Part shown: positions 1 to 64,000 of the stretch, piece by piece
Layout of the letters: the number at the start of each line of letters is the position of its first letter
How positions within the stretch are numbered: the stretch's first letter is position 1
Assembly: GCA_025041175.1 (NCBI GenBank)
Contig: JAKCFJ010000003.1
Coordinates: forward strand, 434,001 to 498,000
Source of the DNA: Halobacteriales archaeon YIM A00010
Lineage (GTDB): Archaea; Halobacteriota; Halobacteria; Halobacteriales; Haloarculaceae
DNA: 64,000 nt
Direction of reading: 5' to 3'
Program-made: the position numbers and the translations under genes
The notes under the pieces: generated by a model
Database searches by the model: none
What the model was told of the DNA's origin: nothing
Seen by the model: the letters and a program-made list of their open reading frames with translations, nothing else

Positions 1-530
1 GAGTGCGCCCCTGTCGTGTTGTTGCCGATCGCCCCGCCGAGTGCGCTGCGGTCGGCAGTCGAGGGATCCGGTGCGAATTTCAGCTCGTGGGGTTCGAGCG
101 CCCGGTTGAGTTCGCCGATCGTGATGCCCGCCTGCGCTCGCGCCCGGCCCGCGTCCGGATCGACCGCCAGCACGCGGTCCATGTACCGGGTGAAATCCAG
201 CACGACCGCCTCGTTGACCGCTTGGCCAGCGAGGCTGGTCCCGCCGCCGCGGGGCAGTACGGGAATCTCCCGTTCGGCGCAGTAGCGCATCACCGCCGCG
301 ACGTCCTCCGTCGAGGTCGGGAAGACGACGCCGATGGGCAACACCTCGTAGGCGCTGGCGTCTGTCGCGTACAGCTCCCGCGAGTACTCGTCGAAGCGCA
401 CGTCACCGTCGACGCGCGCTGTTAGGTCCGCCACGAGACCCGGTTGCTCGATCGCTTCGCTTCGATAATCGTACTCCGCCCGGCTGTCGGTCGCCGGATC
501 ACTGTCCGGTGGATGATCGCTCGTAGCCAT
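1..530 (-). CDS. FAD-linked oxidase (GlcD/D-lactate dehydrogenase type), N-terminal part only
   Basis: The reverse strand from the ATG at 530 encodes an open frame that runs off the left edge without a stop. The first ~175 residues show the N-terminal PCMH-type FAD-binding domain. A glycine-rich PRGGGTSLAGQAV segment lies near residues 90-105, and a later LGGAIGNNTTGA segment is typical of glycolate oxidase subunit D and D-lactate dehydrogenases. Members of this family oxidise 2-hydroxyacids to 2-oxoacids with FAD. The start lies 6 nt after the stop of the CaiB/BaiF remnant, so the two are probably co-transcribed with the ThDP enzyme upstream. The C-terminal substrate and Fe-S domains, if present, are outside the window. 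The family is secure; the substrate is unknown. A second oxidase of this type lies at 43.5-44.9 kb. Confidence 0.85.
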   Translation of the reverse strand, partial: MATSDHPPDSDPATDSRAEYDYRSEAIEQPGLVADLTARVDGDVRFDEYSRELYATDASAYEVLPIGVVFPTSTEDVAAVMRYCAEREIPVLPRGGGTSLAGQAVNEAVVLDFTRYMDRVLAVDPDAGRARAQAGITIGELNRALEPHELKFAPDPSTADRSALGGAIGNNTTGAH

Positions 531-536
531 TGGTGT

Positions 537-809
537 TCATTCGCTGGGGATCGCGCCTTCCTCGCGGAGCGCGATCTCTTCGTCGGCGTATCCTGCCGCC
601 CGAAGGACCGCCTCGGTGTCCTCACCGAGCAGCGGCGGCGCTGACTCGAACCCGCTAGAGGCGTTCTCGAAGTTCAGCGGGTGTTCGATCTTGATCACCT
701 CCCTCCCCTGATTTGCGAGCAGCAACGCGGCGAAGCCGCCGGTCACGAACGTTGTCAGGTCGATGGCGGTGATACCGCCCAGTATCCGAGTCCGATTCGT
801 GCTATTCAT
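537..809 (-). pseudogene. CaiB/BaiF (family III) CoA-transferase reduced to its two ends
   Basis: This frame encodes 90 residues. The first ~43 match the N-terminus of family III CoA-transferases (GGITAIDLTTFVTGGFA, then REVIKIEHP). The last ~35 match their extreme C-terminus (APPLLGEDTEAVL, then a tyrosine and an acidic tail). Intact enzymes are about 390-400 residues, so roughly 300 central residues, including the catalytic Asp region, are missing. The reading frame stays open across the junction near position 680. It cannot be a working CoA-transferase as it stands. It sits between the ThDP enzyme gene and the FAD-linked oxidase on the same strand, so the deletion removed a step of what looks like one acyl-CoA or 2-hydroxyacid operon. 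The start is the ATG at 809. Confidence 0.75.
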
Positions 810-866
810 ACTCGTGGTGCGCGAACAACCGATTTCCGTTGGTAAACGTTCCCGTCATCGGCGATG

Positions 867-2489
867 CTACTGTAGATCGGGGCGCGAGAGTTCGGTTTCC
901 TTCGAAGTGACGACTTCGACCAGCGTCGGCGTTCCCGCCTCGGTCTTCTCGACGCCGCGTTCGAGCGCCGGCGCGATCCGTTCGGGGTCCTCGACGCGTT
1001 CGGTGTGAGCGCCGAGTCCTGCCATCACCTCGCTCCACTCGCCGAAAAAGGGCGTGTCGTACGACGCCATCTCGTAGTTGTTCAGATACACCGAGAGAAT
1101 GGGGATCTCCTCCCGGACCGCGGTCTCGAAGTCCAAGCCGGTCATCCCGATGGCCCCGTCGCCCCAGAGATTGACACACAGCTTCTCGGGGTGGAGCAGC
1201 TTCGCGCCCATCGCGAGACCGAGTCCATACCCCAGTTGGGTCGTCTTCCCCCAGCCGATGTACGACAGCGGCTCGGTCGACTCCCAGAACGGCGCGAGGA
1301 AGTCCCGCGGGTTGCCGGCGTCGTGGGTGATGATCGTCTCGGCGGCGTCGAACACCTCGGTCATCTCGTTGATCACCCGATACGGGTTGATCGGCGTCTC
1401 GTCGGCGGTGAGTTTCGGGTGCCACTGTTCGAGCCACTCCTCGCGCACCGCGTCGATCTCCGCCGCAACCCTGTCGAAGCGGTCGTGGTCGCCCCCGCAA
1501 CGATCGGTGATCGCCCCGACGAGCGCCTCTAGGGTGAGGCGAGCGTCGCCGACCAGCGCGTACTCCGAGGCAACGTCTTTGTCGATGTCCGTCGGATCGA
1601 GCGTCGAATGGACGATCGTCTTGTCCTCGGTGTCGGGGAGGGTGAGACCGTACGCGGTGTCGGTGAAGCTACAGCCGATCCCGAAGACCACGTCGGCCTC
1701 CCGCATGAAGTGCGAGAGCGGACCCGGCTCGCTCTGGCTCGCGGCACCCAGCGACAACGGGTGGTCCTCCGGAAACGCGCTTTTCCCGTTGAGGCTCGTC
1801 GCCACGGGAGCCTCGAGCGCCTCCGCGAACTCCTGTAACGCGTCCCACCCGTTCGCGTAGTGGACGCCCTGCCCGGCGAAGATCACCGGGCGATTGGCCT
1901 CAAGTAGCACGTCGGAAACCTCCTCGACGCCGTCGGGATCGGGACCCGAACGGTGGGAAGAGGCGGGTTCGTAGTCGAACTCAGAGACCTCAGCGTAGAA
2001 AACGTCTTTGGGGACCTCGACCACCGCGGGCCGGGGCCGGCCGTTACGCGCCGCGCTGAACGCCCGGCGCATCGTCTCGCCAACGGCCTCGGGATCGGTC
2101 AGCTGCTCCGTCGACTTGCTAATATGTTGGTAATTAACCAACGAGTTGAACTTCGGATCGACGTCGGTTTTGGCCTCGTCGTAGCCGGCAGGGATCGCAA
2201 TTAGGGGAGCCGACTCCCCGTAGGCCTGGGCCACCGCGCCGAAGGCGTTCTCGGTTCCGGGACCGTGTTGGCATGCGAACGCGGCGATCCGTTCACCGGC
2301 GGTCAGCCTGCCGACCGCGTCGGCCATGTGGACAGCGGTTCGCTCCTGTCTGGTGACGATCGATCGGATCCCCGCTTCCTCCGCGGAAGCCGTATCGAAC
2401 AACGGATTGCTCGGGAACCCGAACAGGTACTCTACGCCCTCCGCACTCAGTACGTTCGCGATTGCTTCGTTGACGTCCATGGGACTCAT
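867..2489 (-). CDS. Thiamine-diphosphate-dependent enzyme (acetolactate synthase/benzoylformate decarboxylase-like)
   Basis: This 540-residue protein has the full three-domain layout of the ThDP decarboxylase/synthase family. The N-terminal Pyr domain carries the conserved Glu in TRQERTAVHMADA near residue 48. A central TH3 domain follows. The C-terminal PP domain has a GDGAIGMTG segment and a downstream LNN, the GDG-x(~26)-NN motif that binds Mg-ThDP. Length is normal for the family (about 530-600). The usual activity is decarboxylation of a 2-oxoacid, with or without ligation to a second carbonyl. It is probably not the biosynthetic IlvB, since no regulatory subunit or ilv genes adjoin it. 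The FAD-linked oxidase and CoA-transferase remnant downstream suggest catabolism of a 2-hydroxy- or 2-oxoacid. Substrate is not assignable. Start is ATG 2489 or the in-frame ATG at 2480. Confidence 0.85.
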   Translation of the reverse strand: MSPMDVNEAIANVLSAEGVEYLFGFPSNPLFDTASAEEAGIRSIVTRQERTAVHMADAVGRLTAGERIAAFACQHGPGTENAFGAVAQAYGESAPLIAIPAGYDEAKTDVDPKFNSLVNYQHISKSTEQLTDPEAVGETMRRAFSAARNGRPRPAVVEVPKDVFYAEVSEFDYEPASSHRSGPDPDGVEEVSDVLLEANRPVIFAGQGVHYANGWDALQEFAEALEAPVATSLNGKSAFPEDHPLSLGAASQSEPGPLSHFMREADVVFGIGCSFTDTAYGLTLPDTEDKTIVHSTLDPTDIDKDVASEYALVGDARLTLEALVGAITDRCGGDHDRFDRVAAEIDAVREEWLEQWHPKLTADETPINPYRVINEMTEVFDAAETIITHDAGNPRDFLAPFWESTEPLSYIGWGKTTQLGYGLGLAMGAKLLHPEKLCVNLWGDGAIGMTGLDFETAVREEIPILSVYLNNYEMASYDTPFFGEWSEVMAGLGAHTERVEDPERIAPALERGVEKTEAGTPTLVEVVTSKETELSRPDLQ

Positions 2490-2615
2490 GCCGGTCGGCA
2501 GTTGTTTGTCATCACACTCGACACGTGATAAATATTGTCACCCACGCCGTGTTCTGCCGCTACTTCGATCCGGCTGATCAGGCGCTCTCCAGCGAGGCAA
2601 CGGGTCGCGCGAGGA

Positions 2616-3812
2616 TCACAGCCACCGAATCGTGGCGGCCACGAGGCCTGCGGCGGCGAGCGCGATAACGCCGAGCACGCCGAGCAACGCCGACGCGCTG
2701 ACGTAGGTGAGCAACGCACCCGAAAGCGCCGCTCCGCCCGCACCGAGACCGAACATTCCGAGATACGTGTAGCCGTACGAGAGACCGTGGACGTCCGCCG
2801 TCGAGTACTCGGCGATCAACACCTGGTAGATCGGTGCCGTCGCGTACAGACAGAACCCGATCAGACCACAGACGAGAAAGAAGGCGGTCGTGCTCGTCGC
2901 CGCTGTGGGCAGAAAGACGAACGCGAGCACCCCAAGCGATCCCAACGTCGTCAACAGCGCGTACTCCGTTTCGACGATATCGGTGACACGGCCCCCGGCG
3001 TACTGGCCGAGAATGCCGATCATCAACAGCCCGGTGTAGATGTAATCGGCGGGTTCGACGCTTTGTCCGAGGAGCGTCAGCGTCTCGAACGCCGGCAAAT
3101 CCCCGATCATGTCGGGCAGGAAGGTGAGCAACCCCCGGTAGTAGACGCCATAAAGCATGACGATGACGAACACGAGCGCGAACCCGGTCGTGAACAGCAG
3201 TCGTGAGTCGGCGACGAACCCGCCGAGATCGAGCGCGTCGTCGTCGGACGCCGCGTCCCCGGCGACGTCGAATTCGATTGTGGTGCCGACGACTGTGACC
3301 ACCACGGCTGGCAGGGCCAGCAACACGACGACCAGCCGCCAGTCGAGAAACAGCAACAGGAACGCGGCGAGCAGCGGTCCGAACGCGGTGCCAACGTTGC
3401 CGCCGACGCCGTGGTAAGCGAACACCGTCCCCCGCTCGGTGGCTCCGCGACTGATCAACGACAGCCCCGCCGGGTGGTAGATACTGGCAGCGATCCCCCA
3501 GATGACTATTGCCCCTGTGAGTGTGAGCACGTTCGGGGCTAGCGCCAGGAGGAAGAATCCGCCACCCATGCCGACGACCGAGGCGACGATCAGCATCCGA
3601 GAGCCGTACTGATCCGCGAGGGAACCGCTGGGTACCGCCCCGATACCGATCAACCCGTATCCGATGCTGACGACGACGCCGAGGACGAACGTCGAGACGT
3701 CGAAGACATCGAGCCAGATGACGATGAAGATCGGGATCGACAGCTCGTAGGTGTGAAAGGAGCCGTGAGCGAGCATCGTAAAGGCGGTGATCGATCGATC
3801 GTTCGTGTCCAT
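2616..3812 (-). CDS. Major facilitator superfamily transporter
   Basis: The 398-residue product is strongly hydrophobic with about 12 predicted membrane helices. The loop between helices 2 and 3 carries a motif-A-like sequence (GSLADQYGSRML), and a hydrophilic Asp-rich stretch near residues 205-220 separates the two six-helix halves. It lies upstream of and in the same direction as the ThDP enzyme, with a gap of about 126 nt, so it may import the substrate of that cluster. Fosmidomycin-resistance-type exporters are a related possibility. Function beyond membrane transport is inference. Confidence 0.8.
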   Translation of the reverse strand: MDTNDRSITAFTMLAHGSFHTYELSIPIFIVIWLDVFDVSTFVLGVVVSIGYGLIGIGAVPSGSLADQYGSRMLIVASVVGMGGGFFLLALAPNVLTLTGAIVIWGIAASIYHPAGLSLISRGATERGTVFAYHGVGGNVGTAFGPLLAAFLLLFLDWRLVVVLLALPAVVVTVVGTTIEFDVAGDAASDDDALDLGGFVADSRLLFTTGFALVFVIVMLYGVYYRGLLTFLPDMIGDLPAFETLTLLGQSVEPADYIYTGLLMIGILGQYAGGRVTDIVETEYALLTTLGSLGVLAFVFLPTAATSTTAFFLVCGLIGFCLYATAPIYQVLIAEYSTADVHGLSYGYTYLGMFGLGAGGAALSGALLTYVSASALLGVLGVIALAAAGLVAATIRWL

Positions 3813-4024
3813 GGTTAGGGTTCGTCACCCGATGACTGTAGTGTATTCACGGTTCGCACAGCCCAACCATCGACGTATCGGCACTAATCAGTTGTGAACG
3901 GATCAATTCCCCTATCGATGGGCGACACGAAGGAAATACTGTTTCCGTGTGATCCGGATGCCCATGGCATCACCCCACGGTCGCGGACCCACGGATTTAA
4001 GACGCTGCTCGACGCGAATCGAAC

Positions 4025-4393
4025 ATGGATCTCATCCATATTGCCCTCAACGTCGCGGACGCCGAGGAAACCGTCGCCTTTTACGAACAGTTCGGATTCG
4101 AGGAGAGCTGGGAGTTCCAGACAGCCGACAACGAGACGAGAAACCGATACATCGCCGACGACAGCGGGACCGAACTTCAACTCTCGGACACCGACGGCGA
4201 AGCGGAGTTCAGCGCTGGCTCGGCGTGGGATCACCTCGCGATCGGCGTCGACGATGTCGACCGGGTGTTCGAGGAAATCGATCACTACGGTGTCGACAAA
4301 GAACCCGGCGATCAGCCCGAAGCCGGTGCGCGGACGGCCTTCGTCCGCGATCCCGACGGCCGTCGAGTCGAACTCGTCGAACCGCTCGAATGA
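4025..4393 (+). CDS. VOC-superfamily (glyoxalase/dioxygenase fold) protein
   Basis: This 122-residue protein matches one vicinal-oxygen-chelate domain made of two beta-alpha-beta-beta-beta modules. The N-terminus MDLIHIALNVADAEETVAFYEQFGFEE resembles lactoylglutathione lyase-like proteins. A metal-ligand His occurs early (LIHIALNV), another in WDHLAIGVDDVD, and a Glu near the C-terminus (RVELVEPLE). Haloarchaea lack glutathione, so the name lactoylglutathione lyase should be read only as a family label. It converges with the CitE-like gene (24 nt between the stops), and its own promoter lies in the ~210-nt gap upstream. The substrate cannot be read from sequence. Confidence 0.8.
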   Translation: MDLIHIALNVADAEETVAFYEQFGFEESWEFQTADNETRNRYIADDSGTELQLSDTDGEAEFSAGSAWDHLAIGVDDVDRVFEEIDHYGVDKEPGDQPEAGARTAFVRDPDGRRVELVEPLE

Positions 4394-4417
4394 CCGGGCC
4401 AAAGCGTGTGTACGCCC

Positions 4418-5329
4418 CTACAGGACGTCAGCAGCCTCGGCCTTGGAAACGATCTCGTTGGCCATTTTGTGGGTCGCCTCGTCGACCATCTGGCCATCGA
4501 CCGTGACTGCGCCTTTACCCTCTTCCTGTGCCTCGGCGTAGGCGTCGACGATGCGCTGGGCGCGGTCGGCGACCTCGGGATCGGGCGCGAAGATCTCGTT
4601 TGCGATCTCGATCTGGCTCGGGTGGATCGCCCACTTGCCGTCACAACCGAGCATGTTCGCATTCGAACACGATCCGCGGAACCCCGCTTCGTCCTCGATG
4701 TCGGCGTAGGGCCCGTCCAAACACGGGAGACCAGCGCTTTTCGCAGCCGCGTTGATGTGCGAGAGCGCGTAGTGCCAGTAGTGGCTCGGATAACCGGGAA
4801 ACTGCCCGATGTCGAGTCCGGGCGTACCCATCGCTGCCGAGTAGTCGCCAGGGCCGAAAATCACGCTCGAGAGTCGATCGCTCGCGTGGGCGATCTCGTG
4901 GACGTTGTGCATCCCCCCGCCGTCTTCGATCTGGGGTTCGAGTCCGATCGCTCCCGCTTCGAGACCGGCGTTTTCCTCGACCTGCGCCAGCAGGTTCTCG
5001 ACCGTGTGGATATCGCTGGCGCGCTTGACCTTCGGGACGATGATGTCGTCGATCTGCTCGCCAGCCTCGCCGACGACCTCGATCACGTCCTCGTACCACC
5101 ACTTGGTGTCGATGCCGTTGATCCGGTAGGATAGGACTTTCCCGCTCCAATCGTGGCTGTGGGCGGCCTCGATCAGGGGATCGCGGGCCTCGGACTTCTG
5201 GGACGGAGCGACCGCGTCTTCGAGGTCGAGAAACACCTCGTCGGCAGCGCTATCAGCAGCCCCCTCCATCATCCGTTCGTCGCTCGCTGGCGTCGCTAAC
5301 TGGGTTCGTCTGAGAGTTGTATCGCTCAT
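4418..5329 (-). CDS. HpcH/HpaI/CitE-family lyase (malyl-CoA/beta-methylmalyl-CoA lyase-like)
   Basis: The 303-residue protein carries the CitE-family landmarks: FLDLEDAVAP near residue 35, a GPGDYSAAMG segment near 180, and the C-terminal GCDGKWAIHPSQIEIANEIF found in (methyl)malyl-CoA lyases. These TIM-barrel enzymes cleave or form C-C bonds between acetyl- or propionyl-CoA and glyoxylate using Mg2+. Haloarchaea use a beta-methylmalyl-CoA lyase in the methylaspartate cycle, and this protein may be that enzyme or a catabolic paralogue. No other methylaspartate-cycle genes adjoin. The IclR regulator at 5639 is divergent from it across a 309-nt AT-rich gap and is the obvious candidate regulator. 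Confidence 0.8.
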   Translation of the reverse strand: MSDTTLRRTQLATPASDERMMEGAADSAADEVFLDLEDAVAPSQKSEARDPLIEAAHSHDWSGKVLSYRINGIDTKWWYEDVIEVVGEAGEQIDDIIVPKVKRASDIHTVENLLAQVEENAGLEAGAIGLEPQIEDGGGMHNVHEIAHASDRLSSVIFGPGDYSAAMGTPGLDIGQFPGYPSHYWHYALSHINAAAKSAGLPCLDGPYADIEDEAGFRGSCSNANMLGCDGKWAIHPSQIEIANEIFAPDPEVADRAQRIVDAYAEAQEEGKGAVTVDGQMVDEATHKMANEIVSKAEAADVL

Positions 5330-5638
5330 GATTGGATTGCGTCTACCGGCTACTTGGTAGGATTCCTCATAAAACTACCCCTGCTCTCTACTGCCGTTGG
5401 CGCTCGTGCGCGCTTGAGAGACAGTCCACGCCGACCTTTCGTTCAGATAGTAGGAACATATATTTTCTATTGATGAATCCGATCTCCGACGACGGCTGTC
5501 CGGGCACTAAAACCAGGGATTTGTTCATTGAACACATCGATATAGAAAATACATCCGGATTGAGCGATCGTACGTTCATCACAGCTGAACAGGTGTCTAT
5601 CCTATAGAATTATTATTGATGGAACAATATCTCCGGTC
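5330..5638. promoter_or_regulatory. Divergent promoter region between the CitE-like lyase and the IclR regulator
   Basis: This stretch is AT-rich with no convincing gene. A TATA-like TTATTATT at about 5609-5616 lies 23-30 nt before the IclR ATG, which fits leaderless transcription. An AT-rich run around 5455-5475 may serve either direction. No clear inverted repeat for IclR was found. Confidence 0.45.
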
Positions 5639-6397
5639 ATGACCGACGACCCGACGAACGTACAGGCGACCGAAACCAGTCTCCGGATCGTCGATGCGCT
5701 GCGAACCCTCGACGGTGCCGGGATTACCGAACTCGCGGACCAGCTGTCCCTTCCGAAAAGCACGGTCCACAACCACATCCAGACACTACGACACCACGAA
5801 TACGTGACCAAAATCGACGGCCAGTACGAGGTCGGACTGCGATTCCTCCAGTTGGGTGAGTACGCTCGCAATCGCAAGCAGATCGCCACGCTCGGTCCGC
5901 CCGAAATCGACAAGCTCGCCGACGAAACGGAGGAAATGGCGAACCTGATCGTCGAGGAATTAGGGTGGGGCGTTTTTCTCTACCGAGCAAAAGGTCTCGA
6001 GGCTGTCCACATGGACACCCACGCCGGAAAACGCGTCCACCTCCACACGACCGGCTTTGGCAAAGCCATCCTCGCTCACCTCCCCGAGGAGCGGGTCGAG
6101 ACCATCCTCGATCGCCACGGTCTGCCAGCAGCGACGAGAGAGACAATCACCGACCGCGCGGCGCTGTACGAGGAACTCGACACTGTCCGGGAACTGGGGT
6201 ACGCTTACGACGACGAGGAACGGTTGGAGGGACTTCGCTGTGTCGCAGCCCCCATCATCGTTGATGATACCGTCCTCGGTGCAGTGAGCGTCTCGGGACC
6301 GAAAAGCCGCATGCGCGGCGAGTGGTACACCGAAGAACTCCCTTCGCTCGTAATGAGCGCCGCGAACGTCATCGAGATCAACAGCACGTACGCCTAA
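5639..6397 (+). CDS. IclR-family transcriptional regulator
   Basis: This 252-residue protein has an N-terminal winged helix (GITELADQLSLPKSTVHNHI, residues ~30-50) followed by the IclR effector-binding domain, with a VHLHTTGFGKAILAHLPEE segment near residues 130-150 and GAVSVSGPKSRM near 220. Length is typical (about 250). IclR proteins in haloarchaea control sugar and aromatic or acyl-CoA catabolism by binding small metabolites. It is divergent from the CitE-like lyase, whose promoter it probably regulates. The start is the ATG at 5639, with a TATA-like box at the leaderless distance. Confidence 0.9.
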   Translation: MTDDPTNVQATETSLRIVDALRTLDGAGITELADQLSLPKSTVHNHIQTLRHHEYVTKIDGQYEVGLRFLQLGEYARNRKQIATLGPPEIDKLADETEEMANLIVEELGWGVFLYRAKGLEAVHMDTHAGKRVHLHTTGFGKAILAHLPEERVETILDRHGLPAATRETITDRAALYEELDTVRELGYAYDDEERLEGLRCVAAPIIVDDTVLGAVSVSGPKSRMRGEWYTEELPSLVMSAANVIEINSTYA

Positions 6398-6980
6398 CGC
6401 CTCGATTACGCCCGTATCGCTGTGTCTGGCACGCTCCGGGAGCGTTCGGAGCGCAACTCCGTCGCCTACTCCGGGTCTCCAAGACCGCATCACTGCGCAG
6501 GCGTTACACACGTACTCATGTAATTATTCAGATCACGCTCATCGACCGTGGATACAACCCGACGCCACGATCGGAGTGGAGCATCGATTACGGCGTGAAA
6601 AATAGAAATAATTGTACTGTTGACGAGGGTACCGAGTCGATCCGTTTTTCTTCGAATGTCCCGTTGCGCTCCGAGAACCGCCGACGAGTACTACCCCATC
6701 GATCAGTACCAACGGAAACGGCGACTACGTTCTGGCACGAACCGTTCGGCGGCTCGTTTTCGGTCGTGTCTGGGAGGATGATCCGTGAGGTACGAATCTG
6801 CCGAGGATGGCTCTTCGGGTCGGTATCCGTTCGCTCTCCTGTATCGGTAGTGGATACAATTATTTCTGTAACTACGTTGGAGGCGGCGGGCAGCAGGATA
6901 ATCGGTCGCACAGCCGCCTCCACCCAGGTACGGCGCGCACATCGCTCGGACGAGAGGGCCGAACCCCTCGCGCTCCGGGA
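6398..6980. other. Intergenic region without a recognisable gene
   Basis: About 580 nt lie between the ends of the convergent IclR and MmsA-type genes. Short open frames exist on both strands, but none resembles a known family or has a supported start. GTATCC and GGATAC half-sites at about 6826 and 6851 form a loose inverted repeat before an AT-rich patch. A decayed gene is possible but cannot be shown. Confidence 0.4.
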
Positions 6981-8456
6981 TCAAGCGCTCGGCCAGCGCT
7001 CGATGTAGATCGTCTTGTCGGTGTAAAAGTGGATCATGTCCTCGCCCTGAGCGTGCAGATCACCGAAGAACGAAGCCTTACGACCGCCGAAGTGGAAGAA
7101 GGCCATTGGAGCTGCCGTCCCGGTGTTCACGCCGAGGTTACCGACGTCGGCCCGGTGGCGGACCGCGCGCGCATCGGCACCGCTCCCTGTGAACAGGCTG
7201 GCCGCATTGCCGAAGTCGCTGCGGTTCAGCACCTCGATCGCTTCGTCGACGTTTTCGACCGGTACCAGACCGAGCACCGGCCCGAAAATTTCTTCTCGGG
7301 CGACAGTCATCTCGGGAGCAACGTCGCCAAACACGGTCGGGGCGAGGAAGTTGCCGTTCTCGTAGCCGTCGACCGCACCGTCACGCCCATCGAGCAGCAA
7401 CTCGGCGCCCTCGTCGATTCCCGTTGCGATCATATCGCGCACGCGCGACTCGTGTTCGGGCGTGATGAGCGCGCCGATGTCCGTCTCGCTGTCGAGACCG
7501 TATCCGACGGTTTGGGCCTTCGATTCCTCGATAACGCGGCTGGCAAACTCGTCGTAGATGCCTTCCTCGACGACGACCACGTCGTTGGCCAGACACCGTT
7601 CACCGCCACAGGCACAGGCCGACGACACCGTTTTCTTCGCCGCGAAGTCGAGATCTGCGGTCTCCGTGACGATGATGTGGTTCTTTGCTCCCCCCTGTGC
7701 TTGCACACGCTTCCCGTTGGCCGCTGCCCGCTCGTAGATCGTCTTGGCGACCGGCGTGGAGCCGACGAATGACACCCCCTCGATCCCGTCGTGATCGAGG
7801 AGCGCGTTCACGGTATCGACGCTGCCGTTGACGAGTTGGACAAGACCGTCCGGAAAGCCGGCCGCATCGATCAGTTCGAACAAACGCTGTGCGACGACTG
7901 GATCCTGCTCGCTCGGTTTCAGGATGAACGCGTTTCCGGTCGCAACCGCGTACGGCAGGAACCACAACGGGATCATCCCCGGGAAGTTGAACGGTGTGAT
8001 CGCAGTAAACACGCCCAGGGGCTTGCGGACCGCCGTCTCGTCGATCTCCGGGGCGGCGTTCGGCAGGTGACCCGCCTGCATCATCGACGGAGTGCCACAG
8101 GCGACTTCGACGTTCTCGATGCCCCGCCGGAGCTCGCCCTTCGCCTCCGCGAACGTCTTCCCGTGCTCTCGGACGAGAATCTCCGCGAGTTCGTCTTGAT
8201 GGTCTTCGAGCGACTGCTTGAGCTCGAACAGCGGCTGAATACGTTCCTCGATGGGGGTCTCGCTCCACGCTTCGAACGCCTCTTGGCCGGCGTGGACTGC
8301 GGCGTTTACGTCGTCCTCGCTGCTGAACCCGACGTACGAGATCGCCTCGCCGGTTGCTGGATTGACGACGTCCTGACCGTCGCCCGATGGCGTGCGCCAG
8401 CCGCCGTCGATGTAGTTCTGTACGTCGTCCCACGGTGGAGATGCATCAAGCGTCAT
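6981..8456 (-). CDS. mmsA: CoA-acylating (methyl)malonate-semialdehyde dehydrogenase-like aldehyde dehydrogenase
   Basis: The 491-residue product is an aldehyde dehydrogenase closest in layout to MmsA/IolA. Visible are the ITPFNFPGMIPLWFLPYAVA segment, the KPSEQDP cofactor stretch, the GVSFVGSTPVAKTIYERA Rossmann motif and a catalytic-cysteine region reading CGGERCLAND. Canonical MmsA has GQRCMA, so a Gln is replaced by Glu here. The family converts malonate or methylmalonate semialdehyde to acetyl- or propionyl-CoA with NAD+ and CoA. The divergent class III aminotransferase at 8630 fits beta-alanine or beta-aminoisobutyrate breakdown. I chose ATG 8456 (MTLDASPPWDD) because residues upstream of it do not look like the family N-terminus. 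Confidence 0.85.
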   Translation of the reverse strand: MTLDASPPWDDVQNYIDGGWRTPSGDGQDVVNPATGEAISYVGFSSEDDVNAAVHAGQEAFEAWSETPIEERIQPLFELKQSLEDHQDELAEILVREHGKTFAEAKGELRRGIENVEVACGTPSMMQAGHLPNAAPEIDETAVRKPLGVFTAITPFNFPGMIPLWFLPYAVATGNAFILKPSEQDPVVAQRLFELIDAAGFPDGLVQLVNGSVDTVNALLDHDGIEGVSFVGSTPVAKTIYERAAANGKRVQAQGGAKNHIIVTETADLDFAAKKTVSSACACGGERCLANDVVVVEEGIYDEFASRVIEESKAQTVGYGLDSETDIGALITPEHESRVRDMIATGIDEGAELLLDGRDGAVDGYENGNFLAPTVFGDVAPEMTVAREEIFGPVLGLVPVENVDEAIEVLNRSDFGNAASLFTGSGADARAVRHRADVGNLGVNTGTAAPMAFFHFGGRKASFFGDLHAQGEDMIHFYTDKTIYIERWPSA

Positions 8457-8629
8457 CGGACGTCCGAAACTGTGCTCCCTGCGCAATAAGTCTTTCCTAC
8501 ACTTTCCGAATAAAAGATAGAACATAGGGAAAGAGTAACCGTACAACCGAATCAAATAGAAATCTGTTCTATAAAATCGTCATTAGGCCCAAGATTAATC
8601 AATAGTGGGGTAATAGATGACACACACGG
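8457..8629. promoter_or_regulatory. Divergent promoter region, dehydrogenase and aminotransferase genes
   Basis: A 173-nt AT-rich spacer holds both promoters. A TATA-like GATTAATCAAT at about 8593-8603 lies roughly 30 nt before the aminotransferase ATG at 8630. The Lrp regulator encoded downstream of the aminotransferase is a plausible binder, but no unambiguous operator is visible. Confidence 0.4.
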
Positions 8630-9970
8630 ATGTCAGAACGAGACTCCCGGATTGAACCCGGTCCGAACGAGATAGAGCGAACCGACAGGGAGCACGTATT
8701 CGGGACGTGGTCGTACCAGAAGGAAGTCAGTCCGACTCAGGTCGTCGACGCCGACGGCGTCCGTTTCACCACCGCAGACGGTGAGGAGTACATCGACTTC
8801 TCGGGTCAGCTGATGTGCTCGAATCTCGGCCACTCCGCTGAGAAGGTCGCTGACGCGATCGACGAACAGGCGCGAGAAGCGGCGTACGTCGCCCCGAACT
8901 ACACGACACGAGCCCGGGCCAAACTGGGTGAAAAGCTTGCGGAAGTGACACCCGGTAGTCTCTCGAAGACGTTTTTCTCGACCAGCGGAACCGAAGCCGT
9001 CGAGGCAGCGATCAAGATCGCGCGCTTTTACACGGGTAAACGGAAGATCGTCTCCCGGTACCGATCGTACCACGGCGCGACCTACGGGTCGATCAGCGTT
9101 ACCGGTGATCCCCGCCGGCTCGAGTCCGAACCGGGTATTCCTGGGACGATCAAAGCGCCCGATCCGTACGCGTACGGCTCGACGCTCGACCCGATGGAGA
9201 GCGTCGAGTACATCGATGAGATGCTGGCGCTCGAGGGCGACACGGTCGCGGCGATTCTCGTCGAGCCGATCGTCGGCTCGAACGGGATCTTGGTGCCGCC
9301 GGAGGGGTATCTCTCGCGCCTCAAGGAGATCGCCCACGATCACGGTGCGTTGCTGATCTGTGACGAGGTGATGGCCGGGTTCGGCCGGACCGGCGAGTGG
9401 TTCGGCTGTGACGTTTTCGGCGTCGAACCCGACATCATGACGATGGCCAAAGGGTTGACCGGCGCGTACCAGCCCCTCGGCGCGACAATCGTCACCTCCG
9501 AGATCGCCGAGCACTTCGAGGAGAACATGCTCTGTCACGGACACACGTACGCTGGCCATCCCGTCGCCGTCGCGGCAGGGCTCGCGGCGATCGAGACCTA
9601 TCAGGAGGAGAACCTCATCGAACGCGCGAGCGAGGTCGGCGAGTATCTCGGTGATCGGATCGAGGAGCTCGCGGAGAATCACCCTAGCGTCGGCGACACC
9701 CGCGGCGTCGGACTGTTCCGGGGAGTAGAGCTCACGAAACACCCGGAAAAGCGCGTCCCGTTCGGAGAACGCGAGGACAAGATCGACACCGGAACGACCG
9801 TCGTCGACGAGGTGTCCGCGACCGCCGCCGAAAACGGAACGTACGTCGCAAGCATGATCAATACACTGATCGTCGCGCCACCGCTCACGATCACCGAAGC
9901 CGAGATCGACGAGGCGATCGAAGCACTCGACGCCGGTCTCGACGTTTCCGATGCGGCCATGGCGCACTGA
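8630..9970 (+). CDS. Class III (PLP) aminotransferase, omega-amino acid type
   Basis: The 446-residue protein is a fold-type I, class III aminotransferase. It shows STSGTEAVEAAIKIAR (PLP phosphate site), a CDEVMAGFGRTGEWF segment and the PLP-lysine context MTMAKGLTGAYQPLGA. Family members move the terminal amino group of beta-alanine, GABA, taurine or ornithine derivatives to a 2-oxoacid. Pairing with an MmsA-type dehydrogenase across a shared promoter region argues for beta-alanine or beta-aminoisobutyrate as amino donor, giving malonate or methylmalonate semialdehyde. The N-carbamoyl hydrolases in the next 14 kb could feed beta-alanine into it. Exact donor is inference. Confidence 0.85.
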   Translation: MSERDSRIEPGPNEIERTDREHVFGTWSYQKEVSPTQVVDADGVRFTTADGEEYIDFSGQLMCSNLGHSAEKVADAIDEQAREAAYVAPNYTTRARAKLGEKLAEVTPGSLSKTFFSTSGTEAVEAAIKIARFYTGKRKIVSRYRSYHGATYGSISVTGDPRRLESEPGIPGTIKAPDPYAYGSTLDPMESVEYIDEMLALEGDTVAAILVEPIVGSNGILVPPEGYLSRLKEIAHDHGALLICDEVMAGFGRTGEWFGCDVFGVEPDIMTMAKGLTGAYQPLGATIVTSEIAEHFEENMLCHGHTYAGHPVAVAAGLAAIETYQEENLIERASEVGEYLGDRIEELAENHPSVGDTRGVGLFRGVELTKHPEKRVPFGEREDKIDTGTTVVDEVSATAAENGTYVASMINTLIVAPPLTITEAEIDEAIEALDAGLDVSDAAMAH

Positions 9971-10018
9971 ACGCTCCCAAACCGAGGTTTCTTGATTTCG
10001 ACCGATATAGAAAGCAGT

Positions 10019-10543
10019 ATGAACGATGCGCGCCGTGTTGCCCCGGATCTCGACGAGATGGATCTCGCTATTCTCGAGCGGGTCGAGGACGACTTCGATG
10101 TCAGCCTCGAAACGCTCGCCGAAGAACTCGATCTCTCGAAGTCGGCGGTTCATTACCGGCTGAACAAGCTCAAGGACAACGGAGTGATTTTGAGCGTCAC
10201 TGCCGATGTCGATCCCCTCGCGTTCGGTTTGGAGATGGTCGCAATCACCGACGTTTCCGTCACCCACGAGACCGGCTACTCCGAAGACATCGGCGAGAAA
10301 CTGGTTGCGCTACAGGGTGTCGAGCAGGTTTACTACACGATGGGCGACGTCGATTTCGTCGTCATCAGTCGCGTTCAGACGCGCGACCAGTTGAACGATC
10401 TCATCGACCGGATCGTAGCGATCGAGGGCGTTAACGAAACCTCCTCGAAGTTCGTAATGCAGGAGTTCGAAAACGACCGCTCGATAACGGCGAACCTCAC
10501 GGAAACGGCGCGCGGATCCGTCCTCGATCTATCGTCCGAGTAG
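10019..10543 (+). CDS. Lrp/AsnC-family transcriptional regulator
   Basis: About 174 residues. The N-terminal winged helix reads LDEMDLAILERVEDD, then LAEELDLSKSAVHYRLNKLKDNGVI, and a C-terminal RAM/AsnC ligand-binding domain follows (VEQVYYTMGDVDFVVISRV). The start at 10019 puts the helix-turn-helix at the usual distance; an in-frame upstream ATG at 9992 is possible. It follows the aminotransferase by about 50 nt on the same strand, so it probably controls the aminotransferase/dehydrogenase pair in response to an amino acid. The C-terminal tail of about 25 residues after the RAM domain is unassigned. Confidence 0.88.
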   Translation: MNDARRVAPDLDEMDLAILERVEDDFDVSLETLAEELDLSKSAVHYRLNKLKDNGVILSVTADVDPLAFGLEMVAITDVSVTHETGYSEDIGEKLVALQGVEQVYYTMGDVDFVVISRVQTRDQLNDLIDRIVAIEGVNETSSKFVMQEFENDRSITANLTETARGSVLDLSSE

Positions 10544-10567
10544 ATCAGTCTGTCGTGAAGGTTCGCT

Positions 10568-11080
10568 TCAATCGAGATACACGCGGTGGAAGTCGCCGGA
10601 GACGCCATCAACGATGTACGTCAAGAACACGCCGTCAACCGTTTCACACTCGACGACGTGAAACGGGCGATGGACGCGCCGATCCTCCACGACTCCCAGC
10701 TCAGGTGCCGATCCGACACGGAGCTCCGTTCGTGCCAGTTCTAGGACGTGCTGATGAGCCGTGCGTTCCGGATCCGCTACGCTTTCGTCCGCCGAAATGA
10801 GTGTGTCAGTATCGATGCTCCGTTCGACGAGCGTCGGCCGTTCTCCGATGAACAGTTCTTTGCCTTGGCAGAGATCCACCCCACAATAGACGCGGTCCTG
10901 GTACTCCTCGAACAGCGCTTTGGCGCGCAGATCGATCCCGAACACCCGATAGGGGTAGCGAACGAGCCCAGTAGCCGTTGCAGCGGCCATCTCCCCGTCG
11001 GTCTCCAGCAACGCTCGTTCGGCGGACGCCGCTGACGTTTCCTGCTCGAACAGCGTGATCGTCCGGTACGTGGTGGTCAT
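10568..11080 (-). CDS. Uncharacterised protein in a symporter operon
   Basis: The 170-residue acidic, soluble-looking protein is not recognised. It starts 18 nt after the stop of the sodium/solute symporter gene on the same strand, so it is very likely translated from that mRNA. No signal peptide, membrane helix or metal motif is obvious; it has single cysteines in YCGVDLCQG and in HVVECETVDG. Its position suggests a role tied to uptake or metabolism of the symporter substrate, but that is inference from context only. Confidence 0.6.
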   Translation of the reverse strand: MTTTYRTITLFEQETSAASAERALLETDGEMAAATATGLVRYPYRVFGIDLRAKALFEEYQDRVYCGVDLCQGKELFIGERPTLVERSIDTDTLISADESVADPERTAHQHVLELARTELRVGSAPELGVVEDRRVHRPFHVVECETVDGVFLTYIVDGVSGDFHRVYLD

Positions 11081-11098
11081 ACGAAGCGTGGGTGGAGA

Positions 11099-12712
11099 TC
11101 AATCATCGCTGGGATGGGCGTCGAGTGCTGGGCTACCCCCCTCGGTCGGTCGTGGTGTCCCGTCGTCCATGCTGAGATGCTCTCCGACCGCGCGTGCTTC
11201 CGGTGCGAGTGATCGAGTGGACTTCTGGACGGTGCCCGACGGTGCACTGCCGGCCGTCCGAGCACGCCGAACGACCGCGATCGTATCGCCGGTCGGCGGC
11301 TCTGTCGCCAGCGTCACGACGACTAGTAGGACAGAAGACGCGATCAGTCCCGCAAAGAAGGGGTGGATCGCAGTGCTGTCTTGGAGACCTTGCGCTGTCC
11401 ACGTGATGTTGGTAGCGGCCCCACCGATCATGCCCGCGAGCGCGCCTTGCCAGTTCGCACGGTCCCAATAGACGCCGGCGACGTTCGGAACGAGGAACGC
11501 CGTTCCGAGACCGCCGAATGCGAAGATCACGAGTTCGAAAACCCCTGGCGGTTGGATCGCAGCAACGATCACACCACCGACACCGATCCCGAGGACGAGC
11601 AGCCGCGACCACAGGAACATCCGGTCGTCAGTCAGGTCATCGCTACCGAACCGCTGGATGACGTCGCGCGCCAGGATCGATCCAGCCATGATCAACAGGG
11701 AATCGGCCGTGCTCATCACTGCCGCCATCAGCGCGGCGAGAACGACCGCGGCAACGACGCTCGGTAGCAGTGACGTCGCAAGCTCTGGAACGGCCATCTC
11801 GGGATCGTCGAGGTTCGGGAGCAGTACGATCGCTATCAGCCCGAGAACGTACGGCTGGTAGACGAAGAACGTGTTGTAGAACACGTTCCAGACGGTCGCC
11901 TTCTTTGCTGTATCCGGATCGTTCATGCTGAGATGACGAACGACCGCGTGGGGTAGCCCCATGTACCCGACGGAATAAATGAGGACGGCACCCGCAACGA
12001 CGCCCCACTCCCCAGCGTGCTCGAACCCCTGACCCCAGATGGAGAGATACGTGGGGTCTTTGGCAGCGATCTCATCAATCAAGGCCCTGATACCCCCGAT
12101 TTCGAAGATTCCAGCGATGAGAATAACGTTGATACCGATCGCCATTACGATCGCCTGGAACGCGTCGGTCCACGCAACCGCGAGGTAACCGCCAACGAAC
12201 GTGTACAGGACGATGATCCCGGCACCGATGAGAAGACCGTACAGGAACGGCAGTCCACTGATCGATTCGATCGCTTTGCCGGCTGCGATGAACTGGGCGA
12301 ACACGTACGCGGCGAGAAAAACGATGGAGATCGTGGCACCGGCGATCCGTATGCTCGGGTGAGGGTAGCGGTCTTCGAGCCACTCGATCGGAGTGAGCGA
12401 CCCGAGCGCCTCGGTTATCCGCCGCAAGTTCCGTCCGAGAACAGCGAGGTTCACGAGACCCCCACCGAAATCGCCGGCAGCGTACCAGAGCGCCCAGAGT
12501 CCCTGCTTAAAAGCGAGCGCAGGGCCGCCCATGAACATGAACCCGCTCATCGACGTGGCCTGTAGCGTGAGAGCGGTCACACCGCTGTTGATCGTCCGTC
12601 CGCCGAGCAGGTAGTCGCTGAGATCGTCGAGCCGTTTGCTCGCAACGTATCCGAATCCGAGGAGACAGAGCAGATACCCCACGAACGGGAGGACCAGCGA
12701 CCAGTTCGTCAC
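11099..12712 (-). CDS. Sodium:solute symporter (SSS family)
   Basis: The GTG at 12712 starts a ~537-residue protein with about 13 predicted helices. Its SSS landmarks include FIAAGKAIESISGLPFLYG, a GGYLAVAWTDAFQAIVM segment (the GGL/Y-x-A-V-x-WTD-x-x-Q motif of the family) and a conserved SLLIMAGSILARDVIQRF stretch. The start codon overlaps the stop of the upstream 52-residue membrane protein (GTGA overlap), and a GGAGGTG Shine-Dalgarno-like sequence precedes it inside that gene. The two are therefore translationally coupled, like other two-part SSS systems with a small membrane partner. The substrate is unknown; amino acid or organic acid import fits the neighbours. The C-terminal ~60 residues are hydrophilic. 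Confidence 0.88.
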   Translation of the reverse strand: MTNWSLVLPFVGYLLCLLGFGYVASKRLDDLSDYLLGGRTINSGVTALTLQATSMSGFMFMGGPALAFKQGLWALWYAAGDFGGGLVNLAVLGRNLRRITEALGSLTPIEWLEDRYPHPSIRIAGATISIVFLAAYVFAQFIAAGKAIESISGLPFLYGLLIGAGIIVLYTFVGGYLAVAWTDAFQAIVMAIGINVILIAGIFEIGGIRALIDEIAAKDPTYLSIWGQGFEHAGEWGVVAGAVLIYSVGYMGLPHAVVRHLSMNDPDTAKKATVWNVFYNTFFVYQPYVLGLIAIVLLPNLDDPEMAVPELATSLLPSVVAAVVLAALMAAVMSTADSLLIMAGSILARDVIQRFGSDDLTDDRMFLWSRLLVLGIGVGGVIVAAIQPPGVFELVIFAFGGLGTAFLVPNVAGVYWDRANWQGALAGMIGGAATNITWTAQGLQDSTAIHPFFAGLIASSVLLVVVTLATEPPTGDTIAVVRRARTAGSAPSGTVQKSTRSLAPEARAVGEHLSMDDGTPRPTEGGSPALDAHPSDD

Positions 12713-12867
12713 GCTGCGTCCACCTCCTCGTCGGTGTCCGGCCCGCGACCTCTCCGTTCGTCGTTTTTGTTCATTCGATAGACGGAGATCAGTGCGACGG
12801 CCCACCAGAACGGGATCCACCCGAACAGGGCGACGATCGTACCCAGATCGAGCGCGCCGAGACTCAT
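12709..12867 (-). CDS. Small one-helix membrane protein, probable symporter partner
   Basis: This 52-residue frame starts MSLGALDLGTIVALFGWIPF, has one membrane helix (residues ~8-30), then a short basic and acidic tail. It is preceded by a near-perfect Shine-Dalgarno (GGAGGTG at 12874-12880) and overlaps the symporter start by 3 nt. Size, topology and coupling match the small membrane proteins that precede SSS transporters in other prokaryotes, as with the DUF997/YhdT or DUF4212 arrangement; I do not claim membership of either family. It is the first gene of a three-gene operon. Confidence 0.75.
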   Translation of the reverse strand: MSLGALDLGTIVALFGWIPFWWAVALISVYRMNKNDERRGRGPDTDEEVDAA

Positions 12868-13236
12868 TTCACCACCTCCTTAACGGAACTTTTCCGAGTA
12901 ATATCCTAATTGCTGGGACGATGTTCGTATATTTCGTGGTTCCCATATACTTTTTCCTCCATACTGAGTGGGTATGGCATACCAAATAAAACTTACGCAC
13001 AGCCGACACGGCGGCGCAGCGCGCTCCGATCGTCCGTTCTCGAACGCAACAGCTGTCTCCGAGCACAGCTCGGAGCACTGATCGCGTACGGATTTCTCCG
13101 CATCGGATTTTTCGATGAACAGCGTTCTATGTCGCCTTCGGTGCACTGGACAGTGGCCTAATCATCTACCAGCCACTCGTATATTGTCATAAAATAATAC
13201 GAATGACTTTTCACTGCTGTTCGAATACGCGTGAGC
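12868..13236. promoter_or_regulatory. Divergent promoter region with GGTATGGCATACC palindrome
   Basis: This 369-nt region separates the symporter operon from the M20 gene. A 13-nt palindrome, GGTATGGCATACC, lies at 12971-12983 next to an AT-rich tract. A TATA-like sequence around 12896-12906 faces the symporter operon, and another AT-rich box at about 13188-13200 lies 30-40 nt before the M20 start. The palindrome is a candidate operator for either direction. Confidence 0.4.
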
Positions 13237-14409
13237 ATGTCCCACACTGAACGCACTGAGACACTGGCCGCGCTCGTCGGCGACTTGGTACGGATCGAAA
13301 CGGAGAATCCGCCCGGCAACGAGACGGAGTGCGCGGAGCGCATCGTCGAGTGGTTCGACGAGCACGGGATCGATGCGGAGCTCGTGGAAGAGCCGTACAC
13401 CGACCGGCCCCAGGTCGGTGTCCGCGTCGGAGGAGGCGATCCGACGCTCGTCCTGAACGGTCACATCGACGTCGTGCCCGCAGGGGAGACCGACGAGTGG
13501 TCCCACGATCCCTACGGCGCCGACGTGGAAGACGGGCGTCTGTACGGCCGAGGCAGCGTCGACATGAAGACGGGCGTCGCCATAGCGATGCTGGCGACCG
13601 CGGAGCTCGCTGACGACATCGAGGCGAACGAGCTTCCGGGGTCGATTGTGTTCCACGCCGCAATCGGCGAGGAGACCGCCGAGCCGGGAACGAAGACCCT
13701 GCTGGAGCAGGGGTATGGCGGCGACTACGGCGTCGTGCTCGAACCAACCGGGATGCGAACCGCGACGAGCGAAAAAGGGCTGGCGTGGTACGAGATCACC
13801 GTCTCGGGCGAGCCCTCACACGCGAGTCGCCCCGATCAAGGGACGAACGCTATCCAGTCCGCACAGCCCGTTCTCGACGCGCTCGCTGACTACGACGAGA
13901 ACGTGCGGACCCGCGAGGACGAGCTCGTCGGTCGGGCGTACGCCACAGCGACGATGCTCGAGGCGGGAACGAAGGAAAACGTACTCCCCGAACGAGCAAC
14001 GATCACGATCGACCGGCGCTTTCTCCCCGAGGAACGCGTGCAGGACATCGACGCGGAGATAGACGATCTACTCGGCGAGGTCGCCGAGGCTCACGGTATC
14101 GACGTGTCGTGGGAGCGCACCCGGACGTACGAATCGGCTGCGATCGATGTGGACAGCCCGTTAGCAGGCGTGTTCCGGCGCCATTCGGCCGACGTTGCGG
14201 ATGTGGCGACCGATCCGTGGGGAGTCACCGCGTCGACTGACGTCCGTAACTTCGTTAACGACGCTGGCATCGAAGCCATCACCTGGGGACCGGGCGATCT
14301 CTCACAGGCTCACACCTACGACGAACACGTCGTCCTGTCGGCCGCCAACGACGGTCTCGATGCGCTCCTCGGCGCGGCACGCGAAGTACTCGACGGCGGT
14401 TTGGAGTAG
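13237..14409 (+). CDS. M20-family metallo-deacetylase/peptidase (ArgE/DapE type)
   Basis: The ~390-residue protein has the M20 two-domain layout. The metal-site motif NGHIDVVPAG near residue 75 supplies the first ligand, then YGRGSVDMKTG supplies the bridging Asp. The catalytic Glu lies in AAIGEETAEPG, and a dimerisation domain follows with the conserved GEPSHASRPDQG segment. A late THTYDEHV-like stretch (AHTYDEHV) gives the last ligand His. Family members remove N-acyl groups from amino acids or cleave dipeptides. It lies between two symporter systems, fitting uptake and hydrolysis of an N-acyl amino acid. Start could also be the GTG at 13231. Confidence 0.87.
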   Translation: MSHTERTETLAALVGDLVRIETENPPGNETECAERIVEWFDEHGIDAELVEEPYTDRPQVGVRVGGGDPTLVLNGHIDVVPAGETDEWSHDPYGADVEDGRLYGRGSVDMKTGVAIAMLATAELADDIEANELPGSIVFHAAIGEETAEPGTKTLLEQGYGGDYGVVLEPTGMRTATSEKGLAWYEITVSGEPSHASRPDQGTNAIQSAQPVLDALADYDENVRTREDELVGRAYATATMLEAGTKENVLPERATITIDRRFLPEERVQDIDAEIDDLLGEVAEAHGIDVSWERTRTYESAAIDVDSPLAGVFRRHSADVADVATDPWGVTASTDVRNFVNDAGIEAITWGPGDLSQAHTYDEHVVLSAANDGLDALLGAAREVLDGGLE

Positions 14410-14579
14410 CTGGTTCCAGTCGGACACGACTCAGCAGGCCTCGCGTTTGATCCAACATTGTACCAAGACGGGGGGATAGCAGGAAATTTTCCTCCCAAAT
14501 AAATATTTCATGGAAATTGGTGTCGATAATACCATCATATTTACAAGGCATTACGACAATGCGATAGGTAGAATCAATC

Positions 14580-14786
14580 ATGACAGTATTTGGCATGTCG
14601 GAATCGATGTTCCTCGTGTTCCTTGCGACGCTCCTCGCGGGGAGTCTGGGAGCGTTCCATTACGTGGTCGTCCACGTGATACTCGGAAAACCAACGAACG
14701 AAGTACCAAGCGACCGCGCTGGGGAGGCAAGCGGCCCCGTGAGTGATCGCACGACCGATGGAGGTCGAACGGATGGCAGACGTTAA
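14580..14786 (+). CDS. Small one-helix membrane protein preceding a symporter
   Basis: This 68-residue protein (MTVFGMSESMFLVFLATLLA...) has one strong hydrophobic helix at about residues 9-32 and a hydrophilic charged tail. It overlaps the following symporter start by 14 nt in a different frame, so the two are translationally coupled. It parallels the 52-residue protein in front of the symporter at 11.1-12.7 kb, although the sequences are not obviously alike. The likely role is as a small subunit or assembly partner of the symporter. An in-frame ATG at 14595 is an alternative start. Confidence 0.7.
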   Translation: MTVFGMSESMFLVFLATLLAGSLGAFHYVVVHVILGKPTNEVPSDRAGEASGPVSDRTTDGGRTDGRR

Positions 14787-16212
14787 TCCGTTCTACCTCG
14801 GGACGTTCGTCGTGTATCTCCTCATCGTGCTTGCCATCGGCGTTTGGGGGTACACCAAAACGTCTGATGTCATGGACTTCTGGGCGTTCGGCAAGGAGAT
14901 GGGACCGTGGCTAGCCACGTGGTCGTTCGTCGCAAATTTCGTGAGTGCGGTCAGCGTCATCGGATTCATCGGTGCGGTCTACGGCGAGGGTTACTCGCTG
15001 ATGACCCACACCATCTTCGGGTTGATGCTCGGGACGAGCGCGCTTTATTTCGCAGTTGATCGGGTACGTAACCTCGATCTACTGACGTTTCCGGACATCA
15101 TTGCCAGCGTGACGGGCTACGAAATCGCCCGGCCCATCGCGGGCGCGGTGCTGCTCGGTAATGGGTGGCTGTATCTGGTCATGCAACTCGTCGGCGCGAG
15201 CCTTTTGGTGACTACCATCACCGGCGTTTCCTACGAGTACATGGTGTGGGTCATCGGCGTCGTGTTCATCGCCTACACCGTGCTCGGTGGGCTGGTCAGC
15301 GTTGCGTGGACCGACTTCTTACAAGGGACGCTCATGGTCGGTGCGGTGTTGCTTTCGCTCGGGTACATGCTGTTCGACCTCGGCGGATTCACCGCCGTCA
15401 ACCAACAGTTCGCCACGCTCGATTCCTCGTACGTCCACCCCACGAGCGAGGGCGCGTACACTGCCGTCGGCATCGTGGCGACGATCGTCGCCTTCTTCGG
15501 GACCATCTTCACCGAACAGAACAACATCGTGCGCATCGCCGCAACGAGAAATGTCAAGACGGCGAAGCTCCACCTCGCTGCGGGCGGTGTTATTCTGTCG
15601 GTGTTCTATTCGGCGCTCGTCGTTCTCGGCGGCGCTACGACGGTCGCGCTCGACGCAAACGGACTCGCTGTCCAGACCCAGGACGCGGCGTTTCCCACGC
15701 TCATCACCGAGTACGTCCCCTCGAGTGTCGGCGTTATCATCATCCTCTCGGTCATGAGCGCCATTCTCTCGACGACGGACACGCGTCTGCACTCGACCGG
15801 CATCACCACTGCGCGCGACATCTACAGCTACTTCCGTCCGGCGGCCAGTGGCGACGCCCAACTTCGGGTCTCGCGGGCCGCAACCATCCTCTTCGGGCTT
15901 ACGGCGACTGCGGCGGCAGTCAACCCGCCGGGGACCATCATCGAGCTCTACAACTTCCGGGCGATCCTACTGACCAGTGCGTTCCTCGTTCCGGTGTACC
16001 TGGGGCTCTACTGGGCCGGTTTGAGTGGACGGGCCATCCTCGTGTCCGTGGTTGCTGGTGCGGTGCTCGGCGTCGGGACCGAACTCACGGGAGGCCTGTT
16101 CGGCGTCCCGCCGACGTTCATCGGGGTCGGTGCGGCAACGCTCGTGCTCCTCATCAGCCACATTCTCCTCCAAGGCACCGAGCCGAAGGGCGGGGTGATG
16201 GCGGGTGACTGA
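14773..16212 (+). CDS. Sodium:solute symporter (SSS family)
   Basis: About 479 residues with roughly 13 helices. SSS landmarks are the LGGLVSVAWTDFLQG segment near residue 175 and a SVMSAILSTTDTRLHSTGITTARDIYSYF stretch in the second half. I chose the ATG at 14773 (MADVNPFYLG) because the family N-terminal helix starts shortly after it; the ORF is open upstream to 14743. It overlaps the small membrane protein gene. Downstream lie one copy of the ~100-nt repeat element and an N-carbamoyl-amino-acid hydrolase, so an N-substituted amino acid or its product is the probable cargo. Substrate remains inference. Confidence 0.87.
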   Translation: MADVNPFYLGTFVVYLLIVLAIGVWGYTKTSDVMDFWAFGKEMGPWLATWSFVANFVSAVSVIGFIGAVYGEGYSLMTHTIFGLMLGTSALYFAVDRVRNLDLLTFPDIIASVTGYEIARPIAGAVLLGNGWLYLVMQLVGASLLVTTITGVSYEYMVWVIGVVFIAYTVLGGLVSVAWTDFLQGTLMVGAVLLSLGYMLFDLGGFTAVNQQFATLDSSYVHPTSEGAYTAVGIVATIVAFFGTIFTEQNNIVRIAATRNVKTAKLHLAAGGVILSVFYSALVVLGGATTVALDANGLAVQTQDAAFPTLITEYVPSSVGVIIILSVMSAILSTTDTRLHSTGITTARDIYSYFRPAASGDAQLRVSRAATILFGLTATAAAVNPPGTIIELYNFRAILLTSAFLVPVYLGLYWAGLSGRAILVSVVAGAVLGVGTELTGGLFGVPPTFIGVGAATLVLLISHILLQGTEPKGGVMAGD

Positions 16213-16235
16213 CCGCGTAACGAGCGTGTTCGTGG

Positions 16236-16340
16236 CTGATACTGTCGGCCCTGCGGATGGAGTGCGACGGACTAGCCAGCTGCTGTCTGGCGGTTCCACC
16301 ACCAGCCGATACGCGATCACCGCTGTCCGACAGTATGAAC
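16236..16340 (-). repeat. ~100-nt terminal-inverted-repeat element, copy A
   Basis: Ends are ATACTGTCGG and CTGTCCGACAGTAT, inverted copies of each other, flanked by CTG on one side and GAAC on the other. This is the most diverged of five copies, and its interior runs opposite to copies B, D and E. It lies 24 nt after the symporter stop and before the hydrolase start at 16423. Confidence 0.8.
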
Positions 16341-16422
16341 GTCTTTCGGGAACGGCGCGCTCGCGCGCCACGTCGCTTCCCTGCGAGACCGCCGACAGCA
16401 CCGATCGGGTGGGGGGTGTGGC

Positions 16423-17664
16423 GTGACGCTTCGTCTCGACCGCGATCGCCTCGTCGCGACGATGGAAGAACAGGCGACGTACGGCGCTACTGAGGACGGG
16501 GGCCTGCATCGGCTCGCGCTCACCGAAGCCGATGGTGAGATCCGAGACTGGTTCATCGACCAGCTCCGGGGGGCCGGTCTCTCGGTCCGCGTCGACGAGT
16601 TCGGCAACATCTTCGGCCGACGGAAAGGGAGCGACCCAGATGCCCCACCGGTGTTGCTGGGCTCGCACCTCGATTCCCAGCCGAACGGCGGGATCTACGA
16701 CGGGGCGCTCGGCGTGGTTGCGGCCCTGGAGTTCGTCCGCGCGCTGAACGACGACGAGATCGAGACGACTCGACCCGTCGAGGTCGTGAGCTGGACGAAC
16801 GAGGAGGGGTCGCGCTTCCAGCCGGCAATGCAGGGCAGCGGCGTTTGGGCCGGTGCGCACGACATCGACGTCGAACGTGCGAAGACCGACGACGACGGCA
16901 GTACGCTCGGTGAAGCGCTCGAGGACATCGGGTATCGGGGAGACGTTCCGGCGGAGCCGGACACCGAGTACGAAGCCTATCTCGAGCTCCACATCGAGCA
17001 GGGACCGAAGCTCGCGGCGGCCGGAGCGGACGTGGGCGTCGTCACCGGCATCGTCGGGTTCACGTGGGGCGCGGTTACCTTCCGCGGCGAGGCGGATCAC
17101 TCCGGTCCGACGCCGATGCGCCACCGCAGCGACGCTCTCGTGGCTGCTGCCGACCTGATCACTGCGATTCGCCGCATTCCCGGAACGCTCGGCGACCGGA
17201 CGGTCGGGACCGCTGGCTACGTCCACGCCGAACCGAACTCCATCAACGTCATCCCCGGAGAAGCGACGGTAACGTGGGGATTTCGTGATCCCGACGACGC
17301 TGTGGTCGAACGGGCGTACCAGCGGGTGCTCGCGGAGGCCGAGCACGCGGCCGAAAGAGAGGGCGTCGACTACCAGACCGAAGAGCGCATGCGTGCGCCG
17401 GCGATCTCCTTCCCGGACCGCCCTGTCGACGCCGTTCGTCGGGCAGCCGACGCCCGCGGCTCCCAGTACCTCGAACTGGTCAGCGGTGCGGGCCACGACG
17501 CGACTCACCTCACGTCCGTGTGCGATACCGGCATGGTGTTTGCCGTCAGCGAGGGCGGTACGAGCCACTCACCGGCGGAGTTCACCAGCTGGGACGACTG
17601 CTACGAGGCGGCAACCGTTCTCGCGAACGCGGCGCTGGCGCTGGCCAACAACACGACGGGGTGA
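16423..17664 (+). CDS. Zn-dependent N-carbamoyl-amino-acid hydrolase / allantoate amidohydrolase family
   Basis: The 413-residue protein belongs to the M20-related HyuC/AllC/beta-ureidopropionase group. It has LLGSHLDSQPNGGIYDGALGV (metal ligands His and Asp), WTNEEGSRFQPAMQGSGVWAG (catalytic Glu-Glu), LELHIEQGPKL, and a C-terminal SGAGHDATHLTSVC with a ligand His. These residues distinguish it from ordinary peptidases: this group removes the N-carbamoyl group of ureido acids, releasing CO2, NH3 and the amino acid. N-carbamoyl-beta-alanine would link it to the aminotransferase/MmsA pair, but L- or D-carbamoyl amino acids are equally possible. A GTG start at 16423 gives the family-like N-terminus; no better ATG exists nearby. 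Confidence 0.88.
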   Translation: MTLRLDRDRLVATMEEQATYGATEDGGLHRLALTEADGEIRDWFIDQLRGAGLSVRVDEFGNIFGRRKGSDPDAPPVLLGSHLDSQPNGGIYDGALGVVAALEFVRALNDDEIETTRPVEVVSWTNEEGSRFQPAMQGSGVWAGAHDIDVERAKTDDDGSTLGEALEDIGYRGDVPAEPDTEYEAYLELHIEQGPKLAAAGADVGVVTGIVGFTWGAVTFRGEADHSGPTPMRHRSDALVAAADLITAIRRIPGTLGDRTVGTAGYVHAEPNSINVIPGEATVTWGFRDPDDAVVERAYQRVLAEAEHAAEREGVDYQTEERMRAPAISFPDRPVDAVRRAADARGSQYLELVSGAGHDATHLTSVCDTGMVFAVSEGGTSHSPAEFTSWDDCYEAATVLANAALALANNTTG

Positions 17665-17692
17665 ACTGTCACAAGCAGGCCGCTGTCTCGCA

Positions 17693-17799
17693 GTTCATAC
17701 TGTCGGACAGCGGTGATTGAATATCGAATGCGATGAACCGACAGACAGCAGCTGGATATTCCGTCTCAGTCCGTCCGTGGCTCTGTCCGACAGTATCAG
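17693..17799 (+). repeat. ~100-nt terminal-inverted-repeat element, copy B
   Basis: Begins GTTCATACTGTCGGACAG and ends CTGTCCGACAGTATCAG, with inner arms GAATATC and GATATTC. It fills the gap between two convergent genes. The terminal T of the inverted repeat at 17796 is part of the stop codon of the reverse-strand M20 gene. Confidence 0.88.
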
Positions 17800-19058
17800 C
17801 CGGTGACGCCCATCAGATCGGCTGTCGACGCGGCCATCACTTTCGTTGCGGTCACGATTTCCTCGACCGGTACGAATTCGTCGACGACGTGGGCCTGTTC
17901 GAGCAGCCCGGGACCGTAGACGATGCATTCCTCGATACCCGCGTCGTTGACGACGAACCGCTGGTCGTCGGAGCCGGGCGAGACCACGGGAGTGGTCTCG
18001 CTGTAGAACTCGAGGATGTTCTCCGTGTACGTCCGGCCGACCGTGCAGTCTGCCGGGACGCTCGTGGGTTCGGCGAACATGACCTCGTCGTACTCGAACG
18101 TCTGACCCGTCTCGGATTCGGCGTCGTCCAGTAGGCCGCGTATCTCCCCACGGGCGCTCTCGACGGTCTCACCGGGGACGAGCACGCGGTAGAACGTCGC
18201 CCGGCACCGGTCAGGAACGACGTTTTCGGAGTAGCCGGCGTCTATCATCGTTGCAGAGATGTCTGCGTGGCGCGACTCCGGCGGCGTAACCGGGAGATCA
18301 GTCGTCCGGGCGTGGAGTTCGTCCTCGTACGCATCGATTCGTCCGAGGAAATCGTTCATCGCCATGACGGCGTTCGCGCCGTCGTGGGCCATGCAGCCGT
18401 GGGATTTCGAGCCGTGGGCGGTGACGTGGAATTTCAGGACGCCCCGGTGGCCGAGACAGATTCGAGAGGAATCGAAACACTCCGTATAGACGCAGTAATC
18501 AGTGTTCTCCGGGGAGATGTACCCCTCGTCGACGAGGTATCCGAGCCCGGTGAATCCACCCGTCTCCTCGTCGACGGTCATGCTCTGGGTGACCGACCCG
18601 CGGAGATCGACGCCCGCAGCTTCCAGCGCGTCGACGGCGAAGAGGCTGGCCGCGATGCCGGATTTCATGTCGCTTGCGCCCCGGCCGTAGATGCGCCCGT
18701 CCGCAACGACGGGATCGTACGGGTCGTGGCTCCAGTCTTCCCCCGCGGGGACGACGTCGAAGTGGCCCGTGAAGTGGATGTCCGGTCCCGACAGCTCGCC
18801 CGTCTTCCGTCCCAGTACGTTTACGCGCTCGTGATCGGTCCGTTCGGGATACTGCTCCGCGACGATCTCCTCGGGAACGGTAACCGTCTCGACACCGTAC
18901 CCCCGATCGTCCAGTTCGCTGGCGAGAAACTCCGCGCCGTCCCGGTAGTTTCGACCGGGCGGGTTCTCCGTTTCGACGGCGAGGAACTCCCGCAGGAACG
19001 CGAGGATAGCGTCCTCACGGTCCTCGACCGCGTCGTAGATGTCTCGCTTGGTAACCAT
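17796..19058 (-). CDS. M20-family metallopeptidase/deacetylase
   Basis: This 420-residue M20 protein has FTGHFDVVPAGEDWSHDPY (first metal ligand), YGRGASDMKSG (bridging Asp), VDEETGGFTGLGYL (catalytic Glu) and a dimerisation domain with a GSKSHGCMAHDGANA segment. Like the gene at 13.2 kb it most resembles acetylornithine/succinyl-diaminopimelate deacylases, whose members hydrolyse many N-acyl amino acids. It starts 1 nt after the stop of the upstream SDR gene, so the two form one operon. Its stop codon coincides with the edge of repeat copy B. The exact substrate is unknown. Confidence 0.87.
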   Translation of the reverse strand: MVTKRDIYDAVEDREDAILAFLREFLAVETENPPGRNYRDGAEFLASELDDRGYGVETVTVPEEIVAEQYPERTDHERVNVLGRKTGELSGPDIHFTGHFDVVPAGEDWSHDPYDPVVADGRIYGRGASDMKSGIAASLFAVDALEAAGVDLRGSVTQSMTVDEETGGFTGLGYLVDEGYISPENTDYCVYTECFDSSRICLGHRGVLKFHVTAHGSKSHGCMAHDGANAVMAMNDFLGRIDAYEDELHARTTDLPVTPPESRHADISATMIDAGYSENVVPDRCRATFYRVLVPGETVESARGEIRGLLDDAESETGQTFEYDEVMFAEPTSVPADCTVGRTYTENILEFYSETTPVVSPGSDDQRFVVNDAGIEECIVYGPGLLEQAHVVDEFVPVEEIVTATKVMAASTADLMGVTG

Positions 19059-19059
19059 G

Positions 19060-19812
19060 TTAGATATCCCGCCCCCCGTCTACTTCGAGCACGGTCCCCG
19101 TCACCATCGACGATTCCTCGCTAGCGAGGAAGGCAGCAGCGCTAGCGATGTCCTCCGGTTGGGCCAGCCGGCCCAGCGGAATGGTTTCGGCCATCGCATC
19201 GACGCTCAGGCCGGCCCCCGCAAACTCCGGAAGCATGTCGGTGTCCGTCGCGACCGGACAGACAGCGTTGACCCGGATCCCGTCTTCGGCGAGTTCGTAC
19301 GCCAACTGCTTCGTGAGGGTTATCATCCCACCTTTGGCCGCAGCGTAGGCCGAAAGGCCCGTCCGAGGGCGGACAGCCGCCGTAGACGCTGTGTTGAGAA
19401 TGACGCCACCGCCCTGTTCGCGCATGTGGGGAACGGCCTTCTTGGCACCGAGGAACGCGCTCTTCAGGTTCACCTCCTGAATACGATCCCACGTCCGTTC
19501 GGTCACGTCCTCGACCGGCGTCGACTCCTGGGGAATCCCAGCGTTGTTGTGGAGGACGTCGATGCTCCCAAACGTCTCGACGGTCCGCTCAATGAATGAC
19601 GCCACGTCTCCCGGATCGGAAACGTCCCCACTCATGGCGATGGCCGTGCCGTCACCCGCGTCTTCGATGTTCGAAACCGTCTCGACGGCAGCGTCGCCGT
19701 CGATGTCAACGACGGCGACGCGAGCACCACGCTCCACGAACAGGCGGGCTGTCGCCCGGCCCATTCCGGATCCCGCGCCAGTGATGACTGCTGCTTTGTC
19801 ATCCAGCATCAT
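19060..19812 (-). CDS. Short-chain dehydrogenase/reductase (SDR)
   Basis: About 250 residues, classical SDR. It has the TGAGSGMGRATA cofactor motif near residue 14, LHNNAGI near 92, a catalytic Ser in ILNTASTAAV and the YAAAKGG catalytic Tyr-Lys. An acidic residue after beta-2 (VVDIDGD) predicts NAD(H) preference. A closing EVDGGRDI motif is typical. ATG at 19812 or 19809 suits the family; the open frame upstream is not SDR-like. It is followed at 1 nt by the M20 gene, suggesting oxidation of an alcohol linked to an amide substrate. Substrate unknown. Confidence 0.87.
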   Translation of the reverse strand: MMLDDKAAVITGAGSGMGRATARLFVERGARVAVVDIDGDAAVETVSNIEDAGDGTAIAMSGDVSDPGDVASFIERTVETFGSIDVLHNNAGIPQESTPVEDVTERTWDRIQEVNLKSAFLGAKKAVPHMREQGGGVILNTASTAAVRPRTGLSAYAAAKGGMITLTKQLAYELAEDGIRVNAVCPVATDTDMLPEFAGAGLSVDAMAETIPLGRLAQPEDIASAAAFLASEESSMVTGTVLEVDGGRDI

Positions 19813-20132
19813 GGTCAACAGTAACCACGTCCCTCCTTCAATGTATCGGACAAAATTCGAATAGAGGTGGGAATTGTAGTACTGTGGCTGTGTAACGTTC
19901 TTTTCGGACAAATTCATCCACACGCGACCGGCTTGCAGCCGTTCGGGGTCCTCCCCGACCCGCTCGTTGGGAGCGCTATGTCGATGCCCACCGGTCTACG
20001 GAGTTACCGAGCGCTCCTTGAACTACTGTCTGCGAACTGCTGGGGGAGTCGGACTGGCGCTCAGAACGTACGTCTCTCGGGTGATGTGTGGCAACGACCG
20101 AGACGTTTCACTCACAAACGGGAGACCGGGAG
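19813..20132. other. Intergenic region upstream of the SDR/M20 operon
   Basis: About 320 nt between the SDR start and the end of the next symporter gene. It should contain the operon promoter just above 19812, but no clear repeat, RNA or gene was recognised. Confidence 0.35.
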
Positions 20133-21593
20133 TCAGTCCGAGTCGTAGCCCGAACCAGCCGAGAACTTCGCGAGCAACCCCGTTTCCCTGTCCGGGAACG
20201 CGTAGCTTCCAACGACGAACGCGAGGAAGCTGAGAAGGATCCCCGGGATGATCGGCTCGTTCCACGCACCGAACGAGATGTAGCCCAACGCCTCGAGGCC
20301 GACGACGAGACTCCCGGTAGCGATAGCGAGGAACGACCCCATCGCAGTTCCGCCGTCCCAGTAGTGGCTCCCGATGTACGGAACGAAGATGCCCGCAGCA
20401 CGGAACGAGAACGAGAACATGAGCACGGCGACGATCACGTCTATCTTGAGGAGCGCAACGACGATCGCCACAGCACCGAGAACAGCCGTGGTTATCTTGG
20501 TGTAACGACCGAGCGTCTCGGGAGACGCGTTGGGATTGACGTACTCCTCGTAGATGTCGTTGACGACGATGGTAGAAGCGGCGACGAGGTCGGAGTCGGC
20601 GCTAGACATCGTTGCGGACACGAGCGCTCCGAACAGGATGCCAACGAGAATGTCTGGCATAACGACGGTTGCGAACCCGGGGAGCACGTACCGGGAGCCG
20701 TACTCCTGGACGAACGGGATGGTGTGGCCCTGTTGCTGATACGTAAGGGTGGCCAAACCGAGTATCGCGGGGAAGAAGGCGAACAACACGTAAGATCCCG
20801 CGGCTCCGAGCGAGCCGATTTTGGCGGCGGAGTCGCTCTCGGCCGCGAAGTATCGCTGGACGTACTCTTGGCCGACAGAGAAGCTCGTGAAGTAGATGAC
20901 CGATAGGCTGAGAATTTGTCGCCAACCGATGCCCTCCGTCAGGCTGAACCGCCACGGTTCGAGTTGGGTCTGCATCGCTCCCCAGCCACCGACCGTATCG
21001 AGGGCGAACGGCACCGCGACGATGACGCCGCCAATGACGAATATCCACTGGAACACGTCGGTAAACGTGACGCTCCAGAGGCCGCCGACCATGGAGTAGC
21101 CCACGGCGATGAGTCCCATCAACAACACGCCGGTCTGGTACTCGACGCCCACGAGGATGGAGAAGACGATGCCCGAAGCCATGATCTGGATGGCTGTCAA
21201 GCCGATCATCGGGAGCAACAGAACGACGGCGGTGATGAGGTGGTTCCCGGTGCCGTATTCCCGCTTGAAGAATTCCGAGACGGTGGTCGTCAGTGTCGAC
21301 CGGAGGCGGGGCGCGATAAAGGCCAGGGCGACGAACGCAGGGGCCATTGCGATGACGTACCACGCGGCAGAAAGCCCCCAGTCGCCAAAGCCTTGTTGTG
21401 CGACGCCCATCGAACTGCCACCGCCGACTTCCGTTGCAGCGAGCGTTCCTGCAATGAACACGGGTCCGAGCCGCTTGCCAGCGAGCATGAAATCGTCGTC
21501 GGTCTTGACGTTCCGTGCGGCGTACAGGCCGATTGCGAGGATGCCCAGAATGTACAACGTCGTAACCACGAGTACAGTGGTTGACAATGCCAT
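20133..21593 (-). CDS. Sodium:solute symporter (SSS family)
   Basis: About 486 residues with 13 predicted helices and the SSS hallmarks VGGLWSVTFTDVFQWIFV and an ATMSSADSDLVAASTIVVNDIY segment. The ATG at 21593 is preferred over an in-frame TTG at 21599. A 14-nt palindrome ends 37 nt before this ATG, with a TATA-like TTTAAAAT between. No small membrane partner is encoded immediately upstream, unlike the other two symporters here. Downstream genes run the same way but are separated by ~320 nt. Cargo is likely a product or substrate of the hydrolases in the cluster; this is inference. Confidence 0.87.
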   Translation of the reverse strand: MALSTTVLVVTTLYILGILAIGLYAARNVKTDDDFMLAGKRLGPVFIAGTLAATEVGGGSSMGVAQQGFGDWGLSAAWYVIAMAPAFVALAFIAPRLRSTLTTTVSEFFKREYGTGNHLITAVVLLLPMIGLTAIQIMASGIVFSILVGVEYQTGVLLMGLIAVGYSMVGGLWSVTFTDVFQWIFVIGGVIVAVPFALDTVGGWGAMQTQLEPWRFSLTEGIGWRQILSLSVIYFTSFSVGQEYVQRYFAAESDSAAKIGSLGAAGSYVLFAFFPAILGLATLTYQQQGHTIPFVQEYGSRYVLPGFATVVMPDILVGILFGALVSATMSSADSDLVAASTIVVNDIYEEYVNPNASPETLGRYTKITTAVLGAVAIVVALLKIDVIVAVLMFSFSFRAAGIFVPYIGSHYWDGGTAMGSFLAIATGSLVVGLEALGYISFGAWNEPIIPGILLSFLAFVVGSYAFPDRETGLLAKFSAGSGYDSD

Positions 21594-21630
21594 GTACAAT
21601 CACATCAATCCACATTTTAAAGAACCGCTC

Positions 21631-21644
21631 CCTCCCATGGGAGG
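21631..21644. promoter_or_regulatory. Palindrome CCTCCCATGGGAGG upstream of a symporter
   Basis: A perfect 14-nt palindrome just upstream of a TATA-like TTTAAAAT, exactly 37 nt before the symporter ATG at 21593. An identical palindrome with the same flank (GCTCCCTCCCATGGGAGG) occurs at 24335-24348 at the same distance from another start. Its position upstream of the TATA box suits an activator site. Confidence 0.65.
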
Positions 21645-21682
21645 CACCAGCTCGCGGTAGTCGTGTATCGGCACGCGCCTCG

Positions 21683-22396
21683 CTATTCGATATCGTTCAG
21701 GATCTTCGCTTCGGCTTTCCGAAGGTGTTCGAGGAAGGTCGTCTTCGAGATGTCCAATTCCGCCGCGAGTTCGCGCGCCGTTGCCTCGCGGGGCCACTGG
21801 TAGTAGTCGTTCTTCCGGGCGAATTCGAATATCTCGCGCTGTCGTTCGGACAGCTGTCTCATGAGGGGAGCGTCCTCCGCGTGCGCCCGGCTGGTCGGCG
21901 TGATACGGGTGACCTCGATCTCTGCGTCGTAGTCGCGGCGGATTTCGTCGAGTAGATCCTGGACCGTCTCCCGGTCGTGATGGGCGACGAGAGACCATTC
22001 CTCGCTACCGTCCCTGATGTTGGTCGGGCCGTCGTAAATAAAGCCCCGGGAGATGAACGCTTCGTCAATGCTGTTGGCAGCGTCGTATTCGACGAAGATC
22101 TCTTGGGTCACGTTTCCTGGTGGTGTGATTGAATCGGACTGTGACCGAAATGTGTGCTGAATCTCCTGAACGGACTGCGTCAATCGTGACTCGCGCGTCT
22201 CAGCGATGAGTGCGTTTACCGCGTCAGCGTCGTCTCCATACACGGTGAATCGCCCGTTTACGACGCCCTCGGCAGTCGTGTGCGCACCGTGTCCACGTAA
22301 TCTCGCGTTAGTGCGTTCTGTCACACGAATCGTCCAGCACTCCGGGTGCCACAGTTCGATGGAAAGCCGGAGCATTTCGTTCGTGGTGTCAGTCAT
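21683..22396 (-). CDS. HTH-10 (bacterio-opsin activator-like) transcriptional regulator
   Basis: About 237 residues from ATG 22396. The C-terminal ~55 residues form an HTH-10 domain: LSERQREIFEFARKNDYYQ, then TARELAAELDISKTTFLEHLRKAE. The N-terminal ~150 residues are a divergent ligand or sensor region containing a segment beginning LWHPECWTIRVTE, seen in other haloarchaeal members. Such proteins regulate neighbouring catabolic genes. It lies between the two copies of the CCTCCCATGGGAGG palindrome, and its own promoter carries an ATCCCTCTCGAGGGAT inverted repeat just after the TATA-like box. It is therefore the best local candidate for binding these sites; direct evidence is lacking. Confidence 0.85.
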   Translation of the reverse strand: MTDTTNEMLRLSIELWHPECWTIRVTERTNARLRGHGAHTTAEGVVNGRFTVYGDDADAVNALIAETRESRLTQSVQEIQHTFRSQSDSITPPGNVTQEIFVEYDAANSIDEAFISRGFIYDGPTNIRDGSEEWSLVAHHDRETVQDLLDEIRRDYDAEIEVTRITPTSRAHAEDAPLMRQLSERQREIFEFARKNDYYQWPREATARELAAELDISKTTFLEHLRKAEAKILNDIE

Positions 22397-22410
22397 GATA
22401 CTGTCACTAA

Positions 22411-22426
22411 ATCCCTCTCGAGGGAT
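22411..22426. promoter_or_regulatory. Inverted repeat ATCCCT-CTCG-AGGGAT in the regulator promoter
   Basis: Lies 14 nt before the HTH-10 ATG and overlaps the downstream edge of a TATA-like run of T residues at about 22424-22433 (reverse strand). A protein bound here would block initiation, which suggests autorepression. It shares TCCC and GGGA half-sites with the palindromes at 21631 and 24335, but with a wider spacer. Confidence 0.5.
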
Positions 22427-22631
22427 AAAAAATCGGTGTAGCCGAGCACCAGGTGGACCTCGTGGGAACGACTCGACCACCTCCGGCCGAATCGGCTGGC
22501 GGGTTCGAGAAGCACGACTGTATCCATCAGATCGGGTCTGTCCCGCTCCGTCGGTCCCGTGGATTGGAGTACTAGTCAATCAGGCGGATAACACCCGAAC
22601 AGTCTCGGTTGTGGACGCCGTTCGTTCCCGT

Positions 22632-22853
22632 ATGCGTAACCAACAGACGCCCCTTGGACCGACCGAAGAAGCAGCTCTCGAACGGCTGCGGGAGGACTAC
22701 GAACCGATTACGGATGGGTTCTCGCGGACGGTCGCCGTCGACGCTCTCGAAACGATCGATCTCGAGCCGTCTGTTGCCAACAGCGCGCTCGATGGGCTTC
22801 TTTCGAAGGGCTATCTGTACGAGGTCGACGGGAGTCTGTACATCACCGACTGA
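22632..22853 (+). CDS. Small protein, possible winged-helix-like
   Basis: A 73-residue frame, MRNQQTPLGPTEEAALERLR..., predicted mostly helical and ending in a beta-hairpin-like LSKGYLYEVDGSLYITD. The pattern of helices followed by a short wing-like hairpin resembles small haloarchaeal winged-helix proteins, but I do not recognise a named family. It is divergent from the HTH-10 gene. Its TGA stop overlaps the first base of repeat copy C. GTG codons slightly upstream in the same frame could extend it. Confidence 0.6.
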   Translation: MRNQQTPLGPTEEAALERLREDYEPITDGFSRTVAVDALETIDLEPSVANSALDGLLSKGYLYEVDGSLYITD

Positions 22854-22948
22854 TACTGTCGGACCTACGGACGGAGTGCGGCGGAATATCAAGCTGCTGT
22901 CTAGCAGTTCACAGCATCTGATATTCGGCACTGTCCGACAGTATGAAC
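22850..22948 (-). repeat. ~100-nt terminal-inverted-repeat element, copy C
   Basis: Flanked CTG...GAAC, ends ATACTGTCGGAC and CTGTCCGACAGTAT, inner arms GAATATC and GATATTC. Its interior is in reverse orientation relative to copy B. The TGA stop of the 73-residue gene overlaps the start of the inverted repeat. Confidence 0.85.
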
Positions 22949-23061
22949 CACACGAGATTCGGACGCGTTCGAGACGGGGAAGCTCGCCCGCTCCTCGGAC
23001 AGCTGCTGGACCCATCGCCCGATCGAGATCGATGGCTTGCGCCCCCCGACGGCAGCGAGCG

Positions 23062-24297
23062 TCACTCCTCGTTCGCCTTCTCACACACGGCTTGAAGGAG
23101 CACGTTCGTCCCGACAACCACGTCCTTCCACGCGGTGTACTCGTCTTCGGTGTGGCTCACCCCGTCGACGCTCGGAACGAAGATCATGCTCGTCGGACAG
23201 ACATCGTTGAGATAGTTGGCGTCGTGGCCCGCCCCACTAACCATTCGCATGGACGGCGCACCGACCGTCTCAGCGGCTCGTGCGACCGTCTCGATGCAGT
23301 CCGTATCGAACGGATCAGCGTCGACGCGCATGATCTCTTCGAGCTCCCACGCGACGTTCTCGCGGTCGGCAGCCCATCTGATCTCGTCGCGCACCTGCGA
23401 CACAGCCTCGTCGACGACAGCGTTGTCGTACGAGCGGAGGTCGATCGTGAACTCGACCGTTTCCGGGATGACGTTGATCGAGTTCGGGGAGACGTCGATC
23501 GACCCGACGGTTCCCACCAGGTCCGTGCCGGTCGCAGCGGTCAGTCGCCGTACCCCGGTCACGACGTTCGCGGTTGCCACCATCGCGTCGTGGCGGAGGT
23601 GCATCGGCGACGGTCCCGCGTGGTCGGCCGTTCCCTCGAACCGGGCGTTCAGCCAGGAGAAGCCATACACCCCCTCGACCACCCCGACACTACACTCGTT
23701 TTCGTCGAGATACGGTCCCTGCTCAACGTGGAGTTCGAAGTAACAGTGCGGGTCGCCCGCTGCCGGTGCATCCCCCTTGTAGCCGATTCGATCGAGTTCG
23801 TCACCGAAGCGATGGCCGTCCTTGTCCGTGCGGTCGTACGCGTACCCGCGGTCGAACGTCCCCGTGTAGACGCCGCTCCCGAGCATGTCGGGCTGGAATC
23901 TGACGCCTTCCTCGTTGCTCCAGGCCACGACCTCCAGCGGCCGTTGGGTCTGTACGTTTTCCTCGTTCAGCGTCTCGATGATCTCCAGCGCGCCGAGGAC
24001 GCCGATAACACCGTCGAATCGCCCTCCATTGTACTGGCTGTCGACGTGCGAACCGAAGAGAACCGGTGGTTCGTTGGGGACAGTCCCGTCCGTTCGCCCG
24101 AAGACGTTACCCATCTCGTCGACCGTGACAGCCAGTCCCGCGTCGGCAAACCACTCGACGAGCGTATCCCGTGCTTCCTTGTTCGTATCCGAGAGCGAGG
24201 GCCGATCCACCCCATCCCGTTCGGTCGCTCCAATCTCGTTGAATCGCTCGAACCGCCGTCGGAATCGGTTGTCGTCAACAGTCAACTCGGGGTTCAT
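23062..24297 (-). CDS. Zn-dependent N-carbamoyl-amino-acid hydrolase / allantoate amidohydrolase family
   Basis: About 411 residues, same HyuC/AllC group as the gene at 16.4 kb. It has LFGSHVDSQYNGGRFDGVIGV, WSNEEGVRFQPDMLGSGVYTG, FELHVEQGPYL, the substrate-side WLNARFEGTADHAGP, and C-terminal SGAGHDANYLNDVC. All metal and catalytic positions expected for the group are present. ATG 24297 is chosen because upstream codons run through a TATA-like region and the CCTCCCATGGGAGG palindrome located exactly 37 nt upstream. It is divergent from the D-aminoacylase-like gene, and the pair shares this palindrome. N-carbamoyl-D- or L-amino acids are the probable substrates. Confidence 0.88.
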   Translation of the reverse strand: MNPELTVDDNRFRRRFERFNEIGATERDGVDRPSLSDTNKEARDTLVEWFADAGLAVTVDEMGNVFGRTDGTVPNEPPVLFGSHVDSQYNGGRFDGVIGVLGALEIIETLNEENVQTQRPLEVVAWSNEEGVRFQPDMLGSGVYTGTFDRGYAYDRTDKDGHRFGDELDRIGYKGDAPAAGDPHCYFELHVEQGPYLDENECSVGVVEGVYGFSWLNARFEGTADHAGPSPMHLRHDAMVATANVVTGVRRLTAATGTDLVGTVGSIDVSPNSINVIPETVEFTIDLRSYDNAVVDEAVSQVRDEIRWAADRENVAWELEEIMRVDADPFDTDCIETVARAAETVGAPSMRMVSGAGHDANYLNDVCPTSMIFVPSVDGVSHTEDEYTAWKDVVVGTNVLLQAVCEKANEE

Positions 24298-24334
24298 ATC
24301 CCTATTCTGGAGTCGCTTTGGTTTTATTTCGCTC

Positions 24335-24348
24335 CCTCCCATGGGAGG
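24335..24348. promoter_or_regulatory. Palindrome CCTCCCATGGGAGG between divergent hydrolase genes
   Basis: Second copy of the perfect 14-nt palindrome. It is 37 nt from the reverse-strand hydrolase ATG (24297) and 36 nt from the forward D-aminoacylase-like ATG (24385), with AT-rich boxes on each side (AATAAAAC to the left, GTGTTTAG to the right). The symmetric placement fits one activator driving both genes. Confidence 0.65.
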
Positions 24349-24384
24349 CGGCGTGTTTAGATGTCTGACCTGGTATCGTCAATC

Positions 24385-26013
24385 ATGACACGTAGCATCG
24401 AATTCCAGAACGTAACCGTGGTCGATGGATCAGGACGCGACCGGTTCATTTCGAACGTGCTCGTCGAGGGAGAGCGGATTCGCCGTGTGTCCGACGATCC
24501 GTCGGGAGCAGACCGTGAAATGAATCTCGAGGGGTGTGTGCTCACCCCCGGATTCATCGACATGCACGCACACTCGGAGCTGCGATTACTCGACCATCCC
24601 GGTGCTGCGGAGAAGCTCACCCAGGGATTCACCCTCGAGGTCGGCGGACAGGACGGAGTGAGCGTGGCTCCGGTCCCCGAATCGCTCAAGCCGGAGTGGG
24701 AAAGACGCGTCCAGACGCTGCTCGGACGGACGGACGAATGGAACTGGAATTCGGTCGGCGAGTTCCTCGAGCGGCTCGGGACCGCCGACCCCGCCATCAA
24801 CTGCGCGTACTACGCCCCTCACGGGAACCTTCGCTCGACGGTAGCGGGGTTCGAGGACAGGCAACTCGATCCCGAGGAGATGAGAAGGGTACAGGACGCG
24901 CTCACCGCGGCGATCGATGCGGGCGCGTTTGCGATGTCGAAGGGGATGATTTACCCACCGAGTTCCTACGGTGGGGACGAGGAGTACGTCGCCCTCGCGG
25001 AGACGCTCGGCTCCCGGAATTCGTTCATGGTCTCACACGTGTGGAACGAGACCGACTGCGTCGTCGAGTCGATCGAACGATACATCGACATCTGTGAGCG
25101 AGGCGGCTGTGATCCCCACGTCTCCCATCTGAAGGTGGGTGGCAAGCAGAACTGGGGTCACTCCACCGTGGTCCTCGACGCCTTCGATGGGGCCACCGAG
25201 CGCGGGGTGGAGGTGACCTTCGACCAGTATCCGTACACCGCCGGGTCGACGATGCTGACAGCACTCCTCCCGCCCTGGGCGCGACAAGGCGAGAGTGACG
25301 ACATTCTCGACAGACTCACAGATCCCCAACAACGTCGGATGATCCACGCGGCCATCAAGTCCCCCGAAGGCGAGTGGGAGAACCTCGTGAAGGCCGCCGG
25401 CACCTGGGACAACATCCTCATCACGCGAACGGCGAGCGGGAAGTTCGAGGGAAAGACCATCAGTGACGTGGCGTCCGCCTGGAACGTCGATCCCCTCAAC
25501 GCGATGTGTGACTTGCTGGTGAAAGAGGACCTCGACGTCACGATGGCCGATTTCATAATGAACGAGGACGACATCGAACGCTTTCTCGCGGACGAGCGCG
25601 GTACCATCTGCTCGGACGGCATCTTCGGCGGCAAACCCCACCCCCGCACGATCGCTACCGGGGCGCGAATCCTTGAACGTTACGTCCGTGAGAAGGGGAT
25701 TCTCCCGCTCGAAACGGCCGTTTTCAAACTCGCCGGCCATCCAGCCGACGTGCTCGGACTCCCCGACAGGGGTCGCATCGAGGACGGCTGTATCGCGGAC
25801 CTCGCTGTCTTCGATCTCGACGCTGTCGAAGAGCGAGCGACCTACGAGGATCCGATGAATCTCTCGCGCGGCATCGAGTACGTGCTCGTAAACGGCGAGA
25901 TCGTGGTGGACCAGGGCGTCCCCACCGGAAAGCGCCCGGGGCAAGTCCTCCGGTCCACCGACGAATGGACTGGGTCGGAACGACCACGGCTCCGGAGCCG
26001 GCAGGAGAAATAA
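24385..26013 (+). CDS. N-acyl-D-amino-acid deacylase (D-aminoacylase)-like amidohydrolase
   Basis: About 542 residues of the amidohydrolase superfamily. The PGFIDMHAHSELRLL stretch near residue 60 gives the HxH metal pair. VSHLKVGGKQNWG lies mid-protein, and the catalytic Asp sits in TICSDGIFGGKPHPR. The C-terminal GRIEDGCIADLAVFD returns to the urease-like beta-sandwich, followed by a hydrophilic tail. The family hydrolyses N-acyl-D-amino acids to D-amino acid and carboxylate. The ATG at 24385 puts a TATA-like box at leaderless distance and is 36 nt from the shared palindrome; an ATG at 24361 is possible. The divergent carbamoyl hydrolase suggests both act on N-substituted D-amino acids or hydantoin products. 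Confidence 0.87.
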   Translation: MTRSIEFQNVTVVDGSGRDRFISNVLVEGERIRRVSDDPSGADREMNLEGCVLTPGFIDMHAHSELRLLDHPGAAEKLTQGFTLEVGGQDGVSVAPVPESLKPEWERRVQTLLGRTDEWNWNSVGEFLERLGTADPAINCAYYAPHGNLRSTVAGFEDRQLDPEEMRRVQDALTAAIDAGAFAMSKGMIYPPSSYGGDEEYVALAETLGSRNSFMVSHVWNETDCVVESIERYIDICERGGCDPHVSHLKVGGKQNWGHSTVVLDAFDGATERGVEVTFDQYPYTAGSTMLTALLPPWARQGESDDILDRLTDPQQRRMIHAAIKSPEGEWENLVKAAGTWDNILITRTASGKFEGKTISDVASAWNVDPLNAMCDLLVKEDLDVTMADFIMNEDDIERFLADERGTICSDGIFGGKPHPRTIATGARILERYVREKGILPLETAVFKLAGHPADVLGLPDRGRIEDGCIADLAVFDLDAVEERATYEDPMNLSRGIEYVLVNGEIVVDQGVPTGKRPGQVLRSTDEWTGSERPRLRSRQEK

Positions 26014-26083
26014 CAAGTTGGTAATACGGTTTTATCTGGAAGAACGGATGGAAGTAGGCCCTCATCCGAACCGTTATATTGAT

Positions 26084-26100
26084 TCCCACCTTAGGTGGGA
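26084..26100. promoter_or_regulatory. Operator-like palindrome TCCCACCTTAGGTGGGA upstream of an AbrB antitoxin
   Basis: A perfect 17-nt inverted repeat with one central base, ending 2 nt before the AbrB ATG at 26103 and just downstream of an AT-rich TTATATTG at about 26074-26081. This placement is usual for autoregulation by a VapBC complex. Confidence 0.65.
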
Positions 26101-26102
26101 TT

Positions 26103-26390
26103 ATGACAACAGTGGACTCGAAAGGGCGAATCGTTCTCCCACAGGAGCTGCGGGAGGCGCTCGGAATCACCCCCGGCACCGAAGTCGAAATCCACGAGAA
26201 AGACGGGAAAGCCGTCGTCGAACCGGAAGACGACCCCGAACGGATCATCGAACGAATGGACACACTCCTCGCGGGCATCTCCGGCGACAGACACCCCACA
26301 CCGTATGACGAACTCGACCCGCAATCGAAAGATCACGTAGACACGATTCGCAGACAGGCCCAGTCCGACTCCGAGACCAGCGATGAGTGA
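26103..26390 (+). CDS. AbrB/SpoVT-type antitoxin (VapB-like)
   Basis: This 95-residue protein begins with a swapped-hairpin AbrB domain (TTVDSKGRIVLPQELREALG, then TPGTEVEIHEKDGKAVVEP). A hydrophilic acidic tail follows, which would contact the toxin. It overlaps the PIN-domain gene by 8 nt, the usual antitoxin-first layout. The ATG at 26103 is chosen because it directly follows the palindrome and gives the correct domain start. It would neutralise the toxin and repress its own promoter via the palindrome. Confidence 0.88.
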   Translation: MTTVDSKGRIVLPQELREALGITPGTEVEIHEKDGKAVVEPEDDPERIIERMDTLLAGISGDRHPTPYDELDPQSKDHVDTIRRQAQSDSETSDE

Positions 26391-26844
26391 GGGGCCGTAT
26401 CTGTTCGACGTCGGAGTGACGGCTCTCGCCCATTCGAATGCACCCGTCAACGATGCAGCCCTCTCGTACGTGCGACGGGCGATTGCGGGAGAGATCGACG
26501 CGATCGTTCCGTATGCGTCAGTCGTCGGGGCTCACAATGCCTTGACGACCTACTATGGAGTCTCGAACGACCGTGCGTCAACACTCATGCAGAACTTCAT
26601 GGATGCGAAACGAATCCATTGGTACGAGGGGATGTCCGAAGAGGTGGTTCGTGGCGGGCTTTCTCGGGCGAGCGAAACGAATATCGGTGGATGGGACGGA
26701 TACTACGCACACGTTGGGAGGGAGGAAGGCGTCGAGACAGTGCTTACTATTGACAATGACTTCGAGAAGGTGCCAGGAATCAACGCGAACGTCATCCTGT
26801 CTTCCGAAGAATTCGCCGCGCTGAACGAATATCTCGGGTACTAA
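26383..26844 (+). CDS. PIN-domain ribonuclease toxin (VapC-like)
   Basis: The 153-residue protein has a PIN-like pattern: LFDVGVTALAH with the first acidic residue near position 9, and GWDGYYAHVGREEGVETVLTIDNDFEKV with two Asp residues near 106 and 125 that would bind Mg2+. A Glu in the middle (ASETN) may supply the fourth acid. Overlap with the AbrB gene makes a complete type II toxin-antitoxin pair. PIN toxins cleave RNA, often tRNA or rRNA; the target here is unknown. Confidence 0.82.
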   Translation: MSEGPYLFDVGVTALAHSNAPVNDAALSYVRRAIAGEIDAIVPYASVVGAHNALTTYYGVSNDRASTLMQNFMDAKRIHWYEGMSEEVVRGGLSRASETNIGGWDGYYAHVGREEGVETVLTIDNDFEKVPGINANVILSSEEFAALNEYLGY

Positions 26845-26879
26845 TTCATAACGGCGGGAGAGATCTACAGTCCGCGCGT

Positions 26880-28115
26880 CTACCGATTGGTGCCGTACAG
26901 CTCCTGCACGTCGCCCAGATCGGGATCGATGTGCGTGACGTCTCCGGTCGCTTTCATCGCGCTCTTGGTGTCTTTCAGTCCATTGCCAGTGACGACGACG
27001 CAGACCGACTCGGCCGGCTCGATGATTCCCTCGGCGAGAGCCGTACGCACGCCAGCGACGGGGGCAGCCCCCGCCGGCTCGGCGTAGATCCCCTCCGTAC
27101 TCCCGAGCGTCCGCTCTGCCGCTAGAATCTCCTCGTCGGTGACGAGGAGCGACGTGCCACCGCTCTCTTCGAGTGCTTTGCAGGCTTTGACCGTGTTTCG
27201 AGGCCGACCCACCGCGATGCTGTCGGCGAGCGTCTCAGCGACCTCGGTGACGTCGTCGTGGTCGTGGAAGACCTCGTGGATCGCGCTCGCTCCCTCCGCC
27301 TGTACGCCGAGCATCTTCGGCGTGTCGTCGACGAACCCGAGATCGGCCATCTCCCGGTAGCCTTTCCATCCGCCGTAGATGGTACAGCCATCACCCATCG
27401 AGAAGACGAGCCAATCGGGGGGATCCTCGCGCGTCTGTTCGGCCAATTCCAGGCCAACCGTTCGTTTGCCCTCCACTTGGAATGGGTTGATAGCGGCGTT
27501 TCGGTTGTACCAGCCGTACTCCTCGGTCGCTTCCGTGCTGAGATCGTACGCCTCGTCGTAGGTCCCGTCCACGGCGAGGACGTCGGCCCCGTAGACGAGC
27601 GGCTGGGCCAGTTTTCCCTCGGGCGCTGCCCCCGGGACGAAGATGCGACAGTTTACGCCCGCCCGAGCTGCATACCCCGACAGCGAGGCGGCGGCGTTTC
27701 CCGTCGACGCGCAGGTGACGACGTCCCGTCCGTGTTCGCGCGCCTTCGTCACTGACACGCTGCTCGCGCGGTCTTTCAACACGCCTGTCGGGCAGTGGCC
27801 GTCGTCTTTGACCTGTGTGTCGACCCCCAGTTCCGCGGAGAGATTCGGCGCTTCGTACAGCTCCGTGCCACCCTCGTTCAACGTCACCGGCTCGGTCTCC
27901 TCGTGAACAGGGAGGAATGCGCGGTATTTCCACTGGCTCGGAATGGTCCCGTCCACTGCCTCCTCGAACCGGTCGAGGACGACGTCGTAGTCGTATTCGA
28001 CTTCGAGAATCCCCTTCACGCCCTCGTGGTTCGGACAGGTGTAGATGACTTGATCCGGATCGTACGTCGCCGAGCAGAGGGTACAGCGAAGCGTCTGCAC
28101 ATGGTCCATAACCAT
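26880..28115 (-). CDS. thrC: Threonine synthase
   Basis: This 411-residue PLP enzyme has an N-terminal zinc-ribbon-like segment (CTLCSATYDPDQ, then YTCPNHEG) found in archaeal threonine synthases. The PLP lysine lies in CPTGVLKDRASSVS, a phosphate-loop ASTGNAAASLSGYAA follows, and VVTGNGLKD lies near the C-terminus. It makes threonine from O-phosphohomoserine. No other threonine genes adjoin. The start is at 28115 or the ATG two codons on (28109). Many haloarchaea have more than one threonine-synthase-like gene, so this copy may have a related role. Confidence 0.88.
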   Translation of the reverse strand: MVMDHVQTLRCTLCSATYDPDQVIYTCPNHEGVKGILEVEYDYDVVLDRFEEAVDGTIPSQWKYRAFLPVHEETEPVTLNEGGTELYEAPNLSAELGVDTQVKDDGHCPTGVLKDRASSVSVTKAREHGRDVVTCASTGNAAASLSGYAARAGVNCRIFVPGAAPEGKLAQPLVYGADVLAVDGTYDEAYDLSTEATEEYGWYNRNAAINPFQVEGKRTVGLELAEQTREDPPDWLVFSMGDGCTIYGGWKGYREMADLGFVDDTPKMLGVQAEGASAIHEVFHDHDDVTEVAETLADSIAVGRPRNTVKACKALEESGGTSLLVTDEEILAAERTLGSTEGIYAEPAGAAPVAGVRTALAEGIIEPAESVCVVVTGNGLKDTKSAMKATGDVTHIDPDLGDVQELYGTNR

Positions 28116-28734
28116 GTCCCCTCGTACGTGGCCACGGAACAGAAATCACCCGCCTTCCATGGACGGGGTGGGTGCGAGAATCGTGACTGCTGCACCCCAT
28201 GTGAGTAAATGTTAATAAATACCAATATTATATTACTATTTATGATTACTATAGATAATACCGAGATATAATTACTTATAATCAGATGGGTCGTCGTGAT
28301 CGATCGTGTTGATAGGTTATTCGTGTTAGTGGGACGGTGGTGGGTAGTCTCGATACCGACCAAGCTCCTCTATACCACCGTTCTGATAGACGTATCAACA
28401 GAAATTTTGTTGTTGTATTATATTATGATCATATTATTTGAGAATCAATAGAATGGTCGATTCACAATCGATCTAAGACGTGTGCCACCACGACCGCTCT
28501 CCGACTCGGTATGCTCTCGTCCACCAGTGTACGGCAGCCCCGCGAGTCCTGACTGCCGAGCATCGGGCGAACTCAGCTGTGGGCATATTCGAGATCGGTG
28601 AACGATACGAAAGTATTCGCGTTCCAGGAATTCGATTTGGATACTGACCGGCTGTTCGAGGACCGACGGACAGATTTCGACGGCAGTGAAATACAGGCTG
28701 TGGTTTTTTCCTGCTCATTACAGTACCTCGGTGT
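28116..28734. other. AT-rich intergenic region
   Basis: About 620 nt with a markedly AT-rich core at 28205-28290 and again at 28385-28450, including a TATGATCATA palindrome near 28425. It contains the threonine synthase promoter on its left. A short open frame at 28598-28783 overlaps the next gene and is not recognisable. Confidence 0.4.
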
Positions 28735-29058
28735 ATGGAGCGCACCGACCAAGACACCGACGCAATCCGATCTCTCCGGATGAGGGACGTCAGCGCGCTG
28801 TTCGAGAGTTCGACGTTCCCACTGACCACCGAAACCGTCCTTGAGGAGTTCGGAAACGTTGAAATCGAGTATCCCCGTGGATCCGAGCCGCTGCGGGCGA
28901 TACTCGAACGGTCGGGGCACGAGACCTACGAGTCTCAAAACATACTGGAGTTAGCGATTCTCAACGGCGTCAGACGGGACGCTGTCGGACGCCCCCGGTA
29001 CAGCGACCGCGGCGATGAGCGAAACGAAACACTCGACCGCCCGATTCAGTCGTTCTGA
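28735..29058 (+). CDS. DUF5789-like haloarchaeal protein
   Basis: The 107-residue protein resembles the small haloarchaeal DUF5789 family. It has a VLEEFGNVEIEYPRGSEPL segment near residues 41-59, a HETYESQNILELAILNGV stretch and a PRYSDRGDE-type end. The function of the family is unknown to me. It is followed after 27 nt by the DUF892-like protein on the same strand, so the two are probably co-transcribed. The N-terminal ~15 residues are poorly conserved in pattern, so a start at the ATG at 28780 (MRDVSALFESS) is also possible. Confidence 0.65.
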   Translation: MERTDQDTDAIRSLRMRDVSALFESSTFPLTTETVLEEFGNVEIEYPRGSEPLRAILERSGHETYESQNILELAILNGVRRDAVGRPRYSDRGDERNETLDRPIQSF

Positions 29059-29085
29059 ATCGCAGTTCGACACTACTGATAGCTA

Positions 29086-30144
29086 ATGACGGGCACCACC
29101 CTCGACGCGTTCACGATCGAGTTACAACGGCTGTACTACCTCGAACGAGAGCTCGTCTCTGACCTCGATACGCTGACATCGGACGTTTCGATCGATACCC
29201 TCGACGATTTCCAGGTGACGGGCTGTCGGAAACAGCTGCAAGACCGCGTCGAACGCCACCGCGACGAGACGGAATCACACATCGAACATCTAGAGGAGGT
29301 CTTCGACGCCATCGACGAGGAACCGAATGCTCGACACGCGCCCGAACTCGACGGCTGGATCGCCGACAAAGAACAGTTCAATAACGTCATCCTGAACGAC
29401 AAACTCCGGCCGCTGTATTACCTCGACGCGGCAAAGAAGCTAGAAGAGATCGAACGGTCGGCCTACGAGCCGGTACGCGCGCTCGCCACACGACTCGAAA
29501 ACGAGGACGAAATCGAGGGAGTCGTCGACAGCATCGAGCACAATATCGAAGAGGAACGGGAGATGCTCGACGATCTCGAATCGTTGGCTGACAGCGAGGC
29601 GGTCGGGACGCTACTCGAGACGAGTCCAGTCGATTCCACCAATCGGTCGTCGCTCGATCGGTCGGGAACGAACATCGAGACGCTCGACGACGTGTTCGTG
29701 TGCCAGCTCCAGAACCTCTACTACATCGAATCGACCCTCACCGACCTGTTCGAGGAGATGGCGGTAGCCACCGATACCGACGAGCTCGGTGAGACGTTCG
29801 ACGAACAGCGCGATCCTCCACAGAACCAGATCGATCGTCTCGAACAGGTGTTCGAAGCGGTCGATCTTCGGCCGACGGATAGTCGAAACCACACGCTCGA
29901 CGGCATCGTCGAGTCTCGGCAGGACCGACTCGAATCGACGAGCGGCGGATCGAGTGATCTGTTCGATCTCGAGACCGCCTTGGCGGCGGAGCGAATTGAG
30001 AAGCGATGCTACGAGGAGCTACTCGCGTTGGCGGACCGGATCGGGTATTCGGACGGCGTCGTCGTCCCCCTGACGGCGAATCGCGACGAAGAACGCGCGA
30101 CGATACAGACGCTAGAGGGAATAGCACCCGAGGATCTCGTATAG
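29086..30144 (+). CDS. Duplicated DUF892 (YciE/YciF-like) ferritin-like protein
   Basis: The 352-residue, highly acidic, helical protein contains two similar halves. Each opens with an LxxLYYLE or LQNLYYIE motif (residues ~13-20 and ~207-214), then an internal HIEHLEEVFDAID or QIDRLEQVFEAVD motif, then a long helix with the EEREMLDDLE or DEERATIQTLE pattern. This is the four-helix DUF892/YciF layout, linked to stress in bacteria. Tandem duplication in one chain is the notable point. Some metal-site acids and histidines of YciF seem degenerate in the second half. A scaffold or stress role is inference. Confidence 0.7.
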   Translation: MTGTTLDAFTIELQRLYYLERELVSDLDTLTSDVSIDTLDDFQVTGCRKQLQDRVERHRDETESHIEHLEEVFDAIDEEPNARHAPELDGWIADKEQFNNVILNDKLRPLYYLDAAKKLEEIERSAYEPVRALATRLENEDEIEGVVDSIEHNIEEEREMLDDLESLADSEAVGTLLETSPVDSTNRSSLDRSGTNIETLDDVFVCQLQNLYYIESTLTDLFEEMAVATDTDELGETFDEQRDPPQNQIDRLEQVFEAVDLRPTDSRNHTLDGIVESRQDRLESTSGGSSDLFDLETALAAERIEKRCYEELLALADRIGYSDGVVVPLTANRDEERATIQTLEGIAPEDLV

Positions 30145-30616
30145 GGATCACCGGAAGGTACGACCGGTCGGTGAGCTTCCGACGGACTGTTCGCTCGTTG
30201 TCCTCGTCTCGTGGACGACACAACTCACCGAAACGAACATCATTTTTGTTGTGCTGTCTGTGAGTGTCGACACTCTGTGGCTCCGACAGACTTTTGATAG
30301 GGTCGAAGCGCAAATCGGTGTCAATCGGCTCATGGGATAGCCGGCAGCCTATCCGTTCCACTCCGAGCTACGTTCCACCCTAGCGAGCATCACGGTGTCG
30401 CTATGCCGGGGCATCGATTGGATCGATGTGTGAGCGATCCGTGCGTGCAATCGGTTCACGCATTACCATCCCCACTTCTACGAGAGCGTCATCGAACTAT
30501 CCAGACCTGTTTCACACCGTATGACGATATTATTGCACCACTATGCTATATTCTAAATTGAGGTAGGATAATTATAAATACCTACTATGAGATCATATTG
30601 TGTGGTAGATCGAGCC
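30145..30616. promoter_or_regulatory. Intergenic region with promoter of the M14 peptidase gene
   Basis: About 470 nt without a gene. A TATA-like ATAATTATAAATACC at about 30568-30582 precedes the M14 peptidase gene. No further structure is supported. Confidence 0.4.
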
Positions 30617-31822
30617 ATGAAACTCGAACGACGACAGTTCTTGACCGCAATCGGAGGACTTGCAGGCGCGAGCGTTTTTGGTACACAAGCCAGCGGCGCT
30701 ACGAGCCACGACGAATCGGCGTACGATCCGGAGTTTCTCGAGAACGATGATCTCCTCGACAACGACGAACTCGAGGCGCTCCTGAAATCCATCGCGGAGG
30801 ACGCTGCGTCCGTATCAGTTACCGATCTGGGTGAATCGACCCAAGGGCGGCCGATCTGGGCGACGTCCGTGGGGGACGGATCGACCGATGTGATGGCGAT
30901 CGCGCAACAACACGGTGACGAGCACATCATGCCCGAAGGTACGATCGCGGCGCTCCAGCACTTGGCGACCAGCGACGATGCTGCCGTCCAGCAGATCTGT
31001 GATGAGCTCACGCTCCATTTGGTCCCTCGGGTGAATCCAGATGGGTTCGTTGCTCGCCAGCGATACAACGTCGATACGGACGCGCCAGCGCGAGCGGGGG
31101 CCGACATCTTCGGGGCTGATATCGGCATCTTCGCGGCTGATAGGCCATTCGTCGGCTGGGACATCAACCGCTACCACTGGGCCGATTGGACCGAGAGCGA
31201 CCTGTATCAAAGCTATCCCGAGAAATTCCCAGAAAACCCCGTCAAAGAGGCACGAGTGCTCTACGATACGGTGCAGACGGTCGATCCCGATTGGATCATC
31301 GATTATCACCGCCAAGGTGAATACGTCGTTGACGAAGACAGGACGTACGACCCGGATCTGTATCCAGAAGAGGAGGTTAGTGAGCCGGAGCCCTATCCAC
31401 CTGACCCCGACGATGCGGGCGCGGGCAACATCGTGACGTCCTCGCTCTTCTGGCCGATCAACGAGGACGTTCCCGAGGATGCGCAAAACCTCTCGAAACG
31501 ACTCGTATACACGATGTATGATGAGTTGACGACGGACAGCGAGACGAACGTCACGTGGTATCCAGGTGGGACGTACGCCGGCATCGCTCGGAACGCCCAC
31601 GGGCTACAGGGCCGGGGGAGTGTCCTCTTCGAACTGAGCGCCGGAACGCTCGGTAGTCGGGAGTACCGGGTTCAGCACGTTGCCGAATCGTTGCTCACAG
31701 CCCTGAACGCGACGGCCGATGGCTCACTGTCTGACGTTGACCCTTCGAACGTCAGACAGATCCCGGGACGTGGTGACGATGTGACTGTTGAGGGAGGAGA
31801 AACTGACACGCACCCAGAATAA
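30617..31822 (+). CDS. Secreted M14-family zinc carboxypeptidase-like protein (Tat substrate)
   Basis: About 401 residues. The N-terminus MKLERRQFLTAIGGLAGASVFG is a twin-arginine signal with a hydrophobic core and an AxA-like end. The M14 metal site is visible: QQHGDEH (HxxE) near residue 105, LVPRVNPDGF, and the third ligand His in IIDYHRQGEY. The catalytic Glu is in SVLFELSAGTLG near residue 340. The domain would act outside the cell on peptides or amides. ATG 30617 is preferred to the in-frame ATG at 30587 because the Tat motif starts right after it. A secreted amidase follows within 100 nt. Confidence 0.8.
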   Translation: MKLERRQFLTAIGGLAGASVFGTQASGATSHDESAYDPEFLENDDLLDNDELEALLKSIAEDAASVSVTDLGESTQGRPIWATSVGDGSTDVMAIAQQHGDEHIMPEGTIAALQHLATSDDAAVQQICDELTLHLVPRVNPDGFVARQRYNVDTDAPARAGADIFGADIGIFAADRPFVGWDINRYHWADWTESDLYQSYPEKFPENPVKEARVLYDTVQTVDPDWIIDYHRQGEYVVDEDRTYDPDLYPEEEVSEPEPYPPDPDDAGAGNIVTSSLFWPINEDVPEDAQNLSKRLVYTMYDELTTDSETNVTWYPGGTYAGIARNAHGLQGRGSVLFELSAGTLGSREYRVQHVAESLLTALNATADGSLSDVDPSNVRQIPGRGDDVTVEGGETDTHPE

Positions 31823-31892
31823 CACCAGCACTGCGACCGGCCATCGGTATCACCCAACAATTACTGTTACGATCAATACAAAATAAAATCAC

Positions 31893-33659
31893 ATGAACGA
31901 CGCTCACGAAACGAAAAGTGGCAGTACTACACAGCGATCGGAGTCGAATGGATCCGGTGCTGGGGCTGAATTCGGCCCTCCTTTCGACCGACGTTCGGTC
32001 CTCAAACTACTCGGTGTCACTGGAGTAACGATGGCTTCCATCCGTCCAGTGGTTGCTAGAGAAGCCCCGGAGGATTTCAGCCCAATCGAAGCGAGTGCTT
32101 CGGAGATTCGATCGCGGTACCTGACCGGTCAATCGACGGTTCGATCGGTCGTCGAGGCGTATCTCGAACGCGTTTGGGAGTACGAGGACGAGCTCGAAGC
32201 GATCATCACGATCAATCCGGCCGTCTTCGAACGGGCCGAGGAACTGGACGCGGCCTTCGAAGCGGGTGGGCCGGTTGGACCGCTTCATGGAATTCCGATT
32301 CTGATCAAGGACAACCACGACACGGCCGATATGGCGACGACGGCTGGTTCGGTTGCGCTGATGGACTCGATTCCGCCGGACGATGCGACGGTGGTCCGGA
32401 AGATGCGCGAGGCAGGGGGCCTCGTCCTCGCAAAGGCAAATCTCCACGAGTACGCGTTCGGGTACGATACGGTCAGTTCGCTCGGCGGCGTGACGCACAA
32501 CCCCTACGATCTCGAGCGATACGCTGGCGGATCGAGCGGTGGAACGGGTGCCGGAATCGCGGCTAATTTGAGCGTCCTCGGAACTGGCACTGACACCGGT
32601 GGTTCGGTTCGGGTCCCTGCGGCGGCGTGTAATCTCGTCGGTCTCCGGCCGAGTACGGGACTCATCAGTCGGGACGGTATCGTACCGCTATCGCTCACCG
32701 AAGACACCGTCGGACCGATCACTCGAACCGTCAGCGACGCCGCCCTCTTTACGGACGTGCTCGCCGGATACGACTCCGCTGATCCCGAAACGGCCGAAAG
32801 CGTGAGACGCACACCACACGCCGAAGGGAACTCCTACACGGACTCTCTCCACGAGGGTGGGCTCGACGGTGCCCGGATTGGCGTTTATCGCGACTACGTC
32901 GGTCCCGTAGAGGAGCTCGAAGAACGGGAAGAGATCCAGGGCGCACGCCGAGTGAAAGCGGTGTTCAATGGGGCACTCGAAGAGATGGAGCGGCTGGGTG
33001 CCACCGTCGTCTCGGTCGAATCGCCGCCGGACGAACTCGTTGCGACGGCAAACGTCGACTCCGGCGACGAGTTCAACCGGGATATCAACCAGTATCTCGC
33101 GACGCTGGAAGAGGGTCCCGAGACGCTGGCGGAAATAGTCGCGTCCGACGAATACGCACCAGAGCTCTGTGAGACCATCCGTGCTCGAGAGAACGTCGAT
33201 GAGAACGAGCTCGATCGGAATCTCGAATATCTGCGCGGTCTCAGCAAGCGCGACGATCTACAACAGTCGGTGCTCGCAACCATGGCCGAGAAGAGCCTGG
33301 ATGTGGTCGTCTATCCGACGATCCGGCGAACGCCGCCGCGTATCGGTAGCGAACAGGGGTGGGGGAGTAACGCTCAGCTGGCCCCTGCGTTGGAGTTCCC
33401 CGCAATAACCGTCCCCGCGGGATTTACCGAGACCGAATCGCTGCCGGTCGGCGTCGAGTTCATGGCGCGGGAGTTCCAGGAAGCGCTCCTCTTCGAGCTC
33501 GCTTACTCCTACGAGCGAGCGACCCACCACCGATGCTCACCGGCTGGCTTCGGGTCCGTCGACGACCCGATCACCGATTGGAGCTCGGCAACGATACGGG
33601 ACTGGAACGACGAACAGCACCGGAACCGGACTGTCGAACGGACGGGACAGTGTGAGTGA
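31893..33659 (+). CDS. Amidase-signature enzyme with Tat-type signal
   Basis: The 588-residue protein has a long polar leader, then DRRSVLKLLGVTGVTMAS, a Tat-like signal near residues 32-50. The amidase catalytic triad is complete: Lys in ILIKDNHDT, cis-Ser in AGGSSGGTGAG and the nucleophile Ser in TDTGGSVRVPA. It would hydrolyse amide bonds, probably outside the membrane. The unusually long N-terminus before the signal may mean a later start, but no better ATG is visible before the RR motif. The 5'-adjacent secreted peptidase suggests the two act on exogenous amides. It is not GatA, because it is exported and isolated. Confidence 0.85.
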   Translation: MNDAHETKSGSTTQRSESNGSGAGAEFGPPFDRRSVLKLLGVTGVTMASIRPVVAREAPEDFSPIEASASEIRSRYLTGQSTVRSVVEAYLERVWEYEDELEAIITINPAVFERAEELDAAFEAGGPVGPLHGIPILIKDNHDTADMATTAGSVALMDSIPPDDATVVRKMREAGGLVLAKANLHEYAFGYDTVSSLGGVTHNPYDLERYAGGSSGGTGAGIAANLSVLGTGTDTGGSVRVPAAACNLVGLRPSTGLISRDGIVPLSLTEDTVGPITRTVSDAALFTDVLAGYDSADPETAESVRRTPHAEGNSYTDSLHEGGLDGARIGVYRDYVGPVEELEEREEIQGARRVKAVFNGALEEMERLGATVVSVESPPDELVATANVDSGDEFNRDINQYLATLEEGPETLAEIVASDEYAPELCETIRARENVDENELDRNLEYLRGLSKRDDLQQSVLATMAEKSLDVVVYPTIRRTPPRIGSEQGWGSNAQLAPALEFPAITVPAGFTETESLPVGVEFMAREFQEALLFELAYSYERATHHRCSPAGFGSVDDPITDWSSATIRDWNDEQHRNRTVERTGQCE

Positions 33660-34070
33660 CTCCGGTCGTGGGTTGCCTCGCTGCGGGCGTGGCCCACGTC
33701 GCGCGGGGTGTTGGGAGCCACAGCACCAACACGTTGGACGTATCGTACTCGTTCACGGGAAAACACGCTCGTCCATCCAGATAGGCAGCCCGAGGAACGC
33801 CTCTGCGATGGATAATCGATGCCAGGTGAAGGCTGTGAGTTGATTACAAGTGTACGGTTGTAATGGAATCTGTCTGGATCCGATCGTGTACCGAATAGGT
33901 TCCACCGCGAGCACCGGATTTCTCAGTGCGTAGCGATGTGTGGAATTTGCGTTCGGCTGTAGCGAACGGCCTTCCCATAATTCCATCAAACACGTATAGC
34001 ACACGAGGCGTAGCTACGGTAGAGGCCCGATCGTAGTGACCTCACGCGGGGTCGAGTACGGCCTATCTCC
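33660..34070. other. Intergenic region between convergent genes, with inverted repeat
   Basis: About 410 nt. An inverted repeat ATTACAA-N8-TTGTAAT spans 33843-33864 and could act as a terminator or a protein site. No recognisable gene is present; short frames on both strands lack family features. Confidence 0.4.
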
Positions 34071-35132
34071 CTACTCGGCCTCCGGCGTTGGCGTGCGACG
34101 TTCGGAACGGACCGTATCGATGACGCCACGGAGGTAGCCAACAGTGAACCCCCGAGCGCGGTGTCGCCAGTCGTCGTCACCGGCCATCTTCGGCACGTGA
34201 TCGGGAATCACAGCGCCCTCGAAGCCGGCGTCGCACAGCGCGCGAACTGCGTCGGCGGGCTCGAAGTTGCCGTCGTCGACGTACGTTTCATGGAACTGTG
34301 GCACCGTTCCGACGACATCGCGGAAGTGGACGAAAACGATCTCGCCGCCGAACCGCCGGATCACCTCGGTCACGTCTTCGCCCATCTGTGAGAAACAACC
34401 CAGACAGAGCTTCAGTCCGTGGTTGTCGCTCGGGACGAGGTTCATCGCCGTCTCGAAGTTCTCGGCATTGCGAAAGAGGCGCGGGATTCCGCCGAGCGAT
34501 TCGAGGACCGGGGGATCGGCCGGGTGGAGTGCGAGCTCGACACCGGCCCGTTCCGCGACCGGAAGCACCGTTTCGAGGAACCGCCGGTAGTTGTCCCAGA
34601 ACTCGTCTTCGGTGTACTCCCGGTCGAGACCGGGCGCGAGCTCGTGAGGCGCCTCGAGCTCGTCGAAATCGAACGCGGTGGCTTCCGCCCCACCCCGGAT
34701 TTCGACCGGCGACGTTCGCATCGGAACCACGCTCCGGGGGTTCCACTGGTAGCCCAGTATCGGAATGTCCGCTTCTCCGAGGTTCTCGATCAGGGTTGTG
34801 ATTCGATCGAGCGCCTCGTCAGCGCCGTCGCGACCGAACATGATGTCGCCGTACATCGAATACGGAAGCGATTGAATGCCGGTCAGCGAGAGACCGGTGT
34901 CTTCGACCCGTTCTCGAGCGTTCTCGAACTCGGAGACCGAGGGGACATCGTCGGGACCAACCGCGATGGTATCGGTGCCGTCGAGATCGTTGAACTCGTC
35001 GGGTTCTTCGTCCGTATCGGCGTGATCGACGAAGACGTCAGTCGCGCCGAGCTGACGGATGTACTGCAATCGCGGCGTCGAAAGCGACCGTGTGCGAACG
35101 CCGACTCGAACGGAGGCGCGTCTACTGTCCAT
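34071..35132 (-). CDS. Mannonate dehydratase (UxuA)-like TIM-barrel protein
   Basis: The 353-residue protein resembles UxuA/xylose-isomerase-like barrels. It has a RLQYIRQLGATDVFVDH opening, GVELALHPADPPV mid-chain, a LKLCLGCFSQMGEDV stretch, and GEIVFVHFRDVVG and VIPDHVPKM near the C-terminus. The His and Cys residues in HPADPP, CLGC, VHFRD and PDHVP match the metal and active-site positions expected for mannonate dehydratase. UxuA makes 2-keto-3-deoxygluconate from D-mannonate. The other sugar-acid genes downstream support a dehydratase or isomerase role. A TATA-like TACATTA lies about 25-30 nt before the ATG, so a leaderless start at 35132 is favoured. Confidence 0.75.
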   Translation of the reverse strand: MDSRRASVRVGVRTRSLSTPRLQYIRQLGATDVFVDHADTDEEPDEFNDLDGTDTIAVGPDDVPSVSEFENARERVEDTGLSLTGIQSLPYSMYGDIMFGRDGADEALDRITTLIENLGEADIPILGYQWNPRSVVPMRTSPVEIRGGAEATAFDFDELEAPHELAPGLDREYTEDEFWDNYRRFLETVLPVAERAGVELALHPADPPVLESLGGIPRLFRNAENFETAMNLVPSDNHGLKLCLGCFSQMGEDVTEVIRRFGGEIVFVHFRDVVGTVPQFHETYVDDGNFEPADAVRALCDAGFEGAVIPDHVPKMAGDDDWRHRARGFTVGYLRGVIDTVRSERRTPTPEAE

Positions 35133-35227
35133 ACACTATGCCTTCCACCCACCAACTAATGTATTCCGGCTCCCCCAGCGGCTTCGAGGTGGGCCGGATT
35201 CGGCTGTCGAGTCGTGCTCGGGGTGGG

Positions 35228-36394
35228 CTACTCGTACACCCGACGGCCGGTTTCGCGCGTTAGGATCTCGTCCCAGTCGTACTCGACGCCCAGCCCCGGT
35301 CCGTCCGGCACGCTGACGCGCCCGTCTGCGTCGATCGCACCGAGCATATCGGAGTAATCGCCCGCGTACACCGGCGGCTGGGTGTTCTGACAGTCGGGAT
35401 GGACTAGCGCAATCTCGTAGTAGTTACTGTTCCGCGTCGCGGCGAGACACTGCCGGTGGGCGGGTCCCGGCGCGTGGTACTCCACGTCCAAGCCGAACCC
35501 TTCGGCCACGCGGGCGATCTTCATCGCGCCGGTGATCCCCCCGTCGTACTCGGGGTCCGCACGGACGAAATCGGTCGCTTCGGCCGCTATGAAGTCCGTA
35601 TGAGGCTCGAGTCCGCGGACGTGCTCCGTCTGGAGCAGTGGCGTGTCTATTTTCTGCCTGAGCGTTCGATGGGCGTGCTGAGACACGCCGCCGTCGCGGT
35701 AGGGATCCTCGTACCAGAAGAAGCCGGCGTCGTCGCATGCCTGCCCCATCTTCAGCGCATCGGCGAAGGTCGCCGGCTCGCAGGCGGGATCGAGCATCAG
35801 ATCCATCCGGTCACCGACGCGGTCGCCCACCGCTCGGACGGTATCGGCCGTTTCCTCCGCGTCGGTCCAGTCCCCGCCCCAGTCGTGTATTTTGAACGCC
35901 GGATACCCCATTTCGAGACAGTCCGCCGCGAACTCGGCGAACGCGTCCGGAGAGTCCAGTCCACCGTTCTTGTCGCCCTGATACGTCGAAGCGTAGGCGG
36001 GAAACGACTCGCGGTACGTTCCGAGGAGTTCGTGGATCGGCGCGTCGCGGTACTTCCCGGCAAAATCCCAGAGAGCGATGTCGATGGGACCGAGTCCCAT
36101 CCAGTCGTACTTTCGAAGGGCGCGTTTCATCGCGCTCCAGTGGCGCTCGCGCTCGAGCGGATTCTCTCCGATCAGGTGGTCCGCGACCATGTTGATCTGC
36201 GCGGCCGCGGGGGAGTTTCCGCCGACGTACTCGCCGGTAACGCCAGCGTCGGTGTGGATTCGGAGCGCGAACAGCCGGCGTTCCGTCGTGGAGCCGGGGT
36301 CGTAGACAACGCTGAAGCCGTTCGGGCTGTAGCCGACGTCGGAGAGTTCGTACGCAAATTCAGTGGACTCGATGCGTGTGATAGTCGGTACCAT
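35228..36394 (-). CDS. Enolase-superfamily sugar-acid dehydratase (mandelate racemase/MLE type)
   Basis: About 388 residues from ATG 36394 (MVPTITRIESTEFAY). The capping domain ends near residue 115, and the barrel follows with FKIHDWGGDW near 160 (KxH in place of the KxK of mandelate racemase). Metal ligands lie in MLDPACEP, FWYEDPYRD and LLQTEHVRG, and there is a late VEYHAPGPAH. Such enzymes remove a proton next to a carboxylate, usually dehydrating a sugar acid to its 2-keto-3-deoxy form. The KxH variation means the substrate cannot be taken from well-known members. It is one of two enolase-superfamily genes side by side. Confidence 0.82.
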   Translation of the reverse strand: MVPTITRIESTEFAYELSDVGYSPNGFSVVYDPGSTTERRLFALRIHTDAGVTGEYVGGNSPAAAQINMVADHLIGENPLERERHWSAMKRALRKYDWMGLGPIDIALWDFAGKYRDAPIHELLGTYRESFPAYASTYQGDKNGGLDSPDAFAEFAADCLEMGYPAFKIHDWGGDWTDAEETADTVRAVGDRVGDRMDLMLDPACEPATFADALKMGQACDDAGFFWYEDPYRDGGVSQHAHRTLRQKIDTPLLQTEHVRGLEPHTDFIAAEATDFVRADPEYDGGITGAMKIARVAEGFGLDVEYHAPGPAHRQCLAATRNSNYYEIALVHPDCQNTQPPVYAGDYSDMLGAIDADGRVSVPDGPGLGVEYDWDEILTRETGRRVYE

Positions 36395-36482
36395 CCGTCT
36401 TCGAGTGGGATTGGAGATGCCAAATAGCTTGGTATGCCGACCAGCCGACGACCCGCCGGGAACGCGTTCGCTGCCGTTGAGA

Positions 36483-37709
36483 CTACTTTCGGTGTTCTTC
36501 GACGACATCCCAGTCGAGTTCGACACCGAGACCGGGATCGTCCGGAACTTCGATGTAGCCGTCCTGAATGAGCGGTTCGTCGGTAACGAGATCGTCCCAC
36601 CACGGCACGTCGCGCGCGTGGAATTCGAGACCGAGGAAGTTCGGCACCGTCGCCCCGATATGAACGCCCGCCATCGTCGCAACGGGACTGCCGATGTTGT
36701 GGGGAGCAAGCGTCATGTACGACGTCTCAGCGAGCTCGGCGATCTTCTTCGTTTCGGCAATCCCGCCCGTCTTCGGGATGTCGGGGGCAACGAACGCGAC
36801 CGACTGCTGTTCGACGAGGTCGCGGAAGCCGTGGCGACCGTAGCGGTTTTCGCCGGTGAGCAGCTGTTGCTCGACAGTCCGGTTCAGCCGCGTCATCGCG
36901 GTTCCGTTCTCCGGCGGGATCGGATCCTCGATCCACGCGAGATCGTACGGTTCGAGGACCGTACAGAGTCGCTCGGCCGCTTCGACGCTGAGGTTCCAGT
37001 GCAGATCGACGGCGATCTCGGCCTCGTCACCGACCGCGTCCGTGACGGCCTCGACCAAACGTCGCTTGTGTTCGAGCTCCGGTTCGTCCAAGTGCCGAGA
37101 GAGCGTATCGACGTCCCGACCGGACGGCACGTCGAGATCGAACTTCACGATCTCGAAACCGTCGTCGACCGCGTCGCGCGCCGCGCTCGCGTACGCCTCC
37201 GCTTCGTAGGCGTCCGTCGGTTGTTCGTTGAGCGCCGCCTCCACCATCCCTTCGCCGGCGTGGCAGTCGGCGTACAGCCGGATTTCCTCCCGCAGCTTGC
37301 CGCCGAGAAGCTGGTACACCGGCTGTTCGAGCAGCTTCCCGGCGGTATCCCACAGCGCGAGCTCGATGCCGCTGATGGCGATGGTCCCGATTCCCTGCTG
37401 GGAACCACGCCCGGAGAGGCTCGCTCGCATGAGGTGATACAGCCGCTCGACGTCCAGCGGGTTTTCGCCCTGTAGAACCGGCTCGAAATAGTCGGTGATC
37501 ACCTCGTGGACCCCCGGTGACGGGTACGCTTCGCCGATCCCGGTCGCGCCGGCGTCGGTCTCTATCGTGACGATCGTCCACGGAAAGTTGCCGTCGATAA
37601 CGACGGTGGAGACGTCCGTGATCTCCGGCGTCTCGCCCGAACGAGACGGTGTCCGATCGAAGTCCTGCCACATGGTGGTCGTCAACCGCTCGGCAAAGTC
37701 GGAGTACAT
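36483..37709 (-). CDS. Enolase-superfamily dehydratase (galactonate dehydratase-like)
   Basis: The 408-residue protein has enolase-superfamily landmarks: capping-domain ISGIELALWDTAGKLL, then EIVKFDLDVPSG. The metal site begins with AVDLHWNLS (the D-x-H pattern of DgoD-type enzymes) and continues with WIEDPIPPEN, LLTGENRYG and a base His in TLAPHNIGSP. DgoD-type enzymes dehydrate D-galactonate or related aldonates to 2-keto-3-deoxy acids. ATG 37709 has a TTTTATTATT box ~30 nt upstream; an ATG 12 codons later is also possible. It is transcribed in the same direction as the other enolase gene, with an 88-nt gap. Substrate inferred only as a sugar acid. Confidence 0.83.
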   Translation of the reverse strand: MYSDFAERLTTTMWQDFDRTPSRSGETPEITDVSTVVIDGNFPWTIVTIETDAGATGIGEAYPSPGVHEVITDYFEPVLQGENPLDVERLYHLMRASLSGRGSQQGIGTIAISGIELALWDTAGKLLEQPVYQLLGGKLREEIRLYADCHAGEGMVEAALNEQPTDAYEAEAYASAARDAVDDGFEIVKFDLDVPSGRDVDTLSRHLDEPELEHKRRLVEAVTDAVGDEAEIAVDLHWNLSVEAAERLCTVLEPYDLAWIEDPIPPENGTAMTRLNRTVEQQLLTGENRYGRHGFRDLVEQQSVAFVAPDIPKTGGIAETKKIAELAETSYMTLAPHNIGSPVATMAGVHIGATVPNFLGLEFHARDVPWWDDLVTDEPLIQDGYIEVPDDPGLGVELDWDVVEEHRK

Positions 37710-38683
37710 AACGGTATTCTAGAACCCTTCACACCAATAATAAAACCACCGGCATTCGTCATTGGAGACAGATTGTCCTGGCGTGGTCTCTCGTCGATGG
37801 CTGGGCACCCCGATCGTCGCATTCTCCTCTGTCCGATCCCACAGATCGGCTCGTGGCTGAACGGCGGGGACGTCCCGAGGAGTGGACTGGCGATGTGTTC
37901 TCCAGACGGGAACGAGCGGCGCCCCCGATACGGTATCTATCGTGCTCGAGACGGGATGGGACGCCGATCGGTTTGCGGCAGTACCCTGTAACGCGGTGTC
38001 AGACCGCTCCGGAAATTATACCGTCGGTCATGGGCCTTAGAACACTCAGTTGCCTGTTCACCACGGGATCGACCGCGACGCACCCAACAAGCGGTCGTAG
38101 CGTATCAATAGATATGACCGACGGTATATGTCCATGGATGTAATCGACTCCGAAGCCGCATTCATGCTGATGGCCAAATCGGTGATCGACTGTGCGACGG
38201 AGGGCAGTGTTGTTCGTTTTTCGGGAACCAAATCCTCCTGCTAAGAAATCACACCCGTGTAACGGGTCCAGACCGATAGTCCGAGGTTCGATCGTCGCCT
38301 GACGCGAGTGCGTGTTCCTCTATTGGGAACGAGAATGCCTCCCGTCAGGAGGGAGCGGGCTACTGCGCCAACGTCCCGTCACGAACGTGATCGAGACTGT
38401 TCCGTCGCTGCTGTGTGGGGACATCGACAGGCCCACGATGCATTTATACGACTGGTCGTCGATCGCCAGTCGGGAAGGTGCTGTTCGGAAGCGTGGTTCA
38501 TACTGTCGGACAGAGGTGATCGAATATCAGCTGCTGGTGAACCGTCAGACAGCAGACGGATATTCCGTCTCAATCCGTCCGTGGCTCTGTCCGACAGTAT
38601 CAGACAGTCCTCTTCGAGGTGGATCGGCCAGTCACCGTTTCGTCGGCAGAGTAGCGGCTGGCTTCCAGCGGAATTTTTCTCGG
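37710..38683. other. Long intergenic region, no convincing gene
   Basis: Nearly 1 kb without a recognisable gene on either strand. It holds repeat copy D (38496-38603) and a loose CCTCC-N5-GGAGG inverted repeat at 38338-38352. The coding-like base pattern over 37790-38000 could be a fully decayed gene, but no family similarity is visible. Confidence 0.4.
38496..38603 (+). repeat. ~100-nt terminal-inverted-repeat element, copy D
   Basis: Begins GTTCATACTGTCGGACAG, ends CTGTCCGACAGTATCAG, inner arms GAATATC and GATATTC. Same orientation as copy B and very close in sequence over its right half. Located about 80 nt beyond the 3' end of the hydroxyacid dehydrogenase gene. Confidence 0.88.
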
Positions 38684-39628
38684 TCAGACAATCCGATTGC
38701 GTAGGTCGGTCCCGTCGCGCCAGCGATCGTAGCTCTGTAGGAACAGGCCGGCGAATCGCGGAACGAACGACCGGGAGCGACCGCCGACGTGGGGCGTGAC
38801 GACGACGTCGTCGCGGTCCCACAGCGGCGATGACTCCGGTAGCGGCTCGGTCTCGGCGACGTCGAGACCGGCACCCGCCAGTCGACCCGCCTCGAGCGCG
38901 TCGATGAGCGCCGCCTCCTCTACCACCGGTCCGCGCGCGACGTTGACGAGTAACGCGGAATCCGGCAGCGCATCGAGGGCTTGCTCGTCAATAACGTGGT
39001 GGGTTTTCTCCGTGAGCGGAACCGTGAGCACGAGGAAATCCGTCTCCGGGAGCACGTCGGGAAGTTCGCCGGCGGATCGGACCTGCTCCGCCGGAAGACA
39101 CCCGTCGTAGGCGTCGGGATCGCGTTTGGTTCCGACTATCTCCATGCCGAACGCCCGTCCGCGCCGTGCGACCTCCTCGCCGATGTCGCCGAGTCCGGCG
39201 ACAGTGAGCGTCCGCCCCGCTAGATCCAGCAGATCGGTCCCGAGATTGCGATCCCACTCCCGGCGGCGCTGGCATTCGAAACACCGGGGCAGTCCGCGGG
39301 CGAGCGCCAACAGTAACGCGAACGCGTGGTCGGCCACGGGCGGACCGTAGTTCCCGCCGGCGTTCGAAAAGACGATCCCCTGCTCTGCGAACTCGTCCAA
39401 CGGAAACGCCGCGTACCCCGCGCTGGTCGCTTGCACCCAGTTCCCAGCCGACAACCCCTCGAGGAACTCGTCGTTCCAGTTCGCCGGATTGACGACGAAG
39501 GCGTCCGCGTCGGGGAGATCCGTGAGGCAGTCGTCTTTCGTGTCCGCACGGACGACAGCCAGGTCATCGCGCTCTCCCCGGAGTGCAGCAGCGATCGGCT
39601 GATCGTGTCTCACGACGACGGTTGGCAT
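38684..39628 (-). CDS. D-2-hydroxyacid dehydrogenase (NAD(P)-dependent)
   Basis: The 314-residue protein has the two-domain formate/glycerate dehydrogenase fold. The Rossmann motif VAGLGDIGEEVARRG lies near residue 145 and LVNVARGPVVEE follows. The catalytic Arg lies in that VARG region, Glu in GLDVAETEPLP and His in VVTPHVGGRSRS near residue 280. It reversibly reduces 2-oxoacids such as glyoxylate or hydroxypyruvate to D-2-hydroxyacids. It sits between the enolase-type dehydratases and the TRAP transporter, so it may handle a glycolaldehyde- or pyruvate-derived acid from sugar-acid breakdown. An AGAAC-N5-GTTCT inverted repeat lies upstream near 39657-39672. Confidence 0.85.
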   Translation of the reverse strand: MPTVVVRHDQPIAAALRGERDDLAVVRADTKDDCLTDLPDADAFVVNPANWNDEFLEGLSAGNWVQATSAGYAAFPLDEFAEQGIVFSNAGGNYGPPVADHAFALLLALARGLPRCFECQRRREWDRNLGTDLLDLAGRTLTVAGLGDIGEEVARRGRAFGMEIVGTKRDPDAYDGCLPAEQVRSAGELPDVLPETDFLVLTVPLTEKTHHVIDEQALDALPDSALLVNVARGPVVEEAALIDALEAGRLAGAGLDVAETEPLPESSPLWDRDDVVVTPHVGGRSRSFVPRFAGLFLQSYDRWRDGTDLRNRIV

Positions 39629-39768
39629 GGAAGACGATTTGACGGACTAGTGTAAAGAACTATTGGTTCTATGAGTGTTAGAAACTCCGGGGGTGAGTCC
39701 TGTCTCGAGCCGCGCCGTCGGGTTCGTGGGCAGGTTGCCGAACACGTACCAAAAATTTATGATCTAGG

Positions 39769-41778
39769 ATGGTAATGACACACAAGATGTTCGAGCAGCG
39801 ATCGACCTCCCGGATAGGTCTAACAGAGGCGATAGATAAACTGGTATTAGGACTCGCGGTCGTGCTGTGGGGGCTTGCGATCTACTACGCGTACACGCAG
39901 CGGATGCCGCGAGCAAAGTACACGCTCGGACTGTTCGGTCTCGGATTCGGCATCTACATTCTCGACGAGATCAGGGAGACACTCGAAGACCGGGAGTATC
40001 TGGATCTCGCCCTGTTGTCGGTGTCGCTGCTCGTCGTTGGCGTCACGACGACGTACTTGCTGTGGTATTTCGATGAGTTGCTCTTCGAACGGACCGGCTT
40101 CGGGTACCACCACGAATACGTCCTAGCGTTCACGTTCACGATCACGATGTTCTATCTCATCTTTCGCGAGTTCGGGACAGCGTTCCTCGGGGTCATCGTG
40201 GGGGGTTCCCTCTACGCGTGGCTCGGCGCGTCTCTTCCGGGCCTTCTCGGACACGGTGGGTTGAGCACCACTCGCATCATGAACGTGTTCGTGTTGGACT
40301 TCACCGGATTTTTCGGGTCGATCAGCGGCATCGTCGCCGCCTGGGTCTCGCTGTTTCTGTTGTACGCCGGGCTTTTGGAGGGATACGGCGCGTTCGACTA
40401 CGTGATGCGGATCGCGTTCCGGGCATCGGAGTATCTCAGATCGGGGATCGCCCAGTCAGCAGTCATCGCAAGCCTGGTGATCGGGTCGATCAATGGGTCA
40501 CAGGTCGCGAACACGGCGATGACCGGCTCGGTTACGATCCCCCTGATGAAAGAGAGCGGGCTCAAGAACTCGACGGCCGCCGGGATCGAGTCCGTCGCTT
40601 CCTCGGGCGGTCAGATCATGCCGCCGGTCATGGGCGCGGCGGCGTTCATCATGGCGTCGATCCTCGGGATCACGTATTTCGAGGTGCTCGTCGCCGGAAT
40701 CGTTCCCGCGCTCGTCTTTTACGTTTCGGTCGCAGTCGCTGTTCACTACTCCTCGATCAATCAGAACATCAAGTCCGGGATCGAGAACACGCCCGAGTCA
40801 GTCGGGGACAGGAAAACACGAGCGGAATTCCTCGCAGAGACCCTGAAGCTCGTCATTCCGTTTGCCATCCTGGTGTACGCGCTCGGGGTCGCCCAGTGGA
40901 CGGTCATGTCGGCCGCGCTGTACACGGCCGTCGCGATGGTCGTCGTGGGGATCACGTTCCCCCTCGTGGAGCGACTCCTCGGGTGGAACGAGATAACGGT
41001 CCGTGAACTGTTCGGCCAGACGCTGGCCGGTCTCAAGGGTGGTGCGACCATCTTCGGTCCGATCGTCGTTATCGTTGCAGCGATCAACGGTATCGCGGAT
41101 CTCCTCGTGACGACCGGCGTCCCCGGGAAGCTCGCTCTCGCCCTGATCGAGCTGTCGGGTGGGGTTCTCCTGGTGGCCTTGTTCCTCGCAATGGTCATCT
41201 GTATCGTGCTCGGTCTCGGGATGCCGACGGTCGCAGCGTACACGATCGTCGCCCTGCTGGTCGCGCCGGCGCTCATCGAAGGGTTCGGGCTGGCACGGCT
41301 TCCGGTTCACTACTTCGTCTTCTACGCGGCGATTCTCTCCGGAATTACGCCGCCGATCGCTATTGCCGTCGTGGTCGCATCGGGAATCGCGGAGGCGAAC
41401 TTCTGGTCGGCGGCGTTCGAAGCGGTCAAAATCGCTGCTCCGCTGTTCATTCTCCCGTTCGCGCTGATCTACAACCCCGAAATCGTCTCCGGTGGGATGA
41501 CCGGCCACAAACTCGTCTCGAGTGTCTTGTTACTCGGCGGTGCGGCTGCCATGGTTCACGGGCTAAACTACTACGGCAAAGCATTCGATAGCAGGGTGTC
41601 GAACCTCGCTCTCAGCGGCGTGTTCGTCGGTCTCGGTGTGTTAGTCATGACGATGCCGAGTGATTTCGTCCGCCTGATCCTCTCCGCCGTCCTTGCCGTC
41701 CTCGTGACGGTACAGTTCATGCAGGTGAATGAGCTGAACGCCACGCAGATGCGGTCGGTGCTTCGACGACGGATCTAA
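39769..41778 (+). CDS. TRAP transporter fused permease (4TM-12TM, DctQ-DctM type)
   Basis: The 669-residue integral membrane protein has about 16-18 helices, the length expected for the fused permease that works with TAXI-type binding proteins. The large-subunit signatures are a SGSQVANTAMTG-like segment (NGSQVANTAMTGSVTIPLM near residue 245), SSGGQIMPPVMGAAAFI and a C-terminal half GMPTVAAYTIVALLVAPAL. It would use an ion gradient to import a solute bound by the lipoprotein encoded next to it. The neighbours point to a sugar acid, although most TAXI systems are uncharacterised. Start ATG 39769, with alternatives at 39775 and 39787. Confidence 0.88.
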   Translation: MVMTHKMFEQRSTSRIGLTEAIDKLVLGLAVVLWGLAIYYAYTQRMPRAKYTLGLFGLGFGIYILDEIRETLEDREYLDLALLSVSLLVVGVTTTYLLWYFDELLFERTGFGYHHEYVLAFTFTITMFYLIFREFGTAFLGVIVGGSLYAWLGASLPGLLGHGGLSTTRIMNVFVLDFTGFFGSISGIVAAWVSLFLLYAGLLEGYGAFDYVMRIAFRASEYLRSGIAQSAVIASLVIGSINGSQVANTAMTGSVTIPLMKESGLKNSTAAGIESVASSGGQIMPPVMGAAAFIMASILGITYFEVLVAGIVPALVFYVSVAVAVHYSSINQNIKSGIENTPESVGDRKTRAEFLAETLKLVIPFAILVYALGVAQWTVMSAALYTAVAMVVVGITFPLVERLLGWNEITVRELFGQTLAGLKGGATIFGPIVVIVAAINGIADLLVTTGVPGKLALALIELSGGVLLVALFLAMVICIVLGLGMPTVAAYTIVALLVAPALIEGFGLARLPVHYFVFYAAILSGITPPIAIAVVVASGIAEANFWSAAFEAVKIAAPLFILPFALIYNPEIVSGGMTGHKLVSSVLLLGGAAAMVHGLNYYGKAFDSRVSNLALSGVFVGLGVLVMTMPSDFVRLILSAVLAVLVTVQFMQVNELNATQMRSVLRRRI

Positions 41779-41949
41779 CCGGGGAGTTGTCCAGCCTAGC
41801 GTTCGAACTGACACCGCTTTCACGCGGGCCGGTGGCGACAGTCCGACGAACCGATGCCGTGTGGTGTTGGACTCCGTTCGCGTTCACACTGATTGCGTGT
41901 GTGTCTCACCCACAGGCTTAATATTTATCACTGCAAAGGAAGGCGTATA

Positions 41950-42978
41950 ATGTCTGAGAGGACGACTTCCAGACGTCGGTACCTGAAAGGTGCTGTAAGT
42001 ATCGGTGCGATCGGGGTAGCCGGTTGTTTCGGCGGGGGGAGCGACCACGTGAACATGCGGATCGGATCGTCGACGGAGGGATCGACCGTCTTCCAGACGT
42101 CACAGGCGATCCAGCGGGTACTCCGGGATCAGTCCGATGCCGTCCGGTGGGATACGCAGACGACGGGCGGTGATCCGGCCAGCATTCGGATTTACGACGA
42201 GGGGGACCTCGAGGCGTACGGACTCACCAACTACACGGTCAAGAACGCGATGAATTCACGGGACCCGTTCGACGGTGAAGACCTCGACGTCGCCCACCAG
42301 GGGTTTTCCTACTTCGTTCGTGACGACCATTTCGTCGCGCTAGACGGGACCGGTATCGAAACCACCGACGACCTCCTCGGGCGCGACGTCTACCTCCTAC
42401 AGCCGGGGTGGGGGACGCGCCAGCAGTTCATGGACGCGATGAACGAGGACTCCGAGCTGAAAGAACAGCTGACAGAAAACGTCGTCAACATCGACACGGG
42501 CGACGTGGCCGGTGCCGCCGAGGAGGGGCGCATCGAAGCGATCCTTTCCTACGGTGCGAACGAGGTCAACCTCCCCACGTGGATGGCCGAAACCGAGGCT
42601 CGGGTCGACCTCCACACCGTCGAGATGACCGATCAGTTCCGACAGGTCTTCGAACAGTCGGATCTCGTCACGTACTACGAGAAGGACGCGTACGGCTACG
42701 AACAGGACGTCGGCGACACGTTCCAGGGCTGGAACCTCCTCTTTCAGTACTACTTCGATCCCGACCTCTCGGCGGACGCGGTGTACGACGTGCTCCAGAT
42801 CGTCCACGACCACTACGAAAGCGTGCGGGAAGGTCAACCCGCCTTCTTTCCGTACGGGGAGAATCCCGAGCACTTCGTGACTGCCATCGAATCGGACTTT
42901 CTTCCGGTGCATTCCGGGGCAGCCGACTTCTACGAGGAGAACGACCTCTGGGACGATAGCTGGGAACGGGGCGACTGA
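41950..42978 (+). CDS. TAXI-family TRAP solute-binding lipoprotein
   Basis: About 342 residues. The N-terminus RRRYLKGAVSIGAIGVAGCFG is a twin-arginine lipoprotein signal with lipobox VAGC. The mature part begins with IGSSTEGSTVFQTSQAIQRVL, typical of TAXI (TRAP-associated extracytoplasmic immunogenic) proteins, and continues with a TTDDLLGRDVYLLQPG-like hinge. It would be anchored outside the membrane and deliver ligand to the fused permease upstream. ATG 41950 is chosen because it starts just before the signal. The TGA stop overlaps the edge of repeat copy E. Confidence 0.88.
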   Translation: MSERTTSRRRYLKGAVSIGAIGVAGCFGGGSDHVNMRIGSSTEGSTVFQTSQAIQRVLRDQSDAVRWDTQTTGGDPASIRIYDEGDLEAYGLTNYTVKNAMNSRDPFDGEDLDVAHQGFSYFVRDDHFVALDGTGIETTDDLLGRDVYLLQPGWGTRQQFMDAMNEDSELKEQLTENVVNIDTGDVAGAAEEGRIEAILSYGANEVNLPTWMAETEARVDLHTVEMTDQFRQVFEQSDLVTYYEKDAYGYEQDVGDTFQGWNLLFQYYFDPDLSADAVYDVLQIVHDHYESVREGQPAFFPYGENPEHFVTAIESDFLPVHSGAADFYEENDLWDDSWERGD

Positions 42979-43077
42979 TACTGTCGGACAGAGATGATTG
43001 AATATCAGACGCGGTGAAACGACAGATAGCAGATAGATATTCCGTCTCGATCCATCCGTGGCTCTGTCCGACAGTAG
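42975..43077 (+). repeat. ~100-nt terminal-inverted-repeat element, copy E
   Basis: Begins CTGATACTGTCGGACAG and ends CTGTCCGACAGTA, inner arms GAATATC and GATATTC. Interior orientation as copies B and D. The A of the TAXI gene stop TGA is the first base of the inverted repeat. The last base of the right end differs from the other copies. Confidence 0.85.
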
Positions 43078-43140
43078 AGTAACGGCTTTCTGATCGCAGT
43101 ATGACGCCCCGGCTTTCGTGGACGCGAAGCACGGCTGGGC

Positions 43141-43380
43141 CTAGAACTCGAACAGAACGACGCCGAAGTAAAACGCCGCGACCCAGTACACCAGTAACGC
43201 GATCAACAAGAGGGTGAAGAGGGCCTTGATCCCACGCTCGATGGACGCCGTCCGTTCCGGGGTCAGTCCTCCCCCGAGAGAACCACCTCTCGGGCTGCTC
43301 CTCCGAGACGGGGTAGCCTCTGCCGGTGACTCGCGGCCCTCTCCGTCGTGAACACCTGAATCGCTGGGATCCGACTCCAT
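43141..43380 (-). CDS. Small membrane protein with C-terminal helix
   Basis: A 79-residue frame from ATG 43380. The first ~50 residues are polar and low-complexity (Ser, Gly, Arg), followed by one hydrophobic helix (GIKALFTLLLIALLVYWVAA) and a short aromatic end. It lies reverse-strand between the TAXI gene and the FAD-linked oxidase. I do not recognise a family; it may be a partner of either the transporter or a respiratory enzyme. An alternative start is 15 nt further upstream. Confidence 0.55.
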   Translation of the reverse strand: MESDPSDSGVHDGEGRESPAEATPSRRSSPRGGSLGGGLTPERTASIERGIKALFTLLLIALLVYWVAAFYFGVVLFEF

Positions 43381-43503
43381 ACTACGGTACCACATACCAA
43401 TCCATATAAATGTTCTCCCGGCTGTGTACGATCGATCGGAGCGGGATCCGTCTCGGCGGGCACACCGACGAGGCTTTATGCCAGTTCGGATACCAGATTG
43501 ACC

Positions 43504-44898
43504 ATGGCTCCGGAGTCTACCCCAAACCACGACTGTGCGTTTCTCGACAGCGTGATCACCGACAGCCGGGTCGCACACGCAGAAAGCGTGCGCGAACAGT
43601 ACGCCACCGACGCGAGTCCACATTCCGGCCGGATGCCCGACGCCGTCGTGTGGCCGGGTTCGACCGACGAGGTTGCGGCCGTCCTGGCGGCGGCCAACGA
43701 CCGCGGTGTCCCCGTCACCCCGCGATCGGGCGGGTCGGGGCTCGAAGGCAACGCCATCCCGTCGGCCGGCGGGATCGTCCTCAACACGGCGGAGATCGAA
43801 CACGTCGAGGTGTCGCCCGACGATCTGCAGGCGACCGTCGGCGCGGGCGTCGTCTACGAGGACCTGAACGAGCAGCTCGCCTCACACGGACTGCGGTTCG
43901 CGCCCGGGATCTCCAGCAGCGACGTGGCGACGATCGGCGGGATGGTCGCAACGAATGCGAGCGGCTTCAACGCGGTCCGCTACGGCGAAACGCGCGACCA
44001 CGTTCGTCGCCTCGAGGTGGTTACCGCGGACGGCCGCGTCGTCGAGTGTGGCAGCGGCGTCGTCAAGACCTCCGCGGGGTACAGCCTCAAAGACGTTTTC
44101 GTCGGCAGCGAGGGAACACTCGGCGTCGTCACCGAGGTGACGCTCGGACTCGTCGGCATCCCCAAACACCGACGGGCGGCGCTGGTGACGTTCCCGTCTC
44201 GGGCCGAGGCGTCTCGTGCCGTTGCCGACGCCATCGGGTCGGCGCTGGTTCCCGGCGCGATCGAGTTCATCGATACGACGGCGTTGACGGTGCTGAACGC
44301 CTACTACGACGATATTTCCTTCGAGGAGCAACCGACGCTGCTGCTCGAGTTACACGCGAACAACAGCGGGATCGAGGAGGATCTCGCGTTCGCCAAAGCG
44401 ATCTGCGAGGATCACGGGATGCGTTCGTGGGACCCCGCGGACGAGGCGGAGCTGGACGACATCTGGCAGGCCCGCCGCGACAAATACCCGGCATCGCGGG
44501 CGTACCACAAGGAGTGGGACGTCGCCCTGGTCGGCGACGTGGTCGTTCCGATCTCCCGGTATCCCGAGATCGTCGAGACGGTCTCGCAGGTGAGTGAGGA
44601 ACTCGATTTACTCACTCCCTGTGTCGGGCACGCTGGCGATGGGAATCTCCATTTCACGCCGTTGGTCGATCCCGACGACGAGGAGATGGTCGAGCGAGCG
44701 CACGAACTCAACGAGCGCGTCGTGCGGAAAGCGATCGATCTCGGCGGCAGTTCGACCGGCGAACACGGCGTCGGCATCGGGAAACGGAAGTTCATGACCA
44801 CGGAACACGGCCCGGCGATCGAACTCATGCGCTCGATCAAGGAGACGTTCGACCCGAACGGGATCTTGAACCCCGACAAAGTGCTACCCGACGCCTGA
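43504..44898 (+). CDS. FAD-linked oxidase, glycolate oxidase GlcD/D-lactate dehydrogenase type
   Basis: About 464 residues. The PCMH-type FAD domain includes PRSGGSGLEGNAIPSAGG near residue 78 and a GGMVATNASGFNAVRYG segment near 145. The C-terminal domain ends with the family motif HAGDGNLHFTP, then STGEHGVGIGKRKFM and a final FDPNGILNPDKV. It oxidises D-2-hydroxyacids such as glycolate or D-lactate, passing electrons to the membrane chain. It starts the half-cluster that also has the aldolase and Gfo/Idh genes; glycolate or lactate arising after aldol cleavage would be logical substrates. Start ATG 43504, or 43498 two codons earlier. Confidence 0.88.
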   Translation: MAPESTPNHDCAFLDSVITDSRVAHAESVREQYATDASPHSGRMPDAVVWPGSTDEVAAVLAAANDRGVPVTPRSGGSGLEGNAIPSAGGIVLNTAEIEHVEVSPDDLQATVGAGVVYEDLNEQLASHGLRFAPGISSSDVATIGGMVATNASGFNAVRYGETRDHVRRLEVVTADGRVVECGSGVVKTSAGYSLKDVFVGSEGTLGVVTEVTLGLVGIPKHRRAALVTFPSRAEASRAVADAIGSALVPGAIEFIDTTALTVLNAYYDDISFEEQPTLLLELHANNSGIEEDLAFAKAICEDHGMRSWDPADEAELDDIWQARRDKYPASRAYHKEWDVALVGDVVVPISRYPEIVETVSQVSEELDLLTPCVGHAGDGNLHFTPLVDPDDEEMVERAHELNERVVRKAIDLGGSSTGEHGVGIGKRKFMTTEHGPAIELMRSIKETFDPNGILNPDKVLPDA

Positions 44899-44909
44899 CG
44901 CGCGGGCCA

Positions 44910-45698
44910 TCAGCGGTTCGCGACGCTCTCCTCGTACGTGTCGCGGATATCTTCCCCGGTTTCGATGAGCATTGTCGTGTCCTTGCCCGCGATATGGTAG
45001 TCGAATCCCTGTTCGACGCGGTTTGGGATGTCGGTTTCTCTGACGGCGAGCGTCCCGACGGGCGTATCGGCGGCCGATGCGGCCCCGATGACGCGGTTCA
45101 TCGCTTCGTCGAGTTCGGGCGACTCCCACTCGCCGAACACGCCGAGCGACGCCGAGAGGTCGGCCGGCCCGACGAACAGCGAATCGATGCCTGCGACCGA
45201 CGCGATGTCGTCCGTGCGGTCGACGGCAGTCGGCGTCTCGATCTGCGCGATCGTGAGCAGCGATCGGTGCTCTTTCTCTACGTACTCGACGAACTGCTGG
45301 CCGTAGCCGGCCGCACGCCCCGACGCCACCCCGCGATCACCATCGGGTGGGTATCGCGTGGCGCGGACTAACTCCTCGGCCGCAGCCGGGCCGTCTATCA
45401 TCGGAACCATGATCCCGTCGACGCCGATGTCGAGGACTCGTTTGATACGGACTGGATCGTTCCACGCCGGCCGGACGATCACACCGAGTTCCCCCGGAGC
45501 GGCAGCAGCCGCTCGAGTGAGGTCCGCGACGGTCTCGAGGCTCATCTCGGTGTGTTCGGTGTCGACGAGAACGAAGTCGAACCCCGCTCTCGCTGCCGCC
45601 TCCACGACCACCGGGTGACCGATCGAAATCCACGTCCCGAGGACATCGCCGTCAACGAAGCGGGACTTGAAACCGGTTCCGTCCGTGCCCGCCCTCAT
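44910..45698 (-). CDS. HpcH/HpaI-family class II aldolase (2-keto-3-deoxy-acid aldolase type)
   Basis: About 262 residues. The barrel opens GTWISIGHPVVVEAAARAGFDFVLVDTEHTEMSL (His and the DTEH motif). It continues with VIVRPAWNDPVRIKRVLDIG, GIMVPMIDG, then AQIETPTAV and SLFVGPADLSASLG. The Arg, Glu and Asp positions needed for the divalent-metal enolase mechanism are present. Such enzymes split 2-keto-3-deoxy sugar acids or 4-hydroxy-2-oxoacids to pyruvate plus an aldehyde. It converges on the GlcD-type gene with an 11-nt gap. Product of the dehydratases at 35-38 kb is a logical substrate. ATG 45698 fits the family length. Confidence 0.86.
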   Translation of the reverse strand: MRAGTDGTGFKSRFVDGDVLGTWISIGHPVVVEAAARAGFDFVLVDTEHTEMSLETVADLTRAAAAAPGELGVIVRPAWNDPVRIKRVLDIGVDGIMVPMIDGPAAAEELVRATRYPPDGDRGVASGRAAGYGQQFVEYVEKEHRSLLTIAQIETPTAVDRTDDIASVAGIDSLFVGPADLSASLGVFGEWESPELDEAMNRVIGAASAADTPVGTLAVRETDIPNRVEQGFDYHIAGKDTTMLIETGEDIRDTYEESVANR

Positions 45699-45894
45699 CG
45701 TCCCTCCGTTCGGCGTGGTTGAGTGATCATCGGTGCGGACAGGCCACACAGGGGAGCATCGCTCGTGGACAACAACGCGTCCATTAGTTCGCTGTACCGA
45801 CGGGAGTGCCAAAAAGCTGTGGTAAGCGTATCATTCCCACGGATCGAAAGCAGTTCCCGTGTCTGCCACACATTCAGGACGGCGACGGTGAACG

Positions 45895-46959
45895 CTACAG
45901 GCTGACCCGGGCGTCAGTCTCGGCGGCGGTGTAGGCCGCTTCGATGATCTGGAGATCAGTCATGCCTTCTTCACCGTCGCACTCACACTCCGTTTCGGCA
46001 CGGATGCAGTTGGCGAAATAGTCGAATTCTTCGCGGACTTCGTCGACCGGAGGACCGGTGTAGCGAGTGCTCATTTCACCGTGTTCGATGACGATCTCCT
46101 GTGAGACGTCACCACCGAATGGAAATCGGAGCAGCAGCTGCCCGTCCGTCCCGAGCACCTGTAGCCGACTGTCGGGGTGGGCGTTGAAGCTCGCGGTACA
46201 GGAGGCGGTTGCGCCGTCGGGAAACGTGAGCTGGACAGCGACGTGCTCGTCCACCCGGTCGAACGGCGGTCCTGTCGAGGTGGTTTCAGCACAGACCGCC
46301 ACGGGATCCGTATCGAGCAGGAATCGGCTCGTGTTCAACGGGTACACGCCCAGATCCATGAGTGCCCCGCCCCCTGCGACGTCGGGATCGAGCCGCCACG
46401 AGTCTGTGCCTATGTGGTCGAGGAGCCGCGTGGAGAAGCCGCCGTGGATCTGGACGGGATCACCGATGACGCCGTCCCTGATCGCCTCGCGCATCCGTCT
46501 GATCGCGGGTTCCGTTCGCAACCGGTAGGCGGTCATCAGGTCGACCCCCGTTTCGATGGAGGCATCGACCATCTGTTCGGCCTCCTCGGGCGTCGCTGCC
46601 AACGGTTTCTCACAGAGGATGTGCTTGCCGAGTCGGGCAGCGGTTTCTGCGTACTCGCGGTGGAACGCCGGCGGTGTGGCGACGTAGACGGCGTCGTACT
46701 CCTCGGTCGCCTCGCCCGCGTGAAACGCCTCGTAGTCGATGACCCGATCGACGTCGATCGTGCTTGCGAGGTGAGCGGCCTTCTCGGGGGAGCCGCTGAC
46801 GAGTACAGTCGCCTCGCAGAACTGGGTGTCTTGGATCGATGGCAAGGCCCGTTTGCGGGCGAACTCGCCGAGACCGATCACTGCGATCCGGACGACCCCA
46901 TTTTCGAGCGTCTGCCAGTCCCGGCGAGTGAATTCCTCGAAATAGCTGTCGAGATCCAT
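45895..46959 (-). CDS. Gfo/Idh/MocA-family dehydrogenase (sugar dehydrogenase-like)
   Basis: The 354-residue protein has an N-terminal Rossmann fold (VRIAVIGLGEFARKRALPSI), the conserved VATPPAFHREYAETAA and CEKPLA motif (catalytic-site Lys in EKP), and a C-terminal alpha/beta domain with GGGALMDLGVYPLNTSRFLL. The family oxidises cyclic sugars or polyols with NAD(P)+. Haloarchaeal xylose dehydrogenase belongs to this family, so this may oxidise a pentose or related sugar to the lactone or aldonate used by the dehydratases. A TACATTA box lies about 27 nt upstream of the ATG. Substrate inferred from context only. Confidence 0.85.
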   Translation of the reverse strand: MDLDSYFEEFTRRDWQTLENGVVRIAVIGLGEFARKRALPSIQDTQFCEATVLVSGSPEKAAHLASTIDVDRVIDYEAFHAGEATEEYDAVYVATPPAFHREYAETAARLGKHILCEKPLAATPEEAEQMVDASIETGVDLMTAYRLRTEPAIRRMREAIRDGVIGDPVQIHGGFSTRLLDHIGTDSWRLDPDVAGGGALMDLGVYPLNTSRFLLDTDPVAVCAETTSTGPPFDRVDEHVAVQLTFPDGATASCTASFNAHPDSRLQVLGTDGQLLLRFPFGGDVSQEIVIEHGEMSTRYTGPPVDEVREEFDYFANCIRAETECECDGEEGMTDLQIIEAAYTAAETDARVSL

Positions 46960-47340
46960 ATTCGGTACGTACGGCTCTCATCGGTTAATGTATTCTCCTC
47001 CTATTTCTGATGGAACAGATTATCTTCAGAGAATGTTCCTATTGTGGCCGCTGTTCGAGACATCGACGGACGGATGACCGGTCAGGATCACACAGCTCGA
47101 CCCGGTGACAGTACGAATTCCGGGCGCTACAGACCAGTCTACGAATAGCATAGATCGTCGTGAGACAATCAACATGCGCCAGTGAAATTCGATAAAATAA
47201 ATTATAGTATCCGCCATTGATCTAGTTGATAATGTTTCAGCTGCCTATCAGAGGCAGCAAAGCGATCGTCCTCTCAGGTTGTAGAGGAGACACCATCGTA
47301 TCCGAAGAGTACTCTACCCGCTAGATCCAACATCCGTTCA
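46960..47340. promoter_or_regulatory. Intergenic region with a perfect hairpin upstream of the TetR gene
   Basis: About 380 nt. GCTGCCT-ATCAG-AGGCAGC at 47240-47258 forms a 7-bp stem with 5-nt loop, 82 nt before the TetR start. An AT-rich patch at about 47195-47220 could be a promoter. The hairpin may be an operator or a leader structure. No gene is recognised. Confidence 0.45.
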
Positions 47341-47979
47341 ATGGAGAAAAGCGAAGCGACCCCTCGCCCCGACTCGGTGAAACGCGAGATCATGGAAGCG
47401 ACGTATCGGGCACTGAGTGAGCACGGCTACGAGAGTCTCACGATTCAGGCCATCGCTGACGAATTCGAGAACAGTAAATCACTGCTGTACTATCATTACG
47501 ACGGGAAGGACGAGCTTCTCGTCGACTTCCTCGACTACGCCCTTCATCGATTTCTCGATGAGATCCCGATTCACAACCAACACCCAGCAAAACGACTCCG
47601 GACGCTCGTCGACATCCTGGTGCCGGAGACGTTGGATGAGGAGCCTTACAGGGTTCAACTCGCCATGTTCGAACTTCGCGTGAACGCACCACACGACCCT
47701 GCCTCACGACAACAGTATCTGGAAGTCGATCGCGAGCTGAAGGAACTCCTCAGGGACACCGTGCAGCAGGGCGTCGAATCGGGGGCGTTCGTGGCTGTCG
47801 ATCCCGATGTGGAAGCCGAGCGCTTTCTCTCGCTGCTCACTGGTGTCCGGGTCCGTCGATTGACGATGGACGAGGCGTTTCCGACCACAACTGCGCGTGA
47901 GGCGCTGCTAACACAGATACGACGCTTGGAAACTGATACACCTCCCCGCGAGGACGAAGCTGATAACGGCGCATCCTGA
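47341..47979 (+). CDS. TetR/AcrR-family transcriptional regulator
   Basis: The 212-residue protein has an N-terminal three-helix HTH domain: VKREIMEATYRALSEHGYE, then LTIQAIADEFENSKSLLYYHYDGKDELLVDFL (residues ~12-62). An all-helical ligand-binding domain follows. Length is typical. It is encoded directly upstream of, and in the same direction as, an SDR gene whose leader holds the perfect inverted repeat TTGAAC-N4-GTTCAA. The divergent partner SDR carries a matching site. TetR proteins bind such palindromes, so it is the best candidate for controlling both SDRs. ATG 47341 fits the family start. Confidence 0.9.
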   Translation: MEKSEATPRPDSVKREIMEATYRALSEHGYESLTIQAIADEFENSKSLLYYHYDGKDELLVDFLDYALHRFLDEIPIHNQHPAKRLRTLVDILVPETLDEEPYRVQLAMFELRVNAPHDPASRQQYLEVDRELKELLRDTVQQGVESGAFVAVDPDVEAERFLSLLTGVRVRRLTMDEAFPTTTAREALLTQIRRLETDTPPREDEADNGAS

Positions 47980-48118
47980 TCAGTTATCAGTAATTACTTC
48001 TAAATTTCATTTTTTGATTGGGCTGGCTCCGCATAATAGCGACTGAAAACGCGTATTCTCCGAAATATTATTGAACCGATAGTAATACTGATATCTGATG
48101 GGAAACATCGAAACGCAC

Positions 48119-48134
48119 TTGAACATAGGTTCAA
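48119..48134. promoter_or_regulatory. Operator-like palindrome TTGAACATAGGTTCAA upstream of an SDR gene
   Basis: Perfect inverted repeat (6-bp arms, 4-nt spacer) ending 14 nt before the SDR ATG at 48149 and running into TATATAAA. The site at 49721-49736 has the same arms apart from one compensated base pair and the same distance to its ATG. Confidence 0.65.
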
Positions 48135-48148
48135 TATATAAAGGTGCA

Positions 48149-48904
48149 ATGAAAGGGCTGAACGATAGCGTGGCGTTGGTGACTGGTGGCGGGTCAGGAA
48201 TCGGTCGAGCGACGGCCAAACGATTCGCTCGGGAGGGAGCAAACGTTGTGGTGGCCGATATCGCGGTCGAGGGGGCCAAGGAGACGGTCAGTCAAATCGA
48301 GACCAACGGGGGCACTGCTCGTGCTATCGAGGCGGACGTTACTGATGCAGCACAGGTCGAAGCGCTGGTTTCGGAGACTGTCGATGCGTACGGAGCGCTC
48401 GACATCGCCCACAACAACGCGGGTATCGAAGGGAACAACGCGCCGACGGCCGAACAGAGCGAGGACGATTGGGACCGGGTCCTCGACATCAACCTGAAGG
48501 GCGTTTGGTTGGGTTTGAAGCACGAGATACCTGCGATGATCGAGAGCGGTGGCGGCGCTATCGTGAACACGTCTTCGATAGCAGGCCGTGCAGCCGCTGG
48601 ACCAGCGCCCTACACGGCTAGTAAGCACGGTGTCATCGGTCTGACCCGGGCAGCGGCGACCGAGTACGCACGAGAGGATGTCCGGATTAATGCGGTTTGT
48701 CCCGGCGTCATCGAGACCGGGATGGTTCAACGAAGCGAGGAAGACAGCTCCGAACAGATCGATCAGTTCGTGCAGATGCAGCCACTCGGAAGGATGGGTA
48801 CCCCGAAGGAGATCGCCAACGCCGTCGTGTGGCTCGCTTCCGAGGAAGCCTCTTTCGTGACTGGAAACGCCTTCCCCGTCGAGGGTGGCTACCTGGCGCG
48901 GTAG
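48149..48904 (+). CDS. Short-chain dehydrogenase/reductase (SDR)
   Basis: About 251 residues, classical SDR: TGGGSGIGRATA cofactor motif, VVVADIAVEG (acidic residue, so NAD(H) is likely), AHNNAGIEG, catalytic Ser in IVNTSSIAG, YTASKHG (Tyr and Lys) and a closing FPVEGGYLAR. ATG 48149 gives the usual N-terminus MKGLNDSVALVTGG; the upstream ATG at 48098 would place codons through the palindrome. Together with the similar gene at 48951-49706 it forms a convergent pair of SDRs with matched operators. Substrates could be secondary alcohols, sugars or 3-oxoacyl compounds. Confidence 0.87.
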   Translation: MKGLNDSVALVTGGGSGIGRATAKRFAREGANVVVADIAVEGAKETVSQIETNGGTARAIEADVTDAAQVEALVSETVDAYGALDIAHNNAGIEGNNAPTAEQSEDDWDRVLDINLKGVWLGLKHEIPAMIESGGGAIVNTSSIAGRAAAGPAPYTASKHGVIGLTRAAATEYAREDVRINAVCPGVIETGMVQRSEEDSSEQIDQFVQMQPLGRMGTPKEIANAVVWLASEEASFVTGNAFPVEGGYLAR

Positions 48905-48950
48905 CTCCACGACCGATTGGTACGTTTCTTCGACGCGTGTAGCAGCCCGG

Positions 48951-49706
48951 TCAGTGTCCAGCCATGTTGCCGCCGTCCACTGGCAGGGGGTGACCGGTGA
49001 CGTACGAGGCTTCGTCCGAACAGAGCCAGGCGACGGCGTTGGCGATCTCCTCTGGGGCTGCCAGTCGGTTCAGTGGAACAGCTGCTATTAGGTTCTCTCG
49101 CATCTCGTCGGGCGTTTCGCTCAGCGCGGGCGTGTCGACAGGACCGGGGCAGACAGCGTTGACGCGAACGTCCGATTCGGCGTACTCCAGCGCAGCAGTA
49201 CGGGTAAGACCGACCACGCCGTGCTTACTCGCCGAGTACGGTCCCACGTTGCGCTGTCCTTTGAGACCTGCTCCCGAGGCGGTGTTGACGATTGCGCCGT
49301 CACCGCTCTCGAGCATCGCAGGAATCTCGTGGCGCATGCATTGCCACGTGGCTTTGAGAGTGATCTCGGTCTCTTTGTCCCAGTCTTCCTCGGAGACGTC
49401 CGCGACTGGAACCATTTCGGTTCCAGCACCGGCCGCGTTGTTGTGTGCGACGTCCAGCCCCCCGTAGGTATCGGTCGCTTTCTCGACCATCGCCGTGATG
49501 TCGGACGCATCGGTCACGTCCACTTCGAGGAAGACCGCTTCGCCACCGGCGTCCTCGATCATTTCAATGGTTTCACGCCCGGTTCTCTCGACGACGTCGG
49601 TGACGACGACGTTCGCACCCTCTTCGGCCAAACGCAGCGCCGGCGCGCGTCCAATGCCCGATCCTGCGCCCGTGACGACTGCGGTTTTCCCGTTGATTCC
49701 CTTCAT
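48951..49706 (-). CDS. Short-chain dehydrogenase/reductase (SDR)
   Basis: About 251 residues with TGAGSGIGRAPA (an unusual Pro after the glycine motif), VVVTDVVERTG, AHNNAAGAG (Gly of NNAG changed to Ala), catalytic Ser in IVNTASGAG and YSASKHG. It ends LPVDGGNMAGH. The NNAG change to NNAA is uncommon but the tetrad Ser-Tyr-Lys is complete. ATG 49706 is chosen because it gives MKGINGKTAVVTGAG, nearly the same start as the SDR at 48149, at the same distance from the same type of palindrome. These parallels imply joint control and perhaps recent duplication. Confidence 0.86.
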   Translation of the reverse strand: MKGINGKTAVVTGAGSGIGRAPALRLAEEGANVVVTDVVERTGRETIEMIEDAGGEAVFLEVDVTDASDITAMVEKATDTYGGLDVAHNNAAGAGTEMVPVADVSEEDWDKETEITLKATWQCMRHEIPAMLESGDGAIVNTASGAGLKGQRNVGPYSASKHGVVGLTRTAALEYAESDVRVNAVCPGPVDTPALSETPDEMRENLIAAVPLNRLAAPEEIANAVAWLCSDEASYVTGHPLPVDGGNMAGH

Positions 49707-49720
49707 TGCGTACTTATATA

Positions 49721-49736
49721 TTGAATATATATTCAA
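49721..49736. promoter_or_regulatory. Operator-like palindrome TTGAATATATATTCAA upstream of the second SDR gene
   Basis: Perfect 16-nt palindrome, 14 nt before the reverse-strand ATG at 49706. Arm pattern TTGAAY-N4-RTTCAA matches the site at 48119-48134; the two copies differ by a C:G to T:A change that keeps the symmetry. A TATATAAG box lies between palindrome and ATG, as in the other gene. Confidence 0.65.
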
Positions 49737-50029
49737 ACATCTTCTGATCTCGCGGTTCGGGTGGTGGGCGGTAACAGCCACCGGAACGGACCGATCGCTC
49801 TCGTCACTGCAGAGTGTGAAGTCGGCCGGCCGACAGCAACGCTCACAACGCATCGAAGCCGTCTGGTCACCAGGTGTACCACCGACCGGACCGAAGCGTA
49901 TTCAGCGCCGGGGTATCAGTTTGCCTGAATCGGTGAGCCTGACCCAACATCGACGCGATCAGCCTATGTCCCTGGTCCAGTGATTGAAACAGGACAGCTT
50001 ACTTTGGGATGCGCTCTGAGAAGACAACT
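49737..50029. other. Intergenic region between the SDR and the membrane protein gene
   Basis: About 290 nt between divergent genes. Nothing beyond the SDR promoter at its left end is supported. Confidence 0.35.
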
Positions 50030-51061
50030 ATGTCTGAATCGGAGAACATCTCACCGGTGGATTCGACAACCGATCGGCTGCTGCGGTGGCTATTGCTCAG
50101 CGGAGATCGGTGGGTGGTCGCAGCTGTCTTGAGTGTCGGCATCTTCGGTGTCTTTCTCGTGTTCGGATTTACTGGTCTTGTCACGACATCCAATCCGAAC
50201 CGAGCGATGTGGTTTCTCAATGGGACGATCAATGGCTTGCTCACGCTGATCCCCATTGCCGTTGGCATCAATCAGATCGTTCTCTCCCAGGAATTAGGCT
50301 CGCTGGACGACCTGTACGACCAAACTGTGGATACCGCCGACTTCCGGCAACAGGTTGCGGACACTGCTGGGGTCCCCGTCAGTTCACCGCAGGCAGCGGC
50401 GTTCTTTCTCGATCTGATCACTGCGATCAACGATCGGGCGACGGACCTCCAAGAGGCGTGCGATGGGAGTCTCGACGATCAGTTGCAAGAAGACATCGAC
50501 GACTACGTCGGGACGCTCACCGAGCAGACTGATACCATCAGTTCCAGTCTCGCGGAGATAGAGTTCGGGCTGTTCGAGACGCTCTTGGTGTTGCTCGATT
50601 ACCACAATTCGTGGCAACTGCATACGACGCGCCGCCTGCAAGCGACATACGGAGACGTGTTCTCCGACGCCGCGAACGCGACACTTGACGATCTCGAAGA
50701 GCTTTTCTTGGAACTCGACGCTAGCCGCGATTATCTCAAGACGTTGTGGGTGCAGCGCGAACTATCCGAACTCTCGCGGATGATGCTCTACACGGGGATT
50801 CCAGCGATTCTGGTCGCTGCACTCGCCATCTTTGGTTACAGGGACATTCCTGGCATTACGGTCCCACAGCCGCTCATTGTGGTCCTGCTCAGCGCCACGG
50901 TTGCCATCTCGCTCCTGCCGCTGTCAGTGCTGCTTGCATACATCGGACGCATTGCGCTTGTCGCGCAGCGGACAGCCGCGTTCGGCCCATTCGTCCCTCG
51001 GGACGAACAGCAGCGGATCAGCGGGCAGGTCACGATGGAGTCCAATAACATGGACGACTGA
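50030..51061 (+). CDS. Uncharacterised multi-pass membrane protein
   Basis: About 343 residues with four clear helices in two pairs: residues ~35-55 and ~75-95 near the N-terminus, and ~265-285 and ~292-312 near the C-terminus. The ~170-residue loop between the pairs is acidic and helical, with a coiled-coil-like stretch (SLAEIEFGLFETLLVLLDYH). The pattern resembles haloarchaeal membrane proteins of unknown function. No channel or transporter motif is recognised. ATG 50030 is favoured over 50009. The small zinc-ligand protein downstream may be related. Confidence 0.7.
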   Translation: MSESENISPVDSTTDRLLRWLLLSGDRWVVAAVLSVGIFGVFLVFGFTGLVTTSNPNRAMWFLNGTINGLLTLIPIAVGINQIVLSQELGSLDDLYDQTVDTADFRQQVADTAGVPVSSPQAAAFFLDLITAINDRATDLQEACDGSLDDQLQEDIDDYVGTLTEQTDTISSSLAEIEFGLFETLLVLLDYHNSWQLHTTRRLQATYGDVFSDAANATLDDLEELFLELDASRDYLKTLWVQRELSELSRMMLYTGIPAILVAALAIFGYRDIPGITVPQPLIVVLLSATVAISLLPLSVLLAYIGRIALVAQRTAAFGPFVPRDEQQRISGQVTMESNNMDD

Positions 51062-51200
51062 TAGACTACGAACTGACCACATTGCAATCGTGCGTCGTCG
51101 GGAGCCGTCGATCCACCTACCGGATCGTTTCCACGTCTTATGGCTTTGACTCACTCAAAGCATCACAAAACACTTCACGCATGAATACTCACCCACCAAT

Positions 51201-51380
51201 ATGGAACCGGTAGTCAAGAGCTACTGCCTCGAGTGCGAGTGGGAAATCAGCGCTACTGACTACACAGCCGACGAGCGGACAGCAGCGATGGTCGACCACG
51301 CCATCGACACCGGCCACGACGTCGACAGCATCACGCGGACAGGGGGCGCGGACGGCGACGGATCCGGGGTCGTGTTGTAA
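51201..51380 (+). CDS. Small C2H2-like zinc-binding protein
   Basis: A 59-residue frame starting MEPVVKSYCLECEWEISATD. It has CLEC at residues ~9-12 and DHAIDTGHDV at ~32-41, giving two Cys and two His in zinc-finger-like spacing (Cx2C-x20-Hx6H). Acidic composition fits haloarchaea. Many haloarchaeal small proteins of this type are expressed and affect stress or motility, but I cannot assign a role. Its short length would hide it from most length-limited gene finders. Confidence 0.7.
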   Translation: MEPVVKSYCLECEWEISATDYTADERTAAMVDHAIDTGHDVDSITRTGGADGDGSGVVL

Positions 51381-51496
51381 ACGCCTCGGTGTCCACGACC
51401 GGCGCTGAAAGCGTCGCATCCGCTCCGATCGAGAGCACCGTCACCAGCTCCCGTTCCGGGTCATCCTTATCCGGATCCCGCCCGATAGATCAGATA

Positions 51497-52021
51497 ATGG
51501 AATCCAATTCCGACGCCATCCCGGATAGTACACGTGAGGCTATCGCAACGGGCATAGAAACCTACTTCACGGCTGATGCGGCCCACAGCCTGCTCGAAGC
51601 CATCGAAATAGACGAGATCCTCGACGAAGAACTCGAGGACACTGAGGAGGCTGTCGATTCCGAAGAAGTCGGAAAAGTCATCGGTCGGCTTATCGGGCGG
51701 CGGGTTGCGAAAGAGGTGACGAGCTATCTACCGCTGGGCCAGGTCATCGAGACAGCGATCGGGAACGCCGTGGGTGAAACGCTCGGAGAAGCGGCAGTGG
51801 AGACATTCATCGACTACGGTAACCCGGACGCGGTCGTCGAGCAGGTGCGCACGCTTACGGACGGGGACGAACTCGATCGGCTGGTGACCGAGATCACCGC
51901 GACGGCACAGGAGAGCGGACTCCGTGATTACCTTCCGATCATCGGAAACGAGGCGTCCGAGACCTGGCATCCCGAGACTGCCACTGATATCGACGTTACC
52001 GATGAAGCGACGGATCACTAG
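51497..52021 (+). CDS. Uncharacterised acidic protein
   Basis: About 174 residues, predicted helical. The centre has a Gly/Ala-rich amphipathic region (GRLIGRRVAKEVTSYLPLGQ, then AIGNAVGETLGEAAVE), which may pack against a membrane or another protein. No known domain is recognised. It follows the zinc-finger-like gene by 116 nt on the same strand. ATG 51497 is preferred because residues before it are low-complexity Ser. Confidence 0.55.
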   Translation: MESNSDAIPDSTREAIATGIETYFTADAAHSLLEAIEIDEILDEELEDTEEAVDSEEVGKVIGRLIGRRVAKEVTSYLPLGQVIETAIGNAVGETLGEAAVETFIDYGNPDAVVEQVRTLTDGDELDRLVTEITATAQESGLRDYLPIIGNEASETWHPETATDIDVTDEATDH

Positions 52022-52136
52022 CTGTCCGAACACCGTCCGCACTCGTGTCTGTATTCCGTTCTCTTCCCGTTTGTCTACAGTCTCACTCTGCACGCCGGCT
52101 AGTATACTTATAGCAGGGACCCGTAGATACAGGGGT

Positions 52137-52568
52137 ATGGCAGAACTCGAAGCAGAACGTGATATGAGCCGCGCTGAGGTGGCCGAGTACTTCCGCCTGT
52201 TTGCGGACGAACTCGACACGACCGACGGTGGGCAGTCGACTGACGCGTACGGCACGACCGACAGACAGGTCGAGAGAGAGGAGGCCCTAGGTGGCGAGGA
52301 AACAGCGGTGTCAGAAGACACAGAAAGCCAGGAGCGGACCGAGCACCAGTCCGAGACAGCTGTGACGGAGCGCTCATCAGCGGGGAAGATGACGTTCATG
52401 GTTGGCAATGAGAGCACGACGATCAACCCTCCGGACACTGTCACCTTCGAGATGATGGTCGATTCCGAATCCTCGCTCATCGGCTCCGAAACCGGACGAA
52501 CAGCCAGATTCGCGCTGCATTGGGATGACGCGGATGTGGCCGAGGACGAAGAACTATCTATTCAGTGA
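52137..52568 (+). CDS. Amphi-Trp domain-like haloarchaeal protein
   Basis: A 143-residue acidic protein. The N-terminus MAELEAERDMSRAEVAEYFR followed by LFADELD resembles the amphi-Trp domain of small haloarchaeal proteins. The C-terminal ~60 residues form a second beta-rich segment (MTFMVGNESTTINPPDTV, FALHWDD) like the same repeat class. The two are joined by a ~45-residue Glu/Thr-rich linker. A TATA-like TAGTATACTTATAGC lies at about 52100-52114, 25-35 nt before the ATG. Function unknown. Confidence 0.6.
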   Translation: MAELEAERDMSRAEVAEYFRLFADELDTTDGGQSTDAYGTTDRQVEREEALGGEETAVSEDTESQERTEHQSETAVTERSSAGKMTFMVGNESTTINPPDTVTFEMMVDSESSLIGSETGRTARFALHWDDADVAEDEELSIQ

Positions 52569-52727
52569 TAGCCACACTTCGGGAGTAGCCAGCCATCAAC
52601 GGAAATCAATATCTGTCACACTCGTTTGCTGCCCTCGGTAGTCCCCGAGAAACCAATTCGTACGCGATAGGTGTGACGACCGACGAAGTTTCGGAATAAT
52701 CAACAGTCAGCGCGCTAATCTTCAGCT

Positions 52728-53504
52728 GTGAGTAGCACATTGGACGACCAAACCGTCGTTGTTACAGGTTCGAGTAGCGGTATCGGACGCGGGATTGCGC
52801 GGGAATTCGCATCCCGCAATGCGAACGTCGTCGTCAACTCGCGTTCCCAGGAGCGCGCCGACGACGCTGCGGACGAAATCGCTGATGAAACGGGCTCTGT
52901 CGTCCCCATCGAAGCCGACGTTACTGACGCAGACTCGTTGCAATCGCTCGTGGACCGAACCGTTTCCGAGTTCGATTCCTTAGACGTTTGGGTGAACAAC
53001 GCTGGTATAAACATTCGCGGGCCGGCGGAGGAGATGTCGTTGGACGATTGGCAGCGCGTCATCGACGTGAACCTGACCGGATCGTTCATCGGGGCGAAGC
53101 TGGCGGGAAAACGGATGATAGAGCAGGGAACTGGCGGGAGCATCATCAACGTCTCCAGCATGATGGGCGAGCAGGGCCAAACCGGCCGTACTCCCTACAA
53201 CACGTCGAAAGGCGGGGTGAACAATCTCACTCGTTGTTTGGCAATCGAATGGGCCGAACACGACATACAGGTCAACGCCATCGCACCGGGGTACATCCAA
53301 ACCGAGATGGTGAGCGACGCGCGAGACCAGATCGGTTTCGACGAAAAGGACGTCGTCGACCGAACGCCGCTCGGCCGGTTCGGAACCGTCGAGGAAGTCG
53401 CCAACTGTGCGGCCTTCCTCGCGGAGAAAGAACACTTCATGACCGGCGAAATTCTCCACCCGGACGGTGGCTGGCTCTCGTTCGGTTGGGGAAGCAAATC
53501 CTGA
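52728..53504 (+). CDS. Short-chain dehydrogenase/reductase (SDR)
   Basis: The 258-residue SDR shows TGSSSGIGRGIA, VVVNSRSQERAD (Arg near beta-2, suggesting NADP(H)), WVNNAGINIRG, catalytic Ser in IINVSSMMG, YNTSKGG (Tyr and Lys) and an extended C-terminus ending LHPDGGWLSFGWGSKS. It is similar to gluconate 5-dehydrogenase and glucose 1-dehydrogenase-like SDRs. The GTG at 52728 gives the family N-terminus MSSTLDDQTVVVTGSSS; no ATG suits. It stands alone, followed by a decayed region. Confidence 0.85.
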   Translation: MSSTLDDQTVVVTGSSSGIGRGIAREFASRNANVVVNSRSQERADDAADEIADETGSVVPIEADVTDADSLQSLVDRTVSEFDSLDVWVNNAGINIRGPAEEMSLDDWQRVIDVNLTGSFIGAKLAGKRMIEQGTGGSIINVSSMMGEQGQTGRTPYNTSKGGVNNLTRCLAIEWAEHDIQVNAIAPGYIQTEMVSDARDQIGFDEKDVVDRTPLGRFGTVEEVANCAAFLAEKEHFMTGEILHPDGGWLSFGWGSKS

Positions 53505-53548
53505 TTTCGGAGGCGTGTGCCGAACCGATAGCGGGAGGGAACACCGAA

Positions 53549-53743
53549 CTACGCCTGTTCACTCCCTGATCGGCGAGCAGTTGGTTGTTCTCTTCGTCGG
53601 GTAGACGCTTCCGATGGCGACGACGTTCTGACCACGATCGAACAGGGTGTCAGGTCGAGGAGATTGAAGTCGGTCCTGAACCTGTTCATGCCGGCCCGGA
53701 TGTAGGTCTTGAAGATCCTGTTGCCCGTCTCGTCGTCTGTCAT
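53549..53743 (-). pseudogene. Possible gene remnant
   Basis: A short frame starts MTDDETGNRIFKTYIRAGMN and loses coding character after ~45 residues. It lies between the SDR and the tandem reductase genes. No family was recognised; it may be the 5' end of a deleted gene. Listed with low confidence. Confidence 0.3.
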
Positions 53744-53770
53744 CGTTCCTCGTTTATTAGTTGATTCCGA

Positions 53771-54415
53771 TCACTTCCCGACGTCAAACCGGAGGTGGGT
53801 CACATCGGGGGACTCGACCACCCTCGTCCGTTCCAGTTCGATCGGTTCGCTGTCGAGCGACTCGAATAACCGGATCCCGTCGCCGAGCAGCACGGGCGAG
53901 ACGTGAAGTTGTATCTCGTCGACCAGTCCCGCCTCGACGAACTGCTGGACGACGTTCGCGCCACCGACAATCTTGACATCCTCGTCTCCCGCTGCCGCCT
54001 TGGCCTGCTCTAGGGCACTCTCGATCCCGTCGGTGACGAAGTGAAACGTCGTTCCGCCGTCCATTTCGAGCGGTTCTCGCTCGTGGTGCGTGAGGACGAA
54101 CACCGGCACGCCGTAGGGCGGGTCGTCGCCCCAGTAGCCCTCGAACGGGTCATCTCCCCACGGCCCATCGTCGTTGTCGAACATGCGTCGGCCCATCACG
54201 GCGGCACCGACGTTCTCGTTCGATTCTGCCACGATCTCGGAGTCCCGATTGGTCTTGCCGCCGTCGAGCCCCTGTTGCTCGCGCCAGCTCGCCAGATCTA
54301 ACATCCACTCGTGGAGCCGCTCGCCGCCATCGCCGAGGGGGTTCTCTCGGCTGTCGTTCGGCCCGGCGATGTACCCATCCATCGACATTGACATGTTTAC
54401 GATTACGGTTCCCAT
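53771..54415 (-). CDS. Dihydrofolate reductase-like (RibD C-terminal domain) protein
   Basis: About 214 residues. It begins VIVNMSMSMDGYIAGPN, the signature of the RibD-C/DHFR-like superfamily. An AVMGRRMFD motif follows, then VKIVGGANVVQQFVEAGLVDEIQLHVSPVLLG and LFE. The GGxxVxxxFxxxxLVDE stretch is the usual NADPH-binding strand-helix. Members reduce diverse substrates and are often annotated as deaminase/reductase. Its start is 1 nt from the stop of the similar gene at 54417-55016, so the two form an operon. Physiological substrate unknown. Confidence 0.85.
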   Translation of the reverse strand: MGTVIVNMSMSMDGYIAGPNDSRENPLGDGGERLHEWMLDLASWREQQGLDGGKTNRDSEIVAESNENVGAAVMGRRMFDNDDGPWGDDPFEGYWGDDPPYGVPVFVLTHHEREPLEMDGGTTFHFVTDGIESALEQAKAAAGDEDVKIVGGANVVQQFVEAGLVDEIQLHVSPVLLGDGIRLFESLDSEPIELERTRVVESPDVTHLRFDVGK

Positions 54416-54416
54416 C

Positions 54417-55016
54417 TTATTCCTCCACGTCCGTTCCTGCTGGCTGGTAGGTGAGGATGACGATGCCCGAACCGACCGTCTTCGTGTCCACGAGTTGTAG
54501 CGTGGTTGTATCACTCGTCTCTCCGAAGAGGCGCTTTCCGCTCCCCAAAACAATGGGGAAGGTCATGAGTCGATACTCGTCAACGAGGTCGTGCTCCATC
54601 AGCGTGTGGACGAGCTGTGCGCTGCCGTAGACGAGGATGTCACCGGCCACCTCTCGTTTCAGCGCGGAGATCTCATCCGGGACGTTCCCTTCGATCAGCG
54701 TCGAGTTGTTCCACTCCACATCTTTGAGGCTCCGAGAGGCGACGTACTTGGGCATACTGTTCAGTTTCGCCGCCATAGGGTCATCGCTGTCGACGTTGGG
54801 CCAGTACGCAGCGAAGATGTCGTAGGTCGTCCGGCCGAGCAAGAGCGCGTCGCTCTCCAACACCTCATTAAGCTTGAACTCGTCGTCTTCGCCACGCTCG
54901 AATTGGAAAACCCAGCCGCCGTGTTCGAACCCGCCACTCCGATCCTCGTCGGGTCCCCCGGGGGCTTGTACGACGCCGTCTAGCGACATGAATTCCGATA
55001 CGATTATGTCTCCCAT
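54417..55016 (-). CDS. Dihydrofolate reductase-like (RibD C-terminal domain) protein
   Basis: The 199-residue protein has IIVSEFMSLDGVVQAPG, LLGRTTYDIFAAYWP, DILVYGSAQLVHTLMEHDLVDEYRLMTFPIVLG and GKRLFGE, all features of the RibD-C/DHFR-like family. It is the first of a two-gene operon with a paralogue (1-nt gap). Sequence differences show that the duplication is old. Upstream lies a near-palindrome and an HTH remnant on the other strand, which may once have regulated it. Confidence 0.87.
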   Translation of the reverse strand: MGDIIVSEFMSLDGVVQAPGGPDEDRSGGFEHGGWVFQFERGEDDEFKLNEVLESDALLLGRTTYDIFAAYWPNVDSDDPMAAKLNSMPKYVASRSLKDVEWNNSTLIEGNVPDEISALKREVAGDILVYGSAQLVHTLMEHDLVDEYRLMTFPIVLGSGKRLFGETSDTTTLQLVDTKTVGSGIVILTYQPAGTDVEE

Positions 55017-55082
55017 GCGATGTCCACCACGAGCGCGACGATATTCACTTAATCGGCCGTGAAATCATTTATCGGCAATCAA

Positions 55083-55102
55083 TTTAGATAAATATTTCTA
55101 AA
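55083..55102. promoter_or_regulatory. Inverted repeat TTTAGA-N8-TCTAAA
   Basis: A 20-nt near-palindrome in the divergent promoter region between the reductase operon and the HTH remnant, ending 30 nt before the remnant ATG at 55133. It is a plausible operator of the lost regulator. A TTTAGAT half-site recurs before the monooxygenase gene at about 56094-56101. Confidence 0.4.
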
Positions 55103-55132
55103 GTCTATACGACACCAAGCTTCCCGACGACA

Positions 55133-55300
55133 ATGAGTACCACAGCAGCAGATCTCGTGACACTCCTCGACCGGTACGGGCCGGTGCTGACGCAGCTCAT
55201 CGCGGCACCGACAGCCTCGGCCACACTCACCGCGAAGGTGCCGGTTGCGCGAGCAACGGTCGATTAGGCGCTCGATTCCGCAGCCGAGACGCTGGCGGAT
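55133..55300 (+). pseudogene. HTH regulator N-terminal remnant
   Basis: Begins MSTTAADLVTLLDRYGPVL and shows an HTH-like PVARATVD segment, then a TAG stop at 55265-55267. The pattern matches the N-terminal winged helix of small haloarchaeal regulators. After the stop the frame runs on into transposase-like sequence, so the gene appears to have been cut by an insertion sequence that later decayed. Boundary on the right is approximate. Confidence 0.5.
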
Positions 55301-56035
55301 GCCGAGTCGGAGAACGCCCAACCCGACCTCGAAAAGGTCCGGAAACTTCAACGGCTGGATGACTGGGGCGAGCAGTTGGTGAACCTGCTCACTGGCCCGT
55401 CGATTGACCAGTCCACGTTCGCTGCGATGCGTTAGCGCCGTACTCGGGACCGTATCCGATGGCGCTACTGGTGCGGGCGTTCATCGTCGAGAAGATCAAC
55501 GGGTGGGACGAAACCGCCCTCTACAACTACCTCCACGCGAATCCGTCACTTCGACGGAAACTCGGCTTCGAGACGCTGCCAGCGTTCACAAGACTACCGT
55601 CTTGTGGGCCAACCGGACTACGTCCGGTGACGTTCATTAGATCGGTTGTCTAATGAGCCAACCAGAAGCCTTCGGCATCTGGTGACGCAATCGACGTTCT
55701 GGCGGGCGTGGAACCACCGCTTCAGCGATGAACTGCGCGACGCCGTGGAGGAGTGTGCTGACAGCATCATCATGGCTGCGCGTGCCTGCGATATCTCCTT
55801 CCCCGAGCGAGTCGCCATTGGCGAAGCGGATGAGCCACAGGCCGCCGACCGCCCCGAACACGAACTCATCGCGGAGAAGACTGACGAGGTGTGGCAGCAG
55901 GCCAAGCCGTTCGTCTGTGATGCGTTTGCCCTCGACCGAGGGCCAATACTGGCAGATCCACGAGAACGCCTTCTGGGAACAGCACGCCTACATGGGGATG
56001 CGCGAAGACATCACGTTCGGAGTGAAATCTGTCGG
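55290..56035 (+). pseudogene. Decayed insertion-sequence transposase, N-terminal part
   Basis: Fragments in three frames belong to one haloarchaeal transposase. PDLEKVRKLQRLDDWGEQLV (from ~55323) and PMALLVRAFIVEKINGWDET followed by RRKLGFETLP (55456-55581) lead up to a 103-nt insertion. The sequence then resumes with QSTFWRAWNHRFSDELRDAV (55688 on), VWQQAKPFVCDAFALDRG, and after a frameshift near 55935 with WQIHENAFWEQHAYMGMRED. The DDE catalytic region is missing because the sequence ends near 56035. At least one stop, two frameshifts and a truncation make it non-functional. The IS family cannot be named safely. Confidence 0.7.
55585..55687. repeat. 103-nt insertion of two tandem two-hairpin units
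   Basis: Unit 1 (55585-55632) and unit 2 (55633-55687) both begin TTCA and end GGTGACG. Each holds a first stem-loop, a G/A-GCCA linker and a second stem-loop. Stems are CACAAGAC/GTCTTGTG and ACCGGAC/GTCCGGT in unit 1, and CATTAGA/TCTAATG and ACCAGA/TCTGGT in unit 2, so pairing is kept although the sequences differ. The insertion splits the transposase codons for ETLP and QSTFW exactly, with no evident target duplication beyond CG. Confidence 0.65.
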
Positions 56036-56133
56036 AGGTAAGGGACAACCCATACGTTCTAGCTCAAGATCGATAAGGGTGATTTTTGACATATTTAGAT
56101 AGATTAATTGCCGAACTGGCCCTCCGTTGTGAC

Positions 56134-57294
56134 ATGACCGATAAACATCCCCCTGACTCTACCCCTCAAGATTTCGATACTGTCGTAATCGGTGGCGGGC
56201 AAGCCGGCCTCGCCATAGGCTACTATCTGGCACAGCAGGAGTGCGAGTTCACCATTCTGGACGCCAGCGAGCGGATCGGAGACACGTGGCGCACCCGCTG
56301 GGAGTCGCTCCGACTGTTCACCCAGGCCCGGTACAGCAGTCTTCCGGGGATGCCGTTTCCCGCACCCGACGACTACTACCCGACCAAAGACGAGATGGCT
56401 GACTATCTCGACGCGTATGCCGACCGGTTCGACCTGCCGGTTCGGCTTGAGACACACGTCGATACGCTCACCCGGACCGGCGACCGCTATGTACTGGACA
56501 CTGACTCCCAACGCTTTCGCGCCGATCACGTCGTCGTGGCGACCGGGCCGTTCTCCCACCCGTCCATCCCCGACTTCGCCGAAGAACTCGACTCATCGAT
56601 TACCCAACTCCATTCCAGCGAATACCGGAACCCAGACCAACTTCCCGACGGCCCTGTCCTCGTCGTCGGTGCCGGTAACTCGGGGGCCGAAATCACCAAC
56701 GAACTGGCCGCCAGCCGAGACACGTTGCTGTCCGGGCGAGATGTCGGTAGCATCTCGCTGCGTCTGTTCAACAGCCGGCTCTTCTGGTTGCTGACCAACA
56801 CCATACTCACGTCCGACACAATCATCGGACGGAAACTGATAAAAGAGGCTCAAGAATACACGGACCCACTAATTCGTCTCGCTTCCAAAGACCTCCGCCA
56901 AGCCGGGGTCACACGGGTGCCTCGGGTGGACGGGGTACGAGACGGGATGCCACGTCTCGAAGACGAGCGAGTCGTTGACGTGGCTGCGGTAGTTTGGGCG
57001 ACGGGATTTCGCCCGGACTACAGTTGGATTGAGGTGCCTGAATTGACGTTCGACGCAGACGGATACCCGATTCACGACCGAGGGGTAGTCGATGGAGAAC
57101 CTGGCCTGTTCTTTGTGGGACTGTCTTACCAGCATACAGTCCTCTCGGCGACTATCGGCGGCGTCTGTCCCGACGCCCGGTATATCGCCGATCACCTGCG
57201 GACCGAGACCGATGCTGAGGCACCCCGCAACGAAGTAACGTCCGAGCAGAGAGCATCGTGTCCGACCGACATTCGCTATCTACTGGACTTATAG
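56134..57294 (+). CDS. FAD/NAD(P)-dependent flavoprotein monooxygenase
   Basis: About 386 residues. The N-terminal FAD motif is VVIGGGQAGLAIGYYL (GxGxxG) near residue 15, then ASERIGDTWRTRWESLRLFT. VVVATGPFSHPSIPDFAE is an FxGxxxHxxxY-like segment seen in flavin-containing and Baeyer-Villiger-type monooxygenases. The second Rossmann motif is VLVVGAGNSGAEIT near 190, and VVWATGFRPDYSW lies near 290. Length fits the YczH/CzcO-like subgroup. It likely oxidises an organic or sulfur/nitrogen compound with NADPH and O2. ATG 56134 is chosen because the FAD motif follows at normal distance. It starts ~100 nt after the transposase remnant. Confidence 0.85.
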   Translation: MTDKHPPDSTPQDFDTVVIGGGQAGLAIGYYLAQQECEFTILDASERIGDTWRTRWESLRLFTQARYSSLPGMPFPAPDDYYPTKDEMADYLDAYADRFDLPVRLETHVDTLTRTGDRYVLDTDSQRFRADHVVVATGPFSHPSIPDFAEELDSSITQLHSSEYRNPDQLPDGPVLVVGAGNSGAEITNELAASRDTLLSGRDVGSISLRLFNSRLFWLLTNTILTSDTIIGRKLIKEAQEYTDPLIRLASKDLRQAGVTRVPRVDGVRDGMPRLEDERVVDVAAVVWATGFRPDYSWIEVPELTFDADGYPIHDRGVVDGEPGLFFVGLSYQHTVLSATIGGVCPDARYIADHLRTETDAEAPRNEVTSEQRASCPTDIRYLLDL

Positions 57295-57696
57295 CGAGTA
57301 TCGAGCTGTCAAGCGCATCGGCCCAACCTGAGGTCAGCTAGGTCGATTCGTCATGCATAGATATCACGAAAATTTAAACAAACGAAGTCGGTTTCGGCAT
57401 CCATCGCGCATGAGAAATCTACCTGCCTGACTCCAGGTTCGAGGCGTGAGTGCTCAGTATTGATGGTGTGTGGCGTGAACTCGCGGTCGTCGCCGCGGAA
57501 CTGGGGATGTTCCTCACTTTCACGCGGTGAGTCGAGCCACGGGGGATGAACGTCGCGGCACAGAGCTTGACGATGGCAACAATACACGGGTGATCCACGA
57601 CCGACGAGAAAACGCTTCGATCATTCCAGATGTGCTGTTTGATGAGAAATTGAAAGGAAACATCGGGTAGATAGAGCGTGCGGCCCTGACAGCGAT
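57295..57696. other. Intergenic region between convergent genes
   Basis: About 400 nt with no recognisable gene or repeat. Short frames on both strands lack family similarity; the stretch may contain decayed sequence like its neighbours. Confidence 0.35.
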
Positions 57697-58464
57697 TCAG
57701 CTGTCTGTCGTCCGCGGTTCGAGGGGTACGTCGAGCATGCCGTGGTCCGCAACCACCGTCTCGGTCAACCAGGATTCGGCTCGTCGGAGTCGATAGCGAA
57801 GCGTCGACTTGGGCAGTCCGAGTTCATCGGCGATATCCCCAAGCGATGCGTCCCGGGGCGTGGCATAGTAGCCTAATTGGGTCGCCGTTTCGAGCGCCCG
57901 CCGCTGCTCGGGAGGAAGCTTCGTCAGCGAGGCTGTTGGGTCCCCCCACGCCGACAGTGTCCCCACCTGTCTCAGTGAGAGGGAGATATCCTCAGTGAGT
58001 CCGTCTTGGAGCTGATCGAACAGATCCCCAACCGGCGGGTCGCCAGGGACCAGAATGCGCCACTCGTAGACGTTCCCGCGCCGCTGAGCATCGAATACCA
58101 GCCCATCACTAAACGTCCGAGCAGCGAAGAACGGAATCGAGTGGCAGTAGGACCCCCCGTCCGAGTAAGCATAGATGATTCGACTGTTCTGGTCATCGCT
58201 GACGACGTCATACTCGGCTGTGATGGTGCAGTCGGGATGCTCGCCCAGACACTCGTTACAGACTGACGCGTCGGTGTACACCGCCTCAACAGCATCAAGT
58301 GCATCGGCTGGACCGACCACTCGGTCAACGCGCCAGACACCAGCACTTGAGATGGTGATGTTCAGAGCCGTCCCTATGAGCTCTGGATGGTCGATGAACA
58401 CGTCCATCACTGCGTCGGCCCCTCGTTTGTATTCTGCCGCAAAGATGTATTCGCGCATACGCAA
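57697..58464 (-). CDS. HTH-10 (bacterio-opsin activator-like) transcriptional regulator
   Basis: A 255-residue protein with a C-terminal HTH-10 domain: LPPEQRRALETATQLGYYATPRD, then DIADELGLPKSTLRYRLRRAES (residues ~185-232). The N-terminal sensor region includes a Cys pair in VCNECLGEHPDCT near residue 70, which could sense redox or bind metal. Such regulators act on neighbouring genes. It is divergent from the thioesterase gene at 58590. Start ATG 58464 or 58458. Confidence 0.85.
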   Translation of the reverse strand: MRMREYIFAAEYKRGADAVMDVFIDHPELIGTALNITISSAGVWRVDRVVGPADALDAVEAVYTDASVCNECLGEHPDCTITAEYDVVSDDQNSRIIYAYSDGGSYCHSIPFFAARTFSDGLVFDAQRRGNVYEWRILVPGDPPVGDLFDQLQDGLTEDISLSLRQVGTLSAWGDPTASLTKLPPEQRRALETATQLGYYATPRDASLGDIADELGLPKSTLRYRLRRAESWLTETVVADHGMLDVPLEPRTTDS

Positions 58465-58589
58465 TAGTATACGGCGGCTGTTATGGTATATCTGTGGTCC
58501 TATTTCCGCTTTTCACCAGGATTTTACGTATACACGAACTAGCTATTATTCCCTCCTGGAGTCAATGTACTCGTGTGTCAGAAGCAGAT

Positions 58590-59177
58590 ATGCACCAGAC
58601 GACGGTTTCGCTGCCGGAAAACGTCTACGAACAGCTTGGTGGTGATGCGGAAGCAGTCGCAGGGACCCTGAAGTCACTCGCAGCCGATCACGCCGAGTTA
58701 CAGCGGTCGATCGCCACCTACACCGACCATGGAGACAGCCCATCAGCACTGAATGAAGACGAGGCGGGCCCGGCCAGGTTGAGCAAGCTACGGCCCCCTA
58801 TTGGACAACTCCTCGAATTCGACCTCGAATCGGTCGAACCGGGGCAGGCAGAAATATCGTTCCAGCCCGGTCCCGAACACGCCAACCCGATGGGAACACT
58901 CCACGGAGGAGTCATCTGTGATATCGGCGATGCCGCGATGGGAATCGCCTACGCGACAACGCTTGATTCCCGCGAGTCGTTCACCACCCTCGAACTCGAC
59001 GTCAAGTTCCTGCGCCCGGTATGGGACCAGCCCCCCACGGCAACGGGGACAGTCGTTAACGGTGGTCGAACGATTGGGCTGGTCGAGTGTGACGTCGCCG
59101 GTCCCGACGAGGAACTGGTCGCGCACCTCCAGAGCGTCTGTATGACGTTGCGAGGCGAATCTGCCGAGGGACGATGA
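58590..59177 (+). CDS. PaaI-type hotdog-fold thioesterase with N-terminal extension
   Basis: About 195 residues. The C-terminal ~125 form a PaaI-like hotdog domain with NPMGTLHGGVICDIGDAAMG (HGG motif and the catalytic-site Asp) and FTTLELDVKFLRPV. It would hydrolyse acyl-CoA. The first ~60 residues begin MHQTTVSLPENVYEQLGG and look like a ribbon-helix-helix-type strand and helices, not part of the hotdog fold. ATG 58590 is preferred; the upstream open frame lacks coding character. The divergent HTH-10 regulator suggests inducible acyl-CoA turnover. Confidence 0.82.
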   Translation: MHQTTVSLPENVYEQLGGDAEAVAGTLKSLAADHAELQRSIATYTDHGDSPSALNEDEAGPARLSKLRPPIGQLLEFDLESVEPGQAEISFQPGPEHANPMGTLHGGVICDIGDAAMGIAYATTLDSRESFTTLELDVKFLRPVWDQPPTATGTVVNGGRTIGLVECDVAGPDEELVAHLQSVCMTLRGESAEGR

Positions 59178-59189
59178 TGACGCATACTG

Positions 59190-59560
59190 GATCTGTTCGA
59201 CCTCGATAGACGGGTAGCGCTCGTTACGGACGGCCGCCGAGCATCTCACGGACGGCGATGCACTCGTCAACATCGCCAGTGCCGCCGGGCTCGTGGGACT
59301 TCCGCACCAGCATCCCTACGTTGCCTCGAAGCACGGGCTGGTGGGGCTCACGAAAAGTCTGGCGCTCGATTTGGCTCCCGACGTGCGCGTGAACTGTCTC
59401 GCGCCCGGCTACGTCGCAACCGATTTCATCGAGAAGCTCCGGGCGGACGACGACCGGCGAAACTCGATTATCGAGCGCACACCCTTGGAACGGTTTGCCG
59501 AACCGGAAGAAATCACCTTCCGACTGAATCGAAGTGACAGCTGGTTGAGCACAGACTAAG
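59190..59560 (+). pseudogene. SDR gene remnant with internal deletion
   Basis: A short N-terminal piece (FDLDRRVALVTD at ~59196-59231) is the start of a typical SDR, but it passes in another frame into the later part: VNIASAAGLVGLP, YVASKHGLVGLTKSL with the catalytic Tyr-Lys, and VNCLAPGYVATDFIEKL. Cofactor-binding motif, NNAG region and C-terminus are missing; the last residues are unrelated. A large internal deletion with frameshift and 3' truncation are evident. Confidence 0.7.
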
Positions 59561-59782
59561 ACAGGTATGAGATCAATCAGAATGACACACTACCTGCCTG
59601 CTACGATGACGAACGGAGACGAACATTCACTCAGACTACTGACACTGGCCCGAAAATCCGCGATTCCGGCCGAGAACACGGCTATCATCGACAGCAGCGT
59701 CTTGTTCCCAATTGATTCTGGGGCCAGGTATCCATTATAGAGACCCTGAGCGTTAACTATGGGTGGAGCGTAACCCCCTTCT

Positions 59783-60460
59783 ATGACGATCACCGCCGAA
59801 TTCTCCATCTGTTCACCCGCGCTGCCGCTCGTTAGTTTCGCAGAATCGCTACCGTCTCACCAACTCGAGGTCGAACACGGACTCTGTCTCAAGCAGGACT
59901 GTGATGTGTTCGTCGTCCACCTTGACCCTACCGACGACGTCTCTGAAGACGACCTCTCAGCTCTCGACGAAGTAGTAGAAATGACTTCGCTCGGGCGCGC
60001 AAACGGCAAGGACGTCTATCGACTCACCATCGAACTGGAGGATGTCGTCTCAGAGGCATTCGCCCCCGAACGGTTCACTGCGGTCCAGGTGGAACCAATG
60101 ATCGTCACACCCGATGGCTGGTATGAAAAGAAGCTCTTCGAAAACTACGATACGTTCAATCGGCTACGAACTCGTTTTGAGGAATATGGCATCTCTACCG
60201 AGCTCATCTCTATCACGCAGGGTTCTCCCTCGTCCGATGAATCCCCACAGCACGGATTGACGGATCGACAATACGAGGCGCTCACGCTCGCGATCTCCCG
60301 TGGGTTCTACGAAACCCCACGTCAGGTTTCTGCCGAAGAACTCGCCGAAGAATTAGGCATCTCACAATCGTCCATGTCCAGCCTCCTCCGCCGTGGTGAG
60401 CGGCAACTTCTCTCCTCTGCCCTCGAACCTCATACTCAGTTAAACGCGCTCTCTGCATAG
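59783..60460 (+). CDS. HTH-10 (bacterio-opsin activator-like) transcriptional regulator
   Basis: The 225-residue protein begins MTITAEFSICSPALPLVSF, the N-terminal pattern of many haloarchaeal HTH-10 regulators. It ends in an HTH-10 domain: LTDRQYEALTLAISRGFYETPRQ, then ELAEELGISQSSMSSLLRRGERQL (residues ~160-210). It lies next to a cupin pseudogene and upstream of an alcohol dehydrogenase, which it may control. The N-terminal sensor has no obvious cofactor motif beyond Cys residues in LCLKQDCDVF. Confidence 0.85.
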   Translation: MTITAEFSICSPALPLVSFAESLPSHQLEVEHGLCLKQDCDVFVVHLDPTDDVSEDDLSALDEVVEMTSLGRANGKDVYRLTIELEDVVSEAFAPERFTAVQVEPMIVTPDGWYEKKLFENYDTFNRLRTRFEEYGISTELISITQGSPSSDESPQHGLTDRQYEALTLAISRGFYETPRQVSAEELAEELGISQSSMSSLLRRGERQLLSSALEPHTQLNALSA

Positions 60461-60466
60461 CATCGA

Positions 60467-60849
60467 ATCCAAATCAAGAACGGTTGTTCGCACCCTTCCG
60501 AGAAAGGACCCGATGAGTATTTCACGGGAGACATCCAGATCGATCCACTCTTCGACCCGCACGAGAAGGCCCGGGCAGCCGGGGTAGCGTCACGTTCGAA
60601 CCCAGTGCTCGTACTTCGTGGCACACTCACCCACTAGGCCACGTCCTGATCGTGACGAGCGGCTGTGGCCTCGTACAGAGCGAGGGCGGACCGATCGAGC
60701 AGATTCGATCCGGTGATGTGGTCTGGTTCCCACCGGACGAGAAGCACTGGCACGGCGCAACACCTGAGAAAGCCATGACGCATATCGCCGCCCAGGAGCA
60801 GCAGGATGGAGCACGTCACCGACGAGTAGTACGGCCCGGAATCGGATAG
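60467..60849 (+). pseudogene. Cupin-domain gene with lost start and one frameshift
   Basis: Translated across frames it gives a near-complete single-domain cupin: IKNG...[18 protein letters not shown], then [20 protein letters not shown] (metal-binding H-x-H), a [25 protein letters not shown] segment and MTHIAAQE. The position expected for the start codon reads ATC (60467-60469), and a one-base deletion near 60582 breaks the frame between the two parts. The C-terminal ~20 residues are also altered. The family is usually annotated as cupin/carboxymuconolactone-associated protein. Loss looks recent because the rest is well preserved. Confidence 0.7.
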
Positions 60850-60924
60850 CTGACTGACCGCCTGTAAGGCTGATTTCCTTCCCGCATTCATTGAGCCGGC
60901 AGCCGTTCTCTCGCTCCCCTCATC

Positions 60925-61002
60925 GCACAAGTATTTAAACGCACTCTACAGACAGCATCGAACTTACGTGGTACAGAACCGGAGTTCACATCGTATACGA
61001 CC
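60925..61002 (+). promoter_or_regulatory. Promoter region of the alcohol dehydrogenase gene
   Basis: A TATA-like AGTATTTAAACG lies at about 60930-60941. A GAAC-CGGA-GTTC inverted repeat at 60976-60987 ends 15 nt before the ATG, close in form and position to the TTGAAC-N4-GTTCAA sites at the SDR genes, although the outer bases differ. Confidence 0.4.
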
Positions 61003-62052
61003 ATGAGGGCAGCAATCTATCACGGTACTGGCGACATTCGTGTCGAAGAGCGACCAGATCCGGAGATCGAGGAACCGACGGACGCGATCGTTCGCATTAC
61101 TCATACGGCGATCTGTGGATCGGACCTCTGGTTCTACCGCGATCACGAAGACCCCGAGGAAGGCACTGCTGTCGGTCACGAACCGATGGGAATCGTCGAA
61201 GAAGTCGGTGAGGCAGTCCGCCACGTCGAACCAGGCGATCGGGTATTCGCCCCGTTCTCGGTCAGTTGCGGCGAGTGCGAGTTCTGTCGAAAAGGCCTCC
61301 ACAGTGCCTGTACCAACATCGACTTCTTCGGTCCGGATGGAGAAGATGTAGATGGCGCACAAGCAGAGAAGCTTCGTGTACCGCTCGCCAACGGCACGCT
61401 CGTTCGCGTCCCCGACCGGTACGCGAACGATGAAGACGCCCTCGAAGCGCTCCTGCCGCTGACGGATGTCATGGCGACGGGCCATCACGCCGCCGTCAGT
61501 GCGGATGTCGAAGCTGGCGACACAGCCGTTGTCATCGGTGACGGCGCGGTCGGACTCTGCGGGGTGCTCGCGGCGAAACGCCTCGGAGCCGAGCGCGTCA
61601 TTGCGATGGGCCACCACGAGGACCGTCTCGACATCGCTCGCGAGTTCGGCGCGACCGAGGTCGTTTCGACTCGCGGCGAGGAGGCTATCGAGGAGGCACA
61701 AGAACTCACTGACGGCGGCGCGAATCACGTTCTCGAATGCGTCGGCGCTGAGTCGTCGCTGGAGACCGCTGCCCAAGTGGTTCGTCCCGGTGGAAATATC
61801 GGCTACGTCGGTGTCCCGCACGTCGAGAGTGCCGATTTCGTCCAACAGCTGTTCTTCAAGAACGCCTCGTTCACCGGTGGTCCTGCGCCCGTTCGGAACT
61901 ACGCCGACGAACTCATGAATGACGTTCTGCAGGGCACCCTCGATCCGTCGCCAATCTTCACGAAGACGGTCGACCTCGACGGCGTTCCGGAGGGCTATCA
62001 GGCGATGGACAACCGTGAGGCCGTGAAGGTCATGGTGAAACTCGGCGAATAG
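61003..62052 (+). CDS. Zinc-dependent medium-chain alcohol dehydrogenase
   Basis: The 349-residue MDR enzyme has the catalytic-zinc Cys in AICGSDLWFYRDH, GHEPMGIVEEVGE, and structural-zinc cysteines in CGECEFCRKGLHSAC. The cofactor Rossmann motif is VVIGDGAVGLCGVLAAKRLG near residue 175. It is close to zinc alcohol dehydrogenases of the formaldehyde or threonine dehydrogenase type, reducing or oxidising alcohols with NAD(P). It is followed by an SDR gene about 100 nt downstream. The exact alcohol cannot be read from sequence. Confidence 0.88.
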   Translation: MRAAIYHGTGDIRVEERPDPEIEEPTDAIVRITHTAICGSDLWFYRDHEDPEEGTAVGHEPMGIVEEVGEAVRHVEPGDRVFAPFSVSCGECEFCRKGLHSACTNIDFFGPDGEDVDGAQAEKLRVPLANGTLVRVPDRYANDEDALEALLPLTDVMATGHHAAVSADVEAGDTAVVIGDGAVGLCGVLAAKRLGAERVIAMGHHEDRLDIAREFGATEVVSTRGEEAIEEAQELTDGGANHVLECVGAESSLETAAQVVRPGGNIGYVGVPHVESADFVQQLFFKNASFTGGPAPVRNYADELMNDVLQGTLDPSPIFTKTVDLDGVPEGYQAMDNREAVKVMVKLGE

Positions 62053-62157
62053 AGTTTTAATAAATAATCAACCAAATCTTTGTGTGATTGGGTAATATAG
62101 GGAGATATGATGACAAATAGCCAAAATAATGAACTGGAACAGACAATACCGACGAAC

Positions 62158-62916
62158 ATGAGTGAAGACTTCAGGGACAAGGTAGCCTTTGTCACCGGAG
62201 CTGCGAGTGGTATTGGTCGCACGGCGGCGCTGGCGTTTGCGCGCGCGGGCGCAGATGTGGCTGTCGCCGATATTATGGAAGAAGGGGTTCAGGAAACGGC
62301 CCAGATGATCGAAGAAGCCGGCGGTCAGGCGACCGCTGTCAGGTGCGACGTGACCCAGGCTGAGGACGTGCAAGCTGCGCTGGATGAGACCATCCAAACG
62401 TTCGGGGGTCTTGACTTCGCGTTCAATAACGCCGGTGTTGAGCAAGAGCGACTCCCGCTCACTGAGATCACCGAAGAAGAGTGGGATCGAAGTATCGATA
62501 CCAACCTCCGTGGCATGTTCCTGTGCATGAAGCACGAGATCCCCTTGATGCTCGACGAAGGGGGCGGTGCGATCGTGAACGCCTCCTCAGGAGCCGGAGT
62601 CAAGGGCTTTAAAGCTCAAGCCGCGTATTCCGCTTCGAAACACGGCGTCGTCGGCCTCACCAAGGCGGCGGCTCTAGACTACGCAGAATCAAACATCCGC
62701 GTGAACGCCGTGTGTCCCGGCATCATCGACACGTCAATGATGGATCGATTTACCGGCGGCACCGAAGAAGGCCGCCAAGAGGTGATCGATCAAGAGCCAA
62801 TCGGACGGATGGGTAAGCCCGAAGAGATCGCCAATGCCGTTCTCTGGCTGTGTTCGGATGCGGCCTCCTTCGTACTCGGAGAGGCCATGGTCGTTGACGG
62901 CGGGCAAACGGTGTAG
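62158..62916 (+). CDS. Short-chain dehydrogenase/reductase (SDR)
   Basis: About 252 residues: [22 protein letters not shown] (acidic residue, NAD(H) likely), [10 protein letters not shown], catalytic Ser in [16 protein letters not shown] and MVVDGGQTV at the end. It is similar in style to the SDRs at 48-49.7 kb. ATG 62158 gives the family start [14 protein letters not shown]; an ATG at 62107 would add a 17-residue polar leader. It follows the alcohol dehydrogenase on the same strand. Likely oxidises secondary alcohols or acts on beta-oxoacyl compounds. Confidence 0.86.
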
Positions 62917-63120
62917 TGAGGCGTCGGTTGCGACGCTCTCGCGGGACGGGTGTTGCATTCCTCGCACCGCTGGCCATTATCTGAAGTCCGGCAGGTAGAT
63001 CTCTCATGCGCGACGGATGGCGAAACCAATCTCGCCAGCCTAAATTTCGTAGGAGGTTATGCATGACGAATCTAGCTAGCCGACTTCTGACCATCAGCCG
63101 AAACGCCCGCGTCTCACCTG

Positions 63121-64000
63121 CTAGTCGCAGGGGGAGAGACGAGCGACGAAGCCCCCGTTTTCGGGAACCGAAACCGAGATGCTCGCGTCGGCTGTAACGA
63201 CCTGTTCTCGTGAAGTTAGCGTTGAACCGCTATCGGCGTCGCTAACAACGACGCTGTCGTACGCCCGATCGTCAGAGAGGAACGAGAGCGGAGCCTCGAC
63301 GGACCGGCTATCGCCGGCAGTGATGCTTCCGAGGAACCATCGATCGCCGTCACGACGGGCCAGCGTCGCTTCTTCCATTGGGTAGCCACCTACGAACGAC
63401 GTCTCATCCCAGACAGCAGCCACCTCGCTCAGGAACTGTTCGGCCAACGGATAGTTACGATAGCTCTCTACGCTGTCGGCAAAGTGCTGCAAGTTCGATT
63501 GGTAGACGACCGACAGCGCGAGTTCGTGTCCGATCGTGGTTTGGGCAGTGTCGCCGACCGCCGAGAACGTTACCGGCGTGTAATCCATTGGGCCGACGAC
63601 GTTTCGCGTGAACGGGAGGGTCACGCCGTGCGACGCCGGCACCTCCTGCCACTTGTAGTACTCGGCACCGAAAACCGCCTCGGAGGTCATTAGATGCGGC
63701 CACGTTCGCCGCCGTCCCTTGGGTACCGTCGACCCGTGGAAGTTCACCAGCAGTTCGTGCTTCGCCGTTGCCCGTAGCACCTCGTCGTACCACGCCATCC
63801 GCTCCTGACGGTCGGAGTCCATGTAGTCGATCTTGACGCCGCTGACGCCCCACGACGCCAGGCGCGAGAGGATGGTTTCTCGCTTCGCATCCGTGTTCAG
63901 GTCCGTCCACACCATCCACACGATGATATTGACGTCGCGCTCGTTTGCGTACTCGACCAGCTCGGGCATCCATTCCCGACGCCACCCACGGTCGACGAGC
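63121..64000 (-). CDS. Glycoside hydrolase family 97-like protein, C-terminal part
   Basis: The reverse-strand frame is open to the right edge, so only the C-terminal ~290 residues are seen. The catalytic-barrel stretch reads WGVSGVKIDYMDSDRQERM, then VNFHGSTVPKGRRRTWPHLM and a GAEYYKWQE segment. This matches GH97 alpha-glucosidases/alpha-galactosidases (SusB-like). A beta-sandwich domain at the end includes RWFLGSITAGDSRSVE. GH97 enzymes act on starch-like or galactoside oligosaccharides, often secreted. The 5' end and any signal are outside the window. It is separated from the SDR by about 200 nt. Confidence 0.8.
   Translation of the reverse strand, partial: LVDRGWRREWMPELVEYANERDVNIIVWMVWTDLNTDAKRETILSRLASWGVSGVKIDYMDSDRQERMAWYDEVLRATAKHELLVNFHGSTVPKGRRRTWPHLMTSEAVFGAEYYKWQEVPASHGVTLPFTRNVVGPMDYTPVTFSAVGDTAQTTIGHELALSVVYQSNLQHFADSVESYRNYPLAEQFLSEVAAVWDETSFVGGYPMEEATLARRDGDRWFLGSITAGDSRSVEAPLSFLSDDRAYDSVVVSDADSGSTLTSREQVVTADASISVSVPENGGFVARLSPCD

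Follow-up and report, generated by a model that had tools for sequence, protein, structure and literature searches.

A putative palindromic operator beside an HTH-10 regulator gene in an amino-acid-type catabolic cluster of a haloarchaeon

In the window, by which we mean the whole stretch of 64,000 nucleotides that was analysed from Halobacteriales archaeon YIM A00010, a gene for an HTH-10 regulator of 237 aa (21683–22396, minus strand) is found among four genes which we predict to be its regulon. The regulator matches PF04967 (HTH_10) over its C-terminal residues 182–233 with 63.1 bits, above the curated cut-off of 23.1, and the Pfam search returned this as its only match, with GAF and PAS domains absent. 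Its AlphaFold2 model consists of two tandem ferredoxin-like repeats and an HTH, the fold of which is of the sigma-region-4/NarL kind according to structure comparison. A PDB sequence search with this protein gave no match below E 0.04. By structure, the N-terminal domain is most similar to Ta1207 from Thermoplasma acidophilum (5m86; Z 10.7, rmsd 3.4 over 141 residues), at 10% identity and with the HTH outside the matched region. The predicted members of the regulon are a sodium:solute symporter (20133–21593, minus strand; PF00474, 128.9 bits, cut-off 22.8), an M20 amidase (23062–24297, minus strand), which belongs to the hydantoinase/carbamoylase family by its TIGR01879 score of 424.9 bits (cut-off 204), an Amidohydro_3 amidohydrolase (24385–26013, plus strand; PF07969, 86.8 bits, cut-off 29.7) and a threonine-synthase-like PLP enzyme (26880–28115, minus strand; TIGR00260, 227.8 bits, cut-off 167.1). 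The amidohydrolase can be called D-aminoacylase-like only at the level of its superfamily: none of the 25 NCBIfam models displayed, out of 48, scored above its cut-off, and only Pfam superfamily models pass.

The palindrome CCTCCCATGGGAGG, the putative operator, is present in exact form at 21631–21644, 37 nt before the symporter ATG (21593), and at 24335–24348, where a single copy is common to the divergent amidase and amidohydrolase genes at 37 nt from the ATG of the former (24297) and 36 nt from that of the latter (24385). A sequence-only reading had described two copies, these three distances and a position just upstream of TATA-like boxes, all of which were found to be as described. TATA-like sequences were read from the sequence as TTTAAAA at 21615–21621 (minus strand) in the symporter promoter, at the AT peak and just past it, as AAATAAAA at 24322–24329 (minus strand) in the amidase promoter and as GTTTAGA at 24355–24361 (plus strand) in the amidohydrolase promoter. 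A further, putative degenerate operator precedes the threonine-synthase-like gene and reads CCGTCCATGGAAGG towards it (28153–28166, minus strand), with 1 mismatch to the relaxed class CCTNNCATGNNAGG and again 37 nt before the ATG (28115). The distance from palindrome to ATG is thus 36–37 nt in four promoters of the window, and it is 34–40 nt in 16 further promoters displayed from related clusters. An AT peak follows the palindrome after 9–12 nt, in agreement with a TATA box located about 26 nt ahead of a leaderless start, and the promoters are probably leaderless.

A genome-wide search of the 5.97-Mb genome returned no third exact copy of CCTCCCATGGGAGG, and the class CCTNNCATGNNAGG has 2 matches there, both in the window, compared with 15 for its reversed control. 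Perfect 6-2-6 inverted repeats number 35 in the window, and CCTCCCATGGGAGG is the only 14-mer among them found twice; its two copies have 20 bp in common, beyond which the flanks differ. If up to 3 mismatches are allowed, the window holds 4 matches to CCTCCCATGGGAGG against 3.0 expected, so that weight is placed there on the exact copies only, and with up to 2 mismatches the whole genome holds 16, a total identical to the 16 of the reversed control, which marks such loose matches as background. The 14 places in the organism's own genome with 1–2 mismatches appear mostly coding-like by their immediate surroundings, and one of them, C4:782749, is promoter-like in appearance. Exact matches to CCTNNCATGNNAGG are present in 10 of 20 genomes searched, and since the motif is rarer than its reversed control in most of these, genome-wide counts indicate specificity and not enrichment.

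Phylogenetic footprinting, which had been proposed as a check on the initial reading, came out in its favour. The site in the divergent promoter is retained with 0–1 mismatch in 8/8 related clusters that contain an HTH-10 gene and is absent (at least 3 mismatches) in 29/29 related clusters that contain none, an association which corresponds to one split on the amidohydrolase gene tree. The remaining 7 HTH-10 clusters also carry operator-like sequence at the same place before the threonine-synthase-like gene, in three cases in degenerate form. In Halocatena marina, where no symporter match was found within 21.6 kb, the sites precede an ECF-type transporter unrelated to the symporter, and in one cluster (G231) the amidohydrolase ATG is 50 nt from the site and not 37.

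Beyond these clusters, we considered 99 non-redundant homologues of the regulator, and we define the CCTNNCATGNNAGG-operator HTH-10 subfamily as those with the palindrome, at no more than 1 mismatch, 35–40 nt before an adjacent ATG. The window regulator has such a site, as do 46/99 homologues, and CCTNNCATGNNAGG thereby ranks first of 1024 palindromes (mean 0.42) built on the mask xxxNNxx-xxNNxxx, which was picked after the first sites had been seen; five other palindrome masks yielded mostly GC-rich words. In a distant control the same test gave 7/99 and rank 42. Without the ATG condition CCTNNCATGNNAGG still comes first beside the regulator with 51/99, followed by its own variant CCG with 42 and unrelated GC-rich words with 38 and 35. 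By the adjacency test, 53/99 homologues have no adjacent site, among them the nearest one (G203, 62%), whose genome also lacks an exact CCTNNCATGNNAGG. The genes behind the motif are mutually unrelated and mostly resemble amino-acid transport or catabolism, and at least 13 subfamily regulators have the site before their own gene. Given the adjacency to 46/99 homologues, first of 1024, and targets that are unrelated to each other, it is very probable that this HTH-10 subfamily has the palindrome as its operator, and a DNA signal of the same kind seems to be in use among many relatives of the regulator.

The fixed spacing and the footprint found in relatives, taken together with the joint occurrence of site and HTH-10 gene and with sites of the same class next to homologous regulators, make a small regulon controlled by the neighbouring HTH-10 gene well supported as a prediction. 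This part of the sequence-only reading is retained, while its number of three genes is raised to four, since the threonine-synthase-like gene with the site at 28153 had been missed. We favour with good confidence a model in which the 21683–22396 product acts as a one-component HTH-10 regulator that binds CCTCCCATGGGAGG, of class CCTNNCATGNNAGG, as a dimer. The centre of the site is about 44 nt ahead of the start codon, immediately upstream of BRE/TATA in promoters that are probably leaderless, and the bound protein would there most likely aid TFB/TBP recruitment and activate the symporter, the carbamoylase-type amidase, the amidohydrolase and the threonine-synthase-like enzyme, a single site serving both divergent genes. 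The likely sensor is the tandem ferredoxin-like N-terminal domain, with a ligand that is perhaps amino-acid-like.

The evidence for operator and regulator is compatible with either sign of control, and the same HTH-10 protein could repress the four genes from the palindrome until an inducer arrives; the sites before the regulators' own genes would also suit negative autoregulation. We nevertheless regard repression as unlikely and activation as the likelier mode of control, because the site is found just upstream of the TATA region and not over the TATA box or the start, and because the relatives NarO and DmsR (PMC11218638) and Bat (PMC3184054) are described as activators in the available text of these sources. 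It is more doubtful still that another regulator, for example another HTH-10 protein of the genome, binds the palindrome and that the adjacent gene is incidental. Candidates would exist, with 5 HTH-10 matches in the genome at E 1e-20, and no site was found in the genome of the nearest homologue, yet the motif adjoins 46/99 homologues against 7/99 at a distance and is missing from all 29 clusters that have no HTH-10 gene. Explanations by chance repetition, by a mobile element or by an RNA hairpin are strongly disfavoured: matches with 2–3 mismatches are indeed no commoner than expected, but the spacing is fixed, the site is kept between otherwise diverged promoters, its adjacency ranks first of 1024 and the two copies have different flanks beyond the 20 bp in common. 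For a hairpin in particular, the site would stay untranscribed in a leaderless promoter.

Haloarchaea have many HTH-10 genes, few of which have a known binding motif in the literature covered. A literature search by subject rather than by motif letters, mostly of journals outside subscription, yielded no description of the present motif. By HTH and domain make-up, the predicted activator falls into the group of NarO and DmsR, which the available text of PMC11218638 gives as regulators of the Bat type that lack PAS/GAF, and in both cases a short, nearly palindromic promoter motif recurs in front of clustered genes. The sites described here, however, read CCTCCCATGGGAGG, of the CCTNNCATGNNAGG class, and not CGAAYATDKTYG, the denitrification promoter motif of that source, whose text available to us does not state it to be bound by NarO; the targets in the window are of the amino-acid catabolism type, in contrast to anaerobic respiration. 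Bat, as described in part in PMC3184054, acts via the upstream activator sequence of bop, and its C-terminal HTH of the same type and a promoter-proximal upstream element, which is activating at bop, resemble the present case by description; in Bat the HTH is preceded by GAF and PAS domains, whereas the 237-aa window regulator has none and is therefore not a Bat proper. XacR, GacR, RhcR and MscR, IclR-type catabolic activators of haloarchaea according to the available portion of PMC11519228, are likewise local one-component regulators of neighbouring uptake and catabolic genes, with activation being a prediction in our case, and they belong to an unrelated family, the window regulator having no IclR Pfam match.

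On a broader scale, we consider it reasonably likely that an entire subfamily of HTH-10 regulators lacking PAS/GAF, within the order to which the window's genome belongs, has CCTNNCATGNNAGG as its operator class, with the motif centre about 44 nt ahead of leaderless starts. Its members would be one-component tandem-ferredoxin-like sensors that control uptake and catabolism of amino acids and D-amino acids, including APC-like transporters, DgcN-like enzymes, aldehyde dehydrogenases, aminotransferases and the present carbamoyl/acyl amino-acid cluster, and regulator and operator would stay paired while targets change. An operator of this kind, with a defined sequence and a fixed promoter geometry, would allow targets to be read from genomes for about half of one large subfamily, give clues to the substrates of unannotated catabolic clusters and supply promoters directly testable in haloarchaeal laboratory strains, and one palindrome at equal distance from two divergent promoters would be a clean case for archaeal activator action beside BRE/TATA.

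The same proposal has the inner bases of the operator, with or without a CCATGG core, tuned by HTH residues 208 and 219. R208 accompanies 13/14 CCATGG-containing operators and 0/29 of the others, T219 14/14 and 4/29, where the site of one locus (L037) was added by hand and that of another (L169), added too but without an alignment row, is uncounted. The pattern falls mostly in one clade and is thus no proof of operator recognition, as which we rejected it. Columns of the N-terminal domain segregate with operator type about as strongly as these two residues, and no more than 3 changes on the N-domain tree account for the operator label, 4 for T219.

The regulator gene had additionally been credited with self-repression through a TCCC...GGGA repeat related to the palindrome. 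The inverted repeat TCCCTCTCGAGGGA does exist at 22412–22425, but its half-site is TCCCTC and not CCTCCC. Self-repression through it found no support and was discarded, as the repeat was not seen by eye, without alignment, in the upstream stretches of 8 other HTH-10 genes and chance is enough to explain it, inverted repeats with 6-bp arms and a 0–8 nt spacer occurring about 0.5 times per 100 bp of the window and those of the 6-2-6 form 0.05 times.

The 14-nt palindrome CCTCCCATGGGAGG, a putative operator, occurs twice in the window in exact copies at 21631-21644 and 24335-24348, as the sequence-only reading had noted, and 20 bp (CGCTCCCTCCCATGGGAGGC) are common to both copies. The window corresponds to 434001-498000 of contig C3 in a 5.97-Mb genome of 7 contigs. 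A search of this genome returned no exact copies other than these two, and the relaxed form CCTNNCATGNNAGG, with 10 fixed positions, matched the same two places only, compared to 15 matches for the reversed pattern. When up to two mismatches to the 14-mer were allowed, palindrome and control both gave 16 places, so only close matches are meaningful. Re-measurement reproduced the spacing reported for three start codons, with 37 nt to the symporter (20133..21593, minus strand), 37 nt to the M20 amidase (23062..24297, minus strand) and 36 nt to the amidohydrolase (24385..26013, plus strand). The window was then scanned for sites that deviate in no more than one fixed position and are followed, 34-42 nt downstream, by the ATG of an ORF 80 aa or longer. 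This yielded the three genes and additionally a threonine-synthase-like gene (28115..26880), which has its site at 28153-28166, again 37 nt ahead of the ATG; one extra match at 3103 has two mismatches and precedes an 86-aa ORF. The proposed small regulon can therefore be upheld with four members instead of three. Two of its products score above the cut-off of a curated family, the M20 amidase with TIGR01879 (hydantoinase/carbamoylase family) and the threonine-synthase-like PLP enzyme with TIGR00260. The symporter is of the sodium:solute type (PF00474), and the Amidohydro_3 protein stayed below the specific NCBIfam cut-offs of all 25 models listed. The natural reading would be use of N-carbamoyl- or N-acyl-amino acids, the substrate being presumed.

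Footprinting in relatives, which the sequence-only reading had named as a check, revealed conservation of the site in a single clade. With E 1e-140 as the limit, a search of 392 genomes of the order detected the amidohydrolase in 37, own genome counted, and all 37 clusters were read. In stretches of 8.8 to 24 kb, eight clusters contain a homologue of the HTH-10 regulator (237 aa, 21683..22396, minus strand), and all eight carry CCTNNCATGNNAGG with 0-1 mismatch between the amidohydrolase and M20 genes, while the same interval in the other 29 holds nothing better than three mismatches. Since the eight group together as a single clade (100/99) in the amidohydrolase tree, the association of site and HTH-10 gene represents one evolutionary split, not 37 cases. 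Within this clade the amidohydrolases are just 62-67% identical to that of the window, yet site and spacing are kept: in seven clusters the ATGs to either side are 34-40 nt from it (36-39 nt at the likeliest starts of the gene pair), and in the eighth, from G231, a genome of the same order, the M20 ATG lies at 38 nt and the amidohydrolase ATG at 50 nt. A second footprint was observed at the threonine-synthase-like gene, where operator-like sequence ends 36-39 nt before the reference start in 8 of 8 clusters, with 0-1 mismatches in five, two in one, and three and four in the remaining two, the site thus being degenerate in three; before this gene in eight clusters lacking HTH-10, best matches had 3-5 mismatches at scattered places. 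Divergent promoters of clusters without HTH-10 (e.g. loci L175, L180 and L184) have no palindrome but CACAC/GTGTG-type words, to which a different regulator may bind.

A search at E 1e-56 detected regulator homologues in 116 of the 392 genomes, and from part of these places 205 sequences gave 177 matches and 99 non-redundant homologues (<85% identity). Among the 1024 palindromes of the mask xxxNNxx-xxNNxxx, which was picked after the first sites were already known, CCTNNCATGNNAGG ranked first, with at most one mismatch, an ATG 35-40 nt away and a position within 330 bp of the regulator gene for 46 of 99 regulators (mean 0.42), followed by three of its own variants (32, 11 and 9). At 800-2500 bp from the regulator it dropped to 7 of 99 and rank 42. 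The ATG distance peaks at 36-38 nt (56 of 66 site-gene pairs). The genes behind the sites form 8 sequence clusters, not counting the regulator gene itself and clusters solely of ORFs flagged as regulator. Ten of these genes, compared with NCBIfam, gave nine assignments, all below curated cut-offs (five APC-like amino-acid transporters, two DgcN-like proteins, one aldehyde dehydrogenase, one class III aminotransferase), and no match at 1e-30 for the tenth. By the same test within 330 bp, 53 of 99 regulators have no site; close to the nearest homologue (genome G203, 62%) there is likewise none, and its whole genome lacks an exact match.

The regulon mode is probably activation, as had been suggested, judging from promoter geometry. 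Across the 66 site-gene pairs, AT content peaks most strongly 9-12 nt beyond the palindrome, with the ATG at about 37 nt, a layout that agrees with a start at the ATG and a TATA box about 26 nt ahead of it. Excerpts of PMC4983044 give 72% of protein-coding transcripts in Haloferax volcanii as leaderless and propose TTWT as haloarchaeal TATA motif. The palindrome would abut the BRE, a position suited to TFB/TBP recruitment, a step that we infer. Self-repression of the HTH-10 gene through a TCCC...GGGA repeat, the other half of the suggested mode, found no support: the repeat is present at 22412-22425, but its half-site is unlike that of the operator, it was not seen by eye in the printed upstream stretches of related HTH-10 genes, and inverted repeats of this size are common enough by chance. 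For other members of the subfamily, but not for the window, autoregulation by the palindrome itself is likely, since 13 or more sites point towards the gene of the regulator (of 17 flagged, four have ill-fitting ORF lengths).

HTH_10 is the regulator's sole Pfam match. An AlphaFold2 model (76 sequences; pLDDT 84.9, pTM 0.63) displays two tandem beta-alpha-beta-beta-alpha-beta repeats followed by a C-terminal HTH. The N-terminal domain resembles Ta1207 (5m86; Z 10.7, rmsd 3.4, 141 residues), and from this fold our guess would be a ligand sensor. For the HTH, the similarity is to sigma region 4 (Z up to 8.7) and to NarL (Z 6.3); in a domain of this small size such scores may reflect a common arrangement only. 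In a midpoint-rooted N-domain tree, regulators of the window and of Halocatena marina DFN5 (G002, same genus) fall in a different half from that of the cluster in genome G053 (L043), unlike the three amidohydrolases, which form one clade; regulator exchange within a conserved cluster is possible.

In sequence terms, the palindrome tracks function across clusters. Halocatena marina has no symporter homologue within 21.6 kb around its cluster, and its palindromes precede a CbiQ-type operon, including two ABC ATPases and an Asp/Glu/hydantoin racemase, and a MASE1-like membrane protein, at ATG distances of 35 or 38 nt, and 40 nt. Four of its five genome-wide CCTNNCATGNNAGG sites lie within this cluster; within the genus, G003 has one and G001, G004 and G005 none. 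In G134, another genome of the order, an M81/MlrC-type gene begins 37 nt after a variant site, and an exact site that is unlinked is flanked by an ATG on either side, at 36 and 37 nt. G006, whose matches share the coordinates of those in G002 on an equally long contig, has a listed contamination of 9% and is probably a mixed assembly; it was excluded from the 37-cluster and 99-homologue counts.

The original observation is thus confirmed and extended, and the regulon reading appears right. The system looks to be of a known kind, with an operator class for which no description was found in open-licence literature. In the excerpts of the sources consulted, the closest published case found is NarO and DmsR with motif CGAAYATDKTYG (PMC11218638), HVO_1357 is another Bat-type protein (PMC7824242), the named catabolic activators of PMC11519228 are IclR-type, and CsmR has a different motif (PMC13286277).

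Adjoining the regulon, 13231-19923 holds a second similar gene set (two M20/DapE-type genes, a carbamoylase-type M20, a second symporter and an SDR), where the window scan found no operator. In several relatives the amidohydrolase and threonine-synthase-like genes stand close together. In the window they are separated by a MazE-type antitoxin gene (PF04014) and, overlapping it, a 153-aa ORF with no Pfam match (26079-26844), perhaps an inserted toxin-antitoxin pair. A MITE-like element, about 90-100 bp long, whose terminal inverted repeats read ATACTGTCGGAC...GTCCGACAGTAT, occurs at 22853-22944, between the HTH-10 and M20 genes, and at 17697-17796, 38500-38600 and 42978-43077, with a lone end at 16325-16334. 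ACTGTCGGAC was observed at 9 places in the window, where 0.4 would be expected, and the exact pattern ATACTGTCGGAC...GTCCGACAGTAT at 84 genome places against 0 for the reversed control.

Follow-up and report, generated by a model that had tools for sequence, protein, structure and literature searches.

The 103-nt insertion described here, located in a window of 64,000 nucleotides (the whole stretch of DNA analysed) from Halobacteriales archaeon YIM A00010, is composed of two head-to-tail copies of a mobile two-hairpin repeat of about 50 bases. This repeat is real and widespread; it belongs to the REP-dimer kind, of which it represents a haloarchaeal variant, and its targeting is SMR-like.

The host of the insertion is the remnant of a DDE-type (PF01609) transposase gene on the forward strand. 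Its left part (55459..55584) was recognised from intact relatives and from Pfam, where an intact relative matched PF01609; its right part (55688..56035) displayed 94% identity to query residues 38-91 and, compared with the L354 and L355 proteins, lost the frame after about 55930. Intact relatives, present elsewhere in the same genome at 71-76% identity, were uninterrupted at the insertion point, which falls between the codons GCG and CAA, and the paralogue L356 presented exactly the corresponding empty site with a single CG (CCAG-CG-CAATC). Unit 1 (48 nt, 55585..55632, forward strand) contains hairpins at 55584-55609 and 55612-55628, and unit 2 (55 nt, 55633..55687, forward strand) contains hairpins at 55632-55658 and 55661-55683; both end in GACG and share the plan TTCA-hairpin-GCCA-hairpin-GGTGACG. 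The CG dinucleotide 5' of unit 1 (55583..55584, forward strand) is either the target site or a left tag, and the CG closing unit 2 (55686..55687, forward strand) is the second copy of the flanking dinucleotide. The net insertion amounts to 103 nt, which can alternatively be read as 101 nt with CG duplicated (2 bp). Positions and plan agreed exactly with the initial annotation, which had described two units of 48 and 55 nt placed between two transposase codons with almost no target duplication; the latter would correspond to the 2-bp CG.

The RNA fold predicted for 55575-55700 reached -54.1 kcal/mol (z -5.3), a value equalled by none of 200 shuffled sequences, and the DNA fold of 55585-55687 gave a z of -6.7. 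Twenty-four units from the same genome were aligned, the named structure was tested on them and the covariance model R1 was built, against which the window units scored 51.8 bits (unit 1; E 1e-12) and 64.4 bits (unit 2; E 3e-16). In this alignment 94.4% of the cells were paired vs. 79% in shuffles, double changes occupied 78 cells vs. 22 and were found in 12 of the 21 pairs, and no more than 40% of the cells paired when partners were slid against each other. These data indicated that the stems are under structural constraint and that the two separate hairpins are strongly kept, which bears out the selection for structure initially read from the four window stems.

The aligned units have CG-T-TCAC.AGA at hairpin 1 with its flank, and CG-TCACCAGA at hairpin 2 when this is reverse-complemented. 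The reverse complement, CGTC-ACCAGAA, shows CGTC in 23-24 of the 24 units, and hairpin 1 carries CG-TTC, that is, the CGTT variant and not CGTC. The spacer after hairpin 1 is GCCA, and TGGC comes after hairpin 2 read in the same sense. Since the two halves are inverted relatives, the unit corresponds to a REP-like hairpin with a CGTC tag, dimerised head-to-head, and not to fused IS605 ends. Overall length ranged from about 46 to 57 nt, with ends sharing only about TCAC/GTGA, stems of 7-11 bp whose second pair is mostly C-G, and loops mostly of 3 nt. Triloops of the form GNA or its complement TNC were found in 34 of 52 cases for hairpin 1 and in 44 of 63 for hairpin 2 (65-70% vs. 12.5% expected). 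Hairpins of the d(GCGNAGC) type are unusually stable in single-stranded DNA, and this loop preference fits single-strand folding, short of proof. A second subtype displayed the spacer TGCTA (TAGCA on the opposite strand) together with TG (or CA) flanks and ends; aligned separately, it presented the same kind of covariation, and its own model often matched it on both strands. Eleven units of the own genome were matched by R1 on both strands, in register.

A first BLAST search of the own genome gave 12 matches including the window itself, and a structural pattern hit 13 places, including one long match due to chance (the reversed-pattern control gave none); taken together, these matches identified the unit as a dispersed repeat. 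R1 produced 142 matches in this genome, reduced after merging of overlaps to 122 distinct units at 95 sites. Arrays of 2-4 units occurred at 18 sites, with all units on one strand, i.e., head-to-tail, at 16 of them. At E 0.001, units were detected in 52 of 59 relatives. When genomes were drawn evenly over the phylum, 40 of the 43 that belong to the same order (haloarchaea) were positive vs. none of 204 others. Haloarchaea alone, Halorubrum foremost, appeared among the matches listed in a pattern scan of named genomes, and a pattern search of viral contigs gave no match. In the plasmid collection there were matches to the host gene and none to the 103 nt, and Rfam returned no family on the window or the test loci except a tRNA and an S15 leader.

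Insertion sites were compared with the ends of the units. In 83 of 110 sites the unit was preceded by the same dinucleotide as that closing it (permutations averaged 53 and never exceeded 66), and the flank CG was present at 66 of 71 CG-ending units. Units with the TAGCA spacer starting with TCACC or TTACC had a CA flank in all 19 cases listed, the boundary being set by the hairpin; the weak CA row of the flank-vs-end table is partly a one-base boundary offset. Empty sites were also found in other contexts: the large structured repeat of Halorubrum occurs in versions with and without the unit at the identical point, and in L166 a unit interrupts the IS605 left palindrome CCCGCCGTTCACGGCGGGCG after ...GGCG, the L165 copy being intact. 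Compared in this way, the sequences indicated a precise insertion beside a dinucleotide matching the unit's own end (CG, or TG/CA in the second subtype). The flank pattern is equally compatible with a 2-bp duplication and with an IS605-like cleavage-site rule; the units, which lie 3' of an oligonucleotide matching their own 3' end and lack a long duplication, show a feature of the IS200/IS605 type, from which a 2-bp duplication is not distinguishable. The spacer GCCA was accompanied by the end GACG in 83 of 92 units and GCTA by GATG in 31 of 35. A-type and T-type units are one element read on opposite strands, so this tracking of end by spacer amounts essentially to a single change and is no more than suggestive; guide pairing in the style of IS608 was set aside on this account.

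The covariance-model search proposed in the initial annotation thus gave many haloarchaeal copies, in 1-4 tandem units and with empty sites, as a mobile structured repeat would; further copies were plentiful and the intact relatives of the transposase lacked the hairpins, which are neither confined to this locus nor part of the transposase's own sequence. Dispersal, structure, precise insertion and the target rule are demonstrated by sequence, and mobility is well supported, the single-strand mechanism and the enzyme being inferred.

Many of the targets are other mobile elements, namely tnpB genes, IS605 palindromes and IS6/ISH transposases, as seen in the individual stretches of sequence from which contexts were read. 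On chromosome C1 a tnpB or ISH gene lay within 500 nt of 11 of 28 sites vs. 17 of 1000 random kilobases (p ~1e-11), an enrichment that is descriptive, given that the tnpB/ISH reference set was picked after examples had been seen. Units were located, without duplication, inside terminal palindromes of the IS605/PATE type (L113, L210, L211, L104, L107, L108, L303, and L309, and the L165/L166 pair). An IS6-like transposase (family assigned from a motif, with no Pfam hit) is a target too, as are the large structured repeat and a few ordinary genes; the neighbour genes recurring near units were mainly those of TnpB and the IS6-like transposase, as targets. Within genes, units occurred in both orientations, most hosts were decayed mobile elements and many copies shifted the reading frame. 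The IS6-like transposase copies of the own genome displayed a conserved site (QYWL.A/VDP, the slash marking the insertion) with arrays differing in length and composition, for instance at C2:765666-765880, C2:854029-854140, C3:633682-633848, and C3:704026-704134, which suggests array turnover at a fixed site.

A literature search, which did not reach subscription papers, returned no description of the two-hairpin unit, in keeping with its having been called unfamiliar in the initial annotation; a relative did emerge, the nearest match found being the head-to-head dimers of CGTC-tagged REPs (Di Nocera et al. 2013, PMC3733652). These are known from bacterial species, occur mainly as head-to-head dimers and have no dedicated transposase; they possess an unpaired CGTC (or TGTC/CCTC) tag, a short CCA-like tail, a stem of 8-9 bp with A-T at the first two pairs, and a loop of 4-5 nt (PMC3733652). 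The haloarchaeal unit resembles them in its CGTC tag (variant TGTC) outside the hairpin, its head-to-head heterodimers, its variable stems and loops, the lack of a dedicated transposase and the presence of some copies in genes. The GCCA after hairpin 1 could correspond to their CCA tail, whereas hairpin 2, in the same sense, has TGGC. In contrast, the unit is archaeal, has mostly triloops and a CGTT tag on hairpin 1, and its stems of 7-11 bp with a mostly C-G second pair depart from the stem and loop definition of these REPs. Unlike them, its partners are adjacent, nearly always paired and arranged in head-to-tail arrays, insertion in other mobile elements is frequent, and empty sites have been demonstrated.

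Other known systems shared fewer traits with the unit. SMR-A of Haloquadratum walsbyi is about 110 bp long, with prominent terminal inverted repeats and copies commonly >95% identical (PMC3119063). Both are haloarchaeal, lack a transposase and a long duplication, lie within near-terminal IS605 palindromes and have no known mobiliser; the unit differs in its length (48-57 nt), its two short hairpins and its diverse stems, the comparison with SMR-A (HqIRS42/43/55) being one of published descriptions. REPINs are inverted doublets of REP hairpins with a GTAG tag and a cognate RAYT gene (PMC3116915, PMC8266576), and RAYTs cut beside the hairpins at CT or CA, a choice made partly by the GTAG tag (PMC8266576). 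The unit likewise is an inverted hairpin doublet moved as a whole, with a dinucleotide next to the hairpin, where cleavage takes place in REPINs; however, it has no GTAG, and no Y1 gene flanked by units was found. In Archaea, IS200 is the only Y1 subclass reported, with no RAYT (PMC6006769), and the main text of a 2025 REP survey including archaea does not mention haloarchaea (PMC12306157).

In our preferred reading, which we consider about an even bet, the unit is non-autonomous, consists of two inverted REP-like hairpins and would move as folded single-stranded DNA by means of an HUH-type nuclease provided in trans. Recognition of the hairpins by this nuclease would be followed by a cut at a YR dinucleotide (CG, or TG/CA in the other subtype) and by rejoining of the ends, and the terminal CG of each inserted unit could serve as a fresh target, giving rise to head-to-tail arrays. 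A candidate enzyme would be the IS200-type Y1 TnpA of the host, though many genomes carrying units are without it. Y1_Tnp was found in 30 of the 59 relatives; among near-complete genomes it was present in 24 of 43 and absent in 19, and 17 of these 19 still carried units. The number of Y1 copies correlated weakly with that of units in the 43 near-complete genomes (rho 0.32, p 0.03, phylogeny not corrected), and five of 13 further carriers had no Y1, including a 99% complete genome with 22 units. A resident Y1 is therefore not required for the presence of units, movement being a separate matter. No autonomous element with the ends of the unit and no unit-flanked tnpA (Y1) gene were found, and a dedicated Y1 enzyme was rejected on that ground; the units near Y1 genes were insertions of the ordinary kind, within IS605 elements or around them. 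On chromosome C1, with a GC skew too weak for this purpose and two Orc1 sites, no replication-strand bias was demonstrable. The single-strand movement of the IS200/IS605 style suggested initially is accordingly possible and unproven, with Y1 missing from many near-complete carriers.

The flanks can also be read as a 2-bp duplication of CG or TG/CA made by a double-strand DNA transposase or recombinase acting on the inverted ends TCAC...GTGA; this would make the unit a very small MITE or SMR-like element, with hairpins that matter for some other purpose. Besides the flanks, this explanation, which we regard as possible though rather unlikely, draws on the SMR of Haloquadratum, whose ends are inverted, for which no mobiliser is known and which likewise enter IS605 palindromes (PMC3119063). 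It accounts poorly for the strong conservation of two separate hairpins and not of terminal repeats alone, and for a dinucleotide set by the subtype instead of being free; moreover, no relative combining a transposase with the unit's ends was found. PATEs, whose terminal palindromes are those of IS605 elements (PMC3119063), had been the closest parallel in the initial annotation, and the unit would then consist of the left end of an IS200/IS605 element fused to its right end, mobilised by the TnpA of that element. Like PATEs and IS200/IS605 elements, it has two subterminal hairpins, no long duplication and a fixed short target (PMC3119063), being inserted 3' of a short oligonucleotide equal to its own end. 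This parallel did not hold, and fused IS605 ends are improbable: the local IS605 terminal palindromes (CCCGCCGTTCACGGCGGG and similar) are unrelated in sequence and are themselves interrupted by units, which lie inside such elements and not at their ends, each hairpin is an inverted copy of the other, and Y1 is missing in many carriers. An RNA-level role, with the unit being spliced out, bypassed by ribosomes or regulatory, and its spread following from that function, would agree with the strong constraint on the stems, with an ABC transporter of otherwise full length (622 aa) that contains a unit and is hit at the same codon in a second genus, and with a macrodomain gene containing a 57-nt unit in frame and without a stop. 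Given the insertion in both orientations, the mostly decayed mobile-element hosts and the many frameshifting copies, we judge it highly improbable.

A further reading is offered as speculation that we hold to be doubtful: the units might constitute a haloarchaea-wide REP-dimer system, absent outside the order, with a mobiliser that is neither RAYT nor IS200 and a spacer that helps to choose the dinucleotide (GCCA-CG, GCTA-TG), accumulating in competing transposons, both in their recognition hairpins and in their genes. For bacterial CGTC-tagged REPs no mobiliser is known, a lack for which the SMR of Haloquadratum have also been termed enigmatic. In Archaea the unit offers a clean and abundant example: its ends and target dinucleotide are defined and its empty sites numerous, which turns the search for its mobiliser into a direct experiment. 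If units prefer the recognition hairpins of IS605, they may also restrain those transposons together with their TnpB nucleases.

Several further observations were made during this work. In the ABC transporter the unit occupied the same codon (LNN/DA) in two genera, at 5552-5606 of L260, a MAG with the 622-aa gene, and at 1717-1771 of L208, on the reverse strand in both. The 57-nt unit in frame is located at 3278-3334 of L249, in an apparent macrodomain protein gene of Halostagnicola. Unit orientation on C1 of G271 followed long same-strand blocks (5 runs in 23 units, by eye), and most listed units of G216 and all those of G136 were on the same strand; this may reflect the replication direction of the larger repeat. 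The Y1 tnpA at C1:2536093-2536419 of G000 (L127 1279-1722) had an in-frame insertion of two hairpins of another sequence type. Finally, the large dispersed structured repeat of about 150-300 nt (GTGGGACTGAAAGGGGC...GGGGCTTTCG) had no Rfam match and contained stretches folding at -115 to -155 kcal/mol; it was found in L244, L307, L261, L250, L284, L267, L301, and many other loci of Halorubrum and Halomarina, often with two-hairpin units in its multibranch loop, and in L331 it contained two hairpins of yet another type, which ends in GCTGTC and is flanked by a matching GTC.
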